From Solwaraspora sp. WMMA2065 (GTDB lineage Bacteria; Actinomycetota; Actinomycetes; Mycobacteriales; Micromonosporaceae), in assembly GCF_030345075.1 (NCBI RefSeq), contig NZ_CP128361.1:1550001-1614000 (forward strand): a stretch of DNA of 64,000 nt, given 5' to 3'. A program made the translations under genes and the position numbers. The notes below the pieces were generated by a model. It was not told the DNA's origin. It saw only the letters and a program-made list of their open reading frames with translations, and ran no database searches. Shown in pieces: positions 1 to 64,000 of the stretch. Numbering within the stretch: position 1 is the first letter of the stretch; each line of letters opens with the position of its first letter.

Positions 1-1
1 C

Positions 2-85
2 ATCGACCTGCTGTTCCCCGGCACCAGCGCGCAGCAGCGGCGGTGGAGCCCGCCCGGACCCGGCGGGGCGCCGGCAACGCCGTGA
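2..85 (+). CDS. 3' end of an upstream gene, partial
   Basis: An open frame enters from the left edge and stops with TGA at 83-85; the visible tail begins IDLLFPGTSAQQRRW and is 27 residues long. It is followed 22 bases later by the M42 peptidase on the same strand. In the osmolyte trio that carries this peptidase type, the preceding gene is usually a GNAT/ATP-grasp N-acetylglutaminylglutamine synthetase, so this tail may belong to it. That identity is inferred from context only; the tail is too short to place by sequence. Confidence 0.4.
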   Translation: MDLLFPGTSAQQRRWSPPGPGGAPATP

Positions 86-107
86 TCGGCGGCGGTACGG
101 TCTTGGC

Positions 108-1298
108 ATGCCGGCCGACCCGAACCTCCCCGCCCCCCTGAAACTGGACCTCGACTACCTGCAGCAGGTGATGCTGGAGCTGCTGGACATCCCCAGCCCG
201 TCCGGCCGCACCGACCACGTGCAGCAGTACGTCGGGGAACGGCTGTCCGCTCTCGGCATCCCGTTCACGGTCACCCGGCGGGGCGCGCTCAGCGCCTCGC
301 TGTGCGGGCCGCGGACCACCGGCGCGGACCGGGCGATCGTGGTGCACACCGACACGATCGGCGGCATGGTCAAACGGTTGAAGGAGAACGGCCGGCTGGA
401 GCTCAAGCAGATCGGCACCCACAGCGCCCGGTTCGCCGAAGGCGCCCACGTGCGGGTATACACCGACAGCCTGGACCGGGTGATCACCGGCCAGGTGCTG
501 CCGTTGAAGGCCAGCGGCCACCGCTACAACGACGGCGTCGACCTGCAGGGTGTCGGCTGGGAGCAGGTCGAGGTGCGGGTCGACGAACCGGTCACCGACA
601 TCGCCGGGCTCCGCGCGCTCGGCATCGACGTCGGCGACTTCGTGGCGATGCTGCCGGCACCGACGATCACGCCCAGCGGCTACGTCAAGTCCCGCCATCT
701 GGATGACAAGGCGGGGGTGGCGGCGGTGCTGACCGCGGTGAAGGCGATGGTTGACGCCGGCCAGCAGCCGCCGGTCACCGCCCACCTGCTGATCACCTGC
801 ACCGAAGAGGTCGGGCACGGCGCCAGCCACGGGCTCGACCCGGACGTGGCCGAGATCGTCTCGGTCGACGCCGCAGTGGTGGCCCCCGGCCAGCAGTCCC
901 GGGAGGACGCCGCGACCCTGGCGATGGGCGACGGTGTCGGCCCGTTCGACTACCACCTGACGCGCAAGCTGGCCGGCCTGGCCGTCGATCACGACGTGGA
1001 CCTGGTCCGCGACGTGTTCGACTACTACCGGTCGGACGTGGCGGCGGCGGTCGAGGCCGGCGCGCACGCCCGGGTGGCGCTGCTCGGCTTCGGGGTGGAC
1101 GCCACCCACGGTCACGAACGCACCCACCTGGAGGGGCTGCGGCACCTCACCCAACTGCTCTGCCTCTATCTGCAGAGTGAGCTGGTGTTCCCGGAGTGGG
1201 ACGCCGAACCGGACGGTGACCTGGCCGACTTCCCGTCGCTGGCGGTGCAGCCGGCGCAGGAGGAGGGGCCCCGGGAAGGGCCGATCGGGGTGGCCTGA
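108..1298 (+). CDS. M42-family metallopeptidase (osmoprotectant NAGGN-associated type)
   Basis: A 396-residue cytoplasmic zinc aminopeptidase of the M42/M20 superfamily. Visible metal and catalytic features in order are the HTD motif in VVHTDTIGG, the bridging Asp in SRHLDDKAGV, the Glu pair in CTEEVGHG, an Asp in VSVDAAVV and a C-terminal His in DATHGHERTH. The length and the start (PADPNLPAPLKLDLDYL) fit the subfamily found beside the genes for N-acetylglutaminylglutamine amide, an osmolyte dipeptide, where a peptidase presumably trims or recycles the product. The other trio genes would lie left of the window. It converges with the enoyl-CoA hydratase gene 22 bases downstream. Family assignment is firm; the osmolyte role is inference. 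Confidence 0.85.
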   Translation: MPADPNLPAPLKLDLDYLQQVMLELLDIPSPSGRTDHVQQYVGERLSALGIPFTVTRRGALSASLCGPRTTGADRAIVVHTDTIGGMVKRLKENGRLELKQIGTHSARFAEGAHVRVYTDSLDRVITGQVLPLKASGHRYNDGVDLQGVGWEQVEVRVDEPVTDIAGLRALGIDVGDFVAMLPAPTITPSGYVKSRHLDDKAGVAAVLTAVKAMVDAGQQPPVTAHLLITCTEEVGHGASHGLDPDVAEIVSVDAAVVAPGQQSREDAATLAMGDGVGPFDYHLTRKLAGLAVDHDVDLVRDVFDYYRSDVAAAVEAGAHARVALLGFGVDATHGHERTHLEGLRHLTQLLCLYLQSELVFPEWDAEPDGDLADFPSLAVQPAQEEGPREGPIGVA

Positions 1299-1320
1299 CA
1301 CCCCCGGGCGGCGAGCGGCC

Positions 1321-2076
1321 TCAGCGCCGGTCGCCAAGCAGGGTGGCCAGCACCGCCGGGTCGCTGGCCGACGCGGCCTGGGCCCACGCCTCGTACTGCA
1401 CCGAGGCGTCCAGGCCGGACGAGGCGGCGACCCGGACGCTCTGCTTGACGTGGCGTACCAAATGCGGATCCAGGTCGGCGTAGCGGTGCGCGGCGGCCAA
1501 CGCGGCGGCCAGCGGATCGTCGACCACGTCGAGCACCAGGCCGAGCTCGTGGGCCCGGGCGGCGTCGAGCATCGCGCCGTCCAGCAGGATCTGCATGGCC
1601 CGCTGCGGGCCGAGCGCGTCGACCAGGAAATAGGTGCAGCCGCCGCCGGGGTGCAGGCCGATCCGGGTGAACGTCGCCCCGAACCGGGCGCGGGGGCCGG
1701 CGATCCGCTGGTCGCAGCACATCGCCAGGTTGAGGCCGGCACCCACCGCAGGTCCCTGCACTGCGGCGATGGTCACCAGGTCCAGGTCGCGCACCGCGAG
1801 GAAGCTGCGGTAGATGTCCTCCAGGTCGCGGCGGGTCTGGCTGACCGGCCGGACCGGGCCGCCGAAGATCTCGTCGAGGTGGGCACCCGAACAGAACGCG
1901 GTGCCGGCGCCGGTGACGACCAGGACCCGGGCGTCGCGGTCAGCGGCGACGCGCGACACCGCCTCGGCCAGCTCCCGCTTCATCACGGCGCCGATCGCGT
2001 TGCGCCGGTCGGTATCGTCGAGGGTCAGCACCCGCACGCCCGGATGGTCGGCGGTACGCAACGATACGGTCTGCAT
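1321..2076 (-). CDS. Enoyl-CoA hydratase/isomerase family protein
   Basis: A 251-residue crotonase-fold protein. The oxyanion-hole segments are visible: GAGTAFCSGAHLDEI near residue 57 and the glycine-rich QGPAVGAGLNLAMCCD near residue 105. Such enzymes hydrate or isomerise acyl-CoA thioesters; the exact substrate cannot be read. The ATG at 2074-2076 sits one base after the stop of a decayed acyl-CoA dehydrogenase on the same strand, so the two once formed a beta-oxidation-like operon. The frame is intact, so this may be the only surviving gene of that operon, possibly without its native promoter. Confidence 0.8.
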   Translation of the reverse strand: MQTVSLRTADHPGVRVLTLDDTDRRNAIGAVMKRELAEAVSRVAADRDARVLVVTGAGTAFCSGAHLDEIFGGPVRPVSQTRRDLEDIYRSFLAVRDLDLVTIAAVQGPAVGAGLNLAMCCDQRIAGPRARFGATFTRIGLHPGGGCTYFLVDALGPQRAMQILLDGAMLDAARAHELGLVLDVVDDPLAAALAAAHRYADLDPHLVRHVKQSVRVAASSGLDASVQYEAWAQAASASDPAVLATLLGDRR

Positions 2077-2077
2077 G

Positions 2078-2690
2078 TCAACTCCCGATCCGGTCGGTCA
2101 CGGTCCACCGCCACAGGTCGCCGCCGTCGGCGACCACCATGCCCAGGGTATGGGACGCCACGCGGGTGGCGACCGGCTCGTCGCGCCAGGCGAGCAACCG
2201 GCCGGTGCAGCGGGTGTTCCCGGGTGACGCCCACCGCGCCGTGCAGTTGGTGCGCCAGCCGGGCCACCGTGGTGGCGGCCCGGCCGAGGACCACCCGGGC
2301 GGCGGCGACCCGGCTCGCCGCGTAGTCGCCGCCCCAGGCGGCCAAGGCGCCGCGCAGCGCCGCCCGGCTCTGCTCCCGCTCCCCCGCCATGGTCGCCACC
2401 GCGTGCGCCACCGCCTGCTGGGCCAGCAGCGGCCGACCGAACTGGGTGCAGACCCGGACGTGTTCGATCGTCAACTGACAGGTCCGTTCGACGGCGCCGA
2501 ACAGCGCGGCGGCCCGCAGCAGCGACTCCCGGCACCGCACGTCGGCGACGTGCGGTGCGGTCATCGCCACCCGTAGCGGTACGCAGCCCCGCAGGGCGAC
2601 CCAGTCCCGGGGTTCGCCGGTGAGGTTGGTACCCGGGGTGACGTGCAGCCCGTCGGCGCCCGGGTCGACCCGGGCCAGCACCGGCCGCCG
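2078..2690 (-). pseudogene. Acyl-CoA dehydrogenase remnant (5' deleted, frameshifted)
   Basis: On the minus strand a reading frame shows the middle and C-terminal helical parts of an acyl-CoA dehydrogenase, with EHVRVCTQFGRPLLAQQAVA and then HQLHGAVGVTREHPLHR. Near 2208-2215 the homology jumps to another frame, continuing RLLAWRDEPVATRVA and ending at TGA 2078-2080. The N-terminal half is absent: homology ends near 2690, where an unrelated, opposite-strand E1-beta fragment begins. One frameshift plus loss of the N-terminal domain means this cannot make a working flavoenzyme. It lies directly upstream of the intact enoyl-CoA hydratase and was probably its operon partner. Confidence 0.75.
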
Positions 2691-2714
2691 GCCGGCCGTC
2701 GTCGGCCGCGCCGC

Positions 2715-3212
2715 CTGCCGGTGGTGTACCGGCAGGCGCTCTACTACCACGGCGGCACCGCCGCCCACCACGGCGACCGCCCCTACCCGATGTGCATGAA
2801 CGTCCCCGGGCTGAAGATCATCGTGCCCAGCAACGGACCGGACCTCAAGGGCCTGCTCAGGACAGCCATCCGCGACGACAACCCGGTGCTGTGCTTCGAG
2901 GACGCCAACCTGTGGGCCCGCCGCGGCCGGGGGCCGGCACCGGCCGACGACGAGCACCTGGTCCCGTTCGGCGTCACGGCGATTCCCCGGGCCGGCTCCG
3001 ACGTGGCCGTGATCGGCATCGGCGGCGGCCCTCGATGCCGCCGACCAGCTCGCCGCCGACGGCATCTCCGTCGAGGTCGTCGACCCACGCACCCTGGTCC
3101 CGATGGACTGGCCGACCATCGTCGCGTCGGTGGCCAGGACCGGCCGCGCCGTCGTCGTCGACCCGGCCAACCGCACCTGCAGCGCGGCCAGCGAGATCGC
3201 CGCACGCTCGGA
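2715..3212 (+). pseudogene. 2-oxoacid dehydrogenase E1-beta remnant
   Basis: Transketolase-type E1 beta-subunit homology is visible in two plus-strand frames. The first runs LPVVYRQALYYHGG through VPGLKIIVPSN and TAIRDDNPVLCFED to about 3030. After a frameshift the second gives ALDAADQLAADGISVEV, VDPRTLVPMDW and RTCSAASEIAA to about 3212. The N-terminal half of the beta subunit and the C-terminal tail are missing. Intact relatives are roughly 325-340 residues and bind thiamine diphosphate together with an alpha subunit. The 5' break abuts the reversed acyl-CoA dehydrogenase remnant, so a rearrangement joined the two; the 3' break abuts the E2 start. Confidence 0.75.
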
Positions 3213-3223
3213 GAGAGGTGAGC

Positions 3224-3376
3224 ATGGAGACCGAGGTGCGTCTGCCGCAGTTCGGCATGGGCATGTCCGAAGCCGAGGTGATGCAGTGGTACGCCGCCGA
3301 CGGTGACCGGGTCGAGGAGGGCGCCGACCTGGTCGAGGTGGAGGCGGAGGTCGAATCGGCCGCCGACCAGCGGTAG
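3224..3376 (+). pseudogene. Lipoyl-domain (E2) N-terminal remnant lacking the lipoylated Lys
   Basis: A 50-residue frame opens with ATG at 3224 behind a good ribosome site (GAGAGAGG, 3211-3218) and reads ETEVRLPQFGMGMSEAEVMQ, the start of a biotinyl/lipoyl domain. In normal domains the sequence around residue 40 contains a lysine in a context like EADKVE, which carries lipoate. Here it reads VEVEAEVESAADQR and stops, so the lysine is missing and the rest of the acyltransferase is gone. It follows the E1-beta remnant in normal operon order, so these are two neighbours decayed together. Confidence 0.75.
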
Positions 3377-3484
3377 ACGTCACCACCACCAGGGGATACG
3401 GCCGGCGGGACGGTTCCCCGCCGGCCCGCCCGGCGGTAGGTTCGGACCGGACCTGTGTGACGACGATGTTCCAGGAGGGTTCCG

Positions 3485-4570
3485 ATGAGCCAACACGTCC
3501 GGGGTGTGATCTCCCGGAGCACCGGTACGCCGGTCGAGGTCGCCACGATCGTCGTACCGGACCCCGGCCCGGGCGAGGCGGTGGTGCGGGTACAGGCCTG
3601 CGGTGTCTGCCACACCGACCTGCACTACCGTGACGGCGGCATCAGCGACGACTACCCGTTCCTGCTCGGCCACGAGGCGGCCGGCACCGTCGAACAGGTC
3701 GGCGACGGGGTGACCGACGTCGCCCCCGGCGACTTCGTGGTGCTGAACTGGCGTGCCGTCTGCGGCACCTGCCGGGCCTGCGTCCGGGGCCGACCCTGGT
3801 ACTGCTTCGCCACCCACAACGCCACCCGGAAGATGACACTGACCGACGGCACCGTGCTCTCCCCCGCGCTGGGCATCGGCGCCTTCGCCGAGAAGACCCT
3901 GGTACACGCCGGCCAGTGCACCAAGGTGGACCCGGCGGCCCGGCCGGCCGCCGTCGGCCTGCTCGGCTGCGGAGTGATGGCCGGGCTGGGAGCCGCGATC
4001 AACACCGGCGGCGTCGGCCGCGGCGACTCCGTCGCGGTCATCGGTTGCGGCGGCGTCGGCGACGGCGCGATCGCCGGGGCCGCCCTGGCCGGTGCGACGA
4101 CCATCATCGCCGTCGACACCGACCCCCGGAAACTGGACTGGGCGCGCGGCTTCGGCGCCACCCACACTGTGGACGCCCGGCAGACCGACGTGGTGGAACG
4201 GATCCAGGAGCTCACCGGCGGGTTCGGCGCCGACGTCGTCATCGACGCGGTCGGCCGCCCGGAAACCTGGAAACAGGCGTTCTACGCCCGGGACCTGGCC
4301 GGCACCGTCGTCCTGGTCGGCGTACCGACCCCGCAGATGCGCGTCGAACTGCCGCTGCTGGACGTGTTCGGTCGCGGCGGCGCGCTCAAATCCAGCTGGT
4401 ACGGCGACTGCCTGCCGTCGCGCGACTTCCCGATGCTGACCGAACTGTACCGGCAGGGCCGCCTCGACCTCGACGCCTTCGTCACCGAGGAGATCCCGCT
4501 CGACCAGGTCGAGCAAGCCTTCGACAAGATGCACCACGGTGACGTGCTCCGCTCGGTGGTGGTGTTCTGA
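3485..4570 (+). CDS. mscR: S-(hydroxymethyl)mycothiol dehydrogenase (mycothiol-dependent formaldehyde dehydrogenase)
   Basis: A 361-residue zinc-dependent medium-chain alcohol dehydrogenase that oxidises the formaldehyde-mycothiol adduct with NAD+ and may also reduce S-nitrosomycothiol. Catalytic zinc ligands fit Cys39 (ACGVCHTD) and His63 (LGHEAAG); the structural zinc lobe has Cys93, Cys96, Cys99 and Cys107. A GCGGVG nucleotide-binding motif lies in the second half. Its stop overlaps the start of an MBL-fold hydrolase, the standard actinobacterial pairing in which the second enzyme is thought to hydrolyse the formyl-mycothiol product. Full length and intact, unlike its decayed neighbours. 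A purine-rich ribosome site (AGGAGG) lies at 3473-3478. Confidence 0.88.
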
Positions 4571-5199
4571 TGTCCACCCGGATCGACCACACCGTCACAT
4601 CCGGGACGTTCTCCCTGGACGGGCAGACCTTCGATGTCGACAACAACGTCTGGGTGGTCGGCGACGGCACCGAATGCGTGGTGATCGACGCCCCGCACGA
4701 GGTCGAGGCGATCCGCGCCGTCGTCGGCGCGCGTACCGTCCGGGCGATCGTCGCCACCCATGCCCACGACGACCACATACGGGTCGCGGCGCGCCTGGCC
4801 GACGAGACCGGCGCGCCGGTGCTACTGCACCCGGCCGACCAGGTGCTCTGGGACCAGGTCCACCCGCGGCGGCCGCCGGACGCCGCGCTGGCCGACGGGC
4901 AGCAGCTCACCGTCGGCGGCACCACGCTGCGGGTCCTGCACACCCCCGGGCACAGCCCCGGTGCCTGCTGCCTGTCCGCGCCCGAGCTGGGCGTGGTGTT
5001 CACCGGCGACACGCTGTTCGCTGGCGGACCGGGAGCCACCGGCCGCTCCTACAGCGACTTCGGCACGATCATCGCGTCCATCCGCGACCGGCTGTTCACC
5101 CTGCCGGACGACACGATCGTGCACACCGGACACGGCGACAGCACCACGATCGGCGCCGAACGGCCGCACCTCGACGAGTGGATCGCCCGCGGCCATTGA
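4570..5199 (+). CDS. MBL-fold metallo-hydrolase coupled to mscR
   Basis: A 209-residue metallo-beta-lactamase-fold hydrolase. The metal-binding HxHxDH motif is visible as THAHDDH near residue 62, followed by HTPGHSPGA and GDTLFAGG segments, and a final HTGHGDST. The start ATG shares one base with the TGA of mscR (TGATG), so the pair is translationally coupled. Position and family suggest it acts on the thioester formed by MscR, releasing formate and mycothiol; this role is inferred, not demonstrated by the sequence. It converges on the decayed peptide transporter operon. Confidence 0.8.
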   Translation: MSTRIDHTVTSGTFSLDGQTFDVDNNVWVVGDGTECVVIDAPHEVEAIRAVVGARTVRAIVATHAHDDHIRVAARLADETGAPVLLHPADQVLWDQVHPRRPPDAALADGQQLTVGGTTLRVLHTPGHSPGACCLSAPELGVVFTGDTLFAGGPGATGRSYSDFGTIIASIRDRLFTLPDDTIVHTGHGDSTTIGAERPHLDEWIARGH

Positions 5200-5224
5200 C
5201 CGGCATTTCGCGACCGGTGCCGCG

Positions 5225-5854
5225 TCACCCGGCCGCCGTCGCGGGTCCGACGCCGGCCGCCAGCGACGCCGGCAGCGGCCGGCCGCCGAGCGCCGGACCG
5301 TTGGTCTGCAGGTGACACGAGACGTGACCGCCGTCGTCCACCGGCACCGCCGCCGGCATCTCGACCCGGCAGCGGTCCAGCACCAGCGGGCAGCGGGTAT
5401 GGAACGGGCAGTCGGACGGCGGCGCGACCGGGCTGGGCAGCTCACCGACCGGCGACGCGGCCCGCACGCCGCGCTGGCGGCGCCGGGCCGCGCCCGGCAC
5501 GGCGGCGAGCAACGCCCGGGTGTACGGGTGGGCCGGTGCGGCGAACACCCGCGCGGTCGGCCCGGTCTCCACCACCCGGCCCAGGTACATGACCGCCACC
5601 CGGGCCGCGACATGCCGTACGGCGAGCAGGTTGTGGCTGATGAACAGCAGGGCCACCCCCCGTTCCCGCTGCAACACCCGCAACAGCATGAGGATCTGGT
5701 TCTGGGTCGACACGTCCAGTGCGCTGACCGTCTCGCCCGGCGCCACTGTCAGGTCCACGCCGCGTACCGCCTGCACCGGCGCGGCCCGGCGGCCGAACAG
5801 CGACCGGCCCGGGAACGTGACGTGCAGGTCGGAAAGGCGCAGTAGTTCACTCAT
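5225..5854 (-). pseudogene. Peptide ABC transporter ATPase (DppF/OppF type), core deleted
   Basis: The frame is open for 209 residues but the ATPase core is missing. It begins normally ([13 protein letters not shown]) up to APGETV and then jumps to SALDVSTQNQILMLL, the D-loop. The skipped stretch, about 110-130 residues in relatives of roughly 330, contains Walker A, the Q-loop, the LSGGQ signature and Walker B. The H-loop (FISHN) and the C-terminal oligopeptide-transporter cysteine region (CPFHTRCPLVLDRC) remain. Without Walker A and B it cannot bind and hydrolyse ATP. It overlaps the end of the dppD-like remnant by eight bases. Confidence 0.85.
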
Positions 5855-6893
5855 CGGTCATCGCCTCCGGGTCGAGCAGGCAACGGCTCGCGTGTCCGTC
5901 GGCCGTGCGACGCAGCACGATCGGTCCGCTGCGACAGGCGTCGCGGGCGTACCGGCAGCGCGGCTGGAACCGGCAGCCGGACGGCAGTTCGTCCGGGCCG
6001 GGCGGGGCACCGGGGATCCAGGTCAGTTCGCCGTCGACGGCGGCGTCCGGCGCGGCGGCCAGCAGTGCCCGGCTGTACGGATGGCGGGAACCGGCGAGGA
6101 AGGTGTCGATGTCGCACTCCTCGACGACCTGGCCGGCGTACATCACCACCACCCGATCGCACACTTCGGCGACCACCCCGAGGTCGTGGGTGACCAGCAG
6201 GACGGCCAGCCCGAACCGGTCGCGCATCTCGTGCAGCAGATCCAGGATCTGCGCCTGTACGGTGACGTCCAGGGCCGTCGTCGGTTCGTCAGCGACCAGC
6301 AGTTTCGGCTCGCAGGCCAGCGCGATGGCGATCAGGACCCGCTGCAGCATGCCGCCGGAGAAACTCGTGCGGGTACGCCCGGGCCCGGGACCGGGCGTCC
6401 GGCACGCCGACCAGGTCGAGCAGTTCGACCGCCCGGTCGGCGGCCGCCCGGCGGGACAGCCCCCGGTGCCGGCGTACCGACTCGGCGATCTGCTCGCCGA
6501 CGGTGAACGCCGGGTGCAGGCTGGACATCGGCTCCTGGAAGATCATGGAGATCTGGTCGCCGCGGACGTCCTCCCAGCCCCGACGGGACAACCGGTACAG
6601 GTCGGTCCCGTCGAGCCGGACCGTGCCGCCCCGACCCGCAGGTCCCGGGGCGGCAGCAGCCCCATCAACGCCAGCGCGGTGGTGCTCTTGCCGCAGCCCG
6701 ACTCCCCGACCAGCCCCACGGTCTCACCTGCGGCCACCTCGAACGGCACTTTGTGAACGAGGTCGGTCCAGCCGCCGGCGGCGGCGCTACCCACCGCGAC
6801 GGTGAGGTCGGTGACCTGCAGCACCGCGCCGGTGACCGGCGCCGGTTGAGCGGTGCTCCTGGCAGATTCGGTGCTCCTGGCGGGTGTGGTCAA
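5847..6893 (-). pseudogene. Peptide ABC transporter ATPase (DppD/OppD type), two frameshifts
   Basis: Homology is continuous on the minus strand but needs three frames. Segment one (6893 to about 6630) holds Walker [20 protein letters not shown]. Segment two (about 6630 to 6355) reads [20 protein letters not shown], containing the Q-loop. Segment three (about 6350 to 5847) has [20 protein letters not shown], Walker B and the [16 protein letters not shown] region, and ends EAMTDE. With both frameshifts corrected it would be a full-length DppD of about 345 residues. The first codon would be a TTG overlapping the permease stop. Inactive unless the shifts are sequencing errors. Confidence 0.85.
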
Positions 6894-7612
6894 CGCGGGC
6901 TCCTGGATTCGCGGCCGAGCGAGTCACCGACGCCGTCGGCGAGCACGTTCGTGGCCGGCACGGTCGAGGTGATCACCGCGCCGGGGGCGACCGCCAGCCA
7001 CCAGGCGGTGTCGACGTACGGCAGCGCTCGGCCGAGCAGCGCGCCCCAGCTCGCGTCCGGCGGCTGGACACCGAGCCCGAGGAAGCTCAGACCGGCCTCA
7101 GCGAGCATGGCGAACCCACTGGCCACCGCCACCTGCACGACGACCGGGCCGGTGATGTTCGGCAGCACGTGCCAGCGGACCAGCCGACCCAGCGGGGTGC
7201 CGATGACCCGCGAGGCGTCGATGTACGTCTCGTGGTAGACCTGCAGGACACTGGTGCGGATCAGCCGGGCGAACCGCGGCACGAACACCACGCCGACGGC
7301 GATCATCGCCTGGCTGAGCCCTGGGCCGAGCACGCCGATCGCCAGCAGCAGCGGCGGAAAGGCCATCACCCGTCTACGATCCGCATCAGCAGCCCACCGG
7401 GCAACGCCGGCAGCAGCACCGCGAGCAGCCCGATCGGCACTCCGAAGCCGACCCCGACCGCGAGGGACTGCAGCACGGCCAGCAGCAACGGCCGGGCGCC
7501 GACGATGAGCCGGCTCAGCAGGTCCCGGCCCAGGTCGTCGGTGCCGAGCAGGTGTCCGCCGGTGGGTGGCTGCAGCACCGCGTTGAAGATTGAGTTGCCG
7601 AGATCGCCCGGA
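6890..7612 (-). pseudogene. Peptide ABC transporter permease (DppC type), 5' deleted and frameshifted
   Basis: The inner-membrane permease homology runs from about 7612 (GGHLLGTDDLGRDLLSRLIV) to RIVDG at 7370, then shifts frame and continues MAFPPLLLAIGVLGPGLS through the permease EAA-type loop (EAGLSFLGLGVQPPDASWG) to a stop at 6890. The first 60-80 residues expected in DppC, including the first membrane helix, are absent, because the frame is joined directly to the N-terminal part of the dppB-like gene. A deletion therefore removed the end of dppB and the start of dppC. Confidence 0.82.
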
Positions 7613-7829
7613 CCGCGTCGGTGAGCCACCGCCAGTACCGCACCGGCCACGGCTCGTCGAGGTTGAGCCGGTCCCGGGTGAGAGCGATCTGTTCGGCGGT
7701 GGCGTTCTCCCCGGCGATCCGGACCGCCGGGTCGCCGGCGACGAAGATCGCGATGCCGTGCACCACGAGTGTGACGAACAGCAGCAGCGGCACCATGGTC
7801 AACAGGCGCCGGCCGACGAGTCCGATCAT
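7612..7829 (-). pseudogene. Peptide ABC transporter permease (DppB type), N-terminal fragment
   Basis: Only about 70 of the usual 310-330 residues remain: MIGLVGRRLLTMVPLLLFVT, one membrane helix, then the periplasmic segment with RLNLDEPWPVRYWRWL. After about 7612 the sequence becomes dppC in another frame. The joint implies loss of roughly 0.9 kb spanning most of dppB and the beginning of dppC. The start lies within four bases of the stop of the substrate-binding protein remnant, showing the original A-B-C-D-F operon order. Confidence 0.82.
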
Positions 7830-8872
7830 GTCCTCACCATGCCTGATCGTCGTCGTGCCGACGCCGGGGAACTCCAGCTTGCCGGCGAGCCAGTTCTCCA
7901 GGCCACCACCTTGTCGCTGTACGCGACGTTGCTGTACGGGAAGTCGAGGACGACGTCGAGGGCGTCGGTGATGATCCGGGCCGACAGTTGCCGGGCCAGT
8001 TCCTGCCGATGCGTCTCGTCCGTGGTGGCCTGCAGGTCCTGGTAGAGGGCGGTCACCTCGGGCGTGGTCACTTTGCCCGGGTCGGCGAAACCGTTCTCGG
8101 CGATGACCAGCCCGACGGTCTGTGACGGATCCGGCCGGCCGGTCCAGTTGATCGCTCCGGCGTCGCCCTGGCCTTCGACGTAGAAGGAGTTGGCGAAGTT
8201 GACCGTCTGGGTGATCTCGACATTGAGACCCACCTCCGCCAGCTGTGCCTGCAGCGCCTCGGTCAGCTGGGTCTACGCGGGGGCGTTCTGGTTGATGAAC
8301 TCCAGGGTGTGGCCCTCGGGTACGCCGGCCTCGTCGAGCAGCTGCCGGGCCCGCTGTGGATCGTAGGGGTACAGGTCGGCGACGGACTCGTCGTGGGCGA
8401 AGTACCCGCTCGGGAACGGCTGGACCGCCGGCTCGCCGAGGTCGAACAGCAGGCCGCTGACCAGGTCCTCACGGTTGATCGCATGGTTGATTGCCCGCCG
8501 TACCCGCACGTCGTCGAGGTACTCGCGGGACAGGTTGAGCTGCAGGTGGTAGAACTGCAGCACCGGGGCGGAGTCCACCACCAGACCGGCCGACTCGGCC
8601 GCGGCGACGTTCGCCGCGTCCAGGATGGTGGCGTCGATCGAGTCGGTCCGCAGCGCGTTGAGCCGCTGCTGGGAGTCGGTGATACTGGTGAACTCCATCC
8701 GAGCGGCGGCGGCCGCATCCGGGTCCCAGTAGTCGGGGTTGCGCTCGTATGTCGCGCTGGAGCTCGGCTGGTACTCGGTGACCCGGTACATCCCGGTGCC
8801 CACCGGATTGCGGGCCAGGTCGGCGTCGAACGCCGCCGCCGACTCTGTCCCGCGGGACAGGGGCACGAGAGA
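7826..8872 (-). pseudogene. Peptide ABC transporter substrate-binding protein, 5' deleted, in-frame stop
   Basis: Family 5 extracellular solute-binding homology starts abruptly near 8872 with LSRGTESAAAFDADLARNPV and GTGMYRVTEYQ, continues through VRRAINHAINREDLVSGLLF, and reaches a TAG at 8273-8275. The same frame then continues TQLTEALQAQLAEVGLNVEI to the C terminus near 7826, so the TAG is a nonsense change, plausibly from a tyrosine codon. The N-terminal 150-200 residues, with signal peptide and lipobox, are missing: the 5' end abuts the stop of the sigC gene. No secreted binding protein can be made. Confidence 0.85.
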
Positions 8873-9454
8873 TCAGCTGATCGCTCGTAGCTGCCGGCCG
8901 GACTGCCGCCCCGACTCCGTCATTGCGGCGACCAGGTCCTCGCGGGCCCGAGCGACCCGGGACCGGATCGTCCCGACCGGGCAGCCGCAGACCTCGGCGG
9001 CCTCGGCGTAGCTCAACCCGAGCACCTGGGTCGCCACGAACGCCTCCCGGCGGTCGGCGGCCAGGCCGGCCAGCAGCTGACGCAGCGCCACGGCTTCTTC
9101 GAAGCGTGGGCCGACGACCACGGCCTCGGCCACCGCCTGCCAGTCGGCCAGATCGGCGACCCGGGGCCGCACCACGACGGCGCGGATATGGTCGACGGCG
9201 ACCCGCCGGGCGATGGACAGCAGCCAGGTACGCGCGCTGGAGCGTCCAGCGAAGCGCGGCAACGACCGCATCGCCCGCAGGAACGTCTCCTGGGCGAGGT
9301 CCTCCGCCTCGGTGCTGTCCACCAGATGGGTGAGGAACCTCTGCACCTGACTTTGGGTGGCCTGGACGAACGACGTGGCGGCCGCCCGGTCACCGTCGCG
9401 GGCCGCGAGGGCCCAACGGGTGATCTGGGCGTCGTCCGGTGCGGCGTGCGGCAT
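8873..9454 (-). CDS. sigC: ECF RNA polymerase sigma factor, SigC-like
   Basis: A 193-residue extracytoplasmic-function sigma factor. Region 2 is visible as VDSTEAEDLAQETFLRAMRS followed by RFAGRSSARTWLLSIARRVA, and region 4 as LGLSYAEAAEVCGCPVGTIR with SRVARARE after it. These blocks closely match mycobacterial SigC. It is transcribed away from a zinc-finger membrane protein 117 bases upstream, a likely cognate anti-sigma factor, an arrangement that suggests autoregulation through the shared intergenic region. The ATG at 9452-9454 gives a normal N terminus; longer upstream open frames overlap the divergent gene and are unlikely. Confidence 0.85.
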   Translation of the reverse strand: MPHAAPDDAQITRWALAARDGDRAAATSFVQATQSQVQRFLTHLVDSTEAEDLAQETFLRAMRSLPRFAGRSSARTWLLSIARRVAVDHIRAVVVRPRVADLADWQAVAEAVVVGPRFEEAVALRQLLAGLAADRREAFVATQVLGLSYAEAAEVCGCPVGTIRSRVARAREDLVAAMTESGRQSGRQLRAIS

Positions 9455-9571
9455 GACTGGAAGGGTATCCGGCAAGCCTCCCCCGCCATAGTCCACCCGC
9501 CCGGTGGCGTCTTCCCGGCCGGGCGCCACCCCGGTGGGAACCGTCCCGGCGGGCAGGCCGACTATTGACAT

Positions 9572-10333
9572 GTGGGGTGCGTGGACTTTCGTGAGCTGTT
9601 GTCGGCCGAACTCGACGGGGAGACCGACGTCGCCGAGTCGGCTGCGGCGCGGGACCACCTGACCGGCTGTGCCGGTTGCCGGGACTGGTACGCCGATGCC
9701 GCCGTGGTCACCAGTCTCGCCCGGCGGACCGGCCCGGAACCGGTCGGTGCCATCGACGAGTCGGTGCTCGACGCACTCGCGCCGCCCCGACGGCTGGCCG
9801 CCGCCCGGGTCGCCCTGCTGCTGCGGTACGCCCTCGGCGTCCTCGGAATCGCGCAGTTCCTGCTCGGCGCGGCCCAGATCGGCGGCGTCGCCGACGGCCA
9901 TCTGCATGTTCCCGATCCGGTCGGTGGGACCGCACCCAACCACCTGTGGCACGAGTCCGCGGCCTGGAACGTCGCCCTCGGCGCCGGCTTCGTGTGGATC
10001 GCCGTCCGGCGCACCCGGCCGGCCGGGATGCTGCCGACCCTGACCGCGTTCGTCGCGGTGCTGGCGCTGCTGTCGGTCAACGACGTGATCACCGGGCGGG
10101 TCGACTACCCACGGCTGCTCAGCCACGGCCTGGTCGTCGCCGGGTACCTGCTCATCCTGGCGCTGCGCAGACGCGGTGGCGACCCAGACACGTCACCGGG
10201 CGACGCTGGCCGCACGCGGTCACGCTGGCGCGTCGAACTCGACGAGGAACCACCGGCGGCCAACCCGACACCGTTGCGGGTGGTCCGGGGCGGCGTGGCC
10301 AGCATCCGCCACCGCCGGGACCGGGCGGCCTGA
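9572..10333 (+). CDS. Zinc-finger (zf-HC2) membrane protein, probable anti-sigma factor
   Basis: A 253-residue protein with an N-terminal anti-sigma zinc-binding motif, the early Cys in GCVDFRELL and HLTGCAGC (HxxxCxxC) near residues 30-37. A membrane region of four hydrophobic stretches follows (about residues 82-100, 128-150, 155-172 and 187-202). The tail is basic and proline rich. It starts with GTG at 9572, which keeps the first Cys; an internal GTG at 9581 would lose it. Divergent from sigC, so it probably binds SigC at the membrane and releases it on an unknown signal. Pairing is inferred from position. Confidence 0.78.
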   Translation: MGCVDFRELLSAELDGETDVAESAAARDHLTGCAGCRDWYADAAVVTSLARRTGPEPVGAIDESVLDALAPPRRLAAARVALLLRYALGVLGIAQFLLGAAQIGGVADGHLHVPDPVGGTAPNHLWHESAAWNVALGAGFVWIAVRRTRPAGMLPTLTAFVAVLALLSVNDVITGRVDYPRLLSHGLVVAGYLLILALRRRGGDPDTSPGDAGRTRSRWRVELDEEPPAANPTPLRVVRGGVASIRHRRDRAA

Positions 10334-10482
10334 CCCGTCGTCCCGGGTGCCGTTGATCTGACAACCCGGCCGGACAACCTCCGCTCCCCCTGACGGGACA
10401 TGGTGACGACGGACCAGCCTCCGGCTTCGTCCGGCAGACATCCGCAACGACACCACCGTCCCGTCACGGCCAGGGAGCAGTC

Positions 10483-10734
10483 ATGCCGGCCACCACGCCC
10501 GACGAGCGTCCGACGAGCGCCCAGATCGTCAGCAGGTACCTCGCCGGAGCGCCGATCCGGCGCATCGCTGCCGAGCTCGGCGTGTCGTACAGCTACGTGC
10601 ACCGGCGACTGCACTACTCGGGTGTGCCTATCCGCAGTCGCGGCGGACGCCGCCCGGATCCGACCGTCCATGCTGACCGTACACCTGAGCCTGAGCACAG
10701 CGCAGGGAGCGCCGATCAGGACACACTGGACTAG
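10483..10734 (+). CDS. Small helix-turn-helix DNA-binding protein
   Basis: An 83-residue protein dominated by one helix-turn-helix, IVSRYLAGAPIRRIAAELGV followed by SYSYVHRRLHYSGV, as in the Hin-type recognition segment of small actinobacterial regulators. The C-terminal 30 residues are polar and likely disordered. The ATG at 10483 follows an AGGGAG ribosome site at 10469-10474. It stands alone between the anti-sigma gene and a TetR regulator, so a target cannot be read from context. The motif is clear; function beyond DNA binding is unknown. Confidence 0.65.
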   Translation: MPATTPDERPTSAQIVSRYLAGAPIRRIAAELGVSYSYVHRRLHYSGVPIRSRGGRRPDPTVHADRTPEPEHSAGSADQDTLD

Positions 10735-10943
10735 ATCGCGCCGCGTACGGTTAATCGTCTTGCCTGGGTCCTAGACTGACGGACGTACCTCCTCCGCCCC
10801 TCGTGATGACCACCCGGTCACCGATCACATTGGTCAGAGAGCCGCCATGGTTGACTGCCGAATCCGGCTGTATCCGCCGGGCCGGCTCGTCGCGGAAGGT
10901 GCCAAGCAAGTGTCCGCTTCACCGCTACACGACCAGGGAGACA

Positions 10944-11531
10944 ATGGTGACTTCCCGCAGCCGACGAGAGCACATACTCCACCGGGCTGGCGCGCTGTTC
11001 GCCAGCCGGGGCGTCGCCGGCACGACCGTCCGCGAGATCGCCGACGACGTGGGCATCCTCTCCGGTAGCCTCTACCACCACTTCGAGTCCAAAGAAGCGA
11101 TGGTCGACGAGATCATTTCCAGCTACCTCGCCGACCTGCGCGCCCGCTACCAGCAGATCCTCGACGGGCCGGAAGGGCCGGACGACCAACTGCGGCAACT
11201 CATCCGGGCCTCGCTCGAGTGTGCCGCCAGCCACCCGCACGCCACCGAGATCTATCAGAACGACGCGAACTACCTGCGTGGTCTACCCCGGTTCGGCTAC
11301 CTGAAGGGCGTGGCCAAGGAGGTGGAGAGCGTCTGGCTCACCGTCATCGACGCCGGCCGCCGGGACGGCACTCTGCGCTCCGACATCGACCCGAAGACCT
11401 TCTACCGGCTCACCCGCGATGCAGTGTGGCTCACCGTGCGATGGTTCAGGCCGGGCGGCAAGTACTCGCTCAACCGGCTGATCAACGACTGCACCACCCT
11501 CTTCCTGGACGGCATCGCCGCACGCCGCTGA
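10944..11531 (+). CDS. kstR2: TetR-family regulator, KstR2-like
   Basis: A 195-residue TetR repressor. The N-terminal DNA-binding domain contains VREIADDVGILSGSLYHHFE followed by SKEAMVDEII, and the C-terminal half keeps VRWFRPGGKYS near residue 170. Both blocks match mycobacterial KstR2, which senses a CoA thioester of a steroid ring-C/D fragment and represses late cholesterol catabolism. The chosen ATG has an AGGGAG site at 10935-10940; an upstream ATG at 10803 would add an unrelated 47-residue leader. No steroid C/D-ring genes are in the window, although acyl-CoA enzyme remnants lie 8 kb away. The ligand could differ. Confidence 0.75.
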   Translation: MVTSRSRREHILHRAGALFASRGVAGTTVREIADDVGILSGSLYHHFESKEAMVDEIISSYLADLRARYQQILDGPEGPDDQLRQLIRASLECAASHPHATEIYQNDANYLRGLPRFGYLKGVAKEVESVWLTVIDAGRRDGTLRSDIDPKTFYRLTRDAVWLTVRWFRPGGKYSLNRLINDCTTLFLDGIAARR

Positions 11532-12242
11532 TCAGCGGCGCTCCGGCCGGCCCGGCGATGCGCCGCAGTCCACTGGATGGTTGAGCAACGCTCCCACCCG
11601 CCGCTGCAGCTTTGACGCCGGTCGGCCGATCCAGCTCTCGCGCTCCACTGCAGACACTTGCCCTGCTGAGTATCTGATGGACATTTGAGGTCCGTCGGGG
11701 GCAACTGGTGGCACAGCCCCTGGTGCTTCCTAGGAAGCTGGGTTGGTCTCCCTTGCCTGCCGGTGCCGCACGCGCCCGCCTCCCCTTGACGTCTGTCGGT
11801 CAGCGGGCTCTCGACCGACAGACGTCGGCCACCCGCGTGAACACTACGGAGAGTTGGCAGACCGCTTCGCCAAGGCGGCGGTAGCCGTCCGATCGACCAT
11901 CGGGCCGGTACGTCCACGCATGCCAGCGGCGAGGCCGCAGCGGTACGGGAAACCCGACAGCGCATGGTCCTCGAAAACGTGTTCACGCCGAGTCATGTCA
12001 AACGGTCCTCGGCAACGCGGCAGGAACCGCACGATATCCGGCGGAGCACCCGACCATCTTTCCTGATCGTCGGGAAGACGGCACGACTCGGCCTCCCCAC
12101 CCCCTGGTCCGCAATATCCGAATAGGCACCAGGCATCGACCCCTGCCGCACCCGGTCATCGAGGAAGTATCGTCGGCCGGGCAACGTAACGACTTTGTCC
12201 CGGCGATCAGAGGCAGTTCCCAATAATGCGGTACGAGTTCCG
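11532..12242 (+). other. Gene-poor stretch, about 0.7 kb
   Basis: No coding region here could be supported on either strand: the open frames are short, lack ribosome sites and do not resemble known proteins. A segment near 11840-11950 (frame reading HYGELADRFAKAAVAVRSTI) has a protein-like look and may be a relic of a lost gene, but it could not be assigned. The only clear structure is the perfect inverted repeat at 11788-11826. No tRNA-like cloverleaf was recognised. Confidence 0.5.
11788..11826. repeat. 14-bp perfect inverted repeat with 11-base loop
   Basis: The arms GACGTCTGTCGGTC (11788-11801) and GACCGACAGACGTC (11813-11826) are perfectly complementary and enclose 11 bases. It lies 257 bases downstream of the kstR2-like gene, in a stretch without recognised genes. 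A transcript from either side could fold it, but no T-run follows, so a classic intrinsic terminator is not clear. It could instead be an insertion-element end or an operator. Confidence 0.7.
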
Positions 12243-12923
12243 GTGAGCGGCACGGGCCGCAGCTCGCGCCTGCCGCCAGCCGGTACGGCGCACACCGTGA
12301 CGGCGTACCGGCGAGGTGATCCGATCTGGATCCACCGTAGCGGGGCTTGGCGGCCCGGAGTGGTGCTCAACCTGTCCGACACCGCGGTCACCGTCCGGTA
12401 CCGAGTCACCGGCGCAGAGGGCACCGGCGTGGACACCGTGGTGCTCGGCCGCCCCGAACTAGCGCCCCGCGCCGACCGGCGGCCACCACCCGAACCCGTG
12501 CGTACCGCCCGGCCGGCGAGGCCCGCGACCACGCCGGGCCCACCCGCCGGACGCACCACGACAGCGACCTGCCGCCCGGAGCGCGATCCGCCCCGGCGTC
12601 CCCAACGCCAGCCGGCAGCACGCGACCGGCCTGCGCCGGCCGGTCGACCTGCCCCGCCGGGCAGCGGTCCCATGGTCGATCGACGGGTCTCCGACGGCGT
12701 GGTCGAGCTGCGGGTCCTGGTCCGCTCGCCGGGTGGCCGGGCCGCCGAGCTGCCGCTGCGCTGTGCCGTGGACCGGCGTACCGGCACGGTCGCGCTGCGG
12801 ATGCCCGACGGCCGCACCGGACAGTTCGACCTCACCCTGGCTCGGGCAGCCAGCATGATCCTGCACGAAGCGGTACTTGCCTGCCTCGACCCACAGGAAC
12901 TGCGTCTCTGGATTCAGCGGTGA
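12243..12923 (+). CDS. Hypothetical protein with proline-rich linker
   Basis: About 226 residues from a GTG at 12243; the start is uncertain, with TTG 12195 as an alternative in the same frame. The N-terminal part (YRRGDPIWIHRSGAWRPGVV) resembles a small beta-barrel of the SH3/Tudor kind. Residues of about 75-140 are rich in Pro, Arg and Thr and look disordered, and the C-terminal 85 residues (ELPLRCAVDRRTGTVALRMP) form a second possible domain. No family was recognised. It converges with a lipoprotein gene, sharing ten bases at their 3' ends. Codon use is normal for the window. Confidence 0.55.
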   Translation: MSGTGRSSRLPPAGTAHTVTAYRRGDPIWIHRSGAWRPGVVLNLSDTAVTVRYRVTGAEGTGVDTVVLGRPELAPRADRRPPPEPVRTARPARPATTPGPPAGRTTTATCRPERDPPRRPQRQPAARDRPAPAGRPAPPGSGPMVDRRVSDGVVELRVLVRSPGGRAAELPLRCAVDRRTGTVALRMPDGRTGQFDLTLARAASMILHEAVLACLDPQELRLWIQR

Positions 12924-13267
12924 CCACGACCGGCATCCGCGCCGGTGTGCTGGTCCGCAGAGATGACCAGCTGTGCCCGACCCGGGTCCGCCGAGGTCAC
13001 CGTCACGGTCAGCGGACCGACCCCCGCCGTCTGCCCGACCGGGATGTAATAGGGCTGTCCGGCGTAGACCACGGTCACCGATCCGGCGACGAGATCGCGG
13101 AATTCCATCTGGTGGTCGAGAATCTCCACGCTTGCAGTTTCGGTTGTCTTGACGGCGACCGTACAACTGTTGTTGCGGCATTTCGCGCTGGTCGCGGCGC
13201 AGGCGGTCAGACACAGCAGTAGAACAAGGATGACCCCGGCATGTCGGGCCGTTCGTGACGGGCACAT
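12914..13267 (-). CDS. Small hypothetical lipoprotein
   Basis: A 117-residue protein with a lipoprotein signal: basic start, hydrophobic stretch GVILVLLLCL and lipobox LTAC with Cys22 as the likely lipidated residue. The mature part has a further Cys pair (CRNNSC) and beta-strand-like alternation (VEILDHQMEFRDLVAGSVTV), suggesting a small beta-sandwich on the outer face of the membrane. The family was not recognised. It converges with the preceding hypothetical gene and overlaps it by ten bases. Confidence 0.65.
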   Translation of the reverse strand: MCPSRTARHAGVILVLLLCLTACAATSAKCRNNSCTVAVKTTETASVEILDHQMEFRDLVAGSVTVVYAGQPYYIPVGQTAGVGPLTVTVTSADPGRAQLVISADQHTGADAGRGHR

Positions 13268-13349
13268 GCCATCGACGATCGCACCTGTCCGCGACGGCCG
13301 GGCCCGGCCGGTCCGTAGATGGCACTTTACCGGGAGACGGCCGGGCGTC

Positions 13350-13862
13350 TCAGCCGACGACGAGTAGCAGGACGATACTCAGCACGGACCCGACCACGCC
13401 GACCAATCCGACCACGGTCGCTGCCAGCGCCATGGCCCGCTGACCTGGAACCCGTCGGCCCGGACCCGCCAGGACGATCGCCGCGACAGCGGGTACCGCG
13501 CCGACGCCGTAGCAGGCGGCGAACGGCAACGACGCGACGGCGATGATCAACGCGGCAGTGGTGCGCCGGATTCGGGCCCGGTCGGCGACCGACGACCCGA
13601 CGACCGGCGTACGAGGGTCCCAGTGGAACCGCCGCGGCAGATCGGTCAGTTGCACGACGAGCTCCCCCGACGTTGTCGCCGCAGTCGCCTCAACCAGCCG
13701 CCGCTCGTACTCGGCGAGGTCAAGGTAGCCCTCACCGAGTGCCCGGGCGAGCAACTCGACGACGTGGTTGCGCTGCGCGTCACCGACCCGCTCACCACCG
13801 GCGCGCTCGGCACCGGCGCGCTCGGCACCGGCCCGCTTGTTGACCCCGTAGTCGCCTTCCAC
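13350..13862 (-). CDS. DUF1707-type SHOCT-like membrane protein
   Basis: A 170-residue protein from a GTG at 13860-13862. The central segment, VGDAQRNHVVELLARALGEG followed by YLDLAEYERRLVEATAATTS, is the DUF1707 motif of actinobacterial proteins, usually a short helical binding domain. It is followed by two hydrophobic segments with Gly/Ala/Val bias (residues of about 105-135 and 142-168). A short three-unit repeat, GAERAGAERAGGER, precedes the motif. It is divergent from the large membrane protein at 13992. Such proteins are linked to the cell envelope, but no reaction can be assigned. Confidence 0.7.
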   Translation of the reverse strand: MEGDYGVNKRAGAERAGAERAGGERVGDAQRNHVVELLARALGEGYLDLAEYERRLVEATAATTSGELVVQLTDLPRRFHWDPRTPVVGSSVADRARIRRTTAALIIAVASLPFAACYGVGAVPAVAAIVLAGPGRRVPGQRAMALAATVVGLVGVVGSVLSIVLLLVVG

Positions 13863-13991
13863 AGTGTTTCCGAGGCTACTCCACCTGACGGTCGCCGCAG
13901 GTCGCGCTGGACCAGCGGGACGGAATCCCCCATCATGTCTACGTTCGGTACATGGTCCGGCACGGATGGCTATATGCGGGGGTCTGTCGGC

Positions 13992-15719
13992 ATGACGCCC
14001 AGGTGTGGCAGGACATGGCCCCTGCTGGTGGTCGCGGTCGCACTCGCCGCGCTCGGTGCGGCAACCGGCGGGATACTGGCCCTGGCGTACCGTCCCATCG
14101 GGCTGGCGTACCTGGACGTGCTGACCCGTTGCCCGCCCTCCGCCGGCGACCAGGCGATGTGCCTGACCGAGGCGACCTGGGCCGTCGGTGCCCTGATGGC
14201 CTCCGGGGCAGCGATCGCGCTCGGCAGTGGGCTGGCCGGGACGCTGGTCACGACGGTGTGCGCCCAACGCCGGATCGCCCGGCTGCCCCCGGCCCATCCG
14301 ATGGCCGAGGCGCGCTTCGAGGAACTCTGCCGGCAGCACCGGTTGGTCGGTTCCGACCGACCCCGGTTGCGTATCGGCGGCCGCAGGACGGACAGCACCG
14401 CCGGTCCAGGCCAGCGGCCGGCGGTCGTGCTACCGGCGGCGGCGGCCCGACTGCCGTTGGTTCCGGTGGTGTTCGACCCGCTCGTGCGCGCCGAGCTGGA
14501 CCGGATCGCCTCGGGCCAGAGCGCTCGCCGCGCCGTGCTGCGCGGCTGGCCGTGGCTACTGGCCTCGGCGAGCGCCGCGCTGGCCGCCGGTGCCGCGTTC
14601 ACCGGCCCGGGGCAGGGCACGCCTGCCGGGTCGATGAGCCGCGTGCTGCTGCTGGCCGTCGCCGTCGCCAGCCTGACCGTCGGACTACGCTGCGGACCGG
14701 GTGGTGCCCGGACGGTAACCTGGTACGCCGTGCCAGCCGCCGGGGTGATCGCCGGTGCGGGGGGCCAAGCCGGGGCGTCCGTCCTGTGGCACCTGGCACC
14801 GGCCGTTGGAGATCAGCTGGTCGCCGGTGCTGCACTGGCACCCGCCCTGCTGGTCCTGGCCGGTCTGCTGCCGGTGCTGACCGCCGGGCGGACCGGTTCG
14901 CCCGGCGCGGCGGCCGTCCCGGCGACGTTGGCCGGAGTCGTCGCCGGGCTGCTCGCCTTTCCGGTGGGCACCGCGGCCGCGCCGGACCTCGCCGCGCCGC
15001 TGCTGATCCGGCCGTCGCCCACCGTCCCGGACAGCGGATCCGGCCCGCGCGGCGGGCCCGACCCGGACCACGCCCACCGGGCTCCGGACACGCCGAGAAG
15101 CGCCGGTCCGGTTCCGATCGACACGGCTGCGGCGAACCGGGCCGCCCGGGCCGTCGAGCCCGTGCTCGGCCCGGCGTGGCGGGCGGATCCGCTTCCGGCA
15201 CCGCCACCGGCGGGGAGTCGACCGGCCGGCTGCCAGCCGTCGATCGTTGACGACTATCTGCGCCGCGCCGCCGCTGGACGGACCGGCCGGGGCGTGGCGC
15301 GCTACGCGACGCGGGCCGCACCCGGCGGCGCTGGGCTCGGCCGGAGCACCCTGCAGATCGACGTCGTGTCGTACCGGCCGGACGCGATGTCCTCGGCAAG
15401 GCCGGTGGAGATGGTCTTCGCCGCGGTCGAACGGGCCGGTGCGGCCTGTCGGGAGTTCACCGACGGACGGTCCGGACTACGGGTACAGTCGCTGCCCCGC
15501 GTGGCACCGGCCATCGGCGACCGCGTCTGGCGGATGGACGTGGTCCGGACGCTGGGCCGCGGTGCCGGACGGGTCACGGCGACGACCGCGCTGGCTGTCG
15601 TACAGGTCGACACCACGCTGATCGTGGTGTCGATGACCGCGTCACTGGCCGTCGTCGACGGGGAGCTGTTCGAGCAGGTTATCCGGCGGACGGTGGCCGG
15701 GCTCGCGGCCGAGCGGTGA
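13992..15719 (+). CDS. Large membrane protein, M48/M56-protease-like core without the zinc motif
   Basis: About 575 residues from the ATG at 13992 (alternatives 13935 and 13974). Layout: an N-terminal membrane helix, a second near residues 56-82, a cytoplasmic stretch, further helices from about 180 to 340, then a Pro-rich linker and a C-terminal extracellular domain of about 180 residues. The order and the RPAVVLPAAAARLPLVPVVF plus VRAELDRIASGQ segments resemble membrane metalloproteases, yet no HExxH is present where it is expected. The C-terminal part, with Cys residues in AGCQPS and GAACREFTDG, resembles the sensor-type domains seen in PknH-like proteins. Both similarities are weak, judged by eye. 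Confidence 0.5.
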   Translation: MTPRCGRTWPLLVVAVALAALGAATGGILALAYRPIGLAYLDVLTRCPPSAGDQAMCLTEATWAVGALMASGAAIALGSGLAGTLVTTVCAQRRIARLPPAHPMAEARFEELCRQHRLVGSDRPRLRIGGRRTDSTAGPGQRPAVVLPAAAARLPLVPVVFDPLVRAELDRIASGQSARRAVLRGWPWLLASASAALAAGAAFTGPGQGTPAGSMSRVLLLAVAVASLTVGLRCGPGGARTVTWYAVPAAGVIAGAGGQAGASVLWHLAPAVGDQLVAGAALAPALLVLAGLLPVLTAGRTGSPGAAAVPATLAGVVAGLLAFPVGTAAAPDLAAPLLIRPSPTVPDSGSGPRGGPDPDHAHRAPDTPRSAGPVPIDTAAANRAARAVEPVLGPAWRADPLPAPPPAGSRPAGCQPSIVDDYLRRAAAGRTGRGVARYATRAAPGGAGLGRSTLQIDVVSYRPDAMSSARPVEMVFAAVERAGAACREFTDGRSGLRVQSLPRVAPAIGDRVWRMDVVRTLGRGAGRVTATTALAVVQVDTTLIVVSMTASLAVVDGELFEQVIRRTVAGLAAER

Positions 15720-15773
15720 GCCGGTCCGGCTTGTCATCGCCGTCCAGTCTGTCGGGTCGGGCACCTCACCGGG

Positions 15774-16760
15774 TCAGGGCGTCACCGGGACGGTCCGTCG
15801 CCAGGCATCGATGATCTGGACCGGCCGCATGCCCTCGGCGAGGTACAGGCGCAGCGCCGGCCGGCGGGGGTCGGTGTCGACGTGCAGGAATGTGCCCCGC
15901 CGCCGGTCGGCGGCGTCGGCGGCGAACGCCCGGCGAAGCAGCAGACGACCCAGGCCACGCCCCTGCCATTGAGGTCGGACCGCGAGTAGCCGTACGTAGC
16001 CGCTCTGCTCGTCGGCCACGAAGGCATGCGACCGTAGCACCATCGCGGCCGGGACGCCGTCCAGGTACGCGACCTCGCCCAGCGACCAGTCGTGGTCACT
16101 GTGTGACTCGAGCTGCCTGACCCAGTCGGGGTAGGCCTTGGCCACGAAACCGAAGTGGTCGGCGAAGGCGGCCTGGTGCACGGTCCATGCCTGGTGACGG
16201 GCCTCGGGATCGTCACCGGTGCTGCTGATCCGCACACCCTCGGGTGCCCCGGGGTCGGCCCTCGGGCTCGCCGGATCGTGCGGGACGAACAGCCGGTTGT
16301 ACACGGTCGCCACCGAGAAGCCGAAGTTGGCCAGTCGGCCGGCCGTCGCGGTGTCCTCCCGGTAGCAGCCGACGTCCAGCACGGCCCGGGAGTGGCCCAG
16401 TTCGGCGGCGATCGCGACGGCGCGGCGTTGGGCACGGTGCCAGAGCCAGTCGCCGACCACCGGTTCGGAGTCGAGGTGGTAGGCCTCGACGTCGATGTTG
16501 TCGCTGCTCCCCTTGCGGCACGCCCAACCCCAGCCGACCGCCACGCCACCCGGGTCGCGCACCAGCCAACCGTCCCGCGTCGGGTCGAAGTCCGGGTCGG
16601 CGAGTTCGTCGGCGACCTCGTCAAGGGTGTAGTCGGGCCGGCCGATGACCGCGGTGTTGCAGGTGGCGATCAGCTGGAAGACGGTGGATGCATCATCGGG
16701 CCCGGCGGGCCGCTGGGTGTACCCAGCAGGAAGTGACGGAGCCTCGGTGGTCGCTGTCAT
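15774..16760 (-). CDS. GNAT-family N-acetyltransferase with tandem domains
   Basis: A 328-residue protein with two GNAT-like halves. The C-terminal half carries the acetyl-CoA-binding motif A, LAVRPQWQGRGLGRLLLRRA, and a motif-B-like LYLAEGM; the N-terminal half keeps the fold (GRLANFGFSVATVYNRLFVP) but its own motif is degenerate. This layout resembles mycothiol synthase-like and other tandem GNAT enzymes, in which usually one half is catalytic. The acceptor substrate cannot be read from the sequence. The ATG at 16758-16760 is preferred to upstream frames, which run into the divergent glycan gene promoter. Confidence 0.72.
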   Translation of the reverse strand: MTATTEAPSLPAGYTQRPAGPDDASTVFQLIATCNTAVIGRPDYTLDEVADELADPDFDPTRDGWLVRDPGGVAVGWGWACRKGSSDNIDVEAYHLDSEPVVGDWLWHRAQRRAVAIAAELGHSRAVLDVGCYREDTATAGRLANFGFSVATVYNRLFVPHDPASPRADPGAPEGVRISSTGDDPEARHQAWTVHQAAFADHFGFVAKAYPDWVRQLESHSDHDWSLGEVAYLDGVPAAMVLRSHAFVADEQSGYVRLLAVRPQWQGRGLGRLLLRRAFAADAADRRRGTFLHVDTDPRRPALRLYLAEGMRPVQIIDAWRRTVPVTP

Positions 16761-16904
16761 CCGGCGATTGTCTGGCAGGCCGCCACACCGGCACGAACGA
16801 TTTTTCAGCAGACCTGACAAACCAGATTCGGGCACATGATAGACGGTTACGGTGCTTAAAATACCTATGCCGGTTATCGGGCTTTCATCCGGAAAGTGGG
16901 AGAC

Positions 16905-18167
16905 ATGGCGAACGCACCGGTGGTGATCGTCGGTCAGGGGTACGTCGGCTTGCCCGTGGCGATGCGCGCCGTAGAGGTCGGGCACCGGGTGGTCGGTCTG
17001 GACACCGACACCGAGCGGATCCGGATGCTGCGCGCGGGCACCTCGTACGTCCAGGATGTCACCGACGCCGAGCTACACGCCGCGTTGGGCAGCGGCCGCT
17101 ACACCGCGACCACCGACTACGCCGCCGCAGCGGGATTCGACACCGCGGTGATCACCGTGCCGACGCCGTTGCGTGACGGCGCACCCGACCTGCGCTACAT
17201 CGAGCAGGCGGCCCGCTCGCTCGCCGAGCAGCTCACTCCCGGCGCGACCGTGATCCTGGAGTCAACGACCTACCCGGGCACCACCGACGAGTTTCTCCGG
17301 CCGCTGTTGGAGAAGGGCAGCGGTCTGCAGGCCGGGCTCGACTTCCACCTCGGGTACAGCCCGGAGCGCATCGACCCGGGCAACCACGAATGGAACTTCG
17401 TCAACACCCCGAAGGTGGTCTCCGGGATCACCCCCGAGTCGTTGCGGTCGGTGCGAGCGTTCTACGACGGTCTGGTGGACCGGACCGTGCCGGTCACCGG
17501 CACCCGGGAGGCCGAGACCACCAAACTGCTGGAGAACACCTTCCGACACGTCAACATCGCCCTGGTCAATGAGCTGGCGGTGTACGCCCACATGCTCGGC
17601 ATCGACATCTGGGACGCGATCGACGCCGCCAGCACCAAGCCGTTCGGCTTCCTGCGGTTCACCCCCGGCCCGGGCGTGGGTGGGCACTGCCTGCCCGTGG
17701 ACCCGTCCTACCTGTCCTGGGAGGTCAAGCGGACCCTCGGCCGCAACTTCCGGTTCGTCGAACTCGCCAACGACGTGAACAACTACATGCCGATGTACGT
17801 CGTGGAACGGTTGACCAGCGCGATGAACCGGCGCAGTCGGGCGCTACGGGGCGCGCGGGTGCTGCTCATCGGGCTGGCGTACAAGCGCAACAGTGGCGAC
17901 TGTCGCGAGTCCCCGGCGGTCCGCGTCGCCGAACTGCTGCACCTGGCCGGCGCCCAGTTGCACGTCGTCGACCCACACCTGCGCCCGGAGCAGATGCCGG
18001 CCTTCGTACAGGCGGTGCCGCTCACCGTCGACCAGGTCGAAGCCGCTGACGCGGTGGTCGTGCTGACCGACCACGACGGCATCGACTACTCCCTGCTCAG
18101 TGCTGCGCCACTGGTGCTGGACACCCGCCGGAGGCTGGCCGCCACCGCCGGCACGGAACTGCTGTGA
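16905..18167 (+). CDS. Nucleotide-sugar dehydrogenase (UDP-glucose/UDP-ManNAc dehydrogenase family)
   Basis: A 420-residue NAD-dependent enzyme that oxidises a nucleotide sugar twice at C6 to the uronic acid. The N-terminal Rossmann motif is VVIVGQGYVGLPVA, and the catalytic Cys lies in GVGGHCLPVDPSYLSW near residue 259. ESTTYPGTTDE and the C-terminal LIGLAYKRNSGDCRESPA region are also typical of the WecC/TviB branch rather than of classical Ugd. ATG 16905 follows a GGGAG site; a GTG at 16896 is possible. It opens the glycan region and ends before a strong bidirectional hairpin. The exact sugar is not determinable here. Confidence 0.85.
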   Translation: MANAPVVIVGQGYVGLPVAMRAVEVGHRVVGLDTDTERIRMLRAGTSYVQDVTDAELHAALGSGRYTATTDYAAAAGFDTAVITVPTPLRDGAPDLRYIEQAARSLAEQLTPGATVILESTTYPGTTDEFLRPLLEKGSGLQAGLDFHLGYSPERIDPGNHEWNFVNTPKVVSGITPESLRSVRAFYDGLVDRTVPVTGTREAETTKLLENTFRHVNIALVNELAVYAHMLGIDIWDAIDAASTKPFGFLRFTPGPGVGGHCLPVDPSYLSWEVKRTLGRNFRFVELANDVNNYMPMYVVERLTSAMNRRSRALRGARVLLIGLAYKRNSGDCRESPAVRVAELLHLAGAQLHVVDPHLRPEQMPAFVQAVPLTVDQVEAADAVVVLTDHDGIDYSLLSAAPLVLDTRRRLAATAGTELL

Positions 18168-18172
18168 CCCGT

Positions 18173-18226
18173 CCCCGCCGCCTACCTGGGCAGCGGGATC
18201 GCTGACGCGGCAAGTAGGCGGCGGGG
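18173..18226. terminator. Long GC-rich hairpin between convergent genes
   Basis: The arms CCCCGCCGCCTAC (18173-18185) and GTAGGCGGCGGGG (18214-18226) pair perfectly over 13 bp, with a 28-base loop. The repeat lies between the ends of the nucleotide-sugar dehydrogenase (stop 18167) and the opposing glycosyltransferase (stop 18238), where a bidirectional terminator is expected. There is no T-run, as is common in high-GC actinobacteria. Confidence 0.65.
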
Positions 18227-18237
18227 CGCTGACGCGG

Positions 18238-19506
18238 TCAGCTCGTCGGGGCGTGTTCCCGCCCCCGGGCTGCCGGTGCCACCGGCGTCGGGCGACCGGC
18301 CATCCGGACGGCACGGTAGAACATCGCCCGTCGGGGTGCCACGAGCTCGGTGCGGTAGGCGCGGGACCGGACCAGACCGGCCGCCGCCACCTCGACCATC
18401 CGCTGCGGCCGGGTCAGCAGCCGCCGGACCGCCTCGGCCAGCGCCGCCGGACCGCCGGTGGTGACCAGACAGTCCGCCTCGATCAGGTCCGGCGGGCCCA
18501 CCGCCCCGACGGCGACCACCGGCAGGCCCCGGGCCATCGCCTCGACCACTACCGGAGAGTGCACACCGGCGGAACCCGGCGACACGAACACGTCGGCGGC
18601 GTCCAACCAGGACCGGATCTCGGTGGCGGGACGGTCACCGGCGATGACGAGCCGGTCGGTCAGTCCCAGCCGGGCCGCGCGGTGTTCTAGCCGCGGCCGG
18701 GACCGGCCGTCGCCCAGGTACACCAGGTCCGCCAAGACGCCGTCGTCAGCCAGCCGACGCATCGCCGCAAGGACGACGTCGACGCCGTGCCGGGAGTGGT
18801 CGAGCGTCCCGGCCGAGATCAGCGTCACCGGGCCGCCGGGCGCCGACGGTTCACGGGGCTCGCAGACGAACGCGTCGGCCCGCAGGTCGACGTCCGGGTA
18901 GTCGGTGGCGACGGTGTTCGGCCCGGGCGGACAGCGCAGCCGCAGCGATGTGCCGGTGCCGGTGGTGTAGGCCACGGCGGTGGCGTCCCGACACTGCTCC
19001 CGCAGCTGGCGCGCCGCCCGGTGCACGCGCCAGCGGCGCACCGGGTCGATCGTCACCGGACCGTCGAACATGTCCTGCGGGTCTGCGACGACCTCAACCG
19101 CGTAGCCACGGTGCCAACGACGCAGGATCGGTACGAGCAGGCCGGCGGCCGGTGACGGGCTGCGCAGGATGACGGCATCGACGTCGTCGACCCCGTACCG
19201 CAACGACCGGCGCAGCCCTGCACGGCCCGGCGGCAGGCCGAGCGGTCCGCGCCGGTACGGCAGCGGCCAGACCTCCACCCCCGCGCCGTCCACCCGGGAT
19301 GCGCCGGACGGCGGTTGCGGTTCCTCGGTGACCTCGGCGAGCAGTCGGACCCGGTCGAAGGCCGACAGGTACCGGGTCCAGAAGGCGTGCGCCGGCCCGT
19401 TCACCGTCCACACGGCGCCGTCCGGTGTGCGTTGGAACCGAGTCTGGGTACTGACCGCGACGGTGCCCATCGCGGAACCCAACGAGTTCTCCACTGTACT
19501 CCCCAT
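18238..19506 (-). CDS. Glycosyltransferase, GT4-like (GT-B fold)
   Basis: About 422 residues from the ATG at 19504-19506. The C-terminal donor-binding half contains VTLISAGTLDHSRHGVDVVL, LVIAGDRPATEIRSWLDAAD and VFVSPGSAGVHSPVVVEAMA, with the glutamate of the EX7E-like motif in VVVEAMARGLPVVA. This architecture transfers a sugar from a nucleotide donor, probably to a lipid-linked or surface glycan. The N-terminal acceptor half is less conserved. No signal peptide is seen, so it acts on the cytoplasmic face. It is read in the same direction as the next glycosyltransferase, with 58 bases between them. Confidence 0.75.
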   Translation of the reverse strand: MGSTVENSLGSAMGTVAVSTQTRFQRTPDGAVWTVNGPAHAFWTRYLSAFDRVRLLAEVTEEPQPPSGASRVDGAGVEVWPLPYRRGPLGLPPGRAGLRRSLRYGVDDVDAVILRSPSPAAGLLVPILRRWHRGYAVEVVADPQDMFDGPVTIDPVRRWRVHRAARQLREQCRDATAVAYTTGTGTSLRLRCPPGPNTVATDYPDVDLRADAFVCEPREPSAPGGPVTLISAGTLDHSRHGVDVVLAAMRRLADDGVLADLVYLGDGRSRPRLEHRAARLGLTDRLVIAGDRPATEIRSWLDAADVFVSPGSAGVHSPVVVEAMARGLPVVAVGAVGPPDLIEADCLVTTGGPAALAEAVRRLLTRPQRMVEVAAAGLVRSRAYRTELVAPRRAMFYRAVRMAGRPTPVAPAARGREHAPTS

Positions 19507-19564
19507 CAGCCGGTAGTCAGAGTCAGGTGCCGGCACGGCGGCCGGCGACAGCGATCCGCGCAGA

Positions 19565-20818
19565 TCAGCCGACCGGCGCGGCGGCCGGCCGACGGCGTGG
19601 CGCCGGCTGGCGCCCGCCGGTCGTCTCGATGAGGTCGGCCACCGCCCGGGCGCAGTCACCGCTGTCGAACCGCTGCTCGATGTGTTCCCGTGCGGCCAGC
19701 GAACGCCGGGCGAGCCGACCGGACCGGAACTCCGCGTGTGCGCCGCGCAGCGCGGCTGCGAGCGCCTCGACGTCACCGGTCGGGGCCACCCAGCCGCTGT
19801 CCCCGTTGACTGTCTCCGGCAGGCCGCCGGCGTCGGACACGACGGAGGGCACCCCGCAGGCCCCGGCTTCCAGCGCCGCGCCGTGGTTCTCCGAGCGCGA
19901 CGGGCTGACGCTGACGTCCGCCGCTGCGTAGTACTGCCGCACGTCGATGACGCCGGCGAACCAGTCGACGGTCGGATCGGCCGCCACGTCGAACCGTCGC
20001 ATCAGCTCCCGCCGGTGCTCCTCACCGGCCGCGTCCCAGCCCCCACCCACCAGGATCAGGCGGGAGCGGGGACAGTCGCGGGTGAACGACCGCCACGCCG
20101 CCAGCAGGACGTCGTGCCCTTTGATGCCGGTCCCCCGGTGCACCATCGCCTTCGGCGCGTACACGTACGCCACCATGACCACCACAAAGACGTCGGCGGG
20201 TAGACCCAGCCGCCGACGTGCGGCGGCCCGGGTGGCGGCGTCCGCCGGGCGGAACAGCCGGGTGTCCACGCCGTACGGCACCACCGCCAGCGCGTCGGCA
20301 CGACGGCCCAGGGACCGGTACCGGTCGGCGGTGTGCGCGCTGCCGGCGATGACGAGATCGTCCAGCCGGGCCAGGAAGCGCTCCGCGGTGCGGATCGGCG
20401 TCGACTCCAGAAAGAGCGGGCCGGGCACCATGAAGATCCTGACCATGTCGAGCCCGGACAGGCTCAGCCGGACCGCCAGCGCCGCGTGATAGTGGTGGTA
20501 GTGCACCACGTCGGGGCGCAGCCGACGCAGCAGCCGACGCAGCGACCACAGCTGCGCGGCCGTCGTCGGCGTCGGGCGGAACCGGAACTGGAACGGCGAG
20601 TCGACCATCGGTACCCCGGCCCGGCGCAACTGTTCGCGTAACCGGCCCGGGCCGGCGGGCAGCACCACGATGACCTCGTTGCCACGCCGGCACAGCTCCT
20701 CGACCTGGGGCACGATCCACCGGCCGCCCTCGGCCGTTTTCAGCATCACGACCACCCGCATGCCCGACGCCTCCCTCGACACCGGCGACACCCGCCACGG
20801 CCACCAACGGACCTTCAT
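19565..20818 (-). CDS. Glycosyltransferase family 4
   Basis: A 417-residue GT-B enzyme. Recognisable blocks are RPDVVHYHHYHAALAVRLSL in the acceptor half, VVPYGVDTRLFRPAD at the linker, and SVSPSRSENHGAALEAGACG followed by VPSVVSDAGGLPE in the donor half, which hold the EX7E-type glutamates. It should add a sugar in the assembly of a surface polysaccharide or glycan. The start ATG at 20816-20818 overlaps the stop of the NeuD/PglD-like gene by four bases (ATGA), so it is translationally coupled to the modified-sugar genes. An internal ATG (GMRVVVMLKTAEGGRW) would give a more typical N terminus. Confidence 0.8.
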   Translation of the reverse strand: MKVRWWPWRVSPVSREASGMRVVVMLKTAEGGRWIVPQVEELCRRGNEVIVVLPAGPGRLREQLRRAGVPMVDSPFQFRFRPTPTTAAQLWSLRRLLRRLRPDVVHYHHYHAALAVRLSLSGLDMVRIFMVPGPLFLESTPIRTAERFLARLDDLVIAGSAHTADRYRSLGRRADALAVVPYGVDTRLFRPADAATRAAARRRLGLPADVFVVVMVAYVYAPKAMVHRGTGIKGHDVLLAAWRSFTRDCPRSRLILVGGGWDAAGEEHRRELMRRFDVAADPTVDWFAGVIDVRQYYAAADVSVSPSRSENHGAALEAGACGVPSVVSDAGGLPETVNGDSGWVAPTGDVEALAAALRGAHAEFRSGRLARRSLAAREHIEQRFDSGDCARAVADLIETTGGRQPAPRRRPAAAPVG

Positions 20819-21477
20819 CGCGCGGGCACCCCCTTGACCACCGCGCCGGGCGGCACATCACGTACCACGCACGCCCCAGCGCCGACCGTCGCCCCGGCAC
20901 CGACGCGACGGCCCTGCAGGATCGCCGCAGTCGTCCCCACCAGGACTGCCTCGTCCAACGCGCAGGATCCGGAAACGGCCGCCAGTGGTCCCACCGAGCC
21001 GTAGTCCGCCACCGTCGTGTCGTGACCGACCACGCCGTTCTGGTTGATGTGCACGTGCCGACCGAGCGTCACGTCGGTGGTCACCCTGGCCCCGGCGAAC
21101 AGCACCGAGCCCGCGCCGATCCGGCTGTCCGGACCGACCGTGGCGCTCGGGTGGATCAGCGTGGCGGCGACCAGCGGGGCCGCCGCCGGCCGGGCGGCGT
21201 CGATCCGCCAACCGACCGCACGACGGTACGCCGGCAGGCCGATCCCGATCACGTAAGCGGGCGGGTCGCTCTGCCCGGTCAGCCAGTTCACCGCGCCGAG
21301 CAGCGCGGCACCGAGCCGGTCGAGGCGTTCCTTGTTGGCTGGGCTGGGATCGTCGTCGACGAAGCCGACCACCCGCCACGCCGGTGCCGGACCGGCCCGG
21401 TTGACGGCGTCGACGATGCCGAACATTTCACGGCCGTGCCCGCCGCAGCCGACGATCACCAGGTCCTGGACGCTCAT
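20815..21477 (-). CDS. Sugar O/N-acetyltransferase, NeuD/PglD type
   Basis: A 220-residue protein with an N-terminal nucleotide-sugar-binding Rossmann-like lobe (DLVIVGCGGHGREMFGIVDA) and a C-terminal left-handed beta-helix of hexapeptide repeats (HVHINQNGVVGHDTTVADYG through GAGATVGAGACVVRDVPPGA). PglD/NeuD enzymes acetylate a 4-amino-sugar bound to a nucleotide, or sialic acid. It sits between a DegT aminotransferase and a glycosyltransferase with four-base overlaps on both sides, so the three genes form one translational unit. With the dehydratase at 24992, this fits a bacillosamine-like route; the exact sugar remains inference. Confidence 0.8.
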   Translation of the reverse strand: MSVQDLVIVGCGGHGREMFGIVDAVNRAGPAPAWRVVGFVDDDPSPANKERLDRLGAALLGAVNWLTGQSDPPAYVIGIGLPAYRRAVGWRIDAARPAAAPLVAATLIHPSATVGPDSRIGAGSVLFAGARVTTDVTLGRHVHINQNGVVGHDTTVADYGSVGPLAAVSGSCALDEAVLVGTTAAILQGRRVGAGATVGAGACVVRDVPPGAVVKGVPAR

Positions 21478-22628
21478 CGGCCGCTCCGGTCGCCGTCAAG
21501 GAACGCTCCGATCGCCGCGAGTACCCGGCCGATCTGCTCGTCGGTCAACGACGAGCCGCTGGGCAGCGCCAGTCCGGTCGCGAAGAGCCGGTCCGCCGCT
21601 CCAGTGAGCAGCCGCGGCGCGGCGGCGAAGACCGGCTGCCGGTGCATCGGTTTCCAGACCGGCCGGGTCTCGATCCGCCGGTCAGTCAGGTAACGGCCCA
21701 GTTCGGCGGCGTCCCAGCCGGACTCGACCGGGTCGACGACGATCACCGTGAGCCAGGCGTTGCCGCCGAGGTCCGCCTCGTCACCGAGGTCGCCGAGCAG
21801 GCGCACCCCCGGGACACCGGCGAAGGTCTTCGCGTACCGCTGACGGATCTCCCGGCGGTGGGTGACCATCGAGTCGAGACGGTGCAGCTGCGCCCGGCCC
21901 AGCGCGGCGAGCAGATTGCTCAGCCGGTAGTTGTAGCCGATGTCGGTGTGTTCGTAGTGCGCCACCGGCTGGCGCGCCTGGCTGGCCAGGTAGCGGCACT
22001 GGTGGGCGATCGCCGCGTCGTCGGTGACCACCATCCCGCCCCCCGAGGTCGTCATGATCTTGTTTCCGTTGAAGGAGAAGACCCCGGCCCGGCCGAAGCT
22101 GCCGGCGGGACGACCGCGCAGGCAGGCGCCGAGCGCCTCCGCCGCGTCTTCAACGACCGGCAGGCCGTACGCCGCGCACAACGGGACGATCTCGTCGTAG
22201 TCGGCGCAGCGGCCGAACATGTCGACCGGCACCACCGCGCGTACCGGCGGCTGACCGTGCTCCCGCCGGGTGAGCGCCTCGGCCAGCAGATCGACATCGA
22301 CGTTGCCGGTCCGTGGGTCGCAGTCGACGAAGACCGGCTGGGCGCCGGTGTAGACGATGGCGTTGGCGGTGGCGACGAAGGTCAGGGTGGGTACCGCCAC
22401 TGCCTGTCCCGGCCCCACTCCGAGCGCCAGCAGGGCCAGGTGCAGGCCGGCGGTCGCCGAGTTGACCGCGACCGCGTGAGGGACGCCGACCCGCCGGGCC
22501 ATCTCCTGTTCGAAGGCGTCCACCTCCGGGCCGGACGGGGCCACCCAGCCGGAGCGCAGCGTCCGAACCAGGAACTCCTCCTCGAGCGGGCCGACGTCCG
22601 GCGGGGACAGGTAGATCTGCCGGGTCAC
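21474..22628 (-). CDS. DegT/DnrJ/EryC1/StrS aminotransferase (PglE-like)
   Basis: A 384-residue PLP-dependent sugar aminotransferase. The PLP lysine is seen in FSFNGNKIMTTSGGGMV near residue 188, with VEDAAEALGA before it and GYNYRLSNLLAALGRAQL after it. It converts a nucleotide-linked 4-keto sugar to a 4-amino sugar with glutamate as donor, working between a 4,6-dehydratase and the PglD-like acetyltransferase. The start overlaps nothing upstream, while its stop overlaps the acetyltransferase start by four bases. It is divergent from the phosphatase at 22758, and the 129-base gap between them probably holds promoters for both. Confidence 0.85.
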   Translation of the reverse strand: MTRQIYLSPPDVGPLEEEFLVRTLRSGWVAPSGPEVDAFEQEMARRVGVPHAVAVNSATAGLHLALLALGVGPGQAVAVPTLTFVATANAIVYTGAQPVFVDCDPRTGNVDVDLLAEALTRREHGQPPVRAVVPVDMFGRCADYDEIVPLCAAYGLPVVEDAAEALGACLRGRPAGSFGRAGVFSFNGNKIMTTSGGGMVVTDDAAIAHQCRYLASQARQPVAHYEHTDIGYNYRLSNLLAALGRAQLHRLDSMVTHRREIRQRYAKTFAGVPGVRLLGDLGDEADLGGNAWLTVIVVDPVESGWDAAELGRYLTDRRIETRPVWKPMHRQPVFAAAPRLLTGAADRLFATGLALPSGSSLTDEQIGRVLAAIGAFLDGDRSGR

Positions 22629-22757
22629 CGCGCGGCTCCGGCGAAATGTCCTGCTCGCGGGCTAGGCTGACCTGGTCGTGGTCGGGTCGGCGGCCACGAC
22701 CGATCGGCCGGCGCAGTCCGACGGCCGGTCGCCGACGCACCGGATTGGCTGGCGTTG

Positions 22758-23348
22758 ATGACCACTGATCGGTTCACCATCCTGTTCGTCTGCCGGGCGA
22801 ACATCTGCCGCTCACCGCTGGCGGAACGGCTGACCCGGTACGCCGTGCAGACCCGGCTGGGCACGGACTCCGACGGGGTCGTCGTGGACAGCGCCGGCAC
22901 CGAAGCGCTGACCGGCCAGCCGATGCACCCGCACACCGAGCAGGTCCTGCGGGAACGCCAGGCCGATCCGGACGGGTTCGTCAGTCGGCAGGTGGACGCC
23001 GCCATGCTGACCGGGGCGGACCTGGTGCTCACCGCCAGCCGCCGGCACCGGGCGTACTGCGTCGCGCTGGCCCCGGCCGCGCTGACCCGCACCTTCACCG
23101 TTCGCCAGTTCGGGCGGCTCGCCCAGGCCGCGGCCCTGCCGTCGGCGGCCTCGCCGCCCGGCGCCGCGGGCCGGGCCAGGTCGCTGGTGGCCGCCGCGGC
23201 GGCGGCCCGTAGCCGGGTCCAGCCGGTCTCCGCCGAACAGGACGACCTCGCCGACCCGGTGCTGCGGCCGGTGGAGGACTTCCGCGGGTGCGCCAGCCAG
23301 ATCGACCAGACCGTCGACATCCTGCTGGACATCATCACGAAGTCTTGA
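22758..23348 (+). CDS. Low-molecular-weight protein tyrosine phosphatase
   Basis: A 196-residue phosphatase. The P-loop CRANICRS (C-X5-R-S) is near residue 12 and the catalytic Asp lies in the DP pair of DDLADPVLRP near the C terminus. Family members are about 150 residues; here an Ala-rich insertion of about 45 residues (RLAQAAALPSAASPPGAAG) precedes the DP loop. Next to a BY-kinase it is expected to remove phosphate from the kinase tyrosine tail, as Wzb does to Wzc, controlling polymer length. The two genes converge and share 14 bases at their 3' ends. Confidence 0.85.
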   Translation: MTTDRFTILFVCRANICRSPLAERLTRYAVQTRLGTDSDGVVVDSAGTEALTGQPMHPHTEQVLRERQADPDGFVSRQVDAAMLTGADLVLTASRRHRAYCVALAPAALTRTFTVRQFGRLAQAAALPSAASPPGAAGRARSLVAAAAAARSRVQPVSAEQDDLADPVLRPVEDFRGCASQIDQTVDILLDIITKS

Positions 23349-24807
23349 CCGGTACGCCGACGTCCGCCGTTGCCTGCTCCTCGGCGGTCGCCGTGGTGTC
23401 GGGCTCCGCGACTGCCTGACGCTGCCGGGTCGGGCCCGCCGCGTTCGCGGACCGACGTCGACGGCCGTGCTCGTGGTAGTAGTAGTTGTAGGCACCACCG
23501 CGGTGCGGTGTCATGTTCAACACGCAGCCGAGCAGCCGGGCGTCCACCGCGCGCAGCGCGGCGACCGCCGCCCGCAGGTGCGTCTCGCTGGTCTTGGCGC
23601 ACCGTCCCACCACGATCACGCCGTCCACCTGGGCGGCGATCGGCGCCGCGTCGGTGACCGGCACCAGCGGCGCGGTGTCCACGATAACCACGTCGAAGCG
23701 GGCGCGCAGCGTCGCGAGCAGGTCCGCCATCTGTTGTGAGCCGAGCAGCTCGCTCGGATTCGGCGGAACGAAGCCACTGGGTAGCAGTGTCATGCCGCTG
23801 GCCCCCCAGGGTTGCAGAACGTCGTCGAGCTCGGCCTGGCCGGCGAGCACGTTCGTCAGTCCGACCGCACCCTCCATGTTCAGGTAGGAGGCCGCCTGAG
23901 GGCGGCGCAGATCTGCCTCTACCAGCAGCACCGAGCTGCCCGCTTCAGCGAAGCTCAACGCCAGGTTCGTCGCGGTGGTGGTCTTGCCTTCCTCGGGCAT
24001 GGCGCTGGTCACCACCAGGCTGTGCACCGGCTTGTCGACATCGGCGAACTGCAGGTTGGTCCGCAACTGGCGGAACGCCTCCGCCCGTGGCGAGTGCGCC
24101 TGCCGGCCGATGATCAACGGCTCCCGGCGGGCAGCGTTGTCCAACGGGATGGTGCCGAGCACCCCGGCCGCAGTGACGTCACGCATCTGATCGACGGTGC
24201 GTACGGTGTTGTCGAGCACCCCGCGCAACAGCGCTAGGCCGACCCCGCTGAGCAGCCCGAGGAACAGCGCCAGGCTGATGTTGCGCACCGGTTGCGGCTC
24301 GACCGGCGCCGGATTGAGCAGCGGGCCCGCGATCACCTCGACCTTGATCGCCGGTTGATCGGCACCCGGGGAGGTCTCCAACTGCTCGACCAGGCGGACG
24401 AACTCGGCGACGATCGCCTCGGCGATCTGCTCCGAACGGTTCGGTGAGCTGTCGGTCACCGTCGCCTGCAACAGGACCGTGTCGGGAACCGGCCGCGCGC
24501 TGACCCGCGACTGCACCTCACCGGCGGTCAGGCCGAGGCTGTGCCGGTCGACCACGGTCTCGGCGAGCCGGCTGCTGGTGAGCAGTCCGCTGTAGGACTT
24601 GACCCGCTGCTGGGAGAAGAGCCCGCCCTGGTATGCGTCGGTCACCCCCTGGCTGCTTGAGGTGGAGACGAAGAAGGTGACCGAGGTGGCGTACTGCGGG
24701 GCGGTCCGGACATTGATCAGCACGGCGGCGGCGACCGCGACGGTCACAGCGGCGAGTACCCAGAGCCATCGTTTCCGCACCGCGTCGAAGTAGTCACGCA
24801 GTTCCAT
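23335..24807 (-). CDS. Polysaccharide co-polymerase/BY-kinase (Wzz domain + tyrosine autokinase)
   Basis: A 490-residue membrane protein. The N-terminal Wzz domain has one membrane helix (WLWVLAAVTVAVAAAVLI), an extracytoplasmic domain, and a second helix near residue 180 (LALFLGLLSGVGLALL). The cytoplasmic kinase follows with Walker A (PEEGKTTTATNLALSFAEAG), an A'-like motif (VLLVEADLRRP, with Glu where Asp is more usual) and Walker B (VVIVDTAPL). The tail has a short tyrosine cluster (YNYYYHEHG). It regulates chain length or export of a surface polysaccharide. ATG 24805-24807 has a GGAGG ribosome site; a longer frame to 24861 lacks one. Confidence 0.85.
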   Translation of the reverse strand: MELRDYFDAVRKRWLWVLAAVTVAVAAAVLINVRTAPQYATSVTFFVSTSSSQGVTDAYQGGLFSQQRVKSYSGLLTSSRLAETVVDRHSLGLTAGEVQSRVSARPVPDTVLLQATVTDSSPNRSEQIAEAIVAEFVRLVEQLETSPGADQPAIKVEVIAGPLLNPAPVEPQPVRNISLALFLGLLSGVGLALLRGVLDNTVRTVDQMRDVTAAGVLGTIPLDNAARREPLIIGRQAHSPRAEAFRQLRTNLQFADVDKPVHSLVVTSAMPEEGKTTTATNLALSFAEAGSSVLLVEADLRRPQAASYLNMEGAVGLTNVLAGQAELDDVLQPWGASGMTLLPSGFVPPNPSELLGSQQMADLLATLRARFDVVIVDTAPLVPVTDAAPIAAQVDGVIVVGRCAKTSETHLRAAVAALRAVDARLLGCVLNMTPHRGGAYNYYYHEHGRRRRSANAAGPTRQRQAVAEPDTTATAEEQATADVGVPVKTS

Positions 24808-24991
24808 CGGTACGGCCTCCAAAAACACTGCTCCGTCATGGTCAGCACCATCTTGTACCAATCTGCACTAGCTAAGGAGGTTTTCTGGTCAAATAGTGGC
24901 ATTACCGCAGTCTCCACACCGAATGGACGAGACCGCAGGCACCGCCGGCTGTACCCGGCGGTTGCCCGTACGCCGACTGAACGGGGCTGGA

Positions 24992-26947
24992 ATGCAGACA
25001 TCGACCCGACCTGCGGACATCACCACCCGCCGCAACCGGGAACGCGCCGTCGCACCGATGTGGCTGGTGGACCTCGGCGCCTGGTGCGCCGGCCTGGTCG
25101 TCGCCGTCTGGACCCGCTACGAATTCGCCCTCGCCGGGGCACACCTCAACGGTCTGGTCCTGGTCATGCTGGCCGCGATCGTGCTGCACACGGTGGCCGG
25201 TCACCTCAGTTACCTGTACCGGGACCGGTACCGGCTGGGCAGCTTCGACGAGGTGTGGGTGGTGTCCCGGTGCGTGCTGGCCACCATGCTCCTGCTACTG
25301 CTGCTCGATCTCGCCGCACCGCAACGGCCGGTGCCGGCCAGCGCACCGCTGGTCGGTGGCTGCCTGGCGCTCGTCCAGATGCTCGGCGTCCGGTACCTGC
25401 GCCGGCTGCACCGGCAACGCCGCCGCCGGCCCGCTGGCCGGGACATCCAGCGGGTGCTGCTGTTCGGTGCCGGTGCCGCCGGGCAGTCGCTGCTCCGGGC
25501 GATGCTGGACGAGCCGAGCGGGCGGTACCTGCCGGTGGGCCTGCTCGACGACGACCCGGCGAAGCGGCAGCTACGGCTCAGCGGGGTGCCGGTGCTGGGT
25601 AGCCGGCAGGACATCCCGGCCGTCGCCGCCCGTACCGGTGCCACCACTGTCGTCGCCGCGGTCGCCAACGCCGACGCTGCGCTGATCCGAGAAGTACGCC
25701 ACCTCGCGAACCAGGCCGGTGCCCGGTTCAAGGTGGTCCCGTCGGTCGGCGAACTGCTTGAGAACGAGCCAGCCGTCACCGACCTGCGCGACCCCGACTT
25801 CAGTGACCTGCTCGGCCGACACCAGATTGAGACCGACCTCGACTCGATCGCCGGCTATCTGACCGGCAAGCGGGTGCTGGTCACCGGGGCCGGCGGCTCG
25901 ATCGGCTCCGAACTGTGCCGGCAGATTCAGCGGTTCCAGCCCGGTGAGCTGATGATGCTCGACCGCGACGAGTCAGCGCTGCACGCCGTACAACTGTCGT
26001 TGCGCGGCCGGGCACTGCTGGACAGCCCGGACCTGATCCTCGCCGATCTGCGCGACAGCGACACGATCCGGCAGATCATGTGCGCCCGTCGCCCCGAAGT
26101 GGTCTTCCACGCCGCTGCACTCAAACACCTCACGCTGCTGGAGCGCCACCCGGGTGAGGCCGTCAAGACCAATGTGTGGGGCACTCAGACCCTGTTGGAG
26201 GCGGCATCCGGTGTGGAGCGTTTTGTCAACATCTCCACCGACAAGGCCGCCGACCCGACCAGCGTGCTCGGTTACTCCAAGCGGATCACCGAACGGCTCA
26301 CGGCCTTCGCGGCTGGGACCAACCAGGGCACGTTCCTCAGTGTCCGGTTTGGCAACGTACTCGGCAGCCGCGGCTCGGTGCTGCACACGTTCCTTGCCCA
26401 AGCGGCAGCCGGCAAACCGATCACCGTCACCGACCCGGACGTGACCCGGTACTTCATGACCATCCAGGAGGCGGTGCAACTGGTCATCCAGGCAGCCGCG
26501 GTCGGCCGCGACGGCGAGTCGCTGGTGCTCGACATGGGCGAACCGGTGCGGATCGCCGACGTCGCCCGCAGCATCGCCGAGCAGGACGACAACCCGGTCA
26601 GGATCATCTACACCGGGCTGCGCCCCGGCGAGAAGCTGCACGAGGACCTGCTCGGCGCCGGAGAGCCGGACTGTCGGCCGCTGCACCCCCTGATCTCTCA
26701 GGTCCCGGTGCCGGCGCTGGATCCGGTGCACGTGCACCTGCTCGACCCGTACGGCCGACCGGACGATCTGGTCGACGACCTTGCCGCGCTCTGCACGCCG
26801 CTCCGGCCGCCGGTCGGAGCGCGGCGGCAGCGGGGCGCTCTACGAACCGGTGCCGTCGGTCCGGCAGGCGGTGCTGGTCTCCCGGCCCCGGACGACCCGA
26901 GCGGCACACCGATCGCGAGCCAGAACGGGTCCACCGGGGCGGCCTGA
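24992..26947 (+). CDS. Membrane nucleotide-sugar 4,6-dehydratase (CapD/PglF family)
   Basis: A 651-residue protein with four membrane helices in the first 130 residues (MWLVDLGAWCAGLVVAVW onwards), a CoA-binding-like Rossmann domain (VLLFGAGAAGQSLLRAML), and a C-terminal extended SDR domain with GAGGSIGSELCRQI, NISTDKAADPTSVLGYSKR and LRPGEKLHEDLL. PglF-type enzymes dehydrate UDP-GlcNAc to the 4-keto-6-deoxy sugar at the membrane. It is the natural supplier of the aminotransferase and acetyltransferase at 20.8-22.6 kb. ATG 24992 is chosen because the upstream frame lacks a clear start. It is divergent from the kinase, with a 184-base shared promoter region. Confidence 0.85.
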   Translation: MQTSTRPADITTRRNRERAVAPMWLVDLGAWCAGLVVAVWTRYEFALAGAHLNGLVLVMLAAIVLHTVAGHLSYLYRDRYRLGSFDEVWVVSRCVLATMLLLLLLDLAAPQRPVPASAPLVGGCLALVQMLGVRYLRRLHRQRRRRPAGRDIQRVLLFGAGAAGQSLLRAMLDEPSGRYLPVGLLDDDPAKRQLRLSGVPVLGSRQDIPAVAARTGATTVVAAVANADAALIREVRHLANQAGARFKVVPSVGELLENEPAVTDLRDPDFSDLLGRHQIETDLDSIAGYLTGKRVLVTGAGGSIGSELCRQIQRFQPGELMMLDRDESALHAVQLSLRGRALLDSPDLILADLRDSDTIRQIMCARRPEVVFHAAALKHLTLLERHPGEAVKTNVWGTQTLLEAASGVERFVNISTDKAADPTSVLGYSKRITERLTAFAAGTNQGTFLSVRFGNVLGSRGSVLHTFLAQAAAGKPITVTDPDVTRYFMTIQEAVQLVIQAAAVGRDGESLVLDMGEPVRIADVARSIAEQDDNPVRIIYTGLRPGEKLHEDLLGAGEPDCRPLHPLISQVPVPALDPVHVHLLDPYGRPDDLVDDLAALCTPLRPPVGARRQRGALRTGAVGPAGGAGLPAPDDPSGTPIASQNGSTGAA

Positions 26948-26962
26948 CCGATCAGCGACCGG

Positions 26963-27256
26963 TCAGGCCGCTGCCGGCGGCTCGGACGGCGGGTCGGCCA
27001 GCATGGCAGCCATCTGCAGGGACAGCTCCTGCACCAGGTCGTCCATGCTCTGCCCGGTCTGTGCCCGGACCAACGCGAGCGCCAACTCGGCGAGTACGCA
27101 GAAGCCGCGGGTCCGGGCCGCCTCGTCGGGGAACTCCGCCAGCAGCACGGCCGCGCCGTCGTGGTCTCCGCGCTGGCGGGCGGCGATGAACCCGGCGGCG
27201 CGCTGCGCGGCGACGAACGCCGACTCGGTGGATACCCGGCTGTCGTCGCCGCTCAT
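26963..27256 (-). CDS. Small hypothetical protein coupled to sodF
   Basis: A 97-residue, Ala-rich, probably helical protein ([20 protein letters not shown] near the middle). It begins with an ATG overlapping the sodF stop (ATGA) at 27253-27256, so it is translated after the superoxide dismutase, under the same Nur-box promoter. There is no signal peptide or membrane helix. The family was not recognised. Co-translation suggests a metal or oxidative-stress related task, but that is inference from position only. Confidence 0.65.
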
Positions 27257-27765
27257 GGCGCGACGATCGGGCTGCCTGCTGAGCTGGCGGCGGTGAAGCG
27301 GGCAGCGACGTCGCTCCAGTCGACCAATTCCCACAGACGGTCGACGTAGTCCGGACGAACATTGCGGTACTGCAGGTAGTAGGCGTGTTCCCAGGCGTCG
27401 AAGACCAGAATCGGAGTGGTGGCCTGACCTACGTTGCCGTGGTGGTCGTAGACCTGCTCGACGATCAGCCGACGGCTCATCGGCTCCCAGGCGAGCACTC
27501 CCCAGCCGGAGCCCTGCACCCCTTTGGTGGCGGTGGACAACTGCCCGGCGAACGCCTCGTACGAGCCGAAGTGCTCGTCGATCGCGGCAGACAGCTCGCC
27601 GTCCGGGGACAGGTTGTTCCAGAAGATCGAGTGCAGTACGTGGCCGGAAAGGTTGAACGCGAAGGTCTTCTCCAGGCCGAACAACGTCGAGAAGTCACCC
27701 TTGTCGCGCGCCTCGGCGAGGGCACCGTAGTCGTACGGCATGTCGGGCAAGGTGTAGACGGGCAT
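27253..27765 (-). CDS. sodF: Fe-superoxide dismutase with an internal N-terminal deletion
   Basis: The sequence is a close actinobacterial SodF ([16 protein letters not shown] start; [40 protein letters not shown]), but it is 170 residues against about 200-210. Between GALA and EARDKGDF, about 30 residues present in relatives are absent. That stretch carries the first metal-ligand His, a further conserved His and the gateway Tyr (positions equivalent to His26, His30 and Tyr34 of E. coli SodA). The Asp and His of DAWEH and the His in GHVLH remain. The frame is intact, so a protein may be made, but with one of four iron ligands lost it should not be a functional dismutase. A Nur box lies 49 bases upstream. 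Confidence 0.85.
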
Positions 27766-27813
27766 CGTCCACCCTCCGGTCGCGGGCTCAGCGGTCCCGA
27801 CCAGTATGCTCTA

Positions 27814-27830
27814 TTGCAAGTACTTCGCAA
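27814..27830. promoter_or_regulatory. Putative Nur box upstream of sodF
   Basis: TTGCAA, five bases (GTACT), then TCGCAA fits the streptomycete Nur consensus tTGCaa-N5-ttGCAa with one mismatch. The site is 49 bases upstream of the sodF start. In Streptomyces, nickel-bound Nur represses sodF, switching cells to the nickel enzyme SodN. The position and gene match the known regulon, but binding is not shown here. Confidence 0.75.
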
Positions 27831-27857
27831 CTACACACTGTCTGCATCTACCTCTGG

Positions 27858-29042
27858 TCACCTCGACGCGCCCGGCCCGATCGTCGACCAGACCGCCTCC
27901 ACCTCGCCGCCGCGCACCGCTGTCACCTCGCCGAGACCGGCGAACACCATGCAGACATGATTCGGAACGACCTGCACCCGCTGCCCGATCGTGAGCGCAC
28001 TCGGCTGACCCGGCCCGACCCACCGCAGCCAGCCGTGCTCCTCGGAAAGCCGGTCGATCCGCCATCCGGGCAACCCCACCAGCAGGCCGTGACCACCGTA
28101 GGCGTCGACATGCGCCGACGCCGGCAGACCGTCCTGGCCGAACGTCTTCGACCCCGCGTCGATACAGGCACGGTGCGGCTCCGGATGACTGACCACGGTG
28201 GCGAGGACGCGGACCGCACAGGTCGCCACGGTGGCGTTGCCGAGCGCGATCTGCCCCAGGTCGTTGAAGGCGTAGATACCGGGCCGGATCTCGGTCACTC
28301 CGGGCTCGGCCACCACAATCCGCGCCGAAGCGGAAGCACCGAGCGACACCGTCGACAGGGTCAGCCCGGCCGACCGGATCGCCGCAGCGGTGTCCACCAT
28401 GGCACCGGCCACCGCCCGCGAACGTCGGATCAGATCCGCCCGGTCGGTCGCCGCGTACACCGAGCCCTCGTACGTCATCACCCCGGTCAACCGGACGCCG
28501 GGCAGCTCGGCGATGTCCCAGGCGACCCGTACGGCTTCCGCCGGAGCCACCCCGCACCGGCCCAGGCCGCTGTCGACGATCAGTAGCACGTCCAACAGCC
28601 GCCCGGCCGCCGCGAACGCCTCCCCGAGCGTCCGGGCGCCGGTGACACTGTCCGCGCCGACGGTCAGTTCACAGCGCTGCGCCAACCGCACCGCGTGTTC
28701 GGCCTTGTCGCGGCCGACCAGCGGATATGCCACCGTCATACGGGCCACCCCGGCCGCCGCGAACGCTTCGGCCTCACCGAGCTTCGCCACACAGATCCCA
28801 TCTGCCCCGTGATCCAGCTGCATCGATGCGATGCGGGGGATCCGGTGGGTCTTGGCGTGCGGCCGCAACCCCACCTGATGCAGCTGGCACAGACCGGCCA
28901 TCTCGTCGAGGTTGCGCTCCAGCACATCGAGGTCGAGCAGCAGGGTGGGAGTCTCCAGGCCGGCCGGTACGGCGAACCGGTCCGGCGTTGCGGTCTGCGG
29001 GTGGATGTCGGTGGTCACGGCGTCTCCGGCAGTCGTCGTCAC
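27858..29042 (-). CDS. D-threonine aldolase/D-serine dehydratase-like PLP enzyme
   Basis: A 394-residue protein of the alanine-racemase-fold family that holds D-threonine aldolases and zinc-dependent D-serine dehydratases. The PLP lysine is in RPHAKTHRIP near residue 64, and the metal site is PNHVC near residue 362. These enzymes cleave or dehydrate D-amino acids. It lies 179 bases downstream of the microcompartment operon on the same strand and could be read through from it, but no link to 2-aminophenol is visible. It could equally belong to an independent amino-acid function. Confidence 0.75.
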   Translation of the reverse strand: MTTTAGDAVTTDIHPQTATPDRFAVPAGLETPTLLLDLDVLERNLDEMAGLCQLHQVGLRPHAKTHRIPRIASMQLDHGADGICVAKLGEAEAFAAAGVARMTVAYPLVGRDKAEHAVRLAQRCELTVGADSVTGARTLGEAFAAAGRLLDVLLIVDSGLGRCGVAPAEAVRVAWDIAELPGVRLTGVMTYEGSVYAATDRADLIRRSRAVAGAMVDTAAAIRSAGLTLSTVSLGASASARIVVAEPGVTEIRPGIYAFNDLGQIALGNATVATCAVRVLATVVSHPEPHRACIDAGSKTFGQDGLPASAHVDAYGGHGLLVGLPGWRIDRLSEEHGWLRWVGPGQPSALTIGQRVQVVPNHVCMVFAGLGEVTAVRGGEVEAVWSTIGPGASR

Positions 29043-29221
29043 GGGTACAGGCGTCTCCGTCGCCCATCCTGCCGTACCGCGATGGTCATGCGACGACCCC
29101 GCAACCTGGTGTCGCGCTCACCCACGTCGCAGCGCACCCGATCCACAGGTTGTCGCCGACTGTGCCACCGGCGAGCACGGTCGCGGTGTCGCCGAGCCAC
29201 GGCACCGGCTACGCCGAAGCC

Positions 29222-29638
29222 TCACCGTCGTGCCGGTGCCACGGCGATGGCCTGGATCTCGATGAGCAAATGTGGGTGGGGTAGTTGGTGGACGGCGACG
29301 GTGGTGCGGGTGGGTCCGGTGTGGTCGAAGTGTTCGGCCCAGACCTGGTTGTAGCCGCCGAAGTCGTTCATGTTGACCAGGTACGTGGTGACCGAGACCA
29401 GATCGGTCAGGCCGGCGCCGGCGGCGGCGAGCAGGTCGGCGATGTTGGCGATCACCGCGCGGGTCTGCTCGCGGATGTCGAGTGTGGTGGTGCCGTATTC
29501 GTCGACGGTGGCGCCGGCGATGGTGTTGTCGGGGCGGCGGCTGGAGGTGCCGGAGACGAAGATGAACCCGCCGGCGACCTTGAGGTGCGGGAACTTGCCG
29601 CGTGGGGTGGCTTTGCCCGCGACCAGGTGCGCGGTCAT
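29222..29638 (-). CDS. amnD: RidA-family 2-aminomuconate deaminase (candidate AmnD)
   Basis: A 138-residue RidA/YjgF-fold protein ([17 protein letters not shown]; conserved [32 protein letters not shown]). In the 2-aminophenol meta-cleavage pathway, AmnD of this fold hydrolyses 2-aminomuconate to 4-oxalocrotonate plus ammonia. Its presence favours the amino-phenol rather than the catechol version of the compartment. The ATG at 29636-29638 overlaps the decarboxylase stop by four bases. It is the last gene of the microcompartment operon. A general RidA enamine deaminase role is the main alternative, but context is strong. Confidence 0.82.
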
Positions 29639-30438
29639 CGCGTACCGCCGGTGGTGGTGAGGGGCGTACCGCCGGTGGTGGTGAAGGCGGCGGTGCCGAG
29701 CCCTTGGACGGTGGCCCGCACGTGGACGCCGGGGGCGAGCGGCACCGCGGCGGTGGCCGCGCCGGCCAGGAAGATCCACCCGGCCCGCAGGTCCGGGCCG
29801 TGCCGGTCGGCCAGGGCGACGCCGGCGGCGAGGGCCCGGCGGGGGTCGCCGAGGATGGCCGCCGTCGACCCGGTCTGCACGGTGTGTCCGTCGATGTCCA
29901 GCAGTACGCCGAGGTTGTCGAGGCCGTCCGGGACCGGCTGCCACGGGCCGACGGTGAACAGGGCGGCGGAGGTGTTGTCGGCGATCACGTCGGGCAGCGA
30001 GAAGGTGAAGTTGGCGTACCGGGAGTCGATGACCTCCAGCGCGGGGGCGACGGCCCGCACCGCGTCGGTGAACGGCGTCCCGGGTGTCGGTGGGCGGTCC
30101 AGCAGGAAGGCGATCTCCGGTTCGACCCGGGGGTGGATCAGTCCGGAGATGTCGACGCTGCCGCCGTCGGGCACCTGCGTGGTGTCGGTGAGTTGGCCGA
30201 GGATCGGCTCATCGACGCCGACCTGGACCATCTTGGCCTGGCTGGTCAGGCCCATCTTGGCGCCGGCGAGGCGTTCGCCCCGGTCGGTGCGGCGGGCGAG
30301 AAGGGCCTGCTGCACCGCGTAGGCGGCGTCGACGTCGACCCGGTGGGTGTCGGCGAGCTGCGGAATCGGGGTGCCGGTGACGGCCGCGTCGTCGAGCCGG
30401 GCGGCGAGGTCGGCGGTGTCGATGCTGGTGGCGGTCAC
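29635..30438 (-). CDS. amnE: 4-oxalocrotonate decarboxylase (AmnE/DmpH/XylI type)
   Basis: A 267-residue enzyme of the 2-keto-4-pentenoate hydratase/decarboxylase family. Segments seen are [20 protein letters not shown], the metal-ligand block [14 protein letters not shown] and [20 protein letters not shown]. It removes CO2 from 4-oxalocrotonate to give 2-hydroxypenta-2,4-dienoate, usually in a complex with the hydratase at 32371. The start is GTG at 30438, overlapping the aldolase stop. The C-terminal tail ends in a short duplicated TTTGGT unit created by a DNA repeat. It is distinguished from the paralogous hydratase only by order and similarity, so the two assignments could be exchanged. 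Confidence 0.78.
29640..29684. repeat. Tandem duplication of 21 bp, period 24
   Basis: GCGTACCGCCGGTGGTGGTGA occurs at 29640-29660 and again, identically, at 29664-29684. The repeat encodes the last residues of the decarboxylase (TTTGGT twice) and spans the bases just before its stop, beside the ridA start. It looks like a recent duplication at the end of the gene. Confidence 0.8.
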
Positions 30439-31448
30439 GGGCGCTCTCCGTTGGCGAGGTCGAGGGCGACGTCGGTGATCATGTCTTCCTGGCCGCCGAC
30501 CATCCTGCGGCGGCCGAGTTCGATCAGGATGGACCGCACGTCGAGGCCGTAGCGGTCGGCGGCGCGTTCGGCGTGGCGCAGGAAGCTGGAGTAGACGCCG
30601 GCGTAGCCGAGCGACAGGGTTTCCCGGTCGACACGGACCGGCCGGTCCTGCAGCGGCCGGACCAGGTCCTCGGCGGCGTCCATCAGCGCGAACGTGTCGC
30701 AGCCGTGTTTCCAGCCGTGCAGGTCGGCGACGGCGGTGAACACCTCCAGGGGGGCGTTGCCGGCCCCGGCGCCCATCCCGGCGAGGGAGGCGTCGACCCT
30801 GGTGGTGCCGTGCTGCACGGCGATCACACTGTTGGCCACGCCCAACGACAGGTTGTGGTGGGCGTGGATACCGATCTGCGTGCCCGGGTCCAGCACCTGC
30901 TGGTAGGCGTCGACCCGGGCGGCGACGTCGTCCATCAGCAGCCGGCCACCGGAGTCGGTGACGTAGACGCAGTGCGCCCCGTACGACTCCATCAGCTTGG
31001 CCTGCCCGGCGAGCCCTTCGGGGGTGTTCATGTGCGACATCATCAGGAACCCGGCGACGTCCATACCCTGGTCGCGGGCCCATGAGATGTGCTGGGCGGC
31101 GACGTCGGCCTCGGTGCAGTGGGTGGCGATCCGGACGCTGGTGACGCCGAGGTCGCGGGCGGCCCGCAGGTCGTCGATGGTGCCGATGCCGGGCAGCAGC
31201 AGCGTGGTCAACGTCGCCCGGCTGATCGACTCGGCGGCAGCACGGATCCAGTCGGCGTCCGACGCGGCGCCGTGGCCGTAGGTGACGGACGAGCCGGCCA
31301 GGCCGTCGCCGTGGGCGACCTCGATCGCGTCGACGCCGGCCGCGTCCAACGCGGCGGCGATCGCCCTCACCTGGTCGACGCCGTACCGGTGCCCGATGGC
31401 GTGCATGCCGTCGCGCAACGTGACGTCCTGGACGTACAGCCGGGTCAT
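30435..31448 (-). CDS. dmpG: 4-hydroxy-2-oxovalerate aldolase (DmpG/BphI type)
   Basis: A 337-residue class II aldolase of the HMGL-like family. Typical blocks are [20 protein letters not shown] near the N terminus (metal-ligand Asp), [14 protein letters not shown], and [20 protein letters not shown] (metal-ligand His pair). It cleaves 4-hydroxy-2-oxovalerate to pyruvate and acetaldehyde. In known systems it forms a channelling complex with the acylating acetaldehyde dehydrogenase, which is the next gene upstream in the operon (four-base overlap, ATGA). Intact and of normal length. Confidence 0.9.
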
Positions 31449-32371
31449 GACCGCGCCTCCGCTCGGACAGCGACCAGACGTTCCGCTGTGCGCAGCGCCG
31501 CCGAGGTCATGATGTCGAGGTTGCCGGCGTACGCGGGCAGGTAGTGCCCGGCACCGGACACTTCGAGGAACACCGACACCTGGATGCCGGTGAAATGGCT
31601 GCCCAGCGCCGGCACGTACGCGTCGACCGGATCGAACTGCACCCGCTGTTTGAGCCGGTAGCCGGGCACGTACCCGGCGACCGACGCCACCATGGCCGCC
31701 ACCGAGTCGGCCACCGCCTCCCGATCGACGCCGGCCGGGGTCAGGCAGTAGACGGTGTCACGCATCAGCAGCGGCGGATCCGCCGGGTTCAGCACGATGA
31801 CCGCCTTGCCCTTGCCGGCGCCGCCGACGACTTCCAGGGCGCGGGCGGTGGTCCGGGTGAACTCGTCGATGTTCGCCCGGGTGCCCGGACCGGCCGAGCG
31901 GGACGCGATCGACGCGACGATCTCCGCGTACGCCACCGGGGCCACCGCCGCGACGGCGGCGACGACCGGCACCGTCGCCTGCCCACCGCAGGTCACCATG
32001 TTGACGTTCGACTCGGCCAAATGGGCGTCCAGATTCACCGGCGGCACCACGTACGGGCCGACCGCGGCCGGGGTCAGATCGACCACCGTCCGCCCGTAAG
32101 CCTGCAGGATCTCGTTGTTGCGCCGGTGCGCGCCCGCCGACGTGGCGTCGAACACCAACCCGACGTCGGCGAACTCGGGCATCGCGACCAGGCCGTCGAC
32201 CCCATCACTCGTGGTCGCCACGCCGAGGCGGCGGGCGCGGGCCAGCCCGTCGGATTCCGGGTCGATGCCGACCATCGCCACCATGTCCAGCGACTCCGAC
32301 AACCGCAGCACTTTGATCATCAGGTCGGTGCCGATGTTGCCCGACCCGATCACCGCCACCCCGACACCCAC
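31445..32371 (-). CDS. dmpF: Acetaldehyde dehydrogenase, acetylating (DmpF/BphJ type)
   Basis: A 308-residue NAD+/CoA-dependent enzyme that turns acetaldehyde into acetyl-CoA. The N-terminal Rossmann motif is [16 protein letters not shown], and the catalytic Cys is in [10 protein letters not shown] near residue 126. With the aldolase it forms a two-protein channel. Its start is a GTG at 32369-32371 that shares one base with the TAG stop of the hydratase. Whether acetaldehyde is oxidised inside the shell or the last steps lie outside is unknown. Confidence 0.9.
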
Positions 32372-33186
32372 TACCGTCCCTCCCCTGACTTGGCGCTGAA
32401 TCTGGTCCGCACACTGCCGAGCCCGGCGATCCGCGCCTCGTACGCCGCCCCCGGGGTGACCGGCACCATCGGGCCGAGCGCACCGGAGAGCACGACGTCG
32501 CCGGCCCGCAGCGGATCCCCGGCGGCGGCCAGGGTCGACGCCAGCCAGGCGACAGCGTGCACCGGGTTACCGAGGCAGGCCGCCCCGGCACCGACCGACA
32601 CCGGCACACCGGCCGATTCCAGCACCATGCCGCACCCCCGCAGGTCCACCGAGGCGGGCGGCACCGGCCGGTCGCCGAGCACGAACAGCCCCGACGAGGC
32701 GTTGTCCGCCACCGTGTCCACGATCGAGATGTCCCAGTCGGTGATCCGCGAGTCGACGATCTCGACCGCCGGCAGCAGGAAGTCGGTCGCCCGCAGCACA
32801 TCGACCACGGTCGCCGGCCCGTCCGGCAGGTCGGCGCCGAGCACGAACGCCACCTCCGCCTCCACCCTGGGCTGGATCAGCCCGCCCAGGTCGACCTCGT
32901 CGCCGTCGCAGACCGCCATGTCGGCGAAGAGCACCCCGAAGTCGGGCTGGTAGACGCCGAACGCGGCCTGCACCGCCGGCGACGTCAGGCCGATCTTCGC
33001 CCCCACCCGACGCCGCCCGGCCCTTGTCCAACCGGCCACCAACTCCCGCTGCACCGCGTACGCGGCCGCCACGTCACCGACCGGCAGCAGCCGGTCCCGC
33101 AACGGCGCACACGGCACCCCGGAGTCGTACGCCCCGGCCAGCGCCGCGACAGCCGCCTCGACATCAACATCCACAGTCACGCTCAT
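32371..33186 (-). CDS. amnF: 2-oxopent-4-enoate hydratase (AmnF/DmpE/MhpD type)
   Basis: A 271-residue enzyme that adds water to 2-hydroxypenta-2,4-dienoate to give 4-hydroxy-2-oxovalerate. It shows [17 protein letters not shown], the metal-binding block [16 protein letters not shown] and [20 protein letters not shown]. It is a paralogue of the decarboxylase at 29635, and both types normally assemble together so that the unstable dienol is passed on. ATG 33184-33186 overlaps the stop of the semialdehyde dehydrogenase by three to four bases. Assignment as hydratase rests on its closer match to MhpD-type sequences. Confidence 0.8.
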
Positions 33187-34715
33187 GTCAGATCCACACA
33201 GACGTTTGTCAACTCGGAGTAGAAGTCCAGCGAGTGCACGCCGCCCTCCCGGCCCACCCCGGAGGCCTTCACCCCACCGAACGGGGTCCGCAGGTCCCGC
33301 AGGAACCACGTGTTCACCCACACGATGCCCGCGTCCAACCGGGCACCGGCCCGGTGCGCCCGCCCCACATCACGGGTCCACACCGTCGCCGCGAGGCCGT
33401 AGTCGGAGTCGTTGGCCAGCGCGAACGCCTCCTCCTCGGTGTCGAACGGGGCGATGTGGCAGATCGGGCCGAACACCTCCTCCCGCACCAGCCGCGCAGA
33501 CTGACCGAGCCCGGTCAACACTGTCGGCTGCACGTACGCGCCACCATCACGGGCGTCACCGAAGGCCGGCACGCCACCACCGGCAAGGATCTGCCCGCCT
33601 TCGGCGCGGGCCAGGTCGTAGAAACCGAGCACCTTCTCCCGATGCGCCCGCGAGATCAGCGGCATCGTCGAGATCGTCTCGTCGGCGGGCCAGCCGTACC
33701 GGGCGTCACGGGCGGCAGCCGCCAACCGGTCCACGAACTCGTCGAACACCGGCCGCTGCACATACAGCCGCTCCGTGCACAGACACACCTGACCGCCGTT
33801 GGTGAACGACGACCGCACCGAACCGGCGACCGCCGCGTCCAGGTCGGCGTCGGCGAACACCAGGCCGGCGTTCTTGCCGCCCAACTCGAACGACACCGCC
33901 TTCACCCCGTCAGCCGCCGCCCGCATGATCGCCGACCCGGTCGCCGACTCACCGGTGAACGTGATCGCGTCCACCCCCGGATGGGTGGTCAGCCACTCCC
34001 CCGCCGCACCCGGCCCGAAGCCGTGCACCAGGTTGAACACCCCGTCGGGCACGCCGGCCGCCGCCATCACCTCCGCCAACAACGTCGCCGACGCCGGCGT
34101 CTCCTCCGACGGCTTCACCACGACAGCGTTGCCGCACGCCAGCGCCGGAGCCACCTTCCACGTCAGCAGCAGCAGCGGCAGATTCCACGGCACGATCACC
34201 GCGACCACGCCGACAGGCTTACGGACCGCGTAGTTCAACGCCCGACCACCCGACGACGTGACCGTCGTGAACGACTCCGTCGGCGCCGTCGCAGCGATCT
34301 CCGCGAACGCCCGAAAATTCGCCGCCCCACGCGGAATGTCCAACGTCCGGGCCTGACCGACCGGCTTACCGGTATCCGCCACCTCAGCAGCCACCAGATC
34401 ATCGAACCGGCGGTCCAACTCGTCGGCCACCGCCCGCAGCACCACCGCCCGGTCCCGCTCAGCCATGCCGCCCCACGGCCCGCGCAACGCCGACCGCGCC
34501 GCCGCCACCGCCGCGTCGACCGTCGCAGAATCGGCCTCCGCCACCTCGAACACCGTCTCCCCGGACACCGGCGACACCTTCGCAAACCACTTCCCCGCAT
34601 CGACGAACCGGCCGTCGACGAAACTACGCAACAGGCCGGGACCGTCGGCGGCGGGCCGACCGACGTACAGGTCGGGGTGCCACAGAGCGGGCGACGTCGG
34701 TGCGATGGCTGCCAT
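33183..34715 (-). CDS. amnC: 2-aminomuconic 6-semialdehyde dehydrogenase (ALDH family), with N-terminal extension
   Basis: A 510-residue NAD-dependent aldehyde dehydrogenase. Key motifs are VPWNLPLLLLTWKVAPALAC, the general-base Glu in FELGGKNAG and the nucleophile in GGQVCLCTERLYV. It oxidises the ring-cleavage semialdehyde to 2-aminomuconate. Compared with XylG/AmnC-type relatives, it has about 28 extra N-terminal residues (AAIAPTSPALWHPDLYVGRP), a possible encapsulation tag. ATG 34713-34715 has a GGAAGG site six bases upstream; a TTG at 34719-34721 is an alternative. It follows the BMC-P shell gene. As a pathway core enzyme it is a likely compartment cargo. Confidence 0.88.
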   Translation of the reverse strand: MAAIAPTSPALWHPDLYVGRPAADGPGLLRSFVDGRFVDAGKWFAKVSPVSGETVFEVAEADSATVDAAVAAARSALRGPWGGMAERDRAVVLRAVADELDRRFDDLVAAEVADTGKPVGQARTLDIPRGAANFRAFAEIAATAPTESFTTVTSSGGRALNYAVRKPVGVVAVIVPWNLPLLLLTWKVAPALACGNAVVVKPSEETPASATLLAEVMAAAGVPDGVFNLVHGFGPGAAGEWLTTHPGVDAITFTGESATGSAIMRAAADGVKAVSFELGGKNAGLVFADADLDAAVAGSVRSSFTNGGQVCLCTERLYVQRPVFDEFVDRLAAAARDARYGWPADETISTMPLISRAHREKVLGFYDLARAEGGQILAGGGVPAFGDARDGGAYVQPTVLTGLGQSARLVREEVFGPICHIAPFDTEEEAFALANDSDYGLAATVWTRDVGRAHRAGARLDAGIVWVNTWFLRDLRTPFGGVKASGVGREGGVHSLDFYSELTNVCVDLT

Positions 34716-34754
34716 GTTCAACCTTCCGTTGCCGGTACGGGGATGTGTCGGGGG

Positions 34755-35015
34755 TCAGTCCTTGGTGGCGACGCCGCTGCCCTGGTCAGCGACCAGGGCC
34801 ACGACGGCAGCGTCGACTGTCGCTTCACCGGTCGCGGCGGCGGCCGCCTCGTCGGTGGCGACCAGGACGGTGCTGCCGGTGCCGGCGTTCATCAGGTCGA
34901 CGGCGACCCGCTGCGGCCCGTCCGGATGCTCGCGAATCAACACCAGGCGGCGACCCTGAAGGGTCGCGACGATCCGGTCGGGCCAGACCTTGCCGAGCAC
35001 TTCCGCGAGGATCAT
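34755..35015 (-). CDS. Microcompartment pentameric shell protein (BMC-P, EutN/CcmL family)
   Basis: An 86-residue EutN/CcmL-fold protein (ILAEVLGKVWPDRIVATLQG at the start; VLVATDEAAAAATGEATVDA later). Such proteins form pentamers that cap the vertices of microcompartment shells. The ATG at 35013-35015 shares a base with the stop of the second BMC-H gene, so the shell genes are coupled. It is the only BMC-P gene in the window. Together with two hexameric shell proteins this is enough in principle to close a shell. Confidence 0.9.
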   Translation of the reverse strand: MILAEVLGKVWPDRIVATLQGRRLVLIREHPDGPQRVAVDLMNAGTGSTVLVATDEAAAAATGEATVDAAVVALVADQGSGVATKD

Positions 35016-35341
35016 CAGCTGTCACCTTGCAGCGACGCCATGACAACCCGGATCCGGGTCGACTCGCCCTCCTCCAGCAGTGCCGAGGTGGCCGGATGCG
35101 GCTTGGGGTAGATCTGCGAGCTGCGCAGGTCACCGTGTTGACGGATGGCGGCCTCGCCGGCTGACACTGCCTGCCGTACGGCCGCCAGGGTGCCCTGCAC
35201 AGCAGCGGCGAGATAGCCGCTAGTGACCCGTTCGACGGCGATACACCGTACGTCCGCGGTCTTGATCATGGCTTCGATCCCTGCGGAGAGGGCGACGATG
35301 CCCCGGGTCTCCACGATTCCGATCGCCTTCTCTGAGGACAT
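35015..35341 (-). CDS. Microcompartment hexameric shell protein (BMC-H), second copy
   Basis: A 108-residue single BMC-domain protein: KAIGIVETRGIVALSAGIEA, then MIKTADVRCIAVERVTSGYL and AVRQAVSAGEAAI, in the order expected for the PduA/CcmK fold. Hexamers of this type tile the shell facets, and their central pores pass substrates. A C-terminal extension of about 20 residues follows the core. Ribosome site AGAAGGAG precedes ATG 35339-35341. Its sequence differs clearly from the neighbouring BMC-H, suggesting two facet tiles with different pores. Confidence 0.92.
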   Translation of the reverse strand: MSSEKAIGIVETRGIVALSAGIEAMIKTADVRCIAVERVTSGYLAAAVQGTLAAVRQAVSAGEAAIRQHGDLRSSQIYPKPHPATSALLEEGESTRIRVVMASLQGDS

Positions 35342-35380
35342 GGCACTTCTCCTTCTGGCTGTGTCGCCGGCCGGGCCGGC

Positions 35381-35674
35381 TCAGTTGCCGACGAGTCCGG
35401 GGTCGATGGCCAGCGCGGTGACCGCGTCGCATGGGCTGGCGAAGACGATCGACCGGACCGGGCGACCGGTCTTGGCTCGGGCAGTCTCCTCGCCGATGTC
35501 GACGGCTTCCTCCACTGTGGCGAGGTCGCCGCGGACCGCCACGGCGACGATTCCGCCGCCGAGGCGTACGACTCCGGTTACTTCGACCTCGGTCGCCTTG
35601 ACCATGGCGTCCACCGCGTCGAAGATCGGAATGAATCCCTCGGCTTCGACGAAGCCCGCAGCGGCGTTACGCAT
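35381..35674 (-). CDS. Microcompartment hexameric shell protein (BMC-H), first copy
   Basis: A 97-residue single BMC-domain protein (RNAAAGFVEAEGFIPIFDAV; AMVKATEVEVTGVVRLGGGI; ATVEEAVDIGEETARAKTG). The glycine-rich LGGGIVAV stretch corresponds to the region lining the hexamer pore. ATG 35672-35674 follows a strong AGGAGG ribosome site, fitting the high synthesis needed for a facet protein. It lies between the dioxygenase subunit and the second BMC-H gene, separated from each by short gaps. Confidence 0.92.
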   Translation of the reverse strand: MRNAAAGFVEAEGFIPIFDAVDAMVKATEVEVTGVVRLGGGIVAVAVRGDLATVEEAVDIGEETARAKTGRPVRSIVFASPCDAVTALAIDPGLVGN

Positions 35675-35749
35675 CGGGTTCCTCCTGTCGTTGGTGTTTC
35701 GGGTGCCCGCTGGTCGGGCTGTCGGTCATGCGGTGCGGGCCGGCGCCGT

Positions 35750-36586
35750 TCACGCGGGTGCCGGCAGATTCCAGGACAGGACGGCAGCGCCGGTGCCCCA
35801 CAGTGCTCCGTAGCTGTGCAGTTGCCCCGGGGTTGCGGCGACTCCGGTGCCGGCGAGGAAGGCGAAAGCCCGGAACTGGCTGTCGGCCTGGGCCTGGCGG
35901 GCGTAGTCTTCGCGGACCGCGAGGACTTGGTCGGTGTCGCCGGCGGTCAGCATCTGCAAGATTCGTTCGTTCCACCGGTCGTGTGCCGGCTCGGCGATGC
36001 GGTCCTGGTCCGGCTCGATCCACTGCTGGATGAGCCCGGAGGACAGTCCGCTGACCACCACCACCGCCGCTCGGACACCGGCGTCACGGGCCGCCTCGGC
36101 GCCGGCCCGGCCGACCTGGGCGAGGGTGTCGGCGTCGGCGTACAGGTTGCACGACACCTGCGCCCAGCGCAGGGTGCGCTGCGGGTCGAGCAGCGTGGAG
36201 GTGACGATGGTCCCGGTATCGATCGGGAAGCCCTGGTAGCGGGTGCGGCGTGCCTGCATGCCGTCGGCGTCCACCCGGGCCGCCCAGCGTTCGGTGAACT
36301 CTACGTCGAAGCGCAGGTCGTAGCTGAGGTGGCCGTAGTCGTAGGCGTACCAGTTCTCGTCGGTGTGCGCCCCACGCGGGTTCGGGTCGCACTGGAACTG
36401 GTGGCCGAGCACGGTGAACCACTGGGTGGACAGCAGCAGGACGACGTCCGGCTCGATGGCGCGCAGCCGGTCGCCGACCGTACGGGCGGAGTCGGCCAGC
36501 GCCGCCCAACTGGTGGCGGGCTTGTCGGCGAGCAGATGCGGCATGCCGGGCAGCAGTACGCCGGCCTGGATTCCACGGTCAGTCAT
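35750..36586 (-). CDS. amnA: 2-aminophenol 1,6-dioxygenase alpha-like subunit (LigB family, non-catalytic)
   Basis: A 278-residue class III extradiol dioxygenase-family protein (GVLLPGMPHLLA; DPNPRGAHTDENWYAYDYGH; VVVVSGLSSGLIQQWIE). Only the first iron-ligand His (His17) is kept; where the partner subunit has HAPHW this one reads STQWF, so it cannot hold iron alone. That matches the AmnA alpha subunit, a structural partner of catalytic AmnB in Pseudomonas. It overlaps the amnB stop by eight bases. The pair should form the alpha2beta2 enzyme that opens the ring of 2-aminophenol. Confidence 0.85.
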   Translation of the reverse strand: MTDRGIQAGVLLPGMPHLLADKPATSWAALADSARTVGDRLRAIEPDVVLLLSTQWFTVLGHQFQCDPNPRGAHTDENWYAYDYGHLSYDLRFDVEFTERWAARVDADGMQARRTRYQGFPIDTGTIVTSTLLDPQRTLRWAQVSCNLYADADTLAQVGRAGAEAARDAGVRAAVVVVSGLSSGLIQQWIEPDQDRIAEPAHDRWNERILQMLTAGDTDQVLAVREDYARQAQADSQFRAFAFLAGTGVAATPGQLHSYGALWGTGAAVLSWNLPAPA

Positions 36587-37568
36587 CGACGTTCTCCGGT
36601 GTCCACTCGACCACCGCGTTGCCGGTTCCGATGATCGTGCCGTAGCCGAGCACGTCGCCGGCGATGTCCGGCCAGCCGAGCGCGGACAGCAGCCAGGTGA
36701 GGCTGCCGGCCTTCGTCTCGGAGGCGGTGGCTTCGATGTGCTCGGGGATGAGTTCGCGTAACCGGCTGGTCGGCCCCTGGCGAATCGTTTCCAGCAGCTT
36801 CATGTCCCAGCGGTACTGGTGGTTGTTGTACGGGTGCTCGCGTTCCATGTCCTCGGGCAGCTGGGGTTCCTCGTGCCAGTGCAGGTGGGACAGGGAGTTG
36901 GAGGCGAGTAGCACGGCGCGTCGGCCGGTGTTCTCGATCGCCCGGCGGGTCGCTTCGCCGAGCACCTCCATCTGGCCGAGGGACGCGTCGGAGTAGAAGT
37001 ACGGGTTGTTGTTGGCCGACAGCGACACCACCGGGATGTCCCAGTCGGGGTTGACCATGTGTAGTGCGCCGATGGTGGCGTAGTCGACCCGTACCCCGGG
37101 GTCGTGCAGCTTGCTGGTGACCAGGCCGAGGTCGGCGGCTTCGTCGGCGATGGCCTCGGCGAGTGGTACGTCGGTGTGGAAGTCGTAGTGGTAGCGGAAC
37201 AGATGCGGGAAGATCGGCTCTACGGAGATGCCGCGCGGGTTGGGTACACAGTTGACGTGGTGGCCGACCATGGTGATCCAGTGCGGGGCATGCACGATCA
37301 GCACGTCGGGCCGGTGCACCTCGCGAATCCGGCGGCGGAGTCGATGGTACGCCCAGCGCAGCACTTCCCAACCGCCTTGTGACCGGGGTTCGTTCTGCGG
37401 CGGGTTCTCGCCGTAGATCAGGTGCGGCGGGTGCGGGCTGAGGTAACCGGCGACGATACCGGGTCGGCGGCCTGCCGGGGCGGGGCGGGCGGCGTCAGCG
37501 GAGTCCGGTCGCCGGGTGCGGGTCGTGGTGCCCCGGGTCGGTGCGGGTAGTCGGAACACCTTGCTCAT
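36579..37568 (-). CDS. amnB: 2-aminophenol 1,6-dioxygenase catalytic (beta-like) subunit with N-terminal extension
   Basis: A 329-residue class III extradiol dioxygenase. The iron site is visible: His46/His49 in SPHPPHLIYG, His93/His96 in IVHAPHWITM, and a C-terminal glutamate block (IEATASETKAGSLTWLLSAL). It cleaves 2-aminophenol with O2 to the 2-aminomuconic semialdehyde, which is unstable and cyclises to picolinate if not captured. The first 36 residues (SKVFRLPAPTRGTTTRTRRP and an Ala/Pro/Arg stretch) precede the normal start of the fold and look like a short tag plus disordered linker. The start overlaps the hyuB stop by four bases. Catechol is a plausible second substrate. Confidence 0.88.
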   Translation of the reverse strand: MSKVFRLPAPTRGTTTRTRRPDSADAARPAPAGRRPGIVAGYLSPHPPHLIYGENPPQNEPRSQGGWEVLRWAYHRLRRRIREVHRPDVLIVHAPHWITMVGHHVNCVPNPRGISVEPIFPHLFRYHYDFHTDVPLAEAIADEAADLGLVTSKLHDPGVRVDYATIGALHMVNPDWDIPVVSLSANNNPYFYSDASLGQMEVLGEATRRAIENTGRRAVLLASNSLSHLHWHEEPQLPEDMEREHPYNNHQYRWDMKLLETIRQGPTSRLRELIPEHIEATASETKAGSLTWLLSALGWPDIAGDVLGYGTIIGTGNAVVEWTPENVDD

Positions 37569-39595
37569 CGCGGTCCTCCTGTCCGGGCCGGGGCGTCGCG
37601 CAGGACCCGCAGCAGGCAGCGGTCACCGGGCTGGGCGCCGAGGATCCGCAGCCCGTCGTCGTCGAGCGCGGCCTGGTGCCGGGCGACGCCGGGGTCGTGG
37701 CGCACCCAGGCACGCAGCGGTGCGGGGTGGGCGCCGTGCAGTTCGATCAGCGTGTCGGCGGGCAGACCGTCGGCGGGGTTGGTGTAGACGAGGCGACGGC
37801 GGCCCCGCTGCCCGGTGTAGGCCGGCCCGGTACTGGTGGTGACCTGGTACCAGTGGCGAGCGGCGCGGGCCTGGTCGCGGGCGCCGCCGGTGGCCGCTTC
37901 GTCGAGGAGACCGGTGTCGTCGCAGACCACGCCGTAGCGGTCGAGGGCCTGGTCGGTGGTGAGGTAGCCGGCTGCGACGTCGGCGGCCACCAGGTCGGGG
38001 TCGCGGGTGAGCGGGTCGCCCCAGCCGCCGCCGCCGGCTGACTCCATCACCAGGACGTCGCCTTCGCGCATCCGGTGCCCGGCGACCTTGCCGGGGGTGT
38101 CGAAGTCGATCCGCCGGCCGGTGCGGCGCAGGTAGGTGGCGGTGGGGGCGCCGGGCGCGCCGGTGGAGAGTCCGTACGGCGCGACGGTGGTGCGGTCGGT
38201 CTGTACCGAGTAGGCACCGCTGGTGGCCAGCAGCCGGGTGGCCCGTCGGGCACCGAGGCCGCCGCGGTGCCGGCCGGCGCCGCCGGAGCCGGTACGCAGC
38301 TCACACGCTTCGACGAGGATCGGGATCTCGGTTTCCAGCCGTTCGACGGACTGGATGGTGGAGATGTCGCCGAGATCGACGGGGTTCATCGCGCTCGGGC
38401 CGTCGGACCCGAGGAATCCTCCGTTACCGCCGGCCGGGTAATCGTAGTAGAGGTACGGCTGGCCGGTGCGTTCGTCGATGCCGCCGATCAGGTTCTGGAA
38501 GGTCGTACCGAACTGGTCGGCGGCGATCAGGTCCGGAGCGACCTGGCTGAGGGCGGCCATCACCGCGGAGATGACCCGTTTGCGGACCTCGCTGTGCGCG
38601 TTGGCCGGTGCCGGGTAGGTGACGTGTACGACGGTTCCCGGGTCGGTGTGCACGGTCAGTGGCCGGAAGGCGCCGTGGTTGACCAGCCCGCCAGGGTCCA
38701 ACGCGGACTTGACGGCGATGAAGACCCCGGCGGTGGTCATTGCGAGCGACGAGTTGACGACGGCGGCGACCTGCGGCGACGAGCCGCGGAAGTCGGCGAC
38801 GAGTTGGTCACCGGTGATGGTCAACGCGCAGCGCACCAGGGCGGCGTCGTACTCGCCGTCGGTGTAGAGATCGAGGTAGTCCTCGTAGTGGTAGGTGCCG
38901 TCCGGCAGGTCGCGGATCTGGTCGCGTAGTCGCCGCTCGGTGCGGTCCATGTTGGCCTCGACGCAGCCGAGGATCAGGTCGCGGCCGTACCGGTCGACGA
39001 GTTCGCGTAGCCGGCGCTGCGCGGTGTGGCAGGCGGCGATGCTGGACTCCAGGTCTCCCTGACGTTCGTCGGCCATCCGGACGTTGGCGAAGAGGATCCG
39101 CGTCGCGGCGATGTTGGGCTGGCCCGCGTCGACCAGTCGGATCGGTGGAACCCGCAGCCCTTCCTGCAGGATCTCGGTGGCCTTCCCGGAGACGCTGCCG
39201 GGTGTCATGCCGCCGATGTCGGCCCAGTGCATGCGTACGCAGGGGAACAGGAACAGCTCTCCGTCGACGAACACCGGGCTGATCAGCGTGACGTCGTTGA
39301 GGTGGCTGCCGCCGCGGTACGGGTCGTTGACCAGGTAGATGTCACCGGGCCGGAACTCGTCACGGTAGTCGGCGAAGATCTCCTTCACCGATGCCGGCAT
39401 CGCGATGACGTGGCCGGGCATGTCGCGGCCCTGAGCGACCATCTCGCCGTCCGCGTTGAACAACGCGCACGAGAAGTCCTGCGCGTCGGCGATCACCGGG
39501 GAGTGCGCCGTGCGGAAGATCGTCTGGCGCATCTCCCGCACGATCGAGATCAGCCCTTCGGTGACGATCTCGAGATCGATCGGGTTCAGGGGCAT
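37565..39595 (-). CDS. hyuB: Hydantoinase B/oxoprolinase-family subunit (HyuB) with C-terminal extension
   Basis: A 676-residue HyuB protein (PLNPIDLEIVTEGLISIVRE; GDIYLVNDPYRGGSHLNDVT; CVRMHWADIGGM; AGGGGWGDPLTRDPDLVA). HyuA/HyuB complexes use ATP to open cyclic amides (hydantoin, oxoproline) or, in acetone and acetophenone carboxylases, to fix bicarbonate. Relatives end near the GWGDPL region plus about 40 residues; here about 110 more follow (YTGQRGRRRLVYTNPADGLP), a possible extra beta domain. It is the first gene of the microcompartment operon, coupled to amnB, while hyuA lies in the next operon. ATG 39593-39595 is preferred, because the frame above it is the 15-bp repeat region. Confidence 0.88.
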   Translation of the reverse strand: MPLNPIDLEIVTEGLISIVREMRQTIFRTAHSPVIADAQDFSCALFNADGEMVAQGRDMPGHVIAMPASVKEIFADYRDEFRPGDIYLVNDPYRGGSHLNDVTLISPVFVDGELFLFPCVRMHWADIGGMTPGSVSGKATEILQEGLRVPPIRLVDAGQPNIAATRILFANVRMADERQGDLESSIAACHTAQRRLRELVDRYGRDLILGCVEANMDRTERRLRDQIRDLPDGTYHYEDYLDLYTDGEYDAALVRCALTITGDQLVADFRGSSPQVAAVVNSSLAMTTAGVFIAVKSALDPGGLVNHGAFRPLTVHTDPGTVVHVTYPAPANAHSEVRKRVISAVMAALSQVAPDLIAADQFGTTFQNLIGGIDERTGQPYLYYDYPAGGNGGFLGSDGPSAMNPVDLGDISTIQSVERLETEIPILVEACELRTGSGGAGRHRGGLGARRATRLLATSGAYSVQTDRTTVAPYGLSTGAPGAPTATYLRRTGRRIDFDTPGKVAGHRMREGDVLVMESAGGGGWGDPLTRDPDLVAADVAAGYLTTDQALDRYGVVCDDTGLLDEAATGGARDQARAARHWYQVTTSTGPAYTGQRGRRRLVYTNPADGLPADTLIELHGAHPAPLRAWVRHDPGVARHQAALDDDGLRILGAQPGDRCLLRVLRDAPARTGGPR

Positions 39596-39630
39596 GCGGG
39601 CCTCGCAATGCTGACAGGGACGGGCACCTA

Positions 39631-39675
39631 CCGGACGGACCACAACCGGATGGACCACCACCGATTGGACCATGA
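39631..39675. repeat. Three tandem 15-bp repeats in the IclR-hyuB promoter gap
   Basis: Units are CCGGACGGACCACAA (39631-39645), CCGGATGGACCACCA (39646-39660) and CCGATTGGACCATGA (39661-39675); the first two differ at two positions, the third at four from the second. A weaker fourth copy may precede at 39616-39630. They lie between the divergent iclR and hyuB starts and look like binding sites for a regulator, most simply the adjacent IclR protein. Confidence 0.75.
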
Positions 39676-39692
39676 TGTGAGCCTTGTGTTAT

Positions 39693-39704
39693 ATTATGAA
39701 CCTA
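39693..39704 (-). promoter_or_regulatory. AT-rich motif shared with the transporter promoter
   Basis: On the minus strand the site reads TAGGTTCATAAT. An almost identical TAGGTTCTTATT is at 50646-50657 in front of the transporter-hyuA operon (10 of 12 bases equal). Such AT-rich words are uncommon in this GC-rich window. It overlaps the probable promoter of hyuB and iclR, so it may be a shared operator of the two operons. Confidence 0.45.
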
Positions 39705-39729
39705 TCAACTTCAGGGATGGGAAGGCAAG

Positions 39730-40536
39730 ATGTCGTCTGTCACCGACCCCGGTCGCGAGTCCGGCACCCAGGCACTCGATCGCGCGCTGGCCGTGCTGCT
39801 TGCGTTCCGGCGCGACACCCCCGAACGCAAGGTCAGTGACGTCAGCCGGGAGCTCGGGCTGCACAAGTCGACCGCCAGCCGGTTGTTCCGGGCGCTCGCC
39901 GACGCCGGCTTCCTGCAGCGCAACGAGGAGACCGGCGCGTACCGGCTGGGAGTCACCGTGTTCGACCTCGGCGCCCGCTTCCTGGCCGGGCTCGACATGC
40001 ACGCCATCGCCCGACCGTTGCTGCACCAGCTGGCCGAGGAGCAGGGCGAGTCGGTCAACCTCGCCATCCGCGACGGCCTGGACGCGATCTCGATCGACCT
40101 GGTGACCGGGTCGCACAGCCTGCAGCTGGTCTCCCGGCTGGGCCGACGCATTCCGTTGTGGTGCAGCGCGGCCGGCAAGGCGCTGTTGATCGACATGGAC
40201 GACGACCAGGTCCGCGAGCTGCTGGCCGGGGCAGGCTGGGCCCGGCTGACCCGACGCACGATCACCGACATCGACGTCTTCCTGGCCGATCTCGCCGGGG
40301 TGCGGGAACGCGGCTGGGCGCTCAACGACGAGGAGAGCGAGGACGGCCTGCGGGTCGTCGGCGCACCGGTGCGGGACCGGCTCGGCGCGGTGACCGCGTC
40401 GATCAGCGTCTCCGGCCCGATCTTCCGGCTGGACAGCCCGCAACAGGTCGCCACGCTCGCCACCGCCGCGGTCCGCACCGCCGACGAGCTGTCCCGCCAG
40501 CTGGGCCACGGCGTCGGACAGATCTGGGGCAGCTGA
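39730..40536 (+). CDS. IclR-family transcriptional regulator
   Basis: A 268-residue regulator. The N-terminal winged helix (ERKVSDVSRELGLHKSTASR followed by LFRALADAGFLQRNEETGAY) is followed by the IclR effector domain (PLLHQLAEEQGESVNLAIRD; LWCSAAGKALLID; GWALNDEESEDGLRVVGAPV). IclR proteins bind small aromatic or organic acids and act as activators or repressors of nearby catabolic genes. It is divergent from the hyuB-microcompartment operon, with repeats in the 134-base gap, so that operon is the likely target. ATG 39730 follows GGGAAGG at 39719-39725. The ligand may be 2-aminophenol or its precursor. Confidence 0.88.
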   Translation: MSSVTDPGRESGTQALDRALAVLLAFRRDTPERKVSDVSRELGLHKSTASRLFRALADAGFLQRNEETGAYRLGVTVFDLGARFLAGLDMHAIARPLLHQLAEEQGESVNLAIRDGLDAISIDLVTGSHSLQLVSRLGRRIPLWCSAAGKALLIDMDDDQVRELLAGAGWARLTRRTITDIDVFLADLAGVRERGWALNDEESEDGLRVVGAPVRDRLGAVTASISVSGPIFRLDSPQQVATLATAAVRTADELSRQLGHGVGQIWGS

Positions 40537-40548
40537 CCGGCGACCGGC

Positions 40549-42189
40549 TCAGAAGTGCTGCTGCACGACATCCGGATCTACCTTCACGTGCAGCAGCACC
40601 GGCCCGGTCAGTGGCAGCAGCGCGTCGAACGCCGCCGAAACGGAGGCCTCGTCATGCGCCCGGTACGCGGTGACACCGAGCGCGCCGGCCACCGCGGCCA
40701 GGTCCCGGTACGGGAAGCGGGCGATGCCCGGGTCAGCACCGGCCGGTCGCAGCTTGCGCACCTCCGCCCCGTACGCGCCGTCGTCCAGCACGATCACCAG
40801 CACCGGAGCGCCGACCCGGGCCAGGGTGTCCAGCTCACCCAACGCGGTCAGCAGACTGCCGTCGCCCTCGAACGCCACCACCGGGCGGTCCGGGCGGCCG
40901 AGCGCGGCACCGATCGCGTACGCCACACCGACGCCGATACTGCCGAACTCCCACGGCGCGACCAGCGAGCGGTCCACGGCCGGCGAGTCCAGGTAGAGGT
41001 TGGGCCAGCCGCCGAAGTGGCCGACGCCGACTACCGTCGTGCGGGGCAGCGGCAACCGACGGGCGCAGATCGCCATCAGCCGGCGGGGGTCGATGTGCCG
41101 GGCACCGGTGGGCTCCGGGCCGAGTCCGGCGAACGGGTCGGCGTCGCGGATCGCCCGGGCCAGCTGCGGCGTACGCCAGCCGTCCGGCTCCGACCCGGGC
41201 CGCGCCGACTCCAGTGCCCCGGTCAACGCCCGGGCGGCCAGCGCCGCGTCGCCGACCAGCCCACCGTGCACCGGCCAGCGGGCACCGATCGCCGCCGGAT
41301 CCCGGTCGACGCTGTACACCTGCGCGGCGCCGAACAGCTGTCCGTGATCGGCCGTCCACCGGTTCAGGCAGGCACCGAACGTCACGACGAGATCCGCCTC
41401 GCGCAGCACGTCCCGGGTCAGCGGGCGGGCCAGCCCACCGGCAACGCCGAGGGCGTACGGATGGCCCGCGAACAGGCCGGCGGCCATCAGGCTGGTGACC
41501 AGCACGGCTCCGGCGCGGTCGGCCAACGCGGTCAGCTCGGGTCCGGCGTGCACCGCGCCTCGGCCGGCGAGGATCACCGGGTGCCGGGCCCGACGCAGTC
41601 GGTCCGCCAACCCGGCGACCGCCATCGGGTCGGGTGCCAGCGGTAGTGGTCCGGCCGGCGCGACAGCGGCCCCGAGCGGTACGGCCGGCCGGTCCCCGGC
41701 CGGTTCATCCTGCAGGTCCAACCCAATGTCGAGCACCACCGGCCCCGGTCGCCCGACGGCCTCGCGGACCCCGGCTGCGACGTCGCGCGACACCGTCGAC
41801 ACGCCGGTCATCGGCACGAAGGCACCGGCGGTGGCCAGGGCGAAGGGCTGCTGAGGAAAGTTCTGCACGTGCAGCGGGTCACTCGCCGGGGTGTCCCCGG
41901 CGAGCAGCAGCAGCGGTGTGCCCGCCTGCCGGGCGATGGTCAACGCCGGGCCGGCAGCGGCCAGACCCGGACCCTGGGTGACCGTGGCCACCGCGCACCG
42001 GCCGGTGACCCGCGCCCACCCGTCGGCCATCATCACCGCAGCGTTCTCGTTGCGGGCCGCCACGAACCGGACCCCGTGCCGGGCGACCAGATCGGCCACC
42101 AGGAACATGTTCGCATCGCCGAGCAGGCCGAACACGGTGTCCACCCGGTGATCGACCAACGCGTCCGCGATCGCCTGGTAGACCTTCAC
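40549..42189 (-). CDS. Thiamine diphosphate-dependent enzyme (acetolactate synthase/decarboxylase-like)
   Basis: A 546-residue ThDP enzyme in three domains. The N-terminal domain has the conserved glutamate context (FVAARNENAAVMMADGWARV), and the C-terminal domain shows the ThDP motif GDGSLLTALGELDTLARVGA ending in LDDGAYGAE. The family includes acetolactate synthase, benzoylformate decarboxylase and related 2-oxoacid decarboxylases and lyases; the substrate cannot be chosen. It is the last gene of the second operon, overlapping the enoyl-CoA hydratase stop by four bases, so it probably works on the imported precursor. It converges with iclR with a 12-base gap. Confidence 0.8.
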   Translation of the reverse strand: MKVYQAIADALVDHRVDTVFGLLGDANMFLVADLVARHGVRFVAARNENAAVMMADGWARVTGRCAVATVTQGPGLAAAGPALTIARQAGTPLLLLAGDTPASDPLHVQNFPQQPFALATAGAFVPMTGVSTVSRDVAAGVREAVGRPGPVVLDIGLDLQDEPAGDRPAVPLGAAVAPAGPLPLAPDPMAVAGLADRLRRARHPVILAGRGAVHAGPELTALADRAGAVLVTSLMAAGLFAGHPYALGVAGGLARPLTRDVLREADLVVTFGACLNRWTADHGQLFGAAQVYSVDRDPAAIGARWPVHGGLVGDAALAARALTGALESARPGSEPDGWRTPQLARAIRDADPFAGLGPEPTGARHIDPRRLMAICARRLPLPRTTVVGVGHFGGWPNLYLDSPAVDRSLVAPWEFGSIGVGVAYAIGAALGRPDRPVVAFEGDGSLLTALGELDTLARVGAPVLVIVLDDGAYGAEVRKLRPAGADPGIARFPYRDLAAVAGALGVTAYRAHDEASVSAAFDALLPLTGPVLLHVKVDPDVVQQHF

Positions 42190-42947
42190 CGGTCCACCGC
42201 CGGATGCCGGTCCGCCGCTGGGCGGCGGTACGGGCCGGCAGGCCGCAGCGCGACGCTCAGCGCACCCAGATAGGAGTCGGTGGCCACCGCGTCGAAGCGC
42301 GGGCCGGCCAGCCGGGCGGTCCGCTTGGTCATCGACCGGCCCAGCGCCGGCACCGCCAGCAGCCGGTGGGCCAGTTCGGTGCCGGCATCGGCCACCCGGT
42401 CGGGCGGCACCAACTCGGTCACCAGTTCCAGCTGGTGCAGCCGGGCCGCGTCGATCCGCTCGCCGAGCAGCAGCCAGCGTTTGGCCCGGTCGGCACCGAC
42501 CAGGTCGGCGAGGATCGCCATGCCGCCCCAGGTCAAGGGGATGCCGAAGCCCACCTCGGGGAACGTGAAGAAGCAGGTGTCGGCGGCGAGGCGCAGGTCG
42601 CTGGCCAGCCCGAGGATCGCACCGGAGCCGATCGCCGGACCGTTGAACGCGGTCACGGTGGTCTGCTCCAGGCGGTACCAGCGCTCGACCAGCTCGGCGG
42701 TGCGCCGCTGCACGCCCATGGTGGTGGCGGCGTCAAGAGTCGCCAGTTCGGTCAGGTCGGTGCCGGCGCAGAACGCGGTGCCGGCACCGGTCAGCAGCAC
42801 TACCTCGACAGTGTCGTCGCGGCCGAGCTCGTGCAGCACCTGCTCGAACTGCCCGAGCATGGCCAGGTCGAAGCTGTTGCGCCGACCGGTACGGTCCAGT
42901 GTCACCACCGCAAGCCGCTCCGCACGGTGCAGGTGTACCGACGTCAC
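42186..42947 (-). CDS. Enoyl-CoA hydratase/isomerase family protein (precursor operon)
   Basis: A 253-residue crotonase-fold protein. Oxyanion-hole segments are LTGAGTAFCAGTDLTELAT and FNGPAIGSGAILGLASDLRL; PEVGFGIPLTWGGMA follows. It should hydrate, hydrolyse or isomerise an acyl-CoA made by the ligase encoded two genes upstream. The start is a GTG at 42945-42947 overlapping the lyase gene stop, and its stop overlaps the ThDP gene start. The substrate is unknown. Confidence 0.82.
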   Translation of the reverse strand: MTSVHLHRAERLAVVTLDRTGRRNSFDLAMLGQFEQVLHELGRDDTVEVVLLTGAGTAFCAGTDLTELATLDAATTMGVQRRTAELVERWYRLEQTTVTAFNGPAIGSGAILGLASDLRLAADTCFFTFPEVGFGIPLTWGGMAILADLVGADRAKRWLLLGERIDAARLHQLELVTELVPPDRVADAGTELAHRLLAVPALGRSMTKRTARLAGPRFDAVATDSYLGALSVALRPAGPYRRPAADRHPAVDR

Positions 42948-44302
42948 GTCGCCTCCGATTGCAGTAGGGCGCGGTCGACCAGGGCCGCCGCGTGTCCGAC
43001 GTAGCTGAGTGGATCGAGCAGCCGGGTCAGCTCCGCGTCCAACAGGGCCGCCCTGACCTGCGGGTCGGCGCGCAGCAGCTCGGCGAACGGCCGACCGTGG
43101 TCGAGGCTGTCCCGCACGATTCGCATCACCAGGTGGTGCGCCTGTTCCCGGCCCAGCGGACCGGCCAGGCGCAGCATCAGCGCCTCCGACAGCACCAGGC
43201 CGCCGGTGGCGGACAGGTTGACGCGCATCCGGGCGGCGTCGACCCGGAGCCCAGCGAAGACCTCGTTGAGGCGCTGCAGCGCACCGCCGACGAGGATGAA
43301 ACACTCCGGCACCAGCTTCCACAGCGCCATCCCGACGCCCATGTCCCGGTCGTCCTGGGACACCATCGTCTGCATCGCCAGCGGCACCTGTGCACGGACC
43401 GTGCCGGCCGCGGCGATGACCGCTTCGCAGCGGATCGGGTTGCGCTTGTGCGGCATCGTGCTGCTGCCGACCTGGGTATCGCGCTGCGGCTCGTGTGCCT
43501 CGCCGATCTCGGTACGGCCGAGGAAGTACACCTCGCGGGCCAGCTTCTCGGCCGTGGAGGCGATCAGCCCGAGCAGGGTGAGGCACTCCACCACCCGGTC
43601 CGGGGTGGCGTGCCAGGGGGTCGGGGCAACGCCCAGCCCAAGCCGGTCGGCGACGGCGCGTTCGATGTCGAAGGCCCGTGGCCCGTAGCCGGCCATGGTG
43701 CCGGCTGCCCCGCCCATGCTGACCACCAGCAGTCGGGGCCGGAGCTGGGCCAGCCGCTCCCGGTGGCGCTGCAGTTCGCTCTGCCAGACCGCGCAGCGCA
43801 ATCCGAACGTGGTCGGCAGGGCCTGCTGCCCGTGGGTGCGGGCGGCCATCGCCGTGTCCCGGTGCCGCAGGGCGAGCCGGCGCAGTACGCGGACCAGTTC
43901 GTCGATCTGCCGGCTGACGATGTCCAGTCCGGCTCGGGCGCGCAGCACGAACCCGGTGTCCATGACGTCCTGGGTGGTGGCGCCGAGATGGACGTAGCGG
44001 CCGCCGTCGCCGGCCGCCCTGGTCAGGGCCCGTACCAGTGGCACCAGCGGATGCACGGTGTCGGCGGCGTCGGCGGCCACCGCGGCCAGGTCCAGCGACT
44101 CGACCCGGGCGGCGGCGGCGATCTGCGCCGCCGCACCGGCCGGGATGACGCCCGTGTCGGCCTGGGCGCCAGCGAGTGCCGCTTCCACGTCGAGCCACGC
44201 CTGCATCAGCTGCCGGTCGTTGAACACCCCACGCATCTCGGCGTTGCCGAAGAAGCTGGTCACCGTCAACGAGTCGAGGAAGCAGGAACTGATTGGATTC
44301 AC
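42944..44302 (-). CDS. Adenylosuccinate lyase/fumarase-superfamily lyase (PcaB-like)
   Basis: A 452-residue enzyme of the superfamily that eliminates from, or cyclises, succinyl or muconate substrates. Conserved regions C1 (HLGATTQDVMDTG), C2 (AARTHGQQALPTTFG) and the signature C3 (GSSTMPHKRNPIRCE) are all seen, so it looks catalytically complete. The closest character is 3-carboxy-cis,cis-muconate cycloisomerase-like, but purine-type lyases share the same motifs. GTG 44300-44302 overlaps the ligase stop. In this operon it may split a C-N or C-C bond in the precursor. The best-known members release fumarate, which here would free an amine such as an aminophenol; this is speculative. Confidence 0.8.
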   Translation of the reverse strand: MNPISSCFLDSLTVTSFFGNAEMRGVFNDRQLMQAWLDVEAALAGAQADTGVIPAGAAAQIAAAARVESLDLAAVAADAADTVHPLVPLVRALTRAAGDGGRYVHLGATTQDVMDTGFVLRARAGLDIVSRQIDELVRVLRRLALRHRDTAMAARTHGQQALPTTFGLRCAVWQSELQRHRERLAQLRPRLLVVSMGGAAGTMAGYGPRAFDIERAVADRLGLGVAPTPWHATPDRVVECLTLLGLIASTAEKLAREVYFLGRTEIGEAHEPQRDTQVGSSTMPHKRNPIRCEAVIAAAGTVRAQVPLAMQTMVSQDDRDMGVGMALWKLVPECFILVGGALQRLNEVFAGLRVDAARMRVNLSATGGLVLSEALMLRLAGPLGREQAHHLVMRIVRDSLDHGRPFAELLRADPQVRAALLDAELTRLLDPLSYVGHAAALVDRALLQSEAT

Positions 44303-45864
44303 CGTGCCGCTCCGTCGATCATCGCGGTGACCGCCCGCCGGTCCACCTTGCCCGACGGCAGCAGCGGCAGTTCGGTCACGAGGTGCCAGTCGGTCGGCAC
44401 TTTGTGCCGGGACAGGCTGCCGGCGGCAGCCGCGGCGAGTTCGGCGCGGCGCGGGGTCGCCCCGGGGGCGGCGACCACCACCGCGACCACCTCCTCGCCC
44501 CAGCGTGGGGACGCGACCCCGACGACGCACGCCTGCGCGACGCCCTCGCAGGTCAGCAGGACCGCCTCGACCTCGGCCGGGCTGACGTTCTCCCCGCCCC
44601 GGATGATCAGGTCCTTCACCCGGCCGGTCAGGGTCAGGGTGCCGTCGGCGGCGAGCCGGGCCAGGTCGCCGGTGCGCAGCCAGCCCTGCGGGTCGTACGC
44701 CGTCCGGTTCGCCGCCGGATCGTCGAGATAGCCGGGGCTCACCGACTCGCCACGGACCTGCAGTTCACCCTCTGCTCCGGCGGGCAGCGGCCGGGGCGAC
44801 CCGTCGGCGTCCACCGCGACGATCCGGGCCTGCAACCCGGGGAGTACCCGTCCGACGGTGGAGCCGTCCGGCGGGCAACTGCCGTCGTCGGGGTCGACGC
44901 TGATGGTCGGACCGGCCTCGGTCTGCCCGTAGACGACCGCCAACCGCCGCAGCCGCAGCGTGTCGCGTACCCGCGTGCGCAGGGCCGGTGGGCAGTTGGC
45001 ACCGCCGAGGAAGCCCAGGCGCAGCGCGGCCAGGTCCCACCGCCCCGGCTGTTCGTCGAGTCGTTCGGCGAGCATGGTCGCCATCGTTGGCACCAGTTGC
45101 ACGACCGTGCACCGGTGCCGGTGCACGACGTCGAGCACGTCGTCGGGACGAAACCGCGGCACCGGGAACAGCTGCGCCCCGGTGACCGCCGCCAGCACCA
45201 CGCCGCTGCTGAGGCCGGCCGCGTGGGCGAACGGTAGCGGACAGCAGATCCGATCGGCGGAGCCGATCCCGGCGGCCTGGGCCGTCCAGGTCGCGTTGCG
45301 GACCAGATTCCGCCCGGTCAGGACGACCATCTTCGGGGTGCCTGTCGATCCCGAGGTGAACTGGACGTTCAGCGGGGAGTCGGGGTCGCTGACCGGATCC
45401 GGCGGGGGTCCGGCCCAACCGGGCAGGCCGGCGAGGGCGTCGCCGGCCTGGTCCGCCGGCAGAAAGGTGACCGGCCCGGTCGCTGCGCGCCGGGCGCACG
45501 ACGTCACGTCGCGGTCCCGGATTTCTCGCGCGGCGAACAGCCGGACCGGCCGGGTCCGACGCAATGCGGCGGCTAGCTCCGATTCCGTCGCGGCGGGGTG
45601 CAGGGTGACCAGGGCCGCTCCGCGCCACGCCGCGGCGGCGAGCAGCACCAGCCAGGCGATGCTGTTCTCGGCCCAGACGGCGATCCGGTCGCCGCGGCCG
45701 ACACCGGCTGCGGCGAGCACGCCGGCGGTCCGGCCGGCGAGCGCCGCGTACTCGCCGGCGGTGACGACGGGCCGGCCGGCGACGGCGAACAGCGGCCGGT
45801 CCGGCTGGTGCCGGGCCTGACGCAGCAGTACGGCGTCGTACGCCGGCGGATCGACGAGGGCCAT
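44299..45864 (-). CDS. Acyl/aryl-CoA ligase (ANL superfamily)
   Basis: A 521-residue adenylate-forming enzyme. The phosphate-binding loop is VQFTSGSTGTPKMVVLTGRN, the acyl-adenylate motif YGQTEAG, the hinge region GRVKDLIIRGGENVSPAEVE, and the catalytic lysine region LPLLPSGKVDRRAV at the C terminus. It activates a carboxylic acid with ATP to an acyl-CoA. Acid specificity is not readable. It is read just after hyuA (ATG 45862-45864 overlaps the hyuA stop), so it probably acts on the acid released by HyuAB or on the imported molecule. Confidence 0.85.
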   Translation of the reverse strand: MALVDPPAYDAVLLRQARHQPDRPLFAVAGRPVVTAGEYAALAGRTAGVLAAAGVGRGDRIAVWAENSIAWLVLLAAAAWRGAALVTLHPAATESELAAALRRTRPVRLFAAREIRDRDVTSCARRAATGPVTFLPADQAGDALAGLPGWAGPPPDPVSDPDSPLNVQFTSGSTGTPKMVVLTGRNLVRNATWTAQAAGIGSADRICCPLPFAHAAGLSSGVVLAAVTGAQLFPVPRFRPDDVLDVVHRHRCTVVQLVPTMATMLAERLDEQPGRWDLAALRLGFLGGANCPPALRTRVRDTLRLRRLAVVYGQTEAGPTISVDPDDGSCPPDGSTVGRVLPGLQARIVAVDADGSPRPLPAGAEGELQVRGESVSPGYLDDPAANRTAYDPQGWLRTGDLARLAADGTLTLTGRVKDLIIRGGENVSPAEVEAVLLTCEGVAQACVVGVASPRWGEEVVAVVVAAPGATPRRAELAAAAAGSLSRHKVPTDWHLVTELPLLPSGKVDRRAVTAMIDGAAR

Positions 45865-47882
45865 CAGGCGCGCTCCAGCAGCAGGTTCCCGTGCGGATCC
45901 ACCCGCCCCCACCAGCCGGCGCCGACCACTGTGGTACTTCCGCTTTCCCGGACGACCGCCGGCCCGCTGATCCGTACGCTGGCGGTCAGCTCGCCCCGCT
46001 GCCAGACGGCGGCGTCGGTCCAGCCGTCCGGCCCCCACACTGGCACGGTGGTGGGCTCGGGTGCCGGGCCGTCAGGTGGGGCGGCGAAGGTGACGGCGGG
46101 CTGTGGCCCGAACGCGGTGAGCCGGCAGTTCACGATCTCGGCCGGGTGCTCCGAACGAAGGTAGGCGTACCGCTCCTGGTAGGCGGCGTGGAAGGCGCGG
46201 ATCAGATCGGCGGGTTCGTCGGGCAGCTCGTCCATCGGCACGGCCAGGTCGAAGCTCTGGCCACGGAAACGCATCCCCAGCGACAGCCGGAAGGTGACCT
46301 GGTCGGCCTCCACCGCGTCCTCGGCCTTGAGCTGGTCGCGGGCGGCCGCCTTCAGCTCATCGACCAGCGCGCGGGCACTCGCCAGGCCGGCGGAGTCGGC
46401 GGGGACCAGCGCGGTACGGACGTAGTCGTGACGGGCCCGGGCGGCGACGAAGCCGAGCGCCGAGAAGTTCCCCGGTACCGGTGGGACCAGTACCCGCGGG
46501 ATACCCAGCTCGTCGGCGAGTGCGGTGGCGTGCATCGGTCCGGCGCCGCCGAACGGCATCAGCACGAACTCCCGCGGGTCGTGGCCGCGGGCCACCGAGA
46601 TCTCCTTGATCGCGCTGGTCATCTTGACCGTGGCCAGGCGAAGGATGCCGTACGCGAGTTCGGTCTCGGTCAGGCCGTCGCCGAGTTCGGCGGCCAGCCG
46701 CCCGAGTGCGGCACGAGCCTCGTCGAGCCGCGGGGTGACCTCGCCGCCCAGCCGCCCGTGCGGGTCGAGATGGCCGACCACCAGGTGGGCGTCGGTGGTC
46801 GTCGGTTCCGCGCCGCCCCGGCCGTAGCAGGCCGGACCGGGATCGGAGCCGGCGCTGCGCGGGCCGACGCGCAGCTCGCCACCCCGGTCACGCCAGGCGA
46901 TCGAGCCACCACCGGCACCGATCGTGTTGATCTCGATCTGGAAGGTCCGGTTCGGGTGCCCGGCGATGGTGCCGTGGTTGGTCATCAGCGGCACGCCGCC
47001 CTTGATCAGGCAGACGTCCGTACTCGTACCGCCGATGTCGCAGGTGATGACGTTGTCGAAGCCGGCCAGCCCGGCGACGTACGCGCTGGCCGCCACGCCG
47101 CCGGCCGGACCGGACAGCGCGAGGTTGATCGGCAGCCGGCCGGCCTGGTCGGTGGAGACCACGCCGCCGCTGCTGGTCATGATCGCCAACGGGTGGCGGT
47201 AGCCGCTGCCCGCGAGGGTCGAGCCGAGGCCCGACAGGTACTCGCTGACCGGGCCTCGGACGCTGGCGTTGAGCACAGTGGTGGCGAACCGCTCGTACTC
47301 GCCGTGTTCCGGGACCACCTCGGCGGAGATGCTGCACGACAGGTGCGGGTGCCGACGGCTGATCCGGTCGGCGGCGGCCCGCTCGTGCCCCGGGTTGCGG
47401 TACGAGTGCAGGAAGCAGATCGCCACCGCGGTGGCCCCACCGGCGGCCAGCCGGTCGGTCACCTCGTCGAGTCCGGCCAGGTCCAGCGGGACGGCGACGT
47501 CGCCGGCGGCGGTCACCCGTTCCCGGACGGTGTGCCGCATCCGACGTGGGGTGAGCGCCGGGCGGGCGGTCTCCTTGACGCTGTACAGGCGGGGACGGTG
47601 GCCCAAACCCATTTCCAGTACGTCCCGGAAGCCTTCGGTGGTGAGTACCGCGACCGGTTCGCCGTCACCTTCCAGCAGGGCGTTGGTGACCCTGGTGGTG
47701 CCGTGTACGAACCGCTCGACGTCCGACAGTCGGACGTCGAGCTTGGTCAGGCCGTCGAGGATCGCCGCCGCCGGGTCCGCCGGGGTGGACAGTGTCTTGG
47801 CCTCGGCGAGCCGGCCGGTGGCCGGTTCGTACACGATGACATCGGTGAACGTTCCGCCGATGTCGACGCCGATGCACAGCAT
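45864..47882 (-). CDS. hyuA: Hydantoinase A/oxoprolinase-family subunit (HyuA)
   Basis: A 672-residue HyuA protein with an ASKHA ATP-binding fold: LCIGVDIGGTFTDVIVYEPA at the N terminus, VERFVHGTTRVTNALLEGDG, NVITCDIGGTSTDVCLIKGG, and GAGGGSIAWRDRGGELRVGP. Length and motifs are those of N-methylhydantoinase/oxoprolinase/acetone-carboxylase ATP subunits. Its partner HyuB is encoded 8 kb downstream as the first gene of the microcompartment operon, an unusual split. ATG 47880-47882. It follows the ABC transporter genes by 82 bases on the same strand and is probably cotranscribed with them. Confidence 0.9.
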   Translation of the reverse strand: MLCIGVDIGGTFTDVIVYEPATGRLAEAKTLSTPADPAAAILDGLTKLDVRLSDVERFVHGTTRVTNALLEGDGEPVAVLTTEGFRDVLEMGLGHRPRLYSVKETARPALTPRRMRHTVRERVTAAGDVAVPLDLAGLDEVTDRLAAGGATAVAICFLHSYRNPGHERAAADRISRRHPHLSCSISAEVVPEHGEYERFATTVLNASVRGPVSEYLSGLGSTLAGSGYRHPLAIMTSSGGVVSTDQAGRLPINLALSGPAGGVAASAYVAGLAGFDNVITCDIGGTSTDVCLIKGGVPLMTNHGTIAGHPNRTFQIEINTIGAGGGSIAWRDRGGELRVGPRSAGSDPGPACYGRGGAEPTTTDAHLVVGHLDPHGRLGGEVTPRLDEARAALGRLAAELGDGLTETELAYGILRLATVKMTSAIKEISVARGHDPREFVLMPFGGAGPMHATALADELGIPRVLVPPVPGNFSALGFVAARARHDYVRTALVPADSAGLASARALVDELKAAARDQLKAEDAVEADQVTFRLSLGMRFRGQSFDLAVPMDELPDEPADLIRAFHAAYQERYAYLRSEHPAEIVNCRLTAFGPQPAVTFAAPPDGPAPEPTTVPVWGPDGWTDAAVWQRGELTASVRISGPAVVRESGSTTVVGAGWWGRVDPHGNLLLERA

Positions 47883-47964
47883 GAGGGAACCTTTCGGTCA
47901 GATGGGGTCACGTCACCGGTACGGGGTGCTGATTGCGTCGACCAGTGCCGGGAGCCCGAACCGG

Positions 47965-48789
47965 TCAGAAGGTGACGCCGTAGCGGCGCAGGCTGGCGCG
48001 GGCGACTGTGCGCAGCACCCAGTCGAACAGGTAGCCGAGCAGGCCGAGAGCGATGATGCCGACGAACACCCATTCGGTCTTGGCGTAGTTGCGGGCGGTC
48101 CAGATCAGCGAACCGAGGCCGCTCTGCGCCGCGACGATCTCCGCGGAGACGATGGTGAGGAACGAGTTGCCCATCGCCAGCCGGGCGCCGGTGACGGCGT
48201 ACGGCACCGTGGCCGGCAGGATCACCGAGGCCAGGGTGCGGACCGGCCCGGCGCCCAGCGCCCGCGCCGCCCGCAGTTTCAACTCGTCGACGGCGAGCAC
48301 CCCCGCCAGGGTGTTCAGCGCAACGATGAAGACCGTGGTGTAGAAGATCAACGCGATCTTCGAGGCCTCACCCGGACCGAGCCAGATGATCGCCAGGGTG
48401 ACGAAGGCGATCGGCGGCACGAACCGGAAGAACTGGATGTACGGGTCGAGCATCAGCCGCAGTAGCCGGCTGCGGCCCATCAGCAACCCGACCGGCACCC
48501 CGATCAGTACGCCCAGCCCCCAGCCACTGAGGATGCGCTGGCTGGACGCCCAGACGGAGTCCCACAGCGTCCCGTTGGTCGCCAGCTCCACCGCCCCCTG
48601 CCAGGTCAACCGGGGTGAGGGCAGGAAGAACGCGGTGTAGTTGCGGCTGACCAGGTCCCAGATGAGCAGGCCGAGCAGCACCGACAGCACCGACAGCACG
48701 ACACGGGTGTGTCGACGCCGGCCAGCGAAGCGGCGTGGGCGAAACCCGGCCGCCCGGGCGGCCGGTGGACGTTGCACGTCGACGGCCAT
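47965..48789 (-). CDS. ABC transporter permease (SsuC/TauC type)
   Basis: A 274-residue inner-membrane protein with about six helices (VVLSVLSVLLGLLIWDLVS; GWGLGVLIGVPVGLLMGRSR; LIFYTTVFIVALNTLAGVLA; IIALGLLGYLFDWVL). The EAA-type loop ELKLRAARALGAGPVRTLAS contacts the ATPase. It belongs to the nitrate/sulfonate/taurine/thiamine-precursor importer group, which in many actinobacteria also imports aromatic acids and cyclic amides. ATG 48787-48789 overlaps the ATPase stop by three bases. Confidence 0.88.
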   Translation of the reverse strand: MAVDVQRPPAARAAGFRPRRFAGRRRHTRVVLSVLSVLLGLLIWDLVSRNYTAFFLPSPRLTWQGAVELATNGTLWDSVWASSQRILSGWGLGVLIGVPVGLLMGRSRLLRLMLDPYIQFFRFVPPIAFVTLAIIWLGPGEASKIALIFYTTVFIVALNTLAGVLAVDELKLRAARALGAGPVRTLASVILPATVPYAVTGARLAMGNSFLTIVSAEIVAAQSGLGSLIWTARNYAKTEWVFVGIIALGLLGYLFDWVLRTVARASLRRYGVTF

Positions 48790-49652
48790 CAGCCGCCACC
48801 TCCGTTCAGACCGTGCCCGTCGTCCAGACCCTGGGCGCGCAGAGTCTGGGCGACCTCGGTGCCGATGTCCTCGCGCAGTTCGCGGAACAGCCCGGCGGCG
48901 GCCGGATCGGTCAGTTCCCGCGGCCGTGGCAGGTCCACCGGGTACACCTGCTTGATCCGGGCCGCCGGGCCAGCGGTCATGGTGACGATCCGGTCGGCGA
49001 GCAGGATCGCTTCGCCGATGTCGTGGGTGACGAACAGGATGGTGGGCCGGGACTGGCGCCAGATGCGGTCGAGTTCGGCCTGCATGACCAGCCGGGTCTG
49101 GGCGTCCAGCGCGCCGAACGGCTCGTCCATCAACACCACCGACGGCTCGTTGGCCAGCACCCGGGCGAGCTGGGCCCGCTGACGCATGCCGCCGGAGAGT
49201 TGGCTGGGGAATCGGTCGCCGCTGTGGCTGAGGCCGACCATGGTCAGGTAGCGGTCGACGATCCCGGCCCGCTGGCCACGCGGCACACCCCGCATCCGGG
49301 GGCCGAACGCGACGTTCTGGCGTACGGTCAGCCACGGGAACAAGGCCTCTGCGCTTTGGAACACCACGCCCCGGCTGACGTCCGGGCCGGTGACCGGCTC
49401 GCCCGCGCACAGCACCTGCCCGGCGGCCGGCCGGACGAACCCGGCGATTGCATTCAACAGGGTCGATTTGCCGCAGCCGCTGGGGCCGAGCAGGCAGACG
49501 AACTCCCCACCGGCGATGTCGAGCGTCGCCCCGGCGACCGCCTCGAAGTCGTCGAAGCGGATGTCGACGTCGCGGACCTGCACCGGGGAGCCCGCCGGAC
49601 GGGGGCCGGAATCCGGTCCCCGTCCGGCGGAGGTGGCGGTCCGCCCGGTCAC
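48789..49652 (-). CDS. ABC transporter ATPase (SsuB/TauB type)
   Basis: A 287-residue ATP-binding subunit. Walker [21 protein letters not shown], the Q-loop FQSAEALFPWLTV, signature LSGGMRQRAQLARVLANEPS, Walker B VVLMDEPFGALDAQTR and the H-loop VTHDIGEAILLADRI are all intact, in contrast to the decayed peptide transporter at 5-9 kb. The start is a GTG at 49650-49652 overlapping the stop of the binding protein. It powers uptake together with the permease just downstream. Confidence 0.9.
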   Translation of the reverse strand: MTGRTATSAGRGPDSGPRPAGSPVQVRDVDIRFDDFEAVAGATLDIAGGEFVCLLGPSGCGKSTLLNAIAGFVRPAAGQVLCAGEPVTGPDVSRGVVFQSAEALFPWLTVRQNVAFGPRMRGVPRGQRAGIVDRYLTMVGLSHSGDRFPSQLSGGMRQRAQLARVLANEPSVVLMDEPFGALDAQTRLVMQAELDRIWRQSRPTILFVTHDIGEAILLADRIVTMTAGPAARIKQVYPVDLPRPRELTDPAAAGLFRELREDIGTEVAQTLRAQGLDDGHGLNGGGG

Positions 49653-50608
49653 GCCACGCCCCGGATCATCACCTCGGCCGGGTCGGCCGGGTCGGACACG
49701 ATGCCGCTGTCCTGCTGGAACTGGGCGATCTCGGCGTAGCGCTGCAGGTCCTCGTCGGTGAAGTCACGGACCTGGCACTGCACGCCGTCGAGCAGGTCGA
49801 CAGCCTCAGCCGCGGGCACCTCGATGGCGTTCTCGGTCGCGGTACCGGCGACCTGCGGATCTGCGGTGATCTGCTCACATGCCTCGCCGATGGTGTCCAC
49901 CAGAGTGGCGGCGGCCTCCTGGTTGGCCTCGTACCAGGCTCCGTCCACCCCGATGATCAGGTTGTAGACGTAGCCGACGTCACCGCTGGTGAGCAGGATC
50001 TTGCCGCCGCCATCGACACCGCGCGAGGGCCACGGCTCCCACATGATGAAGCCGTCGATGTCACCGCGCTGCAGCAGTGCCGGCATCTCCGCCGGCGAGG
50101 AGGTGACGAATTCGACGGCGTCCCGGCTGATGTCGTAGCTGTCGAGAATCTTGTTCGTGGTGTACTCGTTGACCGTTCCGGTCACCACGCCGTAGCGGGA
50201 GATGTCCGCGACCTCGCCGATCTCGTCGCGGACCACGAGCTTGATGAAGTCCGGCGACTGGGAGAAGACCGCGATGCCCTTCACGTCTCCCCGGGTGGCC
50301 CGGTTGAGCAGGCTCGATTCGGTACTCGCGGTGACCTGACCCTCGCGGGCGAGGATCGCGTCGAGGCCACCGGTGCCTTCCTGGTACTGCGTCACGGTGA
50401 CGTCGAGCCCGGCCTCGGCGAACAGGTCCTGCTGATCGGCCAGGTAGATCGGCGAGTACGCGGGATCGACGCCGACCCCGAAGTCGATGGTCGTCGTCTC
50501 GGCCGGTGTGCCAGGTTCACCGCCCGGGTCCTGGTTCTCCGCACAGGCCGCGGCGACGGCAGTGATCAGCAGCGCGGCGCCGACCACCCGCAAGGTACGC
50601 AATCTCAT
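49649..50608 (-). CDS. ABC transporter substrate-binding lipoprotein (NMT1/SsuA-like)
   Basis: A 319-residue binding protein. The signal (RTLRVVGAALLITAVAAACA) carries a lipobox ending in AAAC, so it is anchored outside the membrane. The mature part (TIDFGVGVDPAYSPIYLADQ; GFIMWEPWPSRGVDGGG) is the NMT1/SsuA fold. ATG 50608 is preferred, with a GGGGA ribosome site; an upstream ATG at 50635 would add nine residues. It is the first gene of the second operon, and its ligand is likely the precursor handled by HyuAB. Confidence 0.88.
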   Translation of the reverse strand: MRLRTLRVVGAALLITAVAAACAENQDPGGEPGTPAETTTIDFGVGVDPAYSPIYLADQQDLFAEAGLDVTVTQYQEGTGGLDAILAREGQVTASTESSLLNRATRGDVKGIAVFSQSPDFIKLVVRDEIGEVADISRYGVVTGTVNEYTTNKILDSYDISRDAVEFVTSSPAEMPALLQRGDIDGFIMWEPWPSRGVDGGGKILLTSGDVGYVYNLIIGVDGAWYEANQEAAATLVDTIGEACEQITADPQVAGTATENAIEVPAAEAVDLLDGVQCQVRDFTDEDLQRYAEIAQFQQDSGIVSDPADPAEVMIRGVA

Positions 50609-50645
50609 GGCTGTCCCCAGTTCATTGCGACTCATAATGTGGTTC

Positions 50646-50657
50646 TAGGTTCTTATT
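50646..50657 (+). promoter_or_regulatory. AT-rich motif shared with the iclR-hyuB gap
   Basis: TAGGTTCTTATT, matching TAGGTTCATAAT (39693-39704, minus strand) at 10 of 12 bases. Here it is 38 bases upstream of the substrate-binding protein start. A local direct repeat (GGTTCTAGGTTCTT) is also present. It is a candidate operator for coordinated control by the IclR protein. Confidence 0.45.
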
Positions 50658-50872
50658 CTGAGACGCTACTGGGCACCACGAGAGGGAGTCAAGGGTGCGG
50701 CCAAGCCAGCGAACGGAGCTCGTCGACCAACGAAGGTCACCTCGAGTAGTCGAAAACCGGAAACAGATGCCAGTTCAGGCCATTGCACGTCACGGAAACT
50801 CGACGGGCCACTACCGAGAGTACCTAGCCGGCGGAGACTCGACACCAGGCCTTGATGTGGAACCGGAGCTTC

Positions 50873-50885
50873 GGTAAGGCTACCC
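50873..50885. promoter_or_regulatory. Iron-box-like site (DtxR/IdeR type)
   Basis: GGTAAGGCTACCC matches the central part of the actinobacterial iron box (GGTTAGGCTCACC) at 10 of 13 positions and contains a partly palindromic AAGG..CCTT core. It is 45 bases upstream of the siderophore-type ATPase start, a typical place for iron-dependent repression. Confidence 0.6.
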
Positions 50886-50929
50886 TTCATGAAACGCGGG
50901 ACGCGCCGACCGACGCCGAGGAGCAACCC

Positions 50930-51844
50930 ATGACCAACCTCGCAGAACTGCCGGTGACTGCGTCCGGACCCGGACCGCGGGACACCCGACCTACCGGGAA
51001 CTCACCCCGGCTACGGGCCCGGGCGCTGCGGCTCGGGTACGGCCACCAGGTGGTTGTCCCGCAGCTGGACCTGGACATCGTCGACGGATCGGTCACCGCG
51101 ATCGTCGGGCCGAACGGCTGCGGCAAATCGACCCTGCTCCGCGCCCTCGGCCGGCTGCTGCGGCCCACCGCCGGGGAGGTACTCCTCGACGGCGAGCGGA
51201 TCCAGCGGTTGCCGACCCGGGAGGTCGCCCGCCGACTCGGCATCCTGCCGCAGGCTCCGACCGCGCCGGACGGGCTCACCGTGGCCGATCTGGTCGCACG
51301 CGGCCGCCAGCCGCATCAGACCTGGCTGCGCCAGTGGTCCCGGGCCGATGAAGAGGTCGTCGCCCAGGCACTGGCCTGGACCGACCTCACCGATCTGGCC
51401 GAACGTCCGGTGGACACGCTCTCCGGCGGTCAGCGGCAACGGGCCTGGATCTCGATGGCACTCGCCCAGGGCACCGACATCCTGCTGCTCGACGAGCCGA
51501 CCACCTATCTCGACCTGGCACACCAGATCGACGTACTCGAACTGGTGGACCGACTGCACCGGGAGGGTGGCCGCACCGTGGTGATGGTGCTGCACGATCT
51601 CAACCTCGCCGCGCGCTACGCCCGGCACCTGGTCGCGATGAAGGACGGACAGGTGCTGGCCAGCGGGGCCCCGGCAGAGATCCTGACTCCCGAACTGGTC
51701 CGGGAGGTGTTCGGGCTGCGGGTGCTGGTCATCGAGGATCCGGTGAGCGGCACCCCGCTCGTCGTCCCACTCGCCGCAGGCGCTGCCCGCGCCTCCACCG
51801 TGGATCAGAAATCTATTCCGGTGATTCGTGCCGTTACGCACTGA
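50930..51844 (+). CDS. Siderophore/iron ABC transporter ATPase (FecE/FepC type), orphan
   Basis: A 304-residue ATPase of the ferric-siderophore importer group. Walker A is [20 protein letters not shown], signature [20 protein letters not shown], Walker [17 protein letters not shown] and H-loop [15 protein letters not shown]. The ILPQAP Q-loop is typical. No cognate permease or binding protein is next to it, so it must be shared with a transporter elsewhere. An iron box-like site sits in its promoter region, in keeping with control by DtxR/IdeR. ATG 50930 follows GAGGAGC at 50919-50925. Confidence 0.85.
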
Positions 51845-51905
51845 CGGGTCGGGCCGAGGGTACTGTTTGGCCGGCAACGCGCACCGACCGAAAGAGAGAC
51901 CCTCC

Positions 51906-52412
51906 ATGGCATACCCCGTGGTCACCACTGGTGACGTCTCCCGGCTGCTGGACGACCTGGTGGACCGGGTGCCGCAGGCGCAACAGGCGGTGGCACTCTC
52001 CCCCGACGGAATCCTCCTGGCCTGGTCCAAAGGGGTCGACCACGAGCTGGGCGAGCAGTTGTCCGGCCTGGTGGCGGGTCTACGCGCCCTCGCCGTCGCG
52101 GTCGGTCAGCATGCCGACACCGGCCGGGTCCGGCAGATCGTCGTCCAGATGGGTACGGCGTTCCTGTTCATCGCCGCGACACCCGGCGGTGCGATCATCG
52201 CGGCCGTCTTCGACGCCGGCTCCGACATGGACTCGGTAGCCTACGAGGTGGCGCTGTTCGCCGGCCGGGCCGACCGGCACCTGCCGGCGTTCCCCGCGCC
52301 GGAGGAGGCCCCCGAGGCCGCCGTCCGCACCGCTGAGGCGCTCCTGCACGGCGGCGCACCGACGCTCGGCGCGCATGCCGCGGAGCGACAGGACCTTCCG
52401 ACGCGGCGCTGA
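51906..52412 (+). CDS. Roadblock/LC7-domain protein
   Basis: A 168-residue protein whose first 125 residues form a Roadblock/LC7 domain (VSRLLDDLVDRVPQAQQAVA; SPDGILLAW; GTAFLFIAATPGGAIIAAVF). In actinobacteria such proteins (MglB-like) act with small Ras-like GTPases, often in four-gene conservons with a sensor kinase. Here it stands without the kinase or GTPase nearby, so its partner is unknown. The remaining tail is Ala/Glu rich. ATG 51906 with AGAGAGACC upstream. It is a cytoplasmic scaffold-type protein. Confidence 0.8.
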   Translation: MAYPVVTTGDVSRLLDDLVDRVPQAQQAVALSPDGILLAWSKGVDHELGEQLSGLVAGLRALAVAVGQHADTGRVRQIVVQMGTAFLFIAATPGGAIIAAVFDAGSDMDSVAYEVALFAGRADRHLPAFPAPEEAPEAAVRTAEALLHGGAPTLGAHAAERQDLPTRR

Positions 52413-52466
52413 GCCGGTCAGCACCACCCACCGACTCGGCGCCGCGGTGAACGTCACAGCAACTGG

Positions 52467-53267
52467 TTACCGTCGGGTCACCGTGAGGTCGGCGACCCCG
52501 GCGACGGCATCGACATCGTAGCGGTCGGTGGCCTCCTCCCAGTCCGTCGAGGCCACCGTCTCGCCGCCGGCGACCCCGTCGCTCCGCTCGCCGTCCAGGT
52601 CGACGCTGCCCGCCCCGGAGCCCAGCCGGATCCGCACCGGCGTTTGCTGCGGCAACTCGATCCGCCAGGTACTGACCCCGCCGGACATCCGGACGTCGAC
52701 CGTGCCGGACGGCTCCGGCAGCGCCAGGTCCAATGCGCTGGCACCGCCCGCGACGTCCACGTGGGAGACTCGGGCTCCGGTCAGATCGACCCGGGTGCGG
52801 GTTGCCCCGCCCGCCACCCGGACCGACCAGAGCAGATCGCTGTGGACGGTGACGCGCAGCTCGCCGGAACCGTTGTACCCGGTATCGGTCAGTCCGACCC
52901 GGACCACGCCGTCGGAGGTGGTCACCTCCGGCGCCGCCGCACCGCCGACCGGAGTCTCCGCCCGCAGCAGCTGATCACCGAGATCAGCGGCCACCACCCG
53001 AATCTCTGGCGCACCGTCGGGAATCTCCAGCCGCGCCTCGGACCGCCCCTCGCGTGGTGTCTGCACCGTCCACGCCACGTCGCCGTCGGTAACCGGGCGT
53101 GAGCCCACTGCGTTCACCACCACCGCCACGATCGTCGCCGCCACCAGCAGGGCGGCGACGACGGCGACGGCGATCAACGCCCGGCGCGACGTCCCCGGTG
53201 GCGTGCCGTCCGGCACGTCCGCCGGCCGGTCGGTGGACGGTTCGTTGCTGGCTACGGTCGGTTGCAC
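52467..53267 (-). CDS. Membrane-anchored hypothetical protein with beta-repeat domain
   Basis: A 266-residue protein with a short cytoplasmic start, one membrane helix (ALIAVAVVAALLVAATIVAV, residues about 30-50) and an outside domain of repeated beta strands (VRVAGGATRTRVDLTGARVS; HVDVAGGASALDLALPEPSG; VDVRMSGGVSTWRIELPQQT), like DUF4097-type beta-helices. No enzyme motif was found. The start is a GTG at 53265-53267. The IS607-type element ends immediately upstream, so its native promoter may be displaced and transcription may come from the element. Confidence 0.6.
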   Translation of the reverse strand: MQPTVASNEPSTDRPADVPDGTPPGTSRRALIAVAVVAALLVAATIVAVVVNAVGSRPVTDGDVAWTVQTPREGRSEARLEIPDGAPEIRVVAADLGDQLLRAETPVGGAAAPEVTTSDGVVRVGLTDTGYNGSGELRVTVHSDLLWSVRVAGGATRTRVDLTGARVSHVDVAGGASALDLALPEPSGTVDVRMSGGVSTWRIELPQQTPVRIRLGSGAGSVDLDGERSDGVAGGETVASTDWEEATDRYDVDAVAGVADLTVTRR

Positions 53268-53312
53268 GGCTCCGTTACCTCTCAGTGGGCTTTAGTGAGC
53301 GCACGGTTGGTA

Positions 53313-53332
53313 GTCCTGCCTTACGGTAGGAC
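53313..53332. ncRNA. Hairpin at the tnpB 3' end, candidate omega-RNA scaffold element
   Basis: GTCCTGCC and GGTAGGAC form an eight-base-pair stem (one G-T pair) around the loop TTAC, which contains the tnpB stop codon. In IS200/IS605 and IS607 elements, the right end overlapping tnpB encodes the omega-RNA that guides the TnpB nuclease. The guide would be the flanking bases next to the element. Only the hairpin is seen; the RNA itself is inference. Confidence 0.5.
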
Positions 53333-54655
53333 GGTCCCGGTCTGATCCGCTTGAGCGGTGCCGGGTTCACGCTTCACGGCCACCTGCCCGCGTGTGCGGG
53401 TCTTCTGGTCGGCTCCACGTGCTGCCACCGGGCCACTCCCGGCGGTTGCCGCCGCAAGGGCGGCCAGGTTCACAGCGGCGTTGCGGTCACGGTCGATGAC
53501 TAGACCGCACGCCTCACACCGGTATTCACGCTCGGACAGGGCCAGCTTGGTTTTCACCGTGCCACAGCCCGAGCAGGTCTTACTGGACGGGTACCAGCGG
53601 TCGGCCACCACAAGCCGGCCGCCGTTCCGTCCGGTCCTGTACGCCAACTGGCGGCGGATCTCCGCGAATCCGGCGTCGGCGACGTGCCGGGCCAACCGCC
53701 GGTTGCGCAGCATGCCGGTGACGTTGAGGTCTTCCACCACAACGGTGCCGTACGTCGTGGCGAGTCGGGTGGTGAGCTTGTGCAGCCCGTCACGGCGCAG
53801 ATGAGCGACCCGGGCGTGAGCGCGACCGAGCCGGCTCGCGGCCCGTTCCCACCGCTTCGAGGGACGTCGTCCGGTACGCCGGTCCGGGCCCTGCTTGCGC
53901 GACAGCGTCCGGCCGAGCGCATGCATCCGTTGCCGCGCGGCCACGAGGTGGCGCGGGTTGTCGACCAACTCGCCGGTGGACAGCACCGCGAGATGCCGGA
54001 TACCGACGTCCACACCAACCACCGAGCCGGGTCGGGCCGGGCTGCGTTCGGCGCGTTCGACCTCGACGGTGAACGACACATGCCACCGTCCGCCATCACG
54101 ACGCACTGTCGCGGACATGATCCGGGCGGTGCCGGCTTCAATACGGCGGGCGAGCTTGCGGGCGGACTCGTGCAACTTCAACCGGCCCAGCCGGGGTAGC
54201 ACCACGTGCATCCGGTCCGGTTCGACCCGGATCGCCCCGGTGGTGAACCGTACGCTGGGCGTGGTACGGCGGCGGGACTTGAACCGGGGGAAACCCGACG
54301 GCCGACCGGCGCGTTTCCCGCTGCGGGAGTCAGTCCAGTTCTTCAACCCGCGAGCGAGCGCGTCGAGGCCGGTGTTGAACGCCTCCTTCGACACCTCACC
54401 CCACCACGGCGCGACTTCGGGCTTCGCGGCGTTCCATGCCTTCCGAAGACCGGCCAGCGACCAGGACAGTGACGGCGTCAGCAACTCGTCTGGTACGCCG
54501 TAGGAGCGTTCGGCGATGCGCTGGTCCATGACCGCCTTGACCTTCGCGAGCGCCCAGTTGTGGGCGAGCCGGGCGGCCCCAGCGTGTGCAAGGACGTCGC
54601 GTTCCTGGCGCGAGGTGAGGTCGAGGGCGAACCGGTACGCCTGGATCGTTTTCAC
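53321..54655 (-). CDS. tnpB: TnpB RNA-guided nuclease (OrfB of IS607-type element)
   Basis: A 444-residue TnpB. The RuvC-like catalytic set is present: Asp in VVGVDVGIRHLAVL, Glu in VVVEDLNVTGML and Asp in DRDRNAAVNL, with the zinc ribbon CSGCGTVK and YRCEACG between the last two. TnpB is a small nuclease guided by RNA from the element end, thought to preserve copies of the transposon by cutting empty donor sites; it is the ancestor of Cas12. The C-terminal tail (VAARGADQKTRTRGQVAV) is basic. The start is GTG 54653-54655, overlapping tnpA. It appears intact. Confidence 0.9.
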   Translation of the reverse strand: MKTIQAYRFALDLTSRQERDVLAHAGAARLAHNWALAKVKAVMDQRIAERSYGVPDELLTPSLSWSLAGLRKAWNAAKPEVAPWWGEVSKEAFNTGLDALARGLKNWTDSRSGKRAGRPSGFPRFKSRRRTTPSVRFTTGAIRVEPDRMHVVLPRLGRLKLHESARKLARRIEAGTARIMSATVRRDGGRWHVSFTVEVERAERSPARPGSVVGVDVGIRHLAVLSTGELVDNPRHLVAARQRMHALGRTLSRKQGPDRRTGRRPSKRWERAASRLGRAHARVAHLRRDGLHKLTTRLATTYGTVVVEDLNVTGMLRNRRLARHVADAGFAEIRRQLAYRTGRNGGRLVVADRWYPSSKTCSGCGTVKTKLALSEREYRCEACGLVIDRDRNAAVNLAALAAATAGSGPVAARGADQKTRTRGQVAVKREPGTAQADQTGTVLP

Positions 54656-55233
54656 GCCGGGCCACTCTCGGTGGCGGCTTCGACCGCCCGGCGGGCACGG
54701 TTCGCGCCAGCGCGACGCCCGTACAGGCGGGCGCACAACGACGTCAGGATCTCCGTCACGTCGCGGACCAGATCATCGTCGACCTCAGCCGGGTCGACCA
54801 CCAGCAGTCGGCGGCCCTGCGCGGCCAGCGCCGCCTCAACGTACTCGGCCCCGAACCGGGCGAACCGGTCCCGATGCTCAACCACGATCGTTGCCACCTT
54901 CGGGTCGCGCAGCAGCGCGAGGAACTTCTTGCGGTGCCCGTTCAACGCGGATCCAACCTCGGTCACCACCCGGTCGACGCCGAGTTTCCGCCCGGTGGCC
55001 CACACGGTGACCCGGGCGACTTGCCGGTCCAGGTCGGATTTCTGATCGGCTGAGGACACCCGGGCGTACACCACGGTCTGCCCCGTCTCGGCCGACGTGC
55101 CGGTGACCGGCTCACCGACCATGATCAGTCGACCGATCCGGTAGGTGGGAACAGGCAGCGTCCCGGCTGCGTACTGTCGCCGAGCGGTGATGTACGCGAT
55201 GCCGGTCGACGCTGCCCACTCCTTGAGGTTCAC
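54652..55233 (-). CDS. tnpA: IS607-type serine recombinase transposase
   Basis: A 193-residue protein. The N-terminal MerR-like helix-turn-helix (LKEWAASTGIAYITARRQYA) binds element ends, and the serine-recombinase domain begins VVYARVSSADQKSDLDRQ, with the nucleophile Ser in the RVSS motif and the conserved Arg in VEHRDRFARFGAEYVE. It catalyses cut-and-paste type movement of the element. The start ATG at 55231-55233 is good, and its stop overlaps the tnpB start, so both are translated together. Confidence 0.9.
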   Translation of the reverse strand: MNLKEWAASTGIAYITARRQYAAGTLPVPTYRIGRLIMVGEPVTGTSAETGQTVVYARVSSADQKSDLDRQVARVTVWATGRKLGVDRVVTEVGSALNGHRKKFLALLRDPKVATIVVEHRDRFARFGAEYVEAALAAQGRRLLVVDPAEVDDDLVRDVTEILTSLCARLYGRRAGANRARRAVEAATESGPA

Positions 55234-55459
55234 GCGAGCATCATAGCAGCTTCAAGAGCGCCATAGATGCCCGGAGCGCCAACAGTCAGCTACCCCACTC
55301 CAGTTCCTGCCCGCCCGTGGCGCGGCGGGTTTGTGGCCCGTCGATGCGGCGGACGGTGCCCCTGCTACCCGGTTGCGGGACGGGGCAATCTTAGGCCCGC
55401 CGGATGGGGCCGGACCTGCGAGCCCGGTCACCGGCCCCACCAGCAGCCGAGCAGCTCGG

Positions 55460-56674
55460 TCACAGGCTCAGCAGCCGACGCAGGTAGTCGGTGAGGAACC
55501 GCCCGTCGGGATCGAGTCGCTCACGGACGGCGAGGAACCGGTCCGCCTGCGGGTAGCGGGCAAGCAGGTCCCGGCCTTCCAGCCCGTGGATCTTCGCCCA
55601 GTGCGGCCGCCCATCATGGGCCAGGAAGATCGGTTCCATGTCGGCGAAGAACTCGCGGTACGGCAGCGTCGCGTTCTGGTGCACCGAGATGGTGATGCTG
55701 TCCCGACCGTACGCCGGGCTGAGGAACGCCTGGTCGGCGGCCACATAGCGGTAGAGGACCCGCCAGGCGGCGTGCTGCCGGTGCCGGGTCCGGATCCGGT
55801 GCCGGACCTCTCGGAAGCAGGCCGGACCGGCCGCGGCCGGAACGAAGTACTCGATCTCGTGGAAACGCAGGGACCGCCGCTTGATCAGCGCGGCGTCGCT
55901 GGAGCCGGTCCGTTCCTCGGTGCAGCCGCTGCCGGGCAGCGTGTCCGGGCCGGGATCGTCGGTAATCGGGTTCACCGTCCGCAGGTGCGCGTCGTCACGC
56001 CGCGGATACCAGTAGAAGTCGACGTTGCGGTTGACCTTCAGCAGCTCGTCGAACGTGGTCAGGCACGCCTCCACCGGCAGGCCCCACTCCCGCCGCCGGG
56101 CCTGGAACGCGGGGACCAGCCGGGTCCGCAACGCGGTGAACACACCCAGCACGCCGAGCGACACCTGGGCAGCCGGCAACAGGTCGGGGTCGCCGTCGGC
56201 GTCGATCTGCACCGGTTGTCCGGCCGCGGTGACCAGTCGGACCCCGGTCACCTGGGCGGACAAGTTCGGCAGGCCGAGGCCGCTGCCGTGGGTGCCGGTC
56301 GAGACGGCACCGGCGAACGCCTGGGTGTCGACGTCGCCGAGGTTCGGCATCGCGAGTCCGTGGTGGCGCAGCTGACGGCCCAGGTCGTGCAGCCGGGTGC
56401 CGGCACCGACCCAGATCTGCCGGTTGTGCGGCGGTTCGAGTACCCCGGCGGGCAGCCGGTCCAGGCTCAGCAGGATGTCCCCGGTCTGCACGAGCGGCGC
56501 GGACGAATGCCCGGCGCCAACCGGCCGTACCGTCACCGCCTGCTCGGCGGCGGCGCGCAGGACGCGGCACAGCGCGGCGACCGACTCCGGCCGGGCCACC
56601 GTGGCCGGCTCGAAGGTCAACCCACCGGACCAGTTGCGCCAAGTCGTGGTAGCGGTGACAGACGGCGAGGTCAC
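55460..56674 (-). CDS. FAD-linked oxidoreductase (aldonolactone oxidase-like)
   Basis: A 404-residue enzyme of the vanillyl-alcohol/gulonolactone oxidase group. The FAD-binding domain shows VRPVGAGHSSAPLVQTGDIL, VGAGTRLHDLGRQL and DTQAFAGAVSTGTHGSG; the C-terminal D-arabinono-lactone-oxidase domain includes RRHAAW-type substrate regions (RYVAADQAFLSPAYGRDSIT; PHWAKIHGLEGRDLLARYPQ). It would oxidise a sugar lactone or sugar alcohol using O2 or another acceptor. The start is GTG 56672-56674, overlapping the stop of the glucosidase fusion, so the two are coupled and probably act on one carbohydrate. Confidence 0.8.
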   Translation of the reverse strand: MTSPSVTATTTWRNWSGGLTFEPATVARPESVAALCRVLRAAAEQAVTVRPVGAGHSSAPLVQTGDILLSLDRLPAGVLEPPHNRQIWVGAGTRLHDLGRQLRHHGLAMPNLGDVDTQAFAGAVSTGTHGSGLGLPNLSAQVTGVRLVTAAGQPVQIDADGDPDLLPAAQVSLGVLGVFTALRTRLVPAFQARRREWGLPVEACLTTFDELLKVNRNVDFYWYPRRDDAHLRTVNPITDDPGPDTLPGSGCTEERTGSSDAALIKRRSLRFHEIEYFVPAAAGPACFREVRHRIRTRHRQHAAWRVLYRYVAADQAFLSPAYGRDSITISVHQNATLPYREFFADMEPIFLAHDGRPHWAKIHGLEGRDLLARYPQADRFLAVRERLDPDGRFLTDYLRRLLSL

Positions 56675-59154
56675 AGCGCCGCCCGCAGCGGGTCACCGGG
56701 GCGGCGGGTGCGGCGACGCGGCCGGGCGAGGTCCCGCCGGCCCCGGCCCAGCGCATCCAGCATCCCCCAGCATCCCGGGATGTCGTGCAGCTCGATGTGG
56801 CCCATCCCCTCCGGAACGGCCGGGTCGATGATCAGATCCCCGTCGTAGGGGTCGAGACCGAGCAGCACCCGCAGGAACAGCAGCGTCGCGCCGGCCGAGG
56901 TGGCATGCGGGCTGCCCGCGGCGGAGTACGGGACGGGGTACTTGGTCAACGACCGGTCGTAGCCGGCGAAGCACTCGGGCAGCCGGGCCCCGAAGTACTG
57001 CGACGCCTCCAGCACCGCCCCGGCCACCCGGGCCGCCTCCTCCCGGTAGCCGTACCGCCACAGTCCCCAGGCGATCAGGGAGTTGTCGAACGGCCAGACC
57101 GAACCGGTGTGGTAGCCGACCGGGTTGAACCGCCGCGCCCCAGTGGCGAGGGTGCGGATCCCCCAGCCGCCGAACAGTTGCGGACCCATCAGGTGCCGCA
57201 CGACCGACCGCGCCTTGGTGGGTTCGGCGATGCCGCTCCACAGTAGGTGCCCGATGTTGGAGGTGAGCGCGTCGACCGGACTGCCGTCGGCCTGCAGCGC
57301 GTGGGCGTAGTAGCCGCGGTCGGCAAGCCAGAAATCCCGGTTGAACCGGTCTCGCAGCTCGGTCGCCTGCTTCTCGAGCTGGTCGGCGAAGGCGTGGTCG
57401 CCCCAGCAGATCCTGGCCAGCCGGGCACCACGCATCCGCGCGTCGTACACGTAGCCCTGAATCTCGCAGGTCGCCTGCGGGAAGGTTGCCTCCCGCCCAT
57501 CGTGGAAGCTGATCGCACCGGGTGAGCACTTCCAGCTCTGGTTCAACAGCCCGGTCCGGGTCGGCCGGGGCCCATACCAGACGTAGCCGGTGCCGACGAG
57601 GTCTGCGTGCCGGTCGATCCAGTCCAGTGCCGCGCGGGCCTGAAACTCCATGTCGCGCACCAGTGCGGTGTCACCGGTCCACCGTTCGTACTCGTCGAGA
57701 AGCACAATGAACAGGGGTGTGGTGTCCGCGGCGGAGAAGTCGGCGGCGTGCGAGACCTCGTTGAACAGCGCGGACTCGGCGTACCGGCTCTCCTGGGGGA
57801 TCTTGCCGGGCTGTTCGGCCCGGAACGGATCCTCGCGGGTACCCTGTGCCAGCGCCATGATCGCCAACGCGGGAATCGTGGTGGTGGGCAGGAACGGTAG
57901 CGTCTGCAGGCAGCTGATCAGGCTGTCCCGGCCGAAAAACGTCATGAACCAGGGCATGCCCGCCGCCGGCAGCATGTCACGGAAGTTGACCCCCTTGTAG
58001 CGCAGCGCCGCCAGGTCGACGACGCTCTGCTGGTACGCCTCCCGTAACGGTTCATGGTCACAGGTCAGTTTCGGCGCACTGGCCATCCACTGGTCGAGTT
58101 CCCGTTGCACCTCGGGCTTGGGCCGCTCGGCGTAGCTGCGCAGACTCTCGCGCAGATCGCGGTTTCCGGCCCCACGGACGAAGGTCTTCACCGTCAGATC
58201 GGTGTACCAGGTGTCGTGGGCGTCGAGGGCCAGCTCGAAGGTCAAGCCACCGGGATCGATGCGGGCCGGCACGCTGCTGGACAGGATCGTCTCACGGAAA
58301 TAGGTGCCCCGCTCGTAGCGGAACCGCAGCGCGTCCGGCTCGGCCGTAACCGCGATCTCGCGTTCGGTGTGGTAACCCTCCTTGACCTCCAGCACCTCGG
58401 CGAAGTCGGCCGCCGCGTCGATGCGCAGGCTCAGCTGGACGGGCTCCTCCCGGTGGTTGAACACGGCTATCTGCTCGGTTAACGCGTCGCCGATCCAGCG
58501 GTGCCGGAACACCGAGATGGTGGCGTCCACGTAGTGCGTCGGCTCTCCCGGCACCTGGAAGAACCGCGACTCGAAGTACTGCAGGTCGTCGATGGACAGC
58601 GTGTTCATCCGTTGCCCGTCGACGGTCAGCCGCCAGTAGGACAGGAAGCGGGTGTCGTAGAAGAACAAGCCGAACGGTGCGGATGGCACCGGTTCGATGT
58701 CGCCCCGCCGGTCGCTGACCATGAACATGTTTCCGTAGAGGATGCTGACCGGCTTCGCGGTGGCCGACCGAGCGCCGACCGGCTCGGCGACCGGCCGGGC
58801 CCTCGACTCCGCCCCGGCGCTGTCCGCGTGCAGCGGCAGCAGGCGGCGGAAGGTCAGGAACAGCGGCAGATCGCCCCGGACCGACACGCCGTTGCGCAGC
58901 AGCAACGAGATGGTGTTCTCCCGGCCGTCGATCAGTGCCTGGAAGGTCTCCACCGAGGTGTCGATGGTGCAGTCGACCCGCTTCGGGTCACGCTCGAGCA
59001 CGGCATGCCCGTCATGATAGGTAACCGACCAGCTGCGGACACCGCCGTCCGGGGTGGTGAGGTTGAACCGGATCGTGCCACTGGCCGGGGGCGGCAGTCG
59101 ACCGTCGCCGCGCGTCTGGAGACCGTCGAAGAACCGACCGATCACGTCGGTCAT
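56671..59154 (-). CDS. SCP2-domain/amylo-alpha-1,6-glucosidase-like fusion
   Basis: An 827-residue protein. Residues of about 20-110 (GTIRFNLTTPDGGVRSWSVT; SLLLRNGVSVRGDLPLFLTF) resemble an SCP2 lipid-binding domain. The following N-terminal glycogen-debranching domain (FGLFFYDTRFLSYWRLTVDG) and the C-terminal (alpha/alpha)6 catalytic domain (WFMTFFGRDSLISCLQTLPF; WKCSPGAISFHDGREATFPQ; SVWPFDNSLIAWGLWRYGYR) form an amylo-alpha-1,6-glucosidase-type enzyme. No signal peptide is seen. ATG 59152-59154. The fusion suggests that a glucoside with a hydrophobic tail is handled, but the domain join itself is the only evidence. Confidence 0.8.
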   Translation of the reverse strand: MTDVIGRFFDGLQTRGDGRLPPPASGTIRFNLTTPDGGVRSWSVTYHDGHAVLERDPKRVDCTIDTSVETFQALIDGRENTISLLLRNGVSVRGDLPLFLTFRRLLPLHADSAGAESRARPVAEPVGARSATAKPVSILYGNMFMVSDRRGDIEPVPSAPFGLFFYDTRFLSYWRLTVDGQRMNTLSIDDLQYFESRFFQVPGEPTHYVDATISVFRHRWIGDALTEQIAVFNHREEPVQLSLRIDAAADFAEVLEVKEGYHTEREIAVTAEPDALRFRYERGTYFRETILSSSVPARIDPGGLTFELALDAHDTWYTDLTVKTFVRGAGNRDLRESLRSYAERPKPEVQRELDQWMASAPKLTCDHEPLREAYQQSVVDLAALRYKGVNFRDMLPAAGMPWFMTFFGRDSLISCLQTLPFLPTTTIPALAIMALAQGTREDPFRAEQPGKIPQESRYAESALFNEVSHAADFSAADTTPLFIVLLDEYERWTGDTALVRDMEFQARAALDWIDRHADLVGTGYVWYGPRPTRTGLLNQSWKCSPGAISFHDGREATFPQATCEIQGYVYDARMRGARLARICWGDHAFADQLEKQATELRDRFNRDFWLADRGYYAHALQADGSPVDALTSNIGHLLWSGIAEPTKARSVVRHLMGPQLFGGWGIRTLATGARRFNPVGYHTGSVWPFDNSLIAWGLWRYGYREEAARVAGAVLEASQYFGARLPECFAGYDRSLTKYPVPYSAAGSPHATSAGATLLFLRVLLGLDPYDGDLIIDPAVPEGMGHIELHDIPGCWGMLDALGRGRRDLARPRRRTRRPGDPLRAAL

Positions 59155-59223
59155 CGCCGCTCCCCTCAGTCGTCCTCGGTCGGTCCACCTGGGTGCCAGC
59201 ATGACCCGTCTACCACCCGCAGG

Positions 59224-59246
59224 GGATCACCCAGTGCGGGTGATCC
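59224..59246. repeat. 9-bp perfect inverted repeat between divergent genes
   Basis: GGATCACCC (59224-59232) and GGGTGATCC (59238-59246) enclose five bases. The repeat lies between the divergent starts of the glucosidase fusion (59154) and the alpha/beta hydrolase (59363), so it may be an operator. No regulator gene is adjacent. Confidence 0.65.
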
Positions 59247-59362
59247 GTGACCGACAGGAGACGGGCCGTAGACCACGGATGCCGAAAGTAACCAGATGAG
59301 GCACAATGATTACAGGCCGTATCGAGGGCGCGGCATGTGCCGAAGCGAAGGAGGCCAACGAC

Positions 59363-60154
59363 ATGAGTCACGACCGCACGGCCGCCGGGATGCGCTACTG
59401 GCAGACCGGCCGCGGCCGACAGGATGTACTGCTCGTGCATGGGTGGTGCTGCAACCACCGGTTCATGAAGCCCCTCGCCGCCCGTCTGGCCAGCTGGCGG
59501 CGACGGATCATCTCGGTGGACATGCGGGGACACGGCGCGAGCCCGGCCGGGGACCGCGGCTTCAGTGTTCCCGAGCTCGGTGCGGACCTGCGGGACCTGA
59601 TGATCGAGCTCGAGATGGACGACGTCGTGCTGATCGGGCACAGCATGGGCGGGGTCTGGTCGTTGGCCGCAGCCGCGCAGGCGAGCGACCGGGTCGCGGC
59701 GCTGCTGCTGTTAGACGCGTCGGTGGCCGTGCCGCCCGGCACGACGGAGCAGGTGGCCGCGCTGGCGGAGTCCATCCGCGGCGAGGACCCGCGCCAGGCC
59801 CGGATCGACATCATCCGGTCGTTCTTCATTCCCGAGTCGGACCCTCGGCTGATCGACTGGGCGATCGACCAGATGCTACGGCCGAGTGACACCGTCGCCG
59901 CCGCCACCCTCGACGGTCTCGCCGACTTCGTCGAGGCCGGTGGCGACGCCGCGCTGACCGCGTGGGGACGCCGGCTGCTGTACATCGGTGGCCCGGCACC
60001 GTTCGCCGACTACGGACGGTTGCGGGAGCTGGTACCCGAGGCGGTGATCGGGCAGGTGGTGGGTTCCGGCCACTTCTTCCAGTTCGAGGTGCCGCGGCAG
60101 ACCAACTCGATGGTGAGTCGCTACCTACGGCTGTGGGGGCCACCATCGTGGTAA
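59363..60154 (+). CDS. Alpha/beta hydrolase
   Basis: A 263-residue alpha/beta-fold hydrolase. The nucleophile elbow is IGHSMGGVWSLAA (GxSxG) near residue 95, the oxyanion region VLLVHGWCCNHRF, and the catalytic His is probably in VVGSGHFFQFEVP. The acid residue is not certain. Substrates of this family are esters, lactones or haloalkanes and cannot be chosen here. ATG 59363 follows GAAGGAGG. The 3' end overlaps the opposing epimerase gene by 34 bases, so their transcripts are antisense at the ends. Confidence 0.78.
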   Translation: MSHDRTAAGMRYWQTGRGRQDVLLVHGWCCNHRFMKPLAARLASWRRRIISVDMRGHGASPAGDRGFSVPELGADLRDLMIELEMDDVVLIGHSMGGVWSLAAAAQASDRVAALLLLDASVAVPPGTTEQVAALAESIRGEDPRQARIDIIRSFFIPESDPRLIDWAIDQMLRPSDTVAAATLDGLADFVEAGGDAALTAWGRRLLYIGGPAPFADYGRLRELVPEAVIGQVVGSGHFFQFEVPRQTNSMVSRYLRLWGPPSW

Positions 60155-61038
60155 TCCGCCAGCAGCGCTTTTACCGAGTCCGTCAGGTCGTAGCTGGGTG
60201 ACCAGCCGAGCACCTGCCGGGCGCGGCTGATGTCGGCGCACATCCAGGGAACGGCGGCGGACCGGCTCACCGTCGGGGAGAACTCCCCCAAACCGAGTTC
60301 ACCGCTGTGACCAGCTGCCCGGGCCAGACAGGTGACCGCGTCCCGGACCCCGACCGGCCGCCCGCCGCCCACGTTGAACAGTCGGTAGGGCAGGTGGGTG
60401 GCGAGCGCGGCGGCGCGGACCGCAGCGGCGATGTCACGTAGGTCGACGAAGTCGCGCACAGTGTCCAGCAGCCGCATCGCCAGCGGTGACCGTCCGCCGA
60501 CGCGCAGCAGATCAGCCGCCCGCCCCAGCGCGCTGTCCACCGGCAGACCCGGACCAACCGGGTTGAACACCCGCAACGTGACGACCTCGACCCGTTCGTC
60601 GGTGCTGACCAGCTCGCCGAACTGGGTGGCGGCCAGGTGGCTGAACCCGTACGCGCTCACCGGGTTGGCCGGGTCGTCCTCGCGCACCGGGCGGCCACTG
60701 GGCACGACGCCGTACTCGGCGGCGGAACCGAGCCGTACCAGCCGGGTGCCCGGCACGACGTCGACCATCGCCTCGGCGAGCGCGGCCACGGCCAGTAGGT
60801 GGATCCGGAGTAGCTCGGCATTGTCACCAACGGTGCGGCCGGCGCAGTTGACCACGACGTCCGGCCGGACGGCCGCGAGCAGCCGGGCGAGTTCGGTCAC
60901 GCTCGCCGTGGCGAGATCGCAGTCGGCCCGGGTCGGTGCGGTCACCGCCGCGTCCGCCATCAGCGCAGCGTGGATCTGCCGACCCAGCAGTCCGGTGGAG
61001 CCGAAGAGCAGGATCCTGGTCCGGCTCAACTGCGGCAC
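60121..61038 (-). CDS. NAD-dependent epimerase/dehydratase (extended SDR)
   Basis: A 305-residue extended SDR enzyme. The nucleotide motif is RILLFGSTGLLGRQIH, the catalytic Tyr and nearby Ser are in VSAYGFSHLAATQFGEL, and the C-terminal region (DFVDLRDIAAAVRAAALATH) matches the NDP-sugar epimerase layout. The usual YxxxK lysine is not seen (YGFSHL), so the active site is atypical and a lyase-like or other change is possible. The start is a GTG at 61036-61038 that overlaps the sugar transferase stop by 13 bases, so it belongs to the glycan genes. Confidence 0.75.
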   Translation of the reverse strand: MPQLSRTRILLFGSTGLLGRQIHAALMADAAVTAPTRADCDLATASVTELARLLAAVRPDVVVNCAGRTVGDNAELLRIHLLAVAALAEAMVDVVPGTRLVRLGSAAEYGVVPSGRPVREDDPANPVSAYGFSHLAATQFGELVSTDERVEVVTLRVFNPVGPGLPVDSALGRAADLLRVGGRSPLAMRLLDTVRDFVDLRDIAAAVRAAALATHLPYRLFNVGGGRPVGVRDAVTCLARAAGHSGELGLGEFSPTVSRSAAVPWMCADISRARQVLGWSPSYDLTDSVKALLADYHDGGPHSRR

Positions 61039-61808
61039 CGGCCGGCCAGGTCACCGCGGGGTCGACGGAAGGTGGCTGCCGAGCCGTCGGGTGCCGTGGC
61101 CAGGACCGGGTCGGCCGGGACGGTGCTGGCCCCGACGGGGTCCGGCGGCGTCGGGGTCCCGGTGAACTCGTGCCAGGTGACCGACCCTGGCGCGGCGATC
61201 CCTTCCCGGCGCAGCACCACCCGGACGGTCTCGACCATGATCCGCAGGTCGAGCCGGAGGCTGCGGTTGTCCACGTACTCGATGTCGTAGGCGAACTTGT
61301 CCTCCCAGGCCAGCTCGTTGCGGCCGCGGACCTGGGCGAGGCCGGTGATACCGGGTCGCACCTCATGCCGTCGGGCCTGCGAGGGTGTGTATATCTCCAG
61401 GTACTTCACCAGATGGGGACGCGGGCCGACCAGGCTCATCTCACCGCGCAGTACGTTCCACAACTCGGGCAGTTCGTCGAGGCTGGTGGCGCGCAGCCAG
61501 CGGCCGACCGGCGTTAGCCGGTCGGCGTCGGTGACCAGGCCGCGGGCCGGATCCACCTCGAGCATGGTGCGAAACTTGACCATCTCGAAGAGCTCGCCGT
61601 CCCGGCCGGGCCGCACCTGCCGGAAGAACACCGGCCGGCCCAGCGTGACGAGGATGAGCAGGGCGACCCCGGCCAGCAGCGGCGCGCCGACGACCAGGGC
61701 GGTCGCCGCGCCCACCACGTCGAGCACCCGCTTGACCCGGTCATAGCGGCGGGGACGACTGGTCGGCATCGTCGGTTCGGCTGCGAGGCAGGCCGCTGGC
61801 GAGGTCAT
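61026..61808 (-). CDS. Bacterial sugar transferase (phosphoglycosyl transferase, PglC/WcaJ-like)
   Basis: A 260-residue monotopic membrane enzyme. One hydrophobic segment (VLDVVGAATALVVGAPLLAG) is followed by the catalytic core with KFRTM, the Asp-Glu pair in TSLDELPELWNVL, GEMSLVGPRPHLVKYLEIYT and PGITGLAQVRGRN. It transfers a sugar-1-phosphate from UDP-sugar to a polyprenyl phosphate, the first membrane step of glycan or glycoprotein assembly. The short length without the N-terminal CoA-binding region fits PglC rather than full WcaJ. ATG 61806-61808; upstream AT-rich bases may hold the promoter. Confidence 0.85.
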   Translation of the reverse strand: MTSPAACLAAEPTMPTSRPRRYDRVKRVLDVVGAATALVVGAPLLAGVALLILVTLGRPVFFRQVRPGRDGELFEMVKFRTMLEVDPARGLVTDADRLTPVGRWLRATSLDELPELWNVLRGEMSLVGPRPHLVKYLEIYTPSQARRHEVRPGITGLAQVRGRNELAWEDKFAYDIEYVDNRSLRLDLRIMVETVRVVLRREGIAAPGSVTWHEFTGTPTPPDPVGASTVPADPVLATAPDGSAATFRRPRGDLAGRCRS

Positions 61809-62001
61809 GGACGGGCCTCCGGAAGTAGCTGCTCAACTGACAAAAGCTTTGTAACAGAATGAATAAGACTAAGCGTGTCGTTCGCCGTAAATCGGAACAT
61901 CGGTTGAGCCGCTGCCGTCGGCTCGGGTGACGACGGGACCCGGACCAGTACGCTGATCGGCAGGTCAGCAGCACCGACCAGGCCGGCCGAGGGAGGGACG
62001 C

Positions 62002-62985
62002 GTGCCGCTGCGACGCCAGGGTTTCGACGGGCCGGCCGGGCTGCACGAGTTCAACTCCGCGCTGCGACACACCTTGGTGCAACAGACCGTCACGATCCGC
62101 GATCCAAGCCGATTCCGCGCCCGCATCACCGAGGTACCACTGGGATCCTTGCGGCTCATCTCCGCCGCGGTCGGCGCGCTGCACTCCTCCCGCCGACCGC
62201 ACGACACCACCGACCCCAACGCCGCCGATGCGGTGTTCCTGCTGCTCGGCCAGCGGGCCACCGGCACCATCACGCACCGGGGTGGCACCGACCCGATCGG
62301 CCCGGACCGGCTGGTCGTCGTCCCCGGCCCGGAGACGTTCGACGTCGACTACCCAGCACCGGCCCACGTACTGTTCGTGGCCCTGCCCCGCGCACTCGTC
62401 ACGGCCCGCTACCCCGGCCTCGACGGACCGGTGCGCTCCGCGATGTTGGGTCCGGTGGGCCGGGCGTTGTGTCGGCAGTTGCCACACCTGATGACCGCAG
62501 CCGCGGCCGCCGGGGCCGGGCAGCGAGCGGAGGTCGCGACCATGGTCGACACCGTCATCACCGCCACGCTGTTCGGTGCCGGCGTCGCCGTCGACGCCGA
62601 CCCGTTGGCCGCGCTGCGCACCGCGGCCGAGCGGCTGATCGAGCACTCGCTGGCCGAACCGGCGTTGTCGGTGCCGTGGCTGGCCCGCCGGCTGGCGGTG
62701 TCCCCCCGGCAGCTGCACCGGGCGTTCGCCGCCGGCGGCACCACCCCGTACCGATGGATCCGGCAGCGTCGGCTGCACGCCTGCGCTGTCGCGCTAGCCG
62801 GGTCCGACGTCCCGGTCGCGCAGCTAGCCCACCGATACGGCTTCGCGTCGGCGTCGCATCTCGGAGCGCTCTTCCGCGCCCGGTACGGCGCACCACCCGC
62901 ACAGTGGCGCAGCGAACACCGCGCCGACGGGCCGGCCGGCCAGCGCGGGCAGGATCCCGACAGCGATCCGGCGCGCCGGCGATAA
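62002..62985 (+). CDS. AraC-family transcriptional regulator
   Basis: A 327-residue regulator. The C-terminal double helix-turn-helix is clear: SVPWLARRLAVSPRQLHRAF in the first, and VAQLAHRYGFASASHLGALF plus RARYGAPPAQWR in the second. The N-terminal domain (VRPRESFDVDY-type cupin region, RLVVVPGPETFDVDYPAPAH) should bind an effector. It is divergent from the sugar transferase and followed by an alpha/beta hydrolase 59 bases downstream, a likely target. The start is GTG 62002 after GAGGGAGG. Confidence 0.82.
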   Translation: MPLRRQGFDGPAGLHEFNSALRHTLVQQTVTIRDPSRFRARITEVPLGSLRLISAAVGALHSSRRPHDTTDPNAADAVFLLLGQRATGTITHRGGTDPIGPDRLVVVPGPETFDVDYPAPAHVLFVALPRALVTARYPGLDGPVRSAMLGPVGRALCRQLPHLMTAAAAAGAGQRAEVATMVDTVITATLFGAGVAVDADPLAALRTAAERLIEHSLAEPALSVPWLARRLAVSPRQLHRAFAAGGTTPYRWIRQRRLHACAVALAGSDVPVAQLAHRYGFASASHLGALFRARYGAPPAQWRSEHRADGPAGQRGQDPDSDPARRR

Positions 62986-63044
62986 CCCTGCGTACGCAGG
63001 CCGGCCTACCGTCAGGCCCACCGACCGCGACGGAGGCACCCGAG

Positions 63045-63758
63045 ATGCGTTTCGTTCTCGTCCACGGATCCTGGCACGACGGCAGCTGCTGGGACGGCGT
63101 CCGGCAGGTACTCACCGCCGCCGGACACGAGGTCCACACACCCACCCTGCCGGGCAACGGCACCAACGCCGACCCTACGGTGACCTTCGCCCGGACCGCC
63201 GGTGCCGTCACCGACCTGATCCGGCGGTCCGACCTGCGCGACGTGGTGCTTGTCGGGCACAGCCTCGGCGGCGCGGTCGTACAGGCCGTCGCGGTGGCCG
63301 TACCGGACCGGCTCCGCCGGCTGGTGTTCCACAACGCGTACGTCCTCGCCGACGGCGACACCGTCTTCCAGCATGTGCCACCGTCGGCCGCCGCCGCCTT
63401 CACCAGCCTGGCTACTCCGGAAGGCACCCTGATGCTGCCGTACGGGGCGTTCCGCTCGTTCATCAGCGACGCCGACGAGCAGACCGCCCGGGTCGCCTAC
63501 GCGCGGCTGACCCCGGAGCCGCTGGCCCGGGCCGCGGAACCGGTCGCGCTGCCCGGATTCGCCGACCTGCCGGTCCCCCGTTCCTACCTGTACGCCGTCG
63601 ACGACGTCGCGTTCCCGCCGGACGAGTTCCGTTGGCATCCCGGCCAGTCGCAGCGGCTCGGCGAATTCCGGCTGGTCGAGATGCCGGGTTCGCACGAGGT
63701 GCTGTTCACCGATCCGCAGTTGCTGGCGGCGAAGCTGATCGAGGCGGCAGCGGACTGA
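63045..63758 (+). CDS. Alpha/beta hydrolase (esterase-like)
   Basis: A 237-residue alpha/beta hydrolase. It starts RFVLVHGSWHDGSCWDGV, the nucleophile elbow is LVGHSLGGAVVQAV near residue 72, and the catalytic His is in PGSHEVLFTDPQ near the C terminus. It resembles the small EstC/salicylate-esterase group (MhpC-like plant esterases). Substrate unknown. ATG 63045 follows GGAGGCACC. It lies between the AraC regulator and an amidase start, all on the plus strand, so the three may be one unit. Confidence 0.78.
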   Translation: MRFVLVHGSWHDGSCWDGVRQVLTAAGHEVHTPTLPGNGTNADPTVTFARTAGAVTDLIRRSDLRDVVLVGHSLGGAVVQAVAVAVPDRLRRLVFHNAYVLADGDTVFQHVPPSAAAAFTSLATPEGTLMLPYGAFRSFISDADEQTARVAYARLTPEPLARAAEPVALPGFADLPVPRSYLYAVDDVAFPPDEFRWHPGQSQRLGEFRLVEMPGSHEVLFTDPQLLAAKLIEAAAD

Positions 63759-63797
63759 CCACCCGTCGACCGGGTGGCAACCGAGCGGGAGGCGGGC

Positions 63798-64000
63798 ATG
63801 GAACTGCTGGACGGGTCGATCACCGAGCTGACTGCCGCCGTACGGTCCGGTCAGGTGCCCGCTCGAGAGGTCGTCGACGCAGCGGTACGCCGCATCGAGG
63901 AGCGTGACGCCGGGCTCAACGCGGTGGTGGCGGTCGACTCCGGGCCGGCGTTGCGTCGCCTGGCCGCCGCCGGTGGCCGACCGGTCGGGCCGCTGGCCGG
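63798..64000 (+). CDS. Amidase, 5' end only
   Basis: The first 67 residues of an amidase-signature enzyme are visible before the window ends: ELLDGSITELTAAVRSGQVP and AREVVDAAVRRIEERDAGLN, then VVAVDSGPALRRLAAAGG. This N-terminal helix pattern is typical of GatA/indoleacetamide-hydrolase-type amidases, but the Ser-Ser-Lys catalytic part lies outside. ATG 63798 follows GGGAGGC. It is preceded by the alpha/beta hydrolase on the same strand. Confidence 0.7.
   Translation, partial: MELLDGSITELTAAVRSGQVPAREVVDAAVRRIEERDAGLNAVVAVDSGPALRRLAAAGGRPVGPLA

Follow-up and report, generated by a model that had tools for sequence, protein, structure and literature searches.

An aromatics (ARO) microcompartment operon of the 2-aminophenol subtype in Solwaraspora sp. 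WMMA2065 and a seemingly co-regulated upstream operon that probably supplies 2-aminophenol

The ARO microcompartment of the 2-aminophenol type was described by Doron, Sutter and Kerfeld (mBio 2023, PMC10470539) in Micromonospora rosaria DSM 803, in a study that (i) presented complete loci with hyuB within the operon and hyuA upstream, the precursor being called unknown; (ii) demonstrated the activity of M. rosaria AmnAB and AmnC and reported a picolinate side reaction; and (iii) proposed loci of a catechol subtype. The M. rosaria ARO dioxygenase was found to cleave catechol and 2-amino-5-chlorophenol in vitro, with top turnover on 2-aminophenol, on which the organism did not grow; the ARO AldDh was without a detectable encapsulation peptide, and the 2-aminophenol pathway was otherwise not tied to microcompartments (PMC10470539). 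The ring-cleavage chemistry of the present locus is also that of the amn/cnb (nitrobenzene, chloronitrobenzene) pathways of Comamonas testosteroni CNB-1. The upper pathway of CNB-1 begins from nitroarenes.

The window analyzed here, a stretch of 64,000 nucleotides, holds an ARO microcompartment operon of the 2-aminophenol subtype, the type published in 2023. The twelve genes that a preliminary description had read on the minus strand (39595-29222), from hyuB through the dioxygenase, shell and amnC genes to a RidA-type deaminase, were all present in the claimed order, strand and span (Table 1). Each was placed in its expected family by Pfam or NCBIfam, with LigB matching the two dioxygenase subunits at 86 and 47 bits, the latter being AmnA. 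The four-base overlaps that had been ascribed to most junctions were exact at 5 of 11 only; overlaps of 1-8 bases occurred at 8 of 11, and the remaining gaps were of 75, 39, and 39 bases. The gene hyuB, which had been called fused into the operon, is its first cistron, overlapping amnB by 4 bases, and does not form part of a fused protein. The profile search of the shell proteins and the dioxygenase comparison that had been proposed both upheld the ARO class: the full shell set was detected (PF00936 twice, PF03319 once), with PKPH only at 35015-35341 and no further PF00936 match in the whole 6.74-Mb genome, and AmnB matched chain B of 7TXY, the solved beta subunit of the M. rosaria ARO enzyme, over residues 1-326 with its N-terminal extension included; in ARO loci this extension measures 30-35 residues. 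The AldDh of the locus is AmnC-type rather than of the CoA-dependent microcompartment family, its TIGR03216 score lying above the cut-off.

The locus lines up with its M. rosaria DSM 803 counterpart, sharing with it all twelve operon genes and their order, the divergent IclR gene, the upstream hyuA, the AmnB extension and the three-protein shell, at 60-90% identity across the twelve proteins. The window comes from another genus of the family and has a BhcC-like gene after its operon. That the class was already known, with 2-aminophenol as substrate and an unknown precursor, agrees with PMC10470539, which also contains the full pathway and the position of hyuB inside the operon, so that neither can be taken as distinctive or new. 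The same gene order was found in 16 distinct Micromonosporaceae genomes, the window's included, with the limits that the L005 contig extends no further than the acetaldehyde dehydrogenase gene, the L074 stretch ends within the hydratase gene, and genes of L012 and L072 were split by the ORF caller. The family scores, together with this order being kept in 15 other genomes, exclude a chance origin of the locus. The BhcC-like gene was without a match in the 52 compared loci (flank 10 kb at most) and was present in L056, L058, and L060; its membership of the pathway was not supported, and because it was seen in own-genus loci only, it probably lies outside the operon core.

Table 1. Features of the shell operon, the upstream operon and their putative control region in the window.
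Feature	Position	Strand	Basis
D-threonine-aldolase-like PLP enzyme (BhcC-like)	27858..29018	-	NF045642 149.5 bits, cut-off 690; 203 bases downstream of operon
RidA-family deaminase, presumed 2-aminomuconate deaminase (AmnD)	29222..29638	-	PF01042 88.8 bits; place kept in type I loci reaching it
2-oxo-3-hexenedioate (4-oxalocrotonate) decarboxylase	29635..30438	-	TIGR03218 212.6 bits, below cut-off 350.55
4-hydroxy-2-oxovalerate aldolase, carrying a DmpG communication domain	30435..31448	-	TIGR03217 558 bits, above cut-off; PF07836
Acetaldehyde dehydrogenase (acylating)	31445..32371	-	TIGR03215 454 bits, above cut-off
2-keto-4-pentenoate hydratase, ATG 33186	32371..33186	-	NF008461 291 bits, below cut-off 350
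amnC, 2-aminomuconic semialdehyde dehydrogenase, LWHPDL motif in its N-terminal leader	33183..34715	-	TIGR03216 (2-hydroxymuconic semialdehyde dehydrogenase) 807 bits, above cut-off
BMC-P vertex protein	34755..35015	-	PF03319 (EutN_CcmL) 56.8 bits
BMC-H shell protein 2, cerulean type, with PKPH	35015..35341	-	PF00936 68.1 bits; PKPH read in translation
BMC-H shell protein 1, lipstickred type, without PKPH	35381..35674	-	PF00936 61.5 bits; 90% to M. rosaria L010
amnA, dioxygenase alpha subunit	35750..36586	-	LigB 47 bits; conserved partner of amnB
amnB, catalytic beta subunit of 2-aminophenol 1,6-dioxygenase, ARO-type N-terminal extension (MSKVFRLP...)	36579..37568	-	614 bits to 7txy_B, residues 1-326
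hyuB, ATP-dependent hydantoinase/lactamase B subunit	37565..39595	-	PF02538 558 bits; 676 aa from ATG 39595, ORF opens 39673
Candidate operator upstream of hyuB, AGGCTCACATCATGGTCCAA	39665..39684	-	Conserved promoter-alignment block; best matrix match in window
IclR-family regulator, divergent from hyuB	39730..40536	+	BhcR 186 bits and PcaR/PcaU 171 bits, neither reaching its cut-off; kept in type I loci
ThDP-dependent enzyme, oxalyl-CoA decarboxylase / 2-hydroxyacyl-CoA lyase / acetolactate synthase superfamily	40549..42189	-	Three TPP domains
Crotonase-superfamily enzyme (enoyl-CoA hydratase-like)	42186..42947	-	EchA19 133 bits, below cut-off
Fumarase-superfamily lyase (PcaB / adenylosuccinate-lyase-like)	42944..44302	-	PRK08937 456, PRK09053 437 bits, below cut-offs; PDB best 1re5 331 bits
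AMP-forming acyl-CoA ligase	44299..45864	-	PF00501 253.8 bits
hyuA, hydantoinase/lactamase A subunit	45864..47882	-	Caprolactamase alpha 449 bits, below cut-off; acetophenone carboxylase gamma 234
ABC transporter permease	47965..48789	-	About 156 bits to NF040733 and to TauC, under both cut-offs
ABC transporter ATPase (nitrate/taurine type)	48789..49652	-	TIGR01184 233.5 bits, below cut-off
ABC transporter substrate-binding protein	49649..50608	-	SsuA-type family 76.5 bits, below cut-off; kept upstream of hyuA
Second candidate operator copy, upstream of transporter operon	50627..50646	-	Second-best matrix match in 64 kb

The AmnB start motif xxVF[RHQK] was present in 29 of 32 shell-linked AmnB (of the other three, two are cut by a contig edge and the third, that of L024, reads SRIFR). 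Among 19 shell-less AmnB with a readable start, only that of L033 had the motif. The beta subunit of the CNB-1 dioxygenase, cnbCb, is 57% identical to the window's AmnB, and this match begins at AmnB residue 38, which indicates that cnbCb is without the extension. Residues H46, H96, and E284 of AmnB, which we take to be iron ligands, align with H13, H62, and E251 of 3vsg_B. In type I loci a leader of about 20 residues is conserved on AmnC; where the AmnC start could be read, the pattern W[SHP][PS].L was detected in 14 of 15 distinct type I loci and, of 8 other shell-linked loci, in L022 only.

Absent from the preliminary description was a second, seemingly co-regulated operon upstream (50608-40549, minus strand), which bears on the precursor question and encodes an ABC transporter, hyuA, an acyl-CoA ligase, a PcaB-like lyase, a crotonase and a ThDP enzyme. 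The start of the substrate-binding protein was moved to 50608 because the candidate operator covers the longer ORF start at 50635. Read by eye, the crotonase keeps one catalytic glutamate of the usual pair, the other being replaced (GAILG / FPEV), and among PDB matches the ThDP enzyme was best matched by BbmA (137 bits), with 2-hydroxyacyl-CoA lyase at 128 bits. The closest NCBIfam family to HyuB was caprolactamase beta, below its cut-off, and by profile HyuAB is related to the caprolactamase / N-cyclic amide hydrolase group, not an equivalog of it (449 and 300 bits against equivalog cut-offs of 1000). It is unlikely that HyuAB instead uses ATP to carboxylate or otherwise activate its substrate, in the manner of acetophenone carboxylase: HyuA and HyuB do match the subunits of that enzyme at 234 and 137.5 bits, but the caprolactamase scores are stronger and in the PDB N-methylhydantoinase prevails by 264 vs 118 bits, so that by both profile and PDB matches the nearer relatives of HyuAB are caprolactamase and hydantoinase, the carboxylases being more distant. 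HyuAB might still act on an unrelated amide. At its C terminus HyuB carries an extra domain of about 85-100 aa, predicted to be a double-psi beta-barrel (DPBB; AlphaFold pLDDT 85, Foldseek matches mostly DPBB/VCP-N). This tail was missing from the three type III-like HyuB compared, was matched strongly only in the 8 lyase-bearing genomes of the family, and had no copy in plasmid records at E 0.01.

As to the substrate inside the shell, catechol or a ring-substituted aminophenol might be considered in place of 2-aminophenol, given the in vitro activities and the catechol-subtype loci noted above and two matches (34.6 and 23.6 bits) in the window's genome to the tautomerase family, a tautomerase gene in the locus being the mark of the catechol subtype. 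We regard this as quite improbable, since the operon is at ~1.58 Mb and both matches are distant from it, at 1.78 and 2.94 Mb, the M. rosaria turnover was highest with 2-aminophenol, and the pathway-specific deaminase gene of the locus, of RidA type, closes the operon and thereby marks the 2-aminophenol subtype.

A promoter site is shared by the two operons. The block upstream of hyuB reads in relatives as AGGACCACAWTATGGTCC, an inverted repeat. When the 64-kb window was scanned with a matrix trained on 10 promoter sites, all from relatives outside its genus, the hyuB promoter ranked first and the transporter promoter second, the score of the latter being equaled by 2 of 2,000 column-permuted matrices. 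A plain-consensus scan with up to 3 mismatches returned the hyuB site only, with at least one match also in 8 of 100 shuffles; the copy at the transporter promoter is thus clear with the matrix only. Because of this common site, the shell operon and the upstream operon look like one regulon, and we infer that the divergent IclR regulator is paired with the candidate operator.

The upper operon lies upstream of the shell operon in 16 of 16 genomes, and in each of the 14 type I genomes with the whole stretch read the transporter genes come before hyuA. Within the family, the lyase was detected in 8 of 250 genomes and shell gene H1 in 9 of 250, H1 being present in 8 of 8 lyase genomes (Fisher p 2.7e-14, computed on species sharing ancestry). 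That HyuAB and the upstream operon are a separate neighboring pathway, traveling with the shell operon by linkage only, is very unlikely: the module is missing from most other ARO loci found, but hyuB and amnB overlap, the promoter site is common to both operons, and the lyase was detected in none of the 241 family genomes that lack the shell gene, while among 396 phylum genomes the window's own was the single one with a match at E <= 1e-125. Plasmid records yielded neither a close lyase (all 511 records below 60% identity) nor an AmnB above 60% (35 records). Other ARO loci adjoin other upper modules, either a distant HyuAB or an aryl-kinase-like pair of PPDK_N and PEP-utilizer proteins that is not in the window's locus type. 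This pair resembles the two-component aryl dikinases CreHI/HpeHI/PpsAB (PMC12167813), a likeness that consists of profile matches and one PDB match, that of the L022 PPDK_N protein to HpeI (9GOJ, best match, 217.5 bits). An NCS1-type transporter was read by eye in L031, where no Pfam family matched. In one relative a shell locus includes a tryptophan-dioxygenase-family gene and is without amnB, and an AmnB search in genome G925 gave no match. L033, a MAG labelled Betaproteobacteria, has the order hyuA-ligase-lyase-crotonase-IclR-hyuB-amnB-amnA with an ARO-type AmnB start; PF00936 was not found in this MAG, whose contig ends inside amnA. It is the one more distant relative with this HyuAB, and it is without the ThDP gene and the operator block.

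Overall, the ARO microcompartment operon is very probably one half of a regulon whose other half takes up a precursor and turns it into 2-aminophenol. The precursor would be imported by the ABC transporter of the upstream operon; HyuA of that operon, together with HyuB, which is the first product of the shell operon, would use ATP to open a cyclic amide; and the side chain still left would be taken off by the ligase, lyase, crotonase and ThDP enzyme, giving 2-aminophenol. A ring-shaped amide is probably what the upstream operon converts to 2-aminophenol, and we infer the lactam step and its place in the order. The shell of two BMC-H and one BMC-P would enclose at least the ring-opening AmnAB, recruited via the AmnB extension, and probably AmnC too; we propose that such enclosure would allow 2-aminomuconic semialdehyde to be oxidized before it cyclizes to picolinate. 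From there the path to pyruvate and acetyl-CoA would run through the deaminase, the decarboxylase, the hydratase, the aldolase and the acylating dehydrogenase. More tentatively, the Micromonosporaceae ARO precursor may be a cyclic amide or carbamate with a 2-aminophenol unit (e.g., plant benzoxazolinone/benzoxazinone or a microbial lactam), imported by the co-regulated transporter and opened by HyuAB, with a DPBB-tailed B subunit that is ARO-specific and possibly docks to shell or cargo, about 20 genes in one regulon, and different upper modules, including an aryl-kinase route, in other ARO lineages. Benzoxazolinone itself is a guess; the main text of PMC10470539 does not mention benzoxazol or benzoxazin.

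The 2023 study leaves the natural ARO substrate open, 2-aminophenol being no growth substrate for its model organism. What is added here is the second operon, seemingly under the same switch and probably the source of 2-aminophenol. With its common promoter site and its tracking of the shell gene, this operon provides named enzymes, a transporter and an operator for a direct test of the precursor question, and if it feeds the compartment, the search for the natural ARO substrate would be narrowed to amide-containing precursors in this lineage.

Profile searches backed the family assignment of all 12 genes of the shell operon, and its gene content, order, and strand were found to be as the preliminary description had stated, with the hydratase and decarboxylase scoring below the curated equivalog cut-offs. 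Its claim that most junctions are four-base overlaps was too generous, as five of 11 are of this type and eight overlap at all, the three gaps being 75, 39, and 39 bases. No PF00936 match besides those of the operon was detected in the genome (6.74 Mb, one contig). By sequence, the locus is of the aromatics-degrading (ARO) microcompartment class, as had been proposed: the beta subunit of the crystallised ARO dioxygenase of Micromonospora rosaria matched the window AmnB with 614 bits over residues 1-326, compared with 398 bits and an alignment from residue 37 only for the non-compartment enzyme 3VSG, and the M. rosaria DSM 803 locus (L010) was collinear with the window operon. AmnB H46, H96, and E284 aligned to 3VSG H13, H62, and E251, which we take to be iron-binding residues. 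The distinctive part of the claim, a complete locus with hyuB in the operon, is not new because the available sections of PMC10470539 describe complete ARO loci in Micromonospora and Verrucosispora with hyuA upstream and hyuB usually inside the operon. The same sections report (i) in vitro activity of the ARO dioxygenase and dehydrogenase; (ii) failure of M. rosaria to grow with 2-aminophenol; and (iii) a precursor that is called unknown. The observation is a good reading of a compartment type already published, and the interest lies in the regulon and upper module.

Scanning with AmnB yielded 52 loci (L003-L054; L001 and L002 were excluded from the tables), whose genes were named by our own ORF caller and BLAST against the window proteins, with two Pfam scans covering ten relatives apiece. 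AmnAB was accompanied by an adjoining or nearby BMC-H1 (the first BMC-H shell protein) in 32 of these loci, which were grouped by upper module.

Features of the window and related loci, and upper modules of the shell-linked loci
Feature	Position	Strand	Shell-linked loci	Content
Shell operon, 12 genes	39595 to 29222	minus		hyuB, amnB, amnA, BMC-H, BMC-H, BMC-P, amnC, hydratase, acetaldehyde dehydrogenase, aldolase, decarboxylase, RidA-family deaminase
Upper operon	50608 to 40549			binding protein, ATPase, permease, hyuA, ligase, lyase, crotonase, ThDP enzyme
Rfam Transposase-2 RNA	53309-53375			RF03015, 69.8 bits
ORF near regulon	53321-54655			transposase by eye
Second ORF of L024	L024:17286-18569			AmnB-like start
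L071	G925 C8:83000-102900			three BMC-H and one BMC-P genes
Type I			10/32	Micromonosporaceae; hyuA, ligase, lyase, crotonase, ThDP, hyuB
PEP-utilizer protein			16/32	15/16 also with PPDK_N partner
Distant HyuAB and M24-type protein			2/32	L028, L031
HyuAB some 4 kb off			1/32	L024
No upper module			1/32	L026
Cut short			2/32	L013, L018

In L023, the one PEP-utilizer locus lacking a PPDK_N partner, the PEP-utilizer directly follows BMC-P and the contig stops within its gene. The 20 loci without H1 comprise L033 and 19 others, mostly from MAGs of other phyla with AmnB 47-57% identical; L052 (Actinomadura montaniterrae), among the 19, gave a partial AmnB match of 77%. The window, the ten named loci, G013, G014, and G016 of the window's genus, and two genomes recovered by searching the family (G744 and G912) add up to 16 distinct type I genomes; L073 duplicates L008, L081 duplicates L023, and the maximum DNA identity to other compared type I loci was 90.5% for L072 and 95.4% for L074. 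In L033 (L069), whose MAG bears a Betaproteobacteria label, an amnB of ARO-type start accompanies the type I upper genes minus ThDP; its contig stops in amnA, so shell genes beyond would lie outside it, and no PF00936 match was found in the MAG. Seven shell-less AmnAB clusters, mostly from Myxococcota and Planctomycetota MAGs (L036, L039, L042, L048, L050, L051, and L053), have in common, ahead of amnC, genes for an SDR (by eye) and a luciferase-like monooxygenase and a gene of the Asparaginase_II family, as Pfam-checked in L053 only.

The upper operon genes are joined by overlaps of 1-4 bases, save 82 bases before hyuA, and the transporter lies upstream of hyuA in all 14 type I genomes with this stretch fully read (the count excludes L072, where the permease alone was seen, and L005, whose upstream region is outside the data). 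The lyase is rare: with E <= 1e-125 as threshold, the sole genome with a hit was that of the window among 396 from its phylum and that of L033 among 299 from the phylum of L033. Of 250 genomes of the family, 8 encode the lyase (E <= 1e-150) and 9 encode BMC-H1 (E <= 1e-20), the 9 including all 8 with the lyase; 241 had neither (Fisher p 2.7e-14, a statistic that ignores shared ancestry; the two 250-genome sets were taken as identical from the agreement of listed handles, a listing that covers a minority of the genomes lacking a match). The ninth H1 genome, G925, has a compartment of a different kind. A MaoC-dehydratase-like gene (by eye) is divergent from the transporter operon in L061, L064, L065, L067, L070, and L074; the group of like genes covers seven loci, five of them among those listed, with one such gene also in L074, and none was seen in the window's genus. 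Near the regulon, the Transposase-2 RNA match overlaps the 3' end of the transposase-like ORF.

All 17 type I rows of the hyuB promoter alignment (16 genomes, as L073 and L008 are one) contain TTCAYAATAT, for which L003 and L059 have single-base variants. Next comes the inverted repeat GGACCACAWTATGGTCC, which is imperfect in the window's genus as well as in L003, L004, and L006. The conserved block was absent from the L033 hyuB promoter. Promoters of the binding-protein gene displayed a block like ACCACAATATGAGCC in 14 of 14 rows, with variants. A matrix built from 10 distinct hyuB-promoter sites, all outside the window's genus, scored 21.1 at the hyuB promoter and 16.2 at the transporter promoter when both strands of the 64-kb window were scanned (next position, 13.2), and 2 of 2000 column-permuted matrices reached 16.2 in the transporter promoter. 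Counting against the transporter site, the plain consensus with 3 mismatches found the hyuB site alone (0.09 expected by chance). We infer that the IclR-family regulator encoded divergently from hyuB binds the conserved promoter site.

The AmnB start motif xxVF[RHQK] was detected in 29 of 32 shell-linked loci, the exceptions being L021 and L027, cut by contig edges, and L024 (SRIFR); among the 20 loci without H1, L033 alone of 19 readable starts had it. This narrows the published AmnB N-terminal extension to a short shell-associated motif. The second ORF of the L024 ARO locus, found by regex, has a similar start (MAKVFHSGVGDRT) and could represent a spurious reading frame, a degenerate copy, or a further cargo protein. 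For the ARO AldDh, the available text of PMC10470539 reports that an encapsulation peptide cannot be detected. A short leader opens type I AmnC; of the 15 distinct loci whose start is readable, 14 match W[SHP][PS].L there, L006 having a variant form, and L022 AmnC also carries a match; the regex was missing from AmnC of seven other shell-linked loci (L011, L024, L026, L028, L029, L031, and L032) and from every non-shell relative with a readable start. The leader is a putative targeting peptide.

Type I HyuB proteins, that of L033 included, end in a stretch of 85-100 residues that three type III-like HyuB used for comparison lack. Within the 250 family genomes, strong matches to this tail (E <= 1e-28) were confined to the 8 type I genomes with the lyase, and 5 further genomes gave marginal matches only (E 1e-4 to 7e-4). 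The predicted tail model (10-sequence alignment, pLDDT 85, pTM 0.76) retrieved by Foldseek, among 50 matches listed, mostly double-psi beta-barrels and VCP/Cdc48 and NSF N-domains (E 3e-6 to 2e-4); that the tail might serve docking is a guess.

L071, the Micromonosporaceae locus of G925, also holds a PPDK_N/PEP-utilizer pair and a HAD gene, resembling kinase-type ARO loci, and AmnB had no match in this genome at E 0.001. Members of the Trp_dioxygenase and PrnB families are encoded in its stretch, along with a luciferase-like monooxygenase, a PALP enzyme (by eye TrpB2-like) and, again by eye, trpB- and trpA-like genes; a tryptophan or indole compartment is possible. Searching the literature for bacterial microcompartments with tryptophan dioxygenase returned no paper, and 'tryptophan' was not found in the accessible main text of the 2021 catalogue (PMC8217296). 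In L075 and L080, PPDK_N/PEP-utilizer pairs adjoin class I extradiol dioxygenase-like and Rieske oxygenase-like genes (by eye), which suggests phosphorylation-dependent aromatic pathways.

According to the available sections of PMC10470539, AmnAB cleaves 2-aminophenol, AmnC oxidises the product, and encapsulation is modelled as preventing picolinate loss. A side route for catechol may exist in the window's organism since its genome has two tautomerase-family genes, both far from the locus. For 2-aminophenol itself, supply would come from the upper operon, and encapsulation would avert loss to picolinate. The likeliest first step is ATP-dependent opening of a cyclic amide by HyuAB, because profile and PDB comparison placed caprolactamase and N-methylhydantoinase closer to HyuAB than carboxylases. 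The ligase suggests a CoA ester, and the side chain would be released by the lyase (PcaB/adenylosuccinate-lyase-like), crotonase, and ThDP enzyme (2-hydroxyacyl-CoA-lyase-like), with the ThDP step perhaps dispensable or different because its gene is absent from L033. Amide substrates are indicated more than once, by the different HyuAB proteins of two ARO lineages. The kinase-type lineage has an HpeHI/CreHI-like pair as its upper module; therefore, upper pathways vary among ARO lineages. The regulon and upper module make the ARO precursor question testable.
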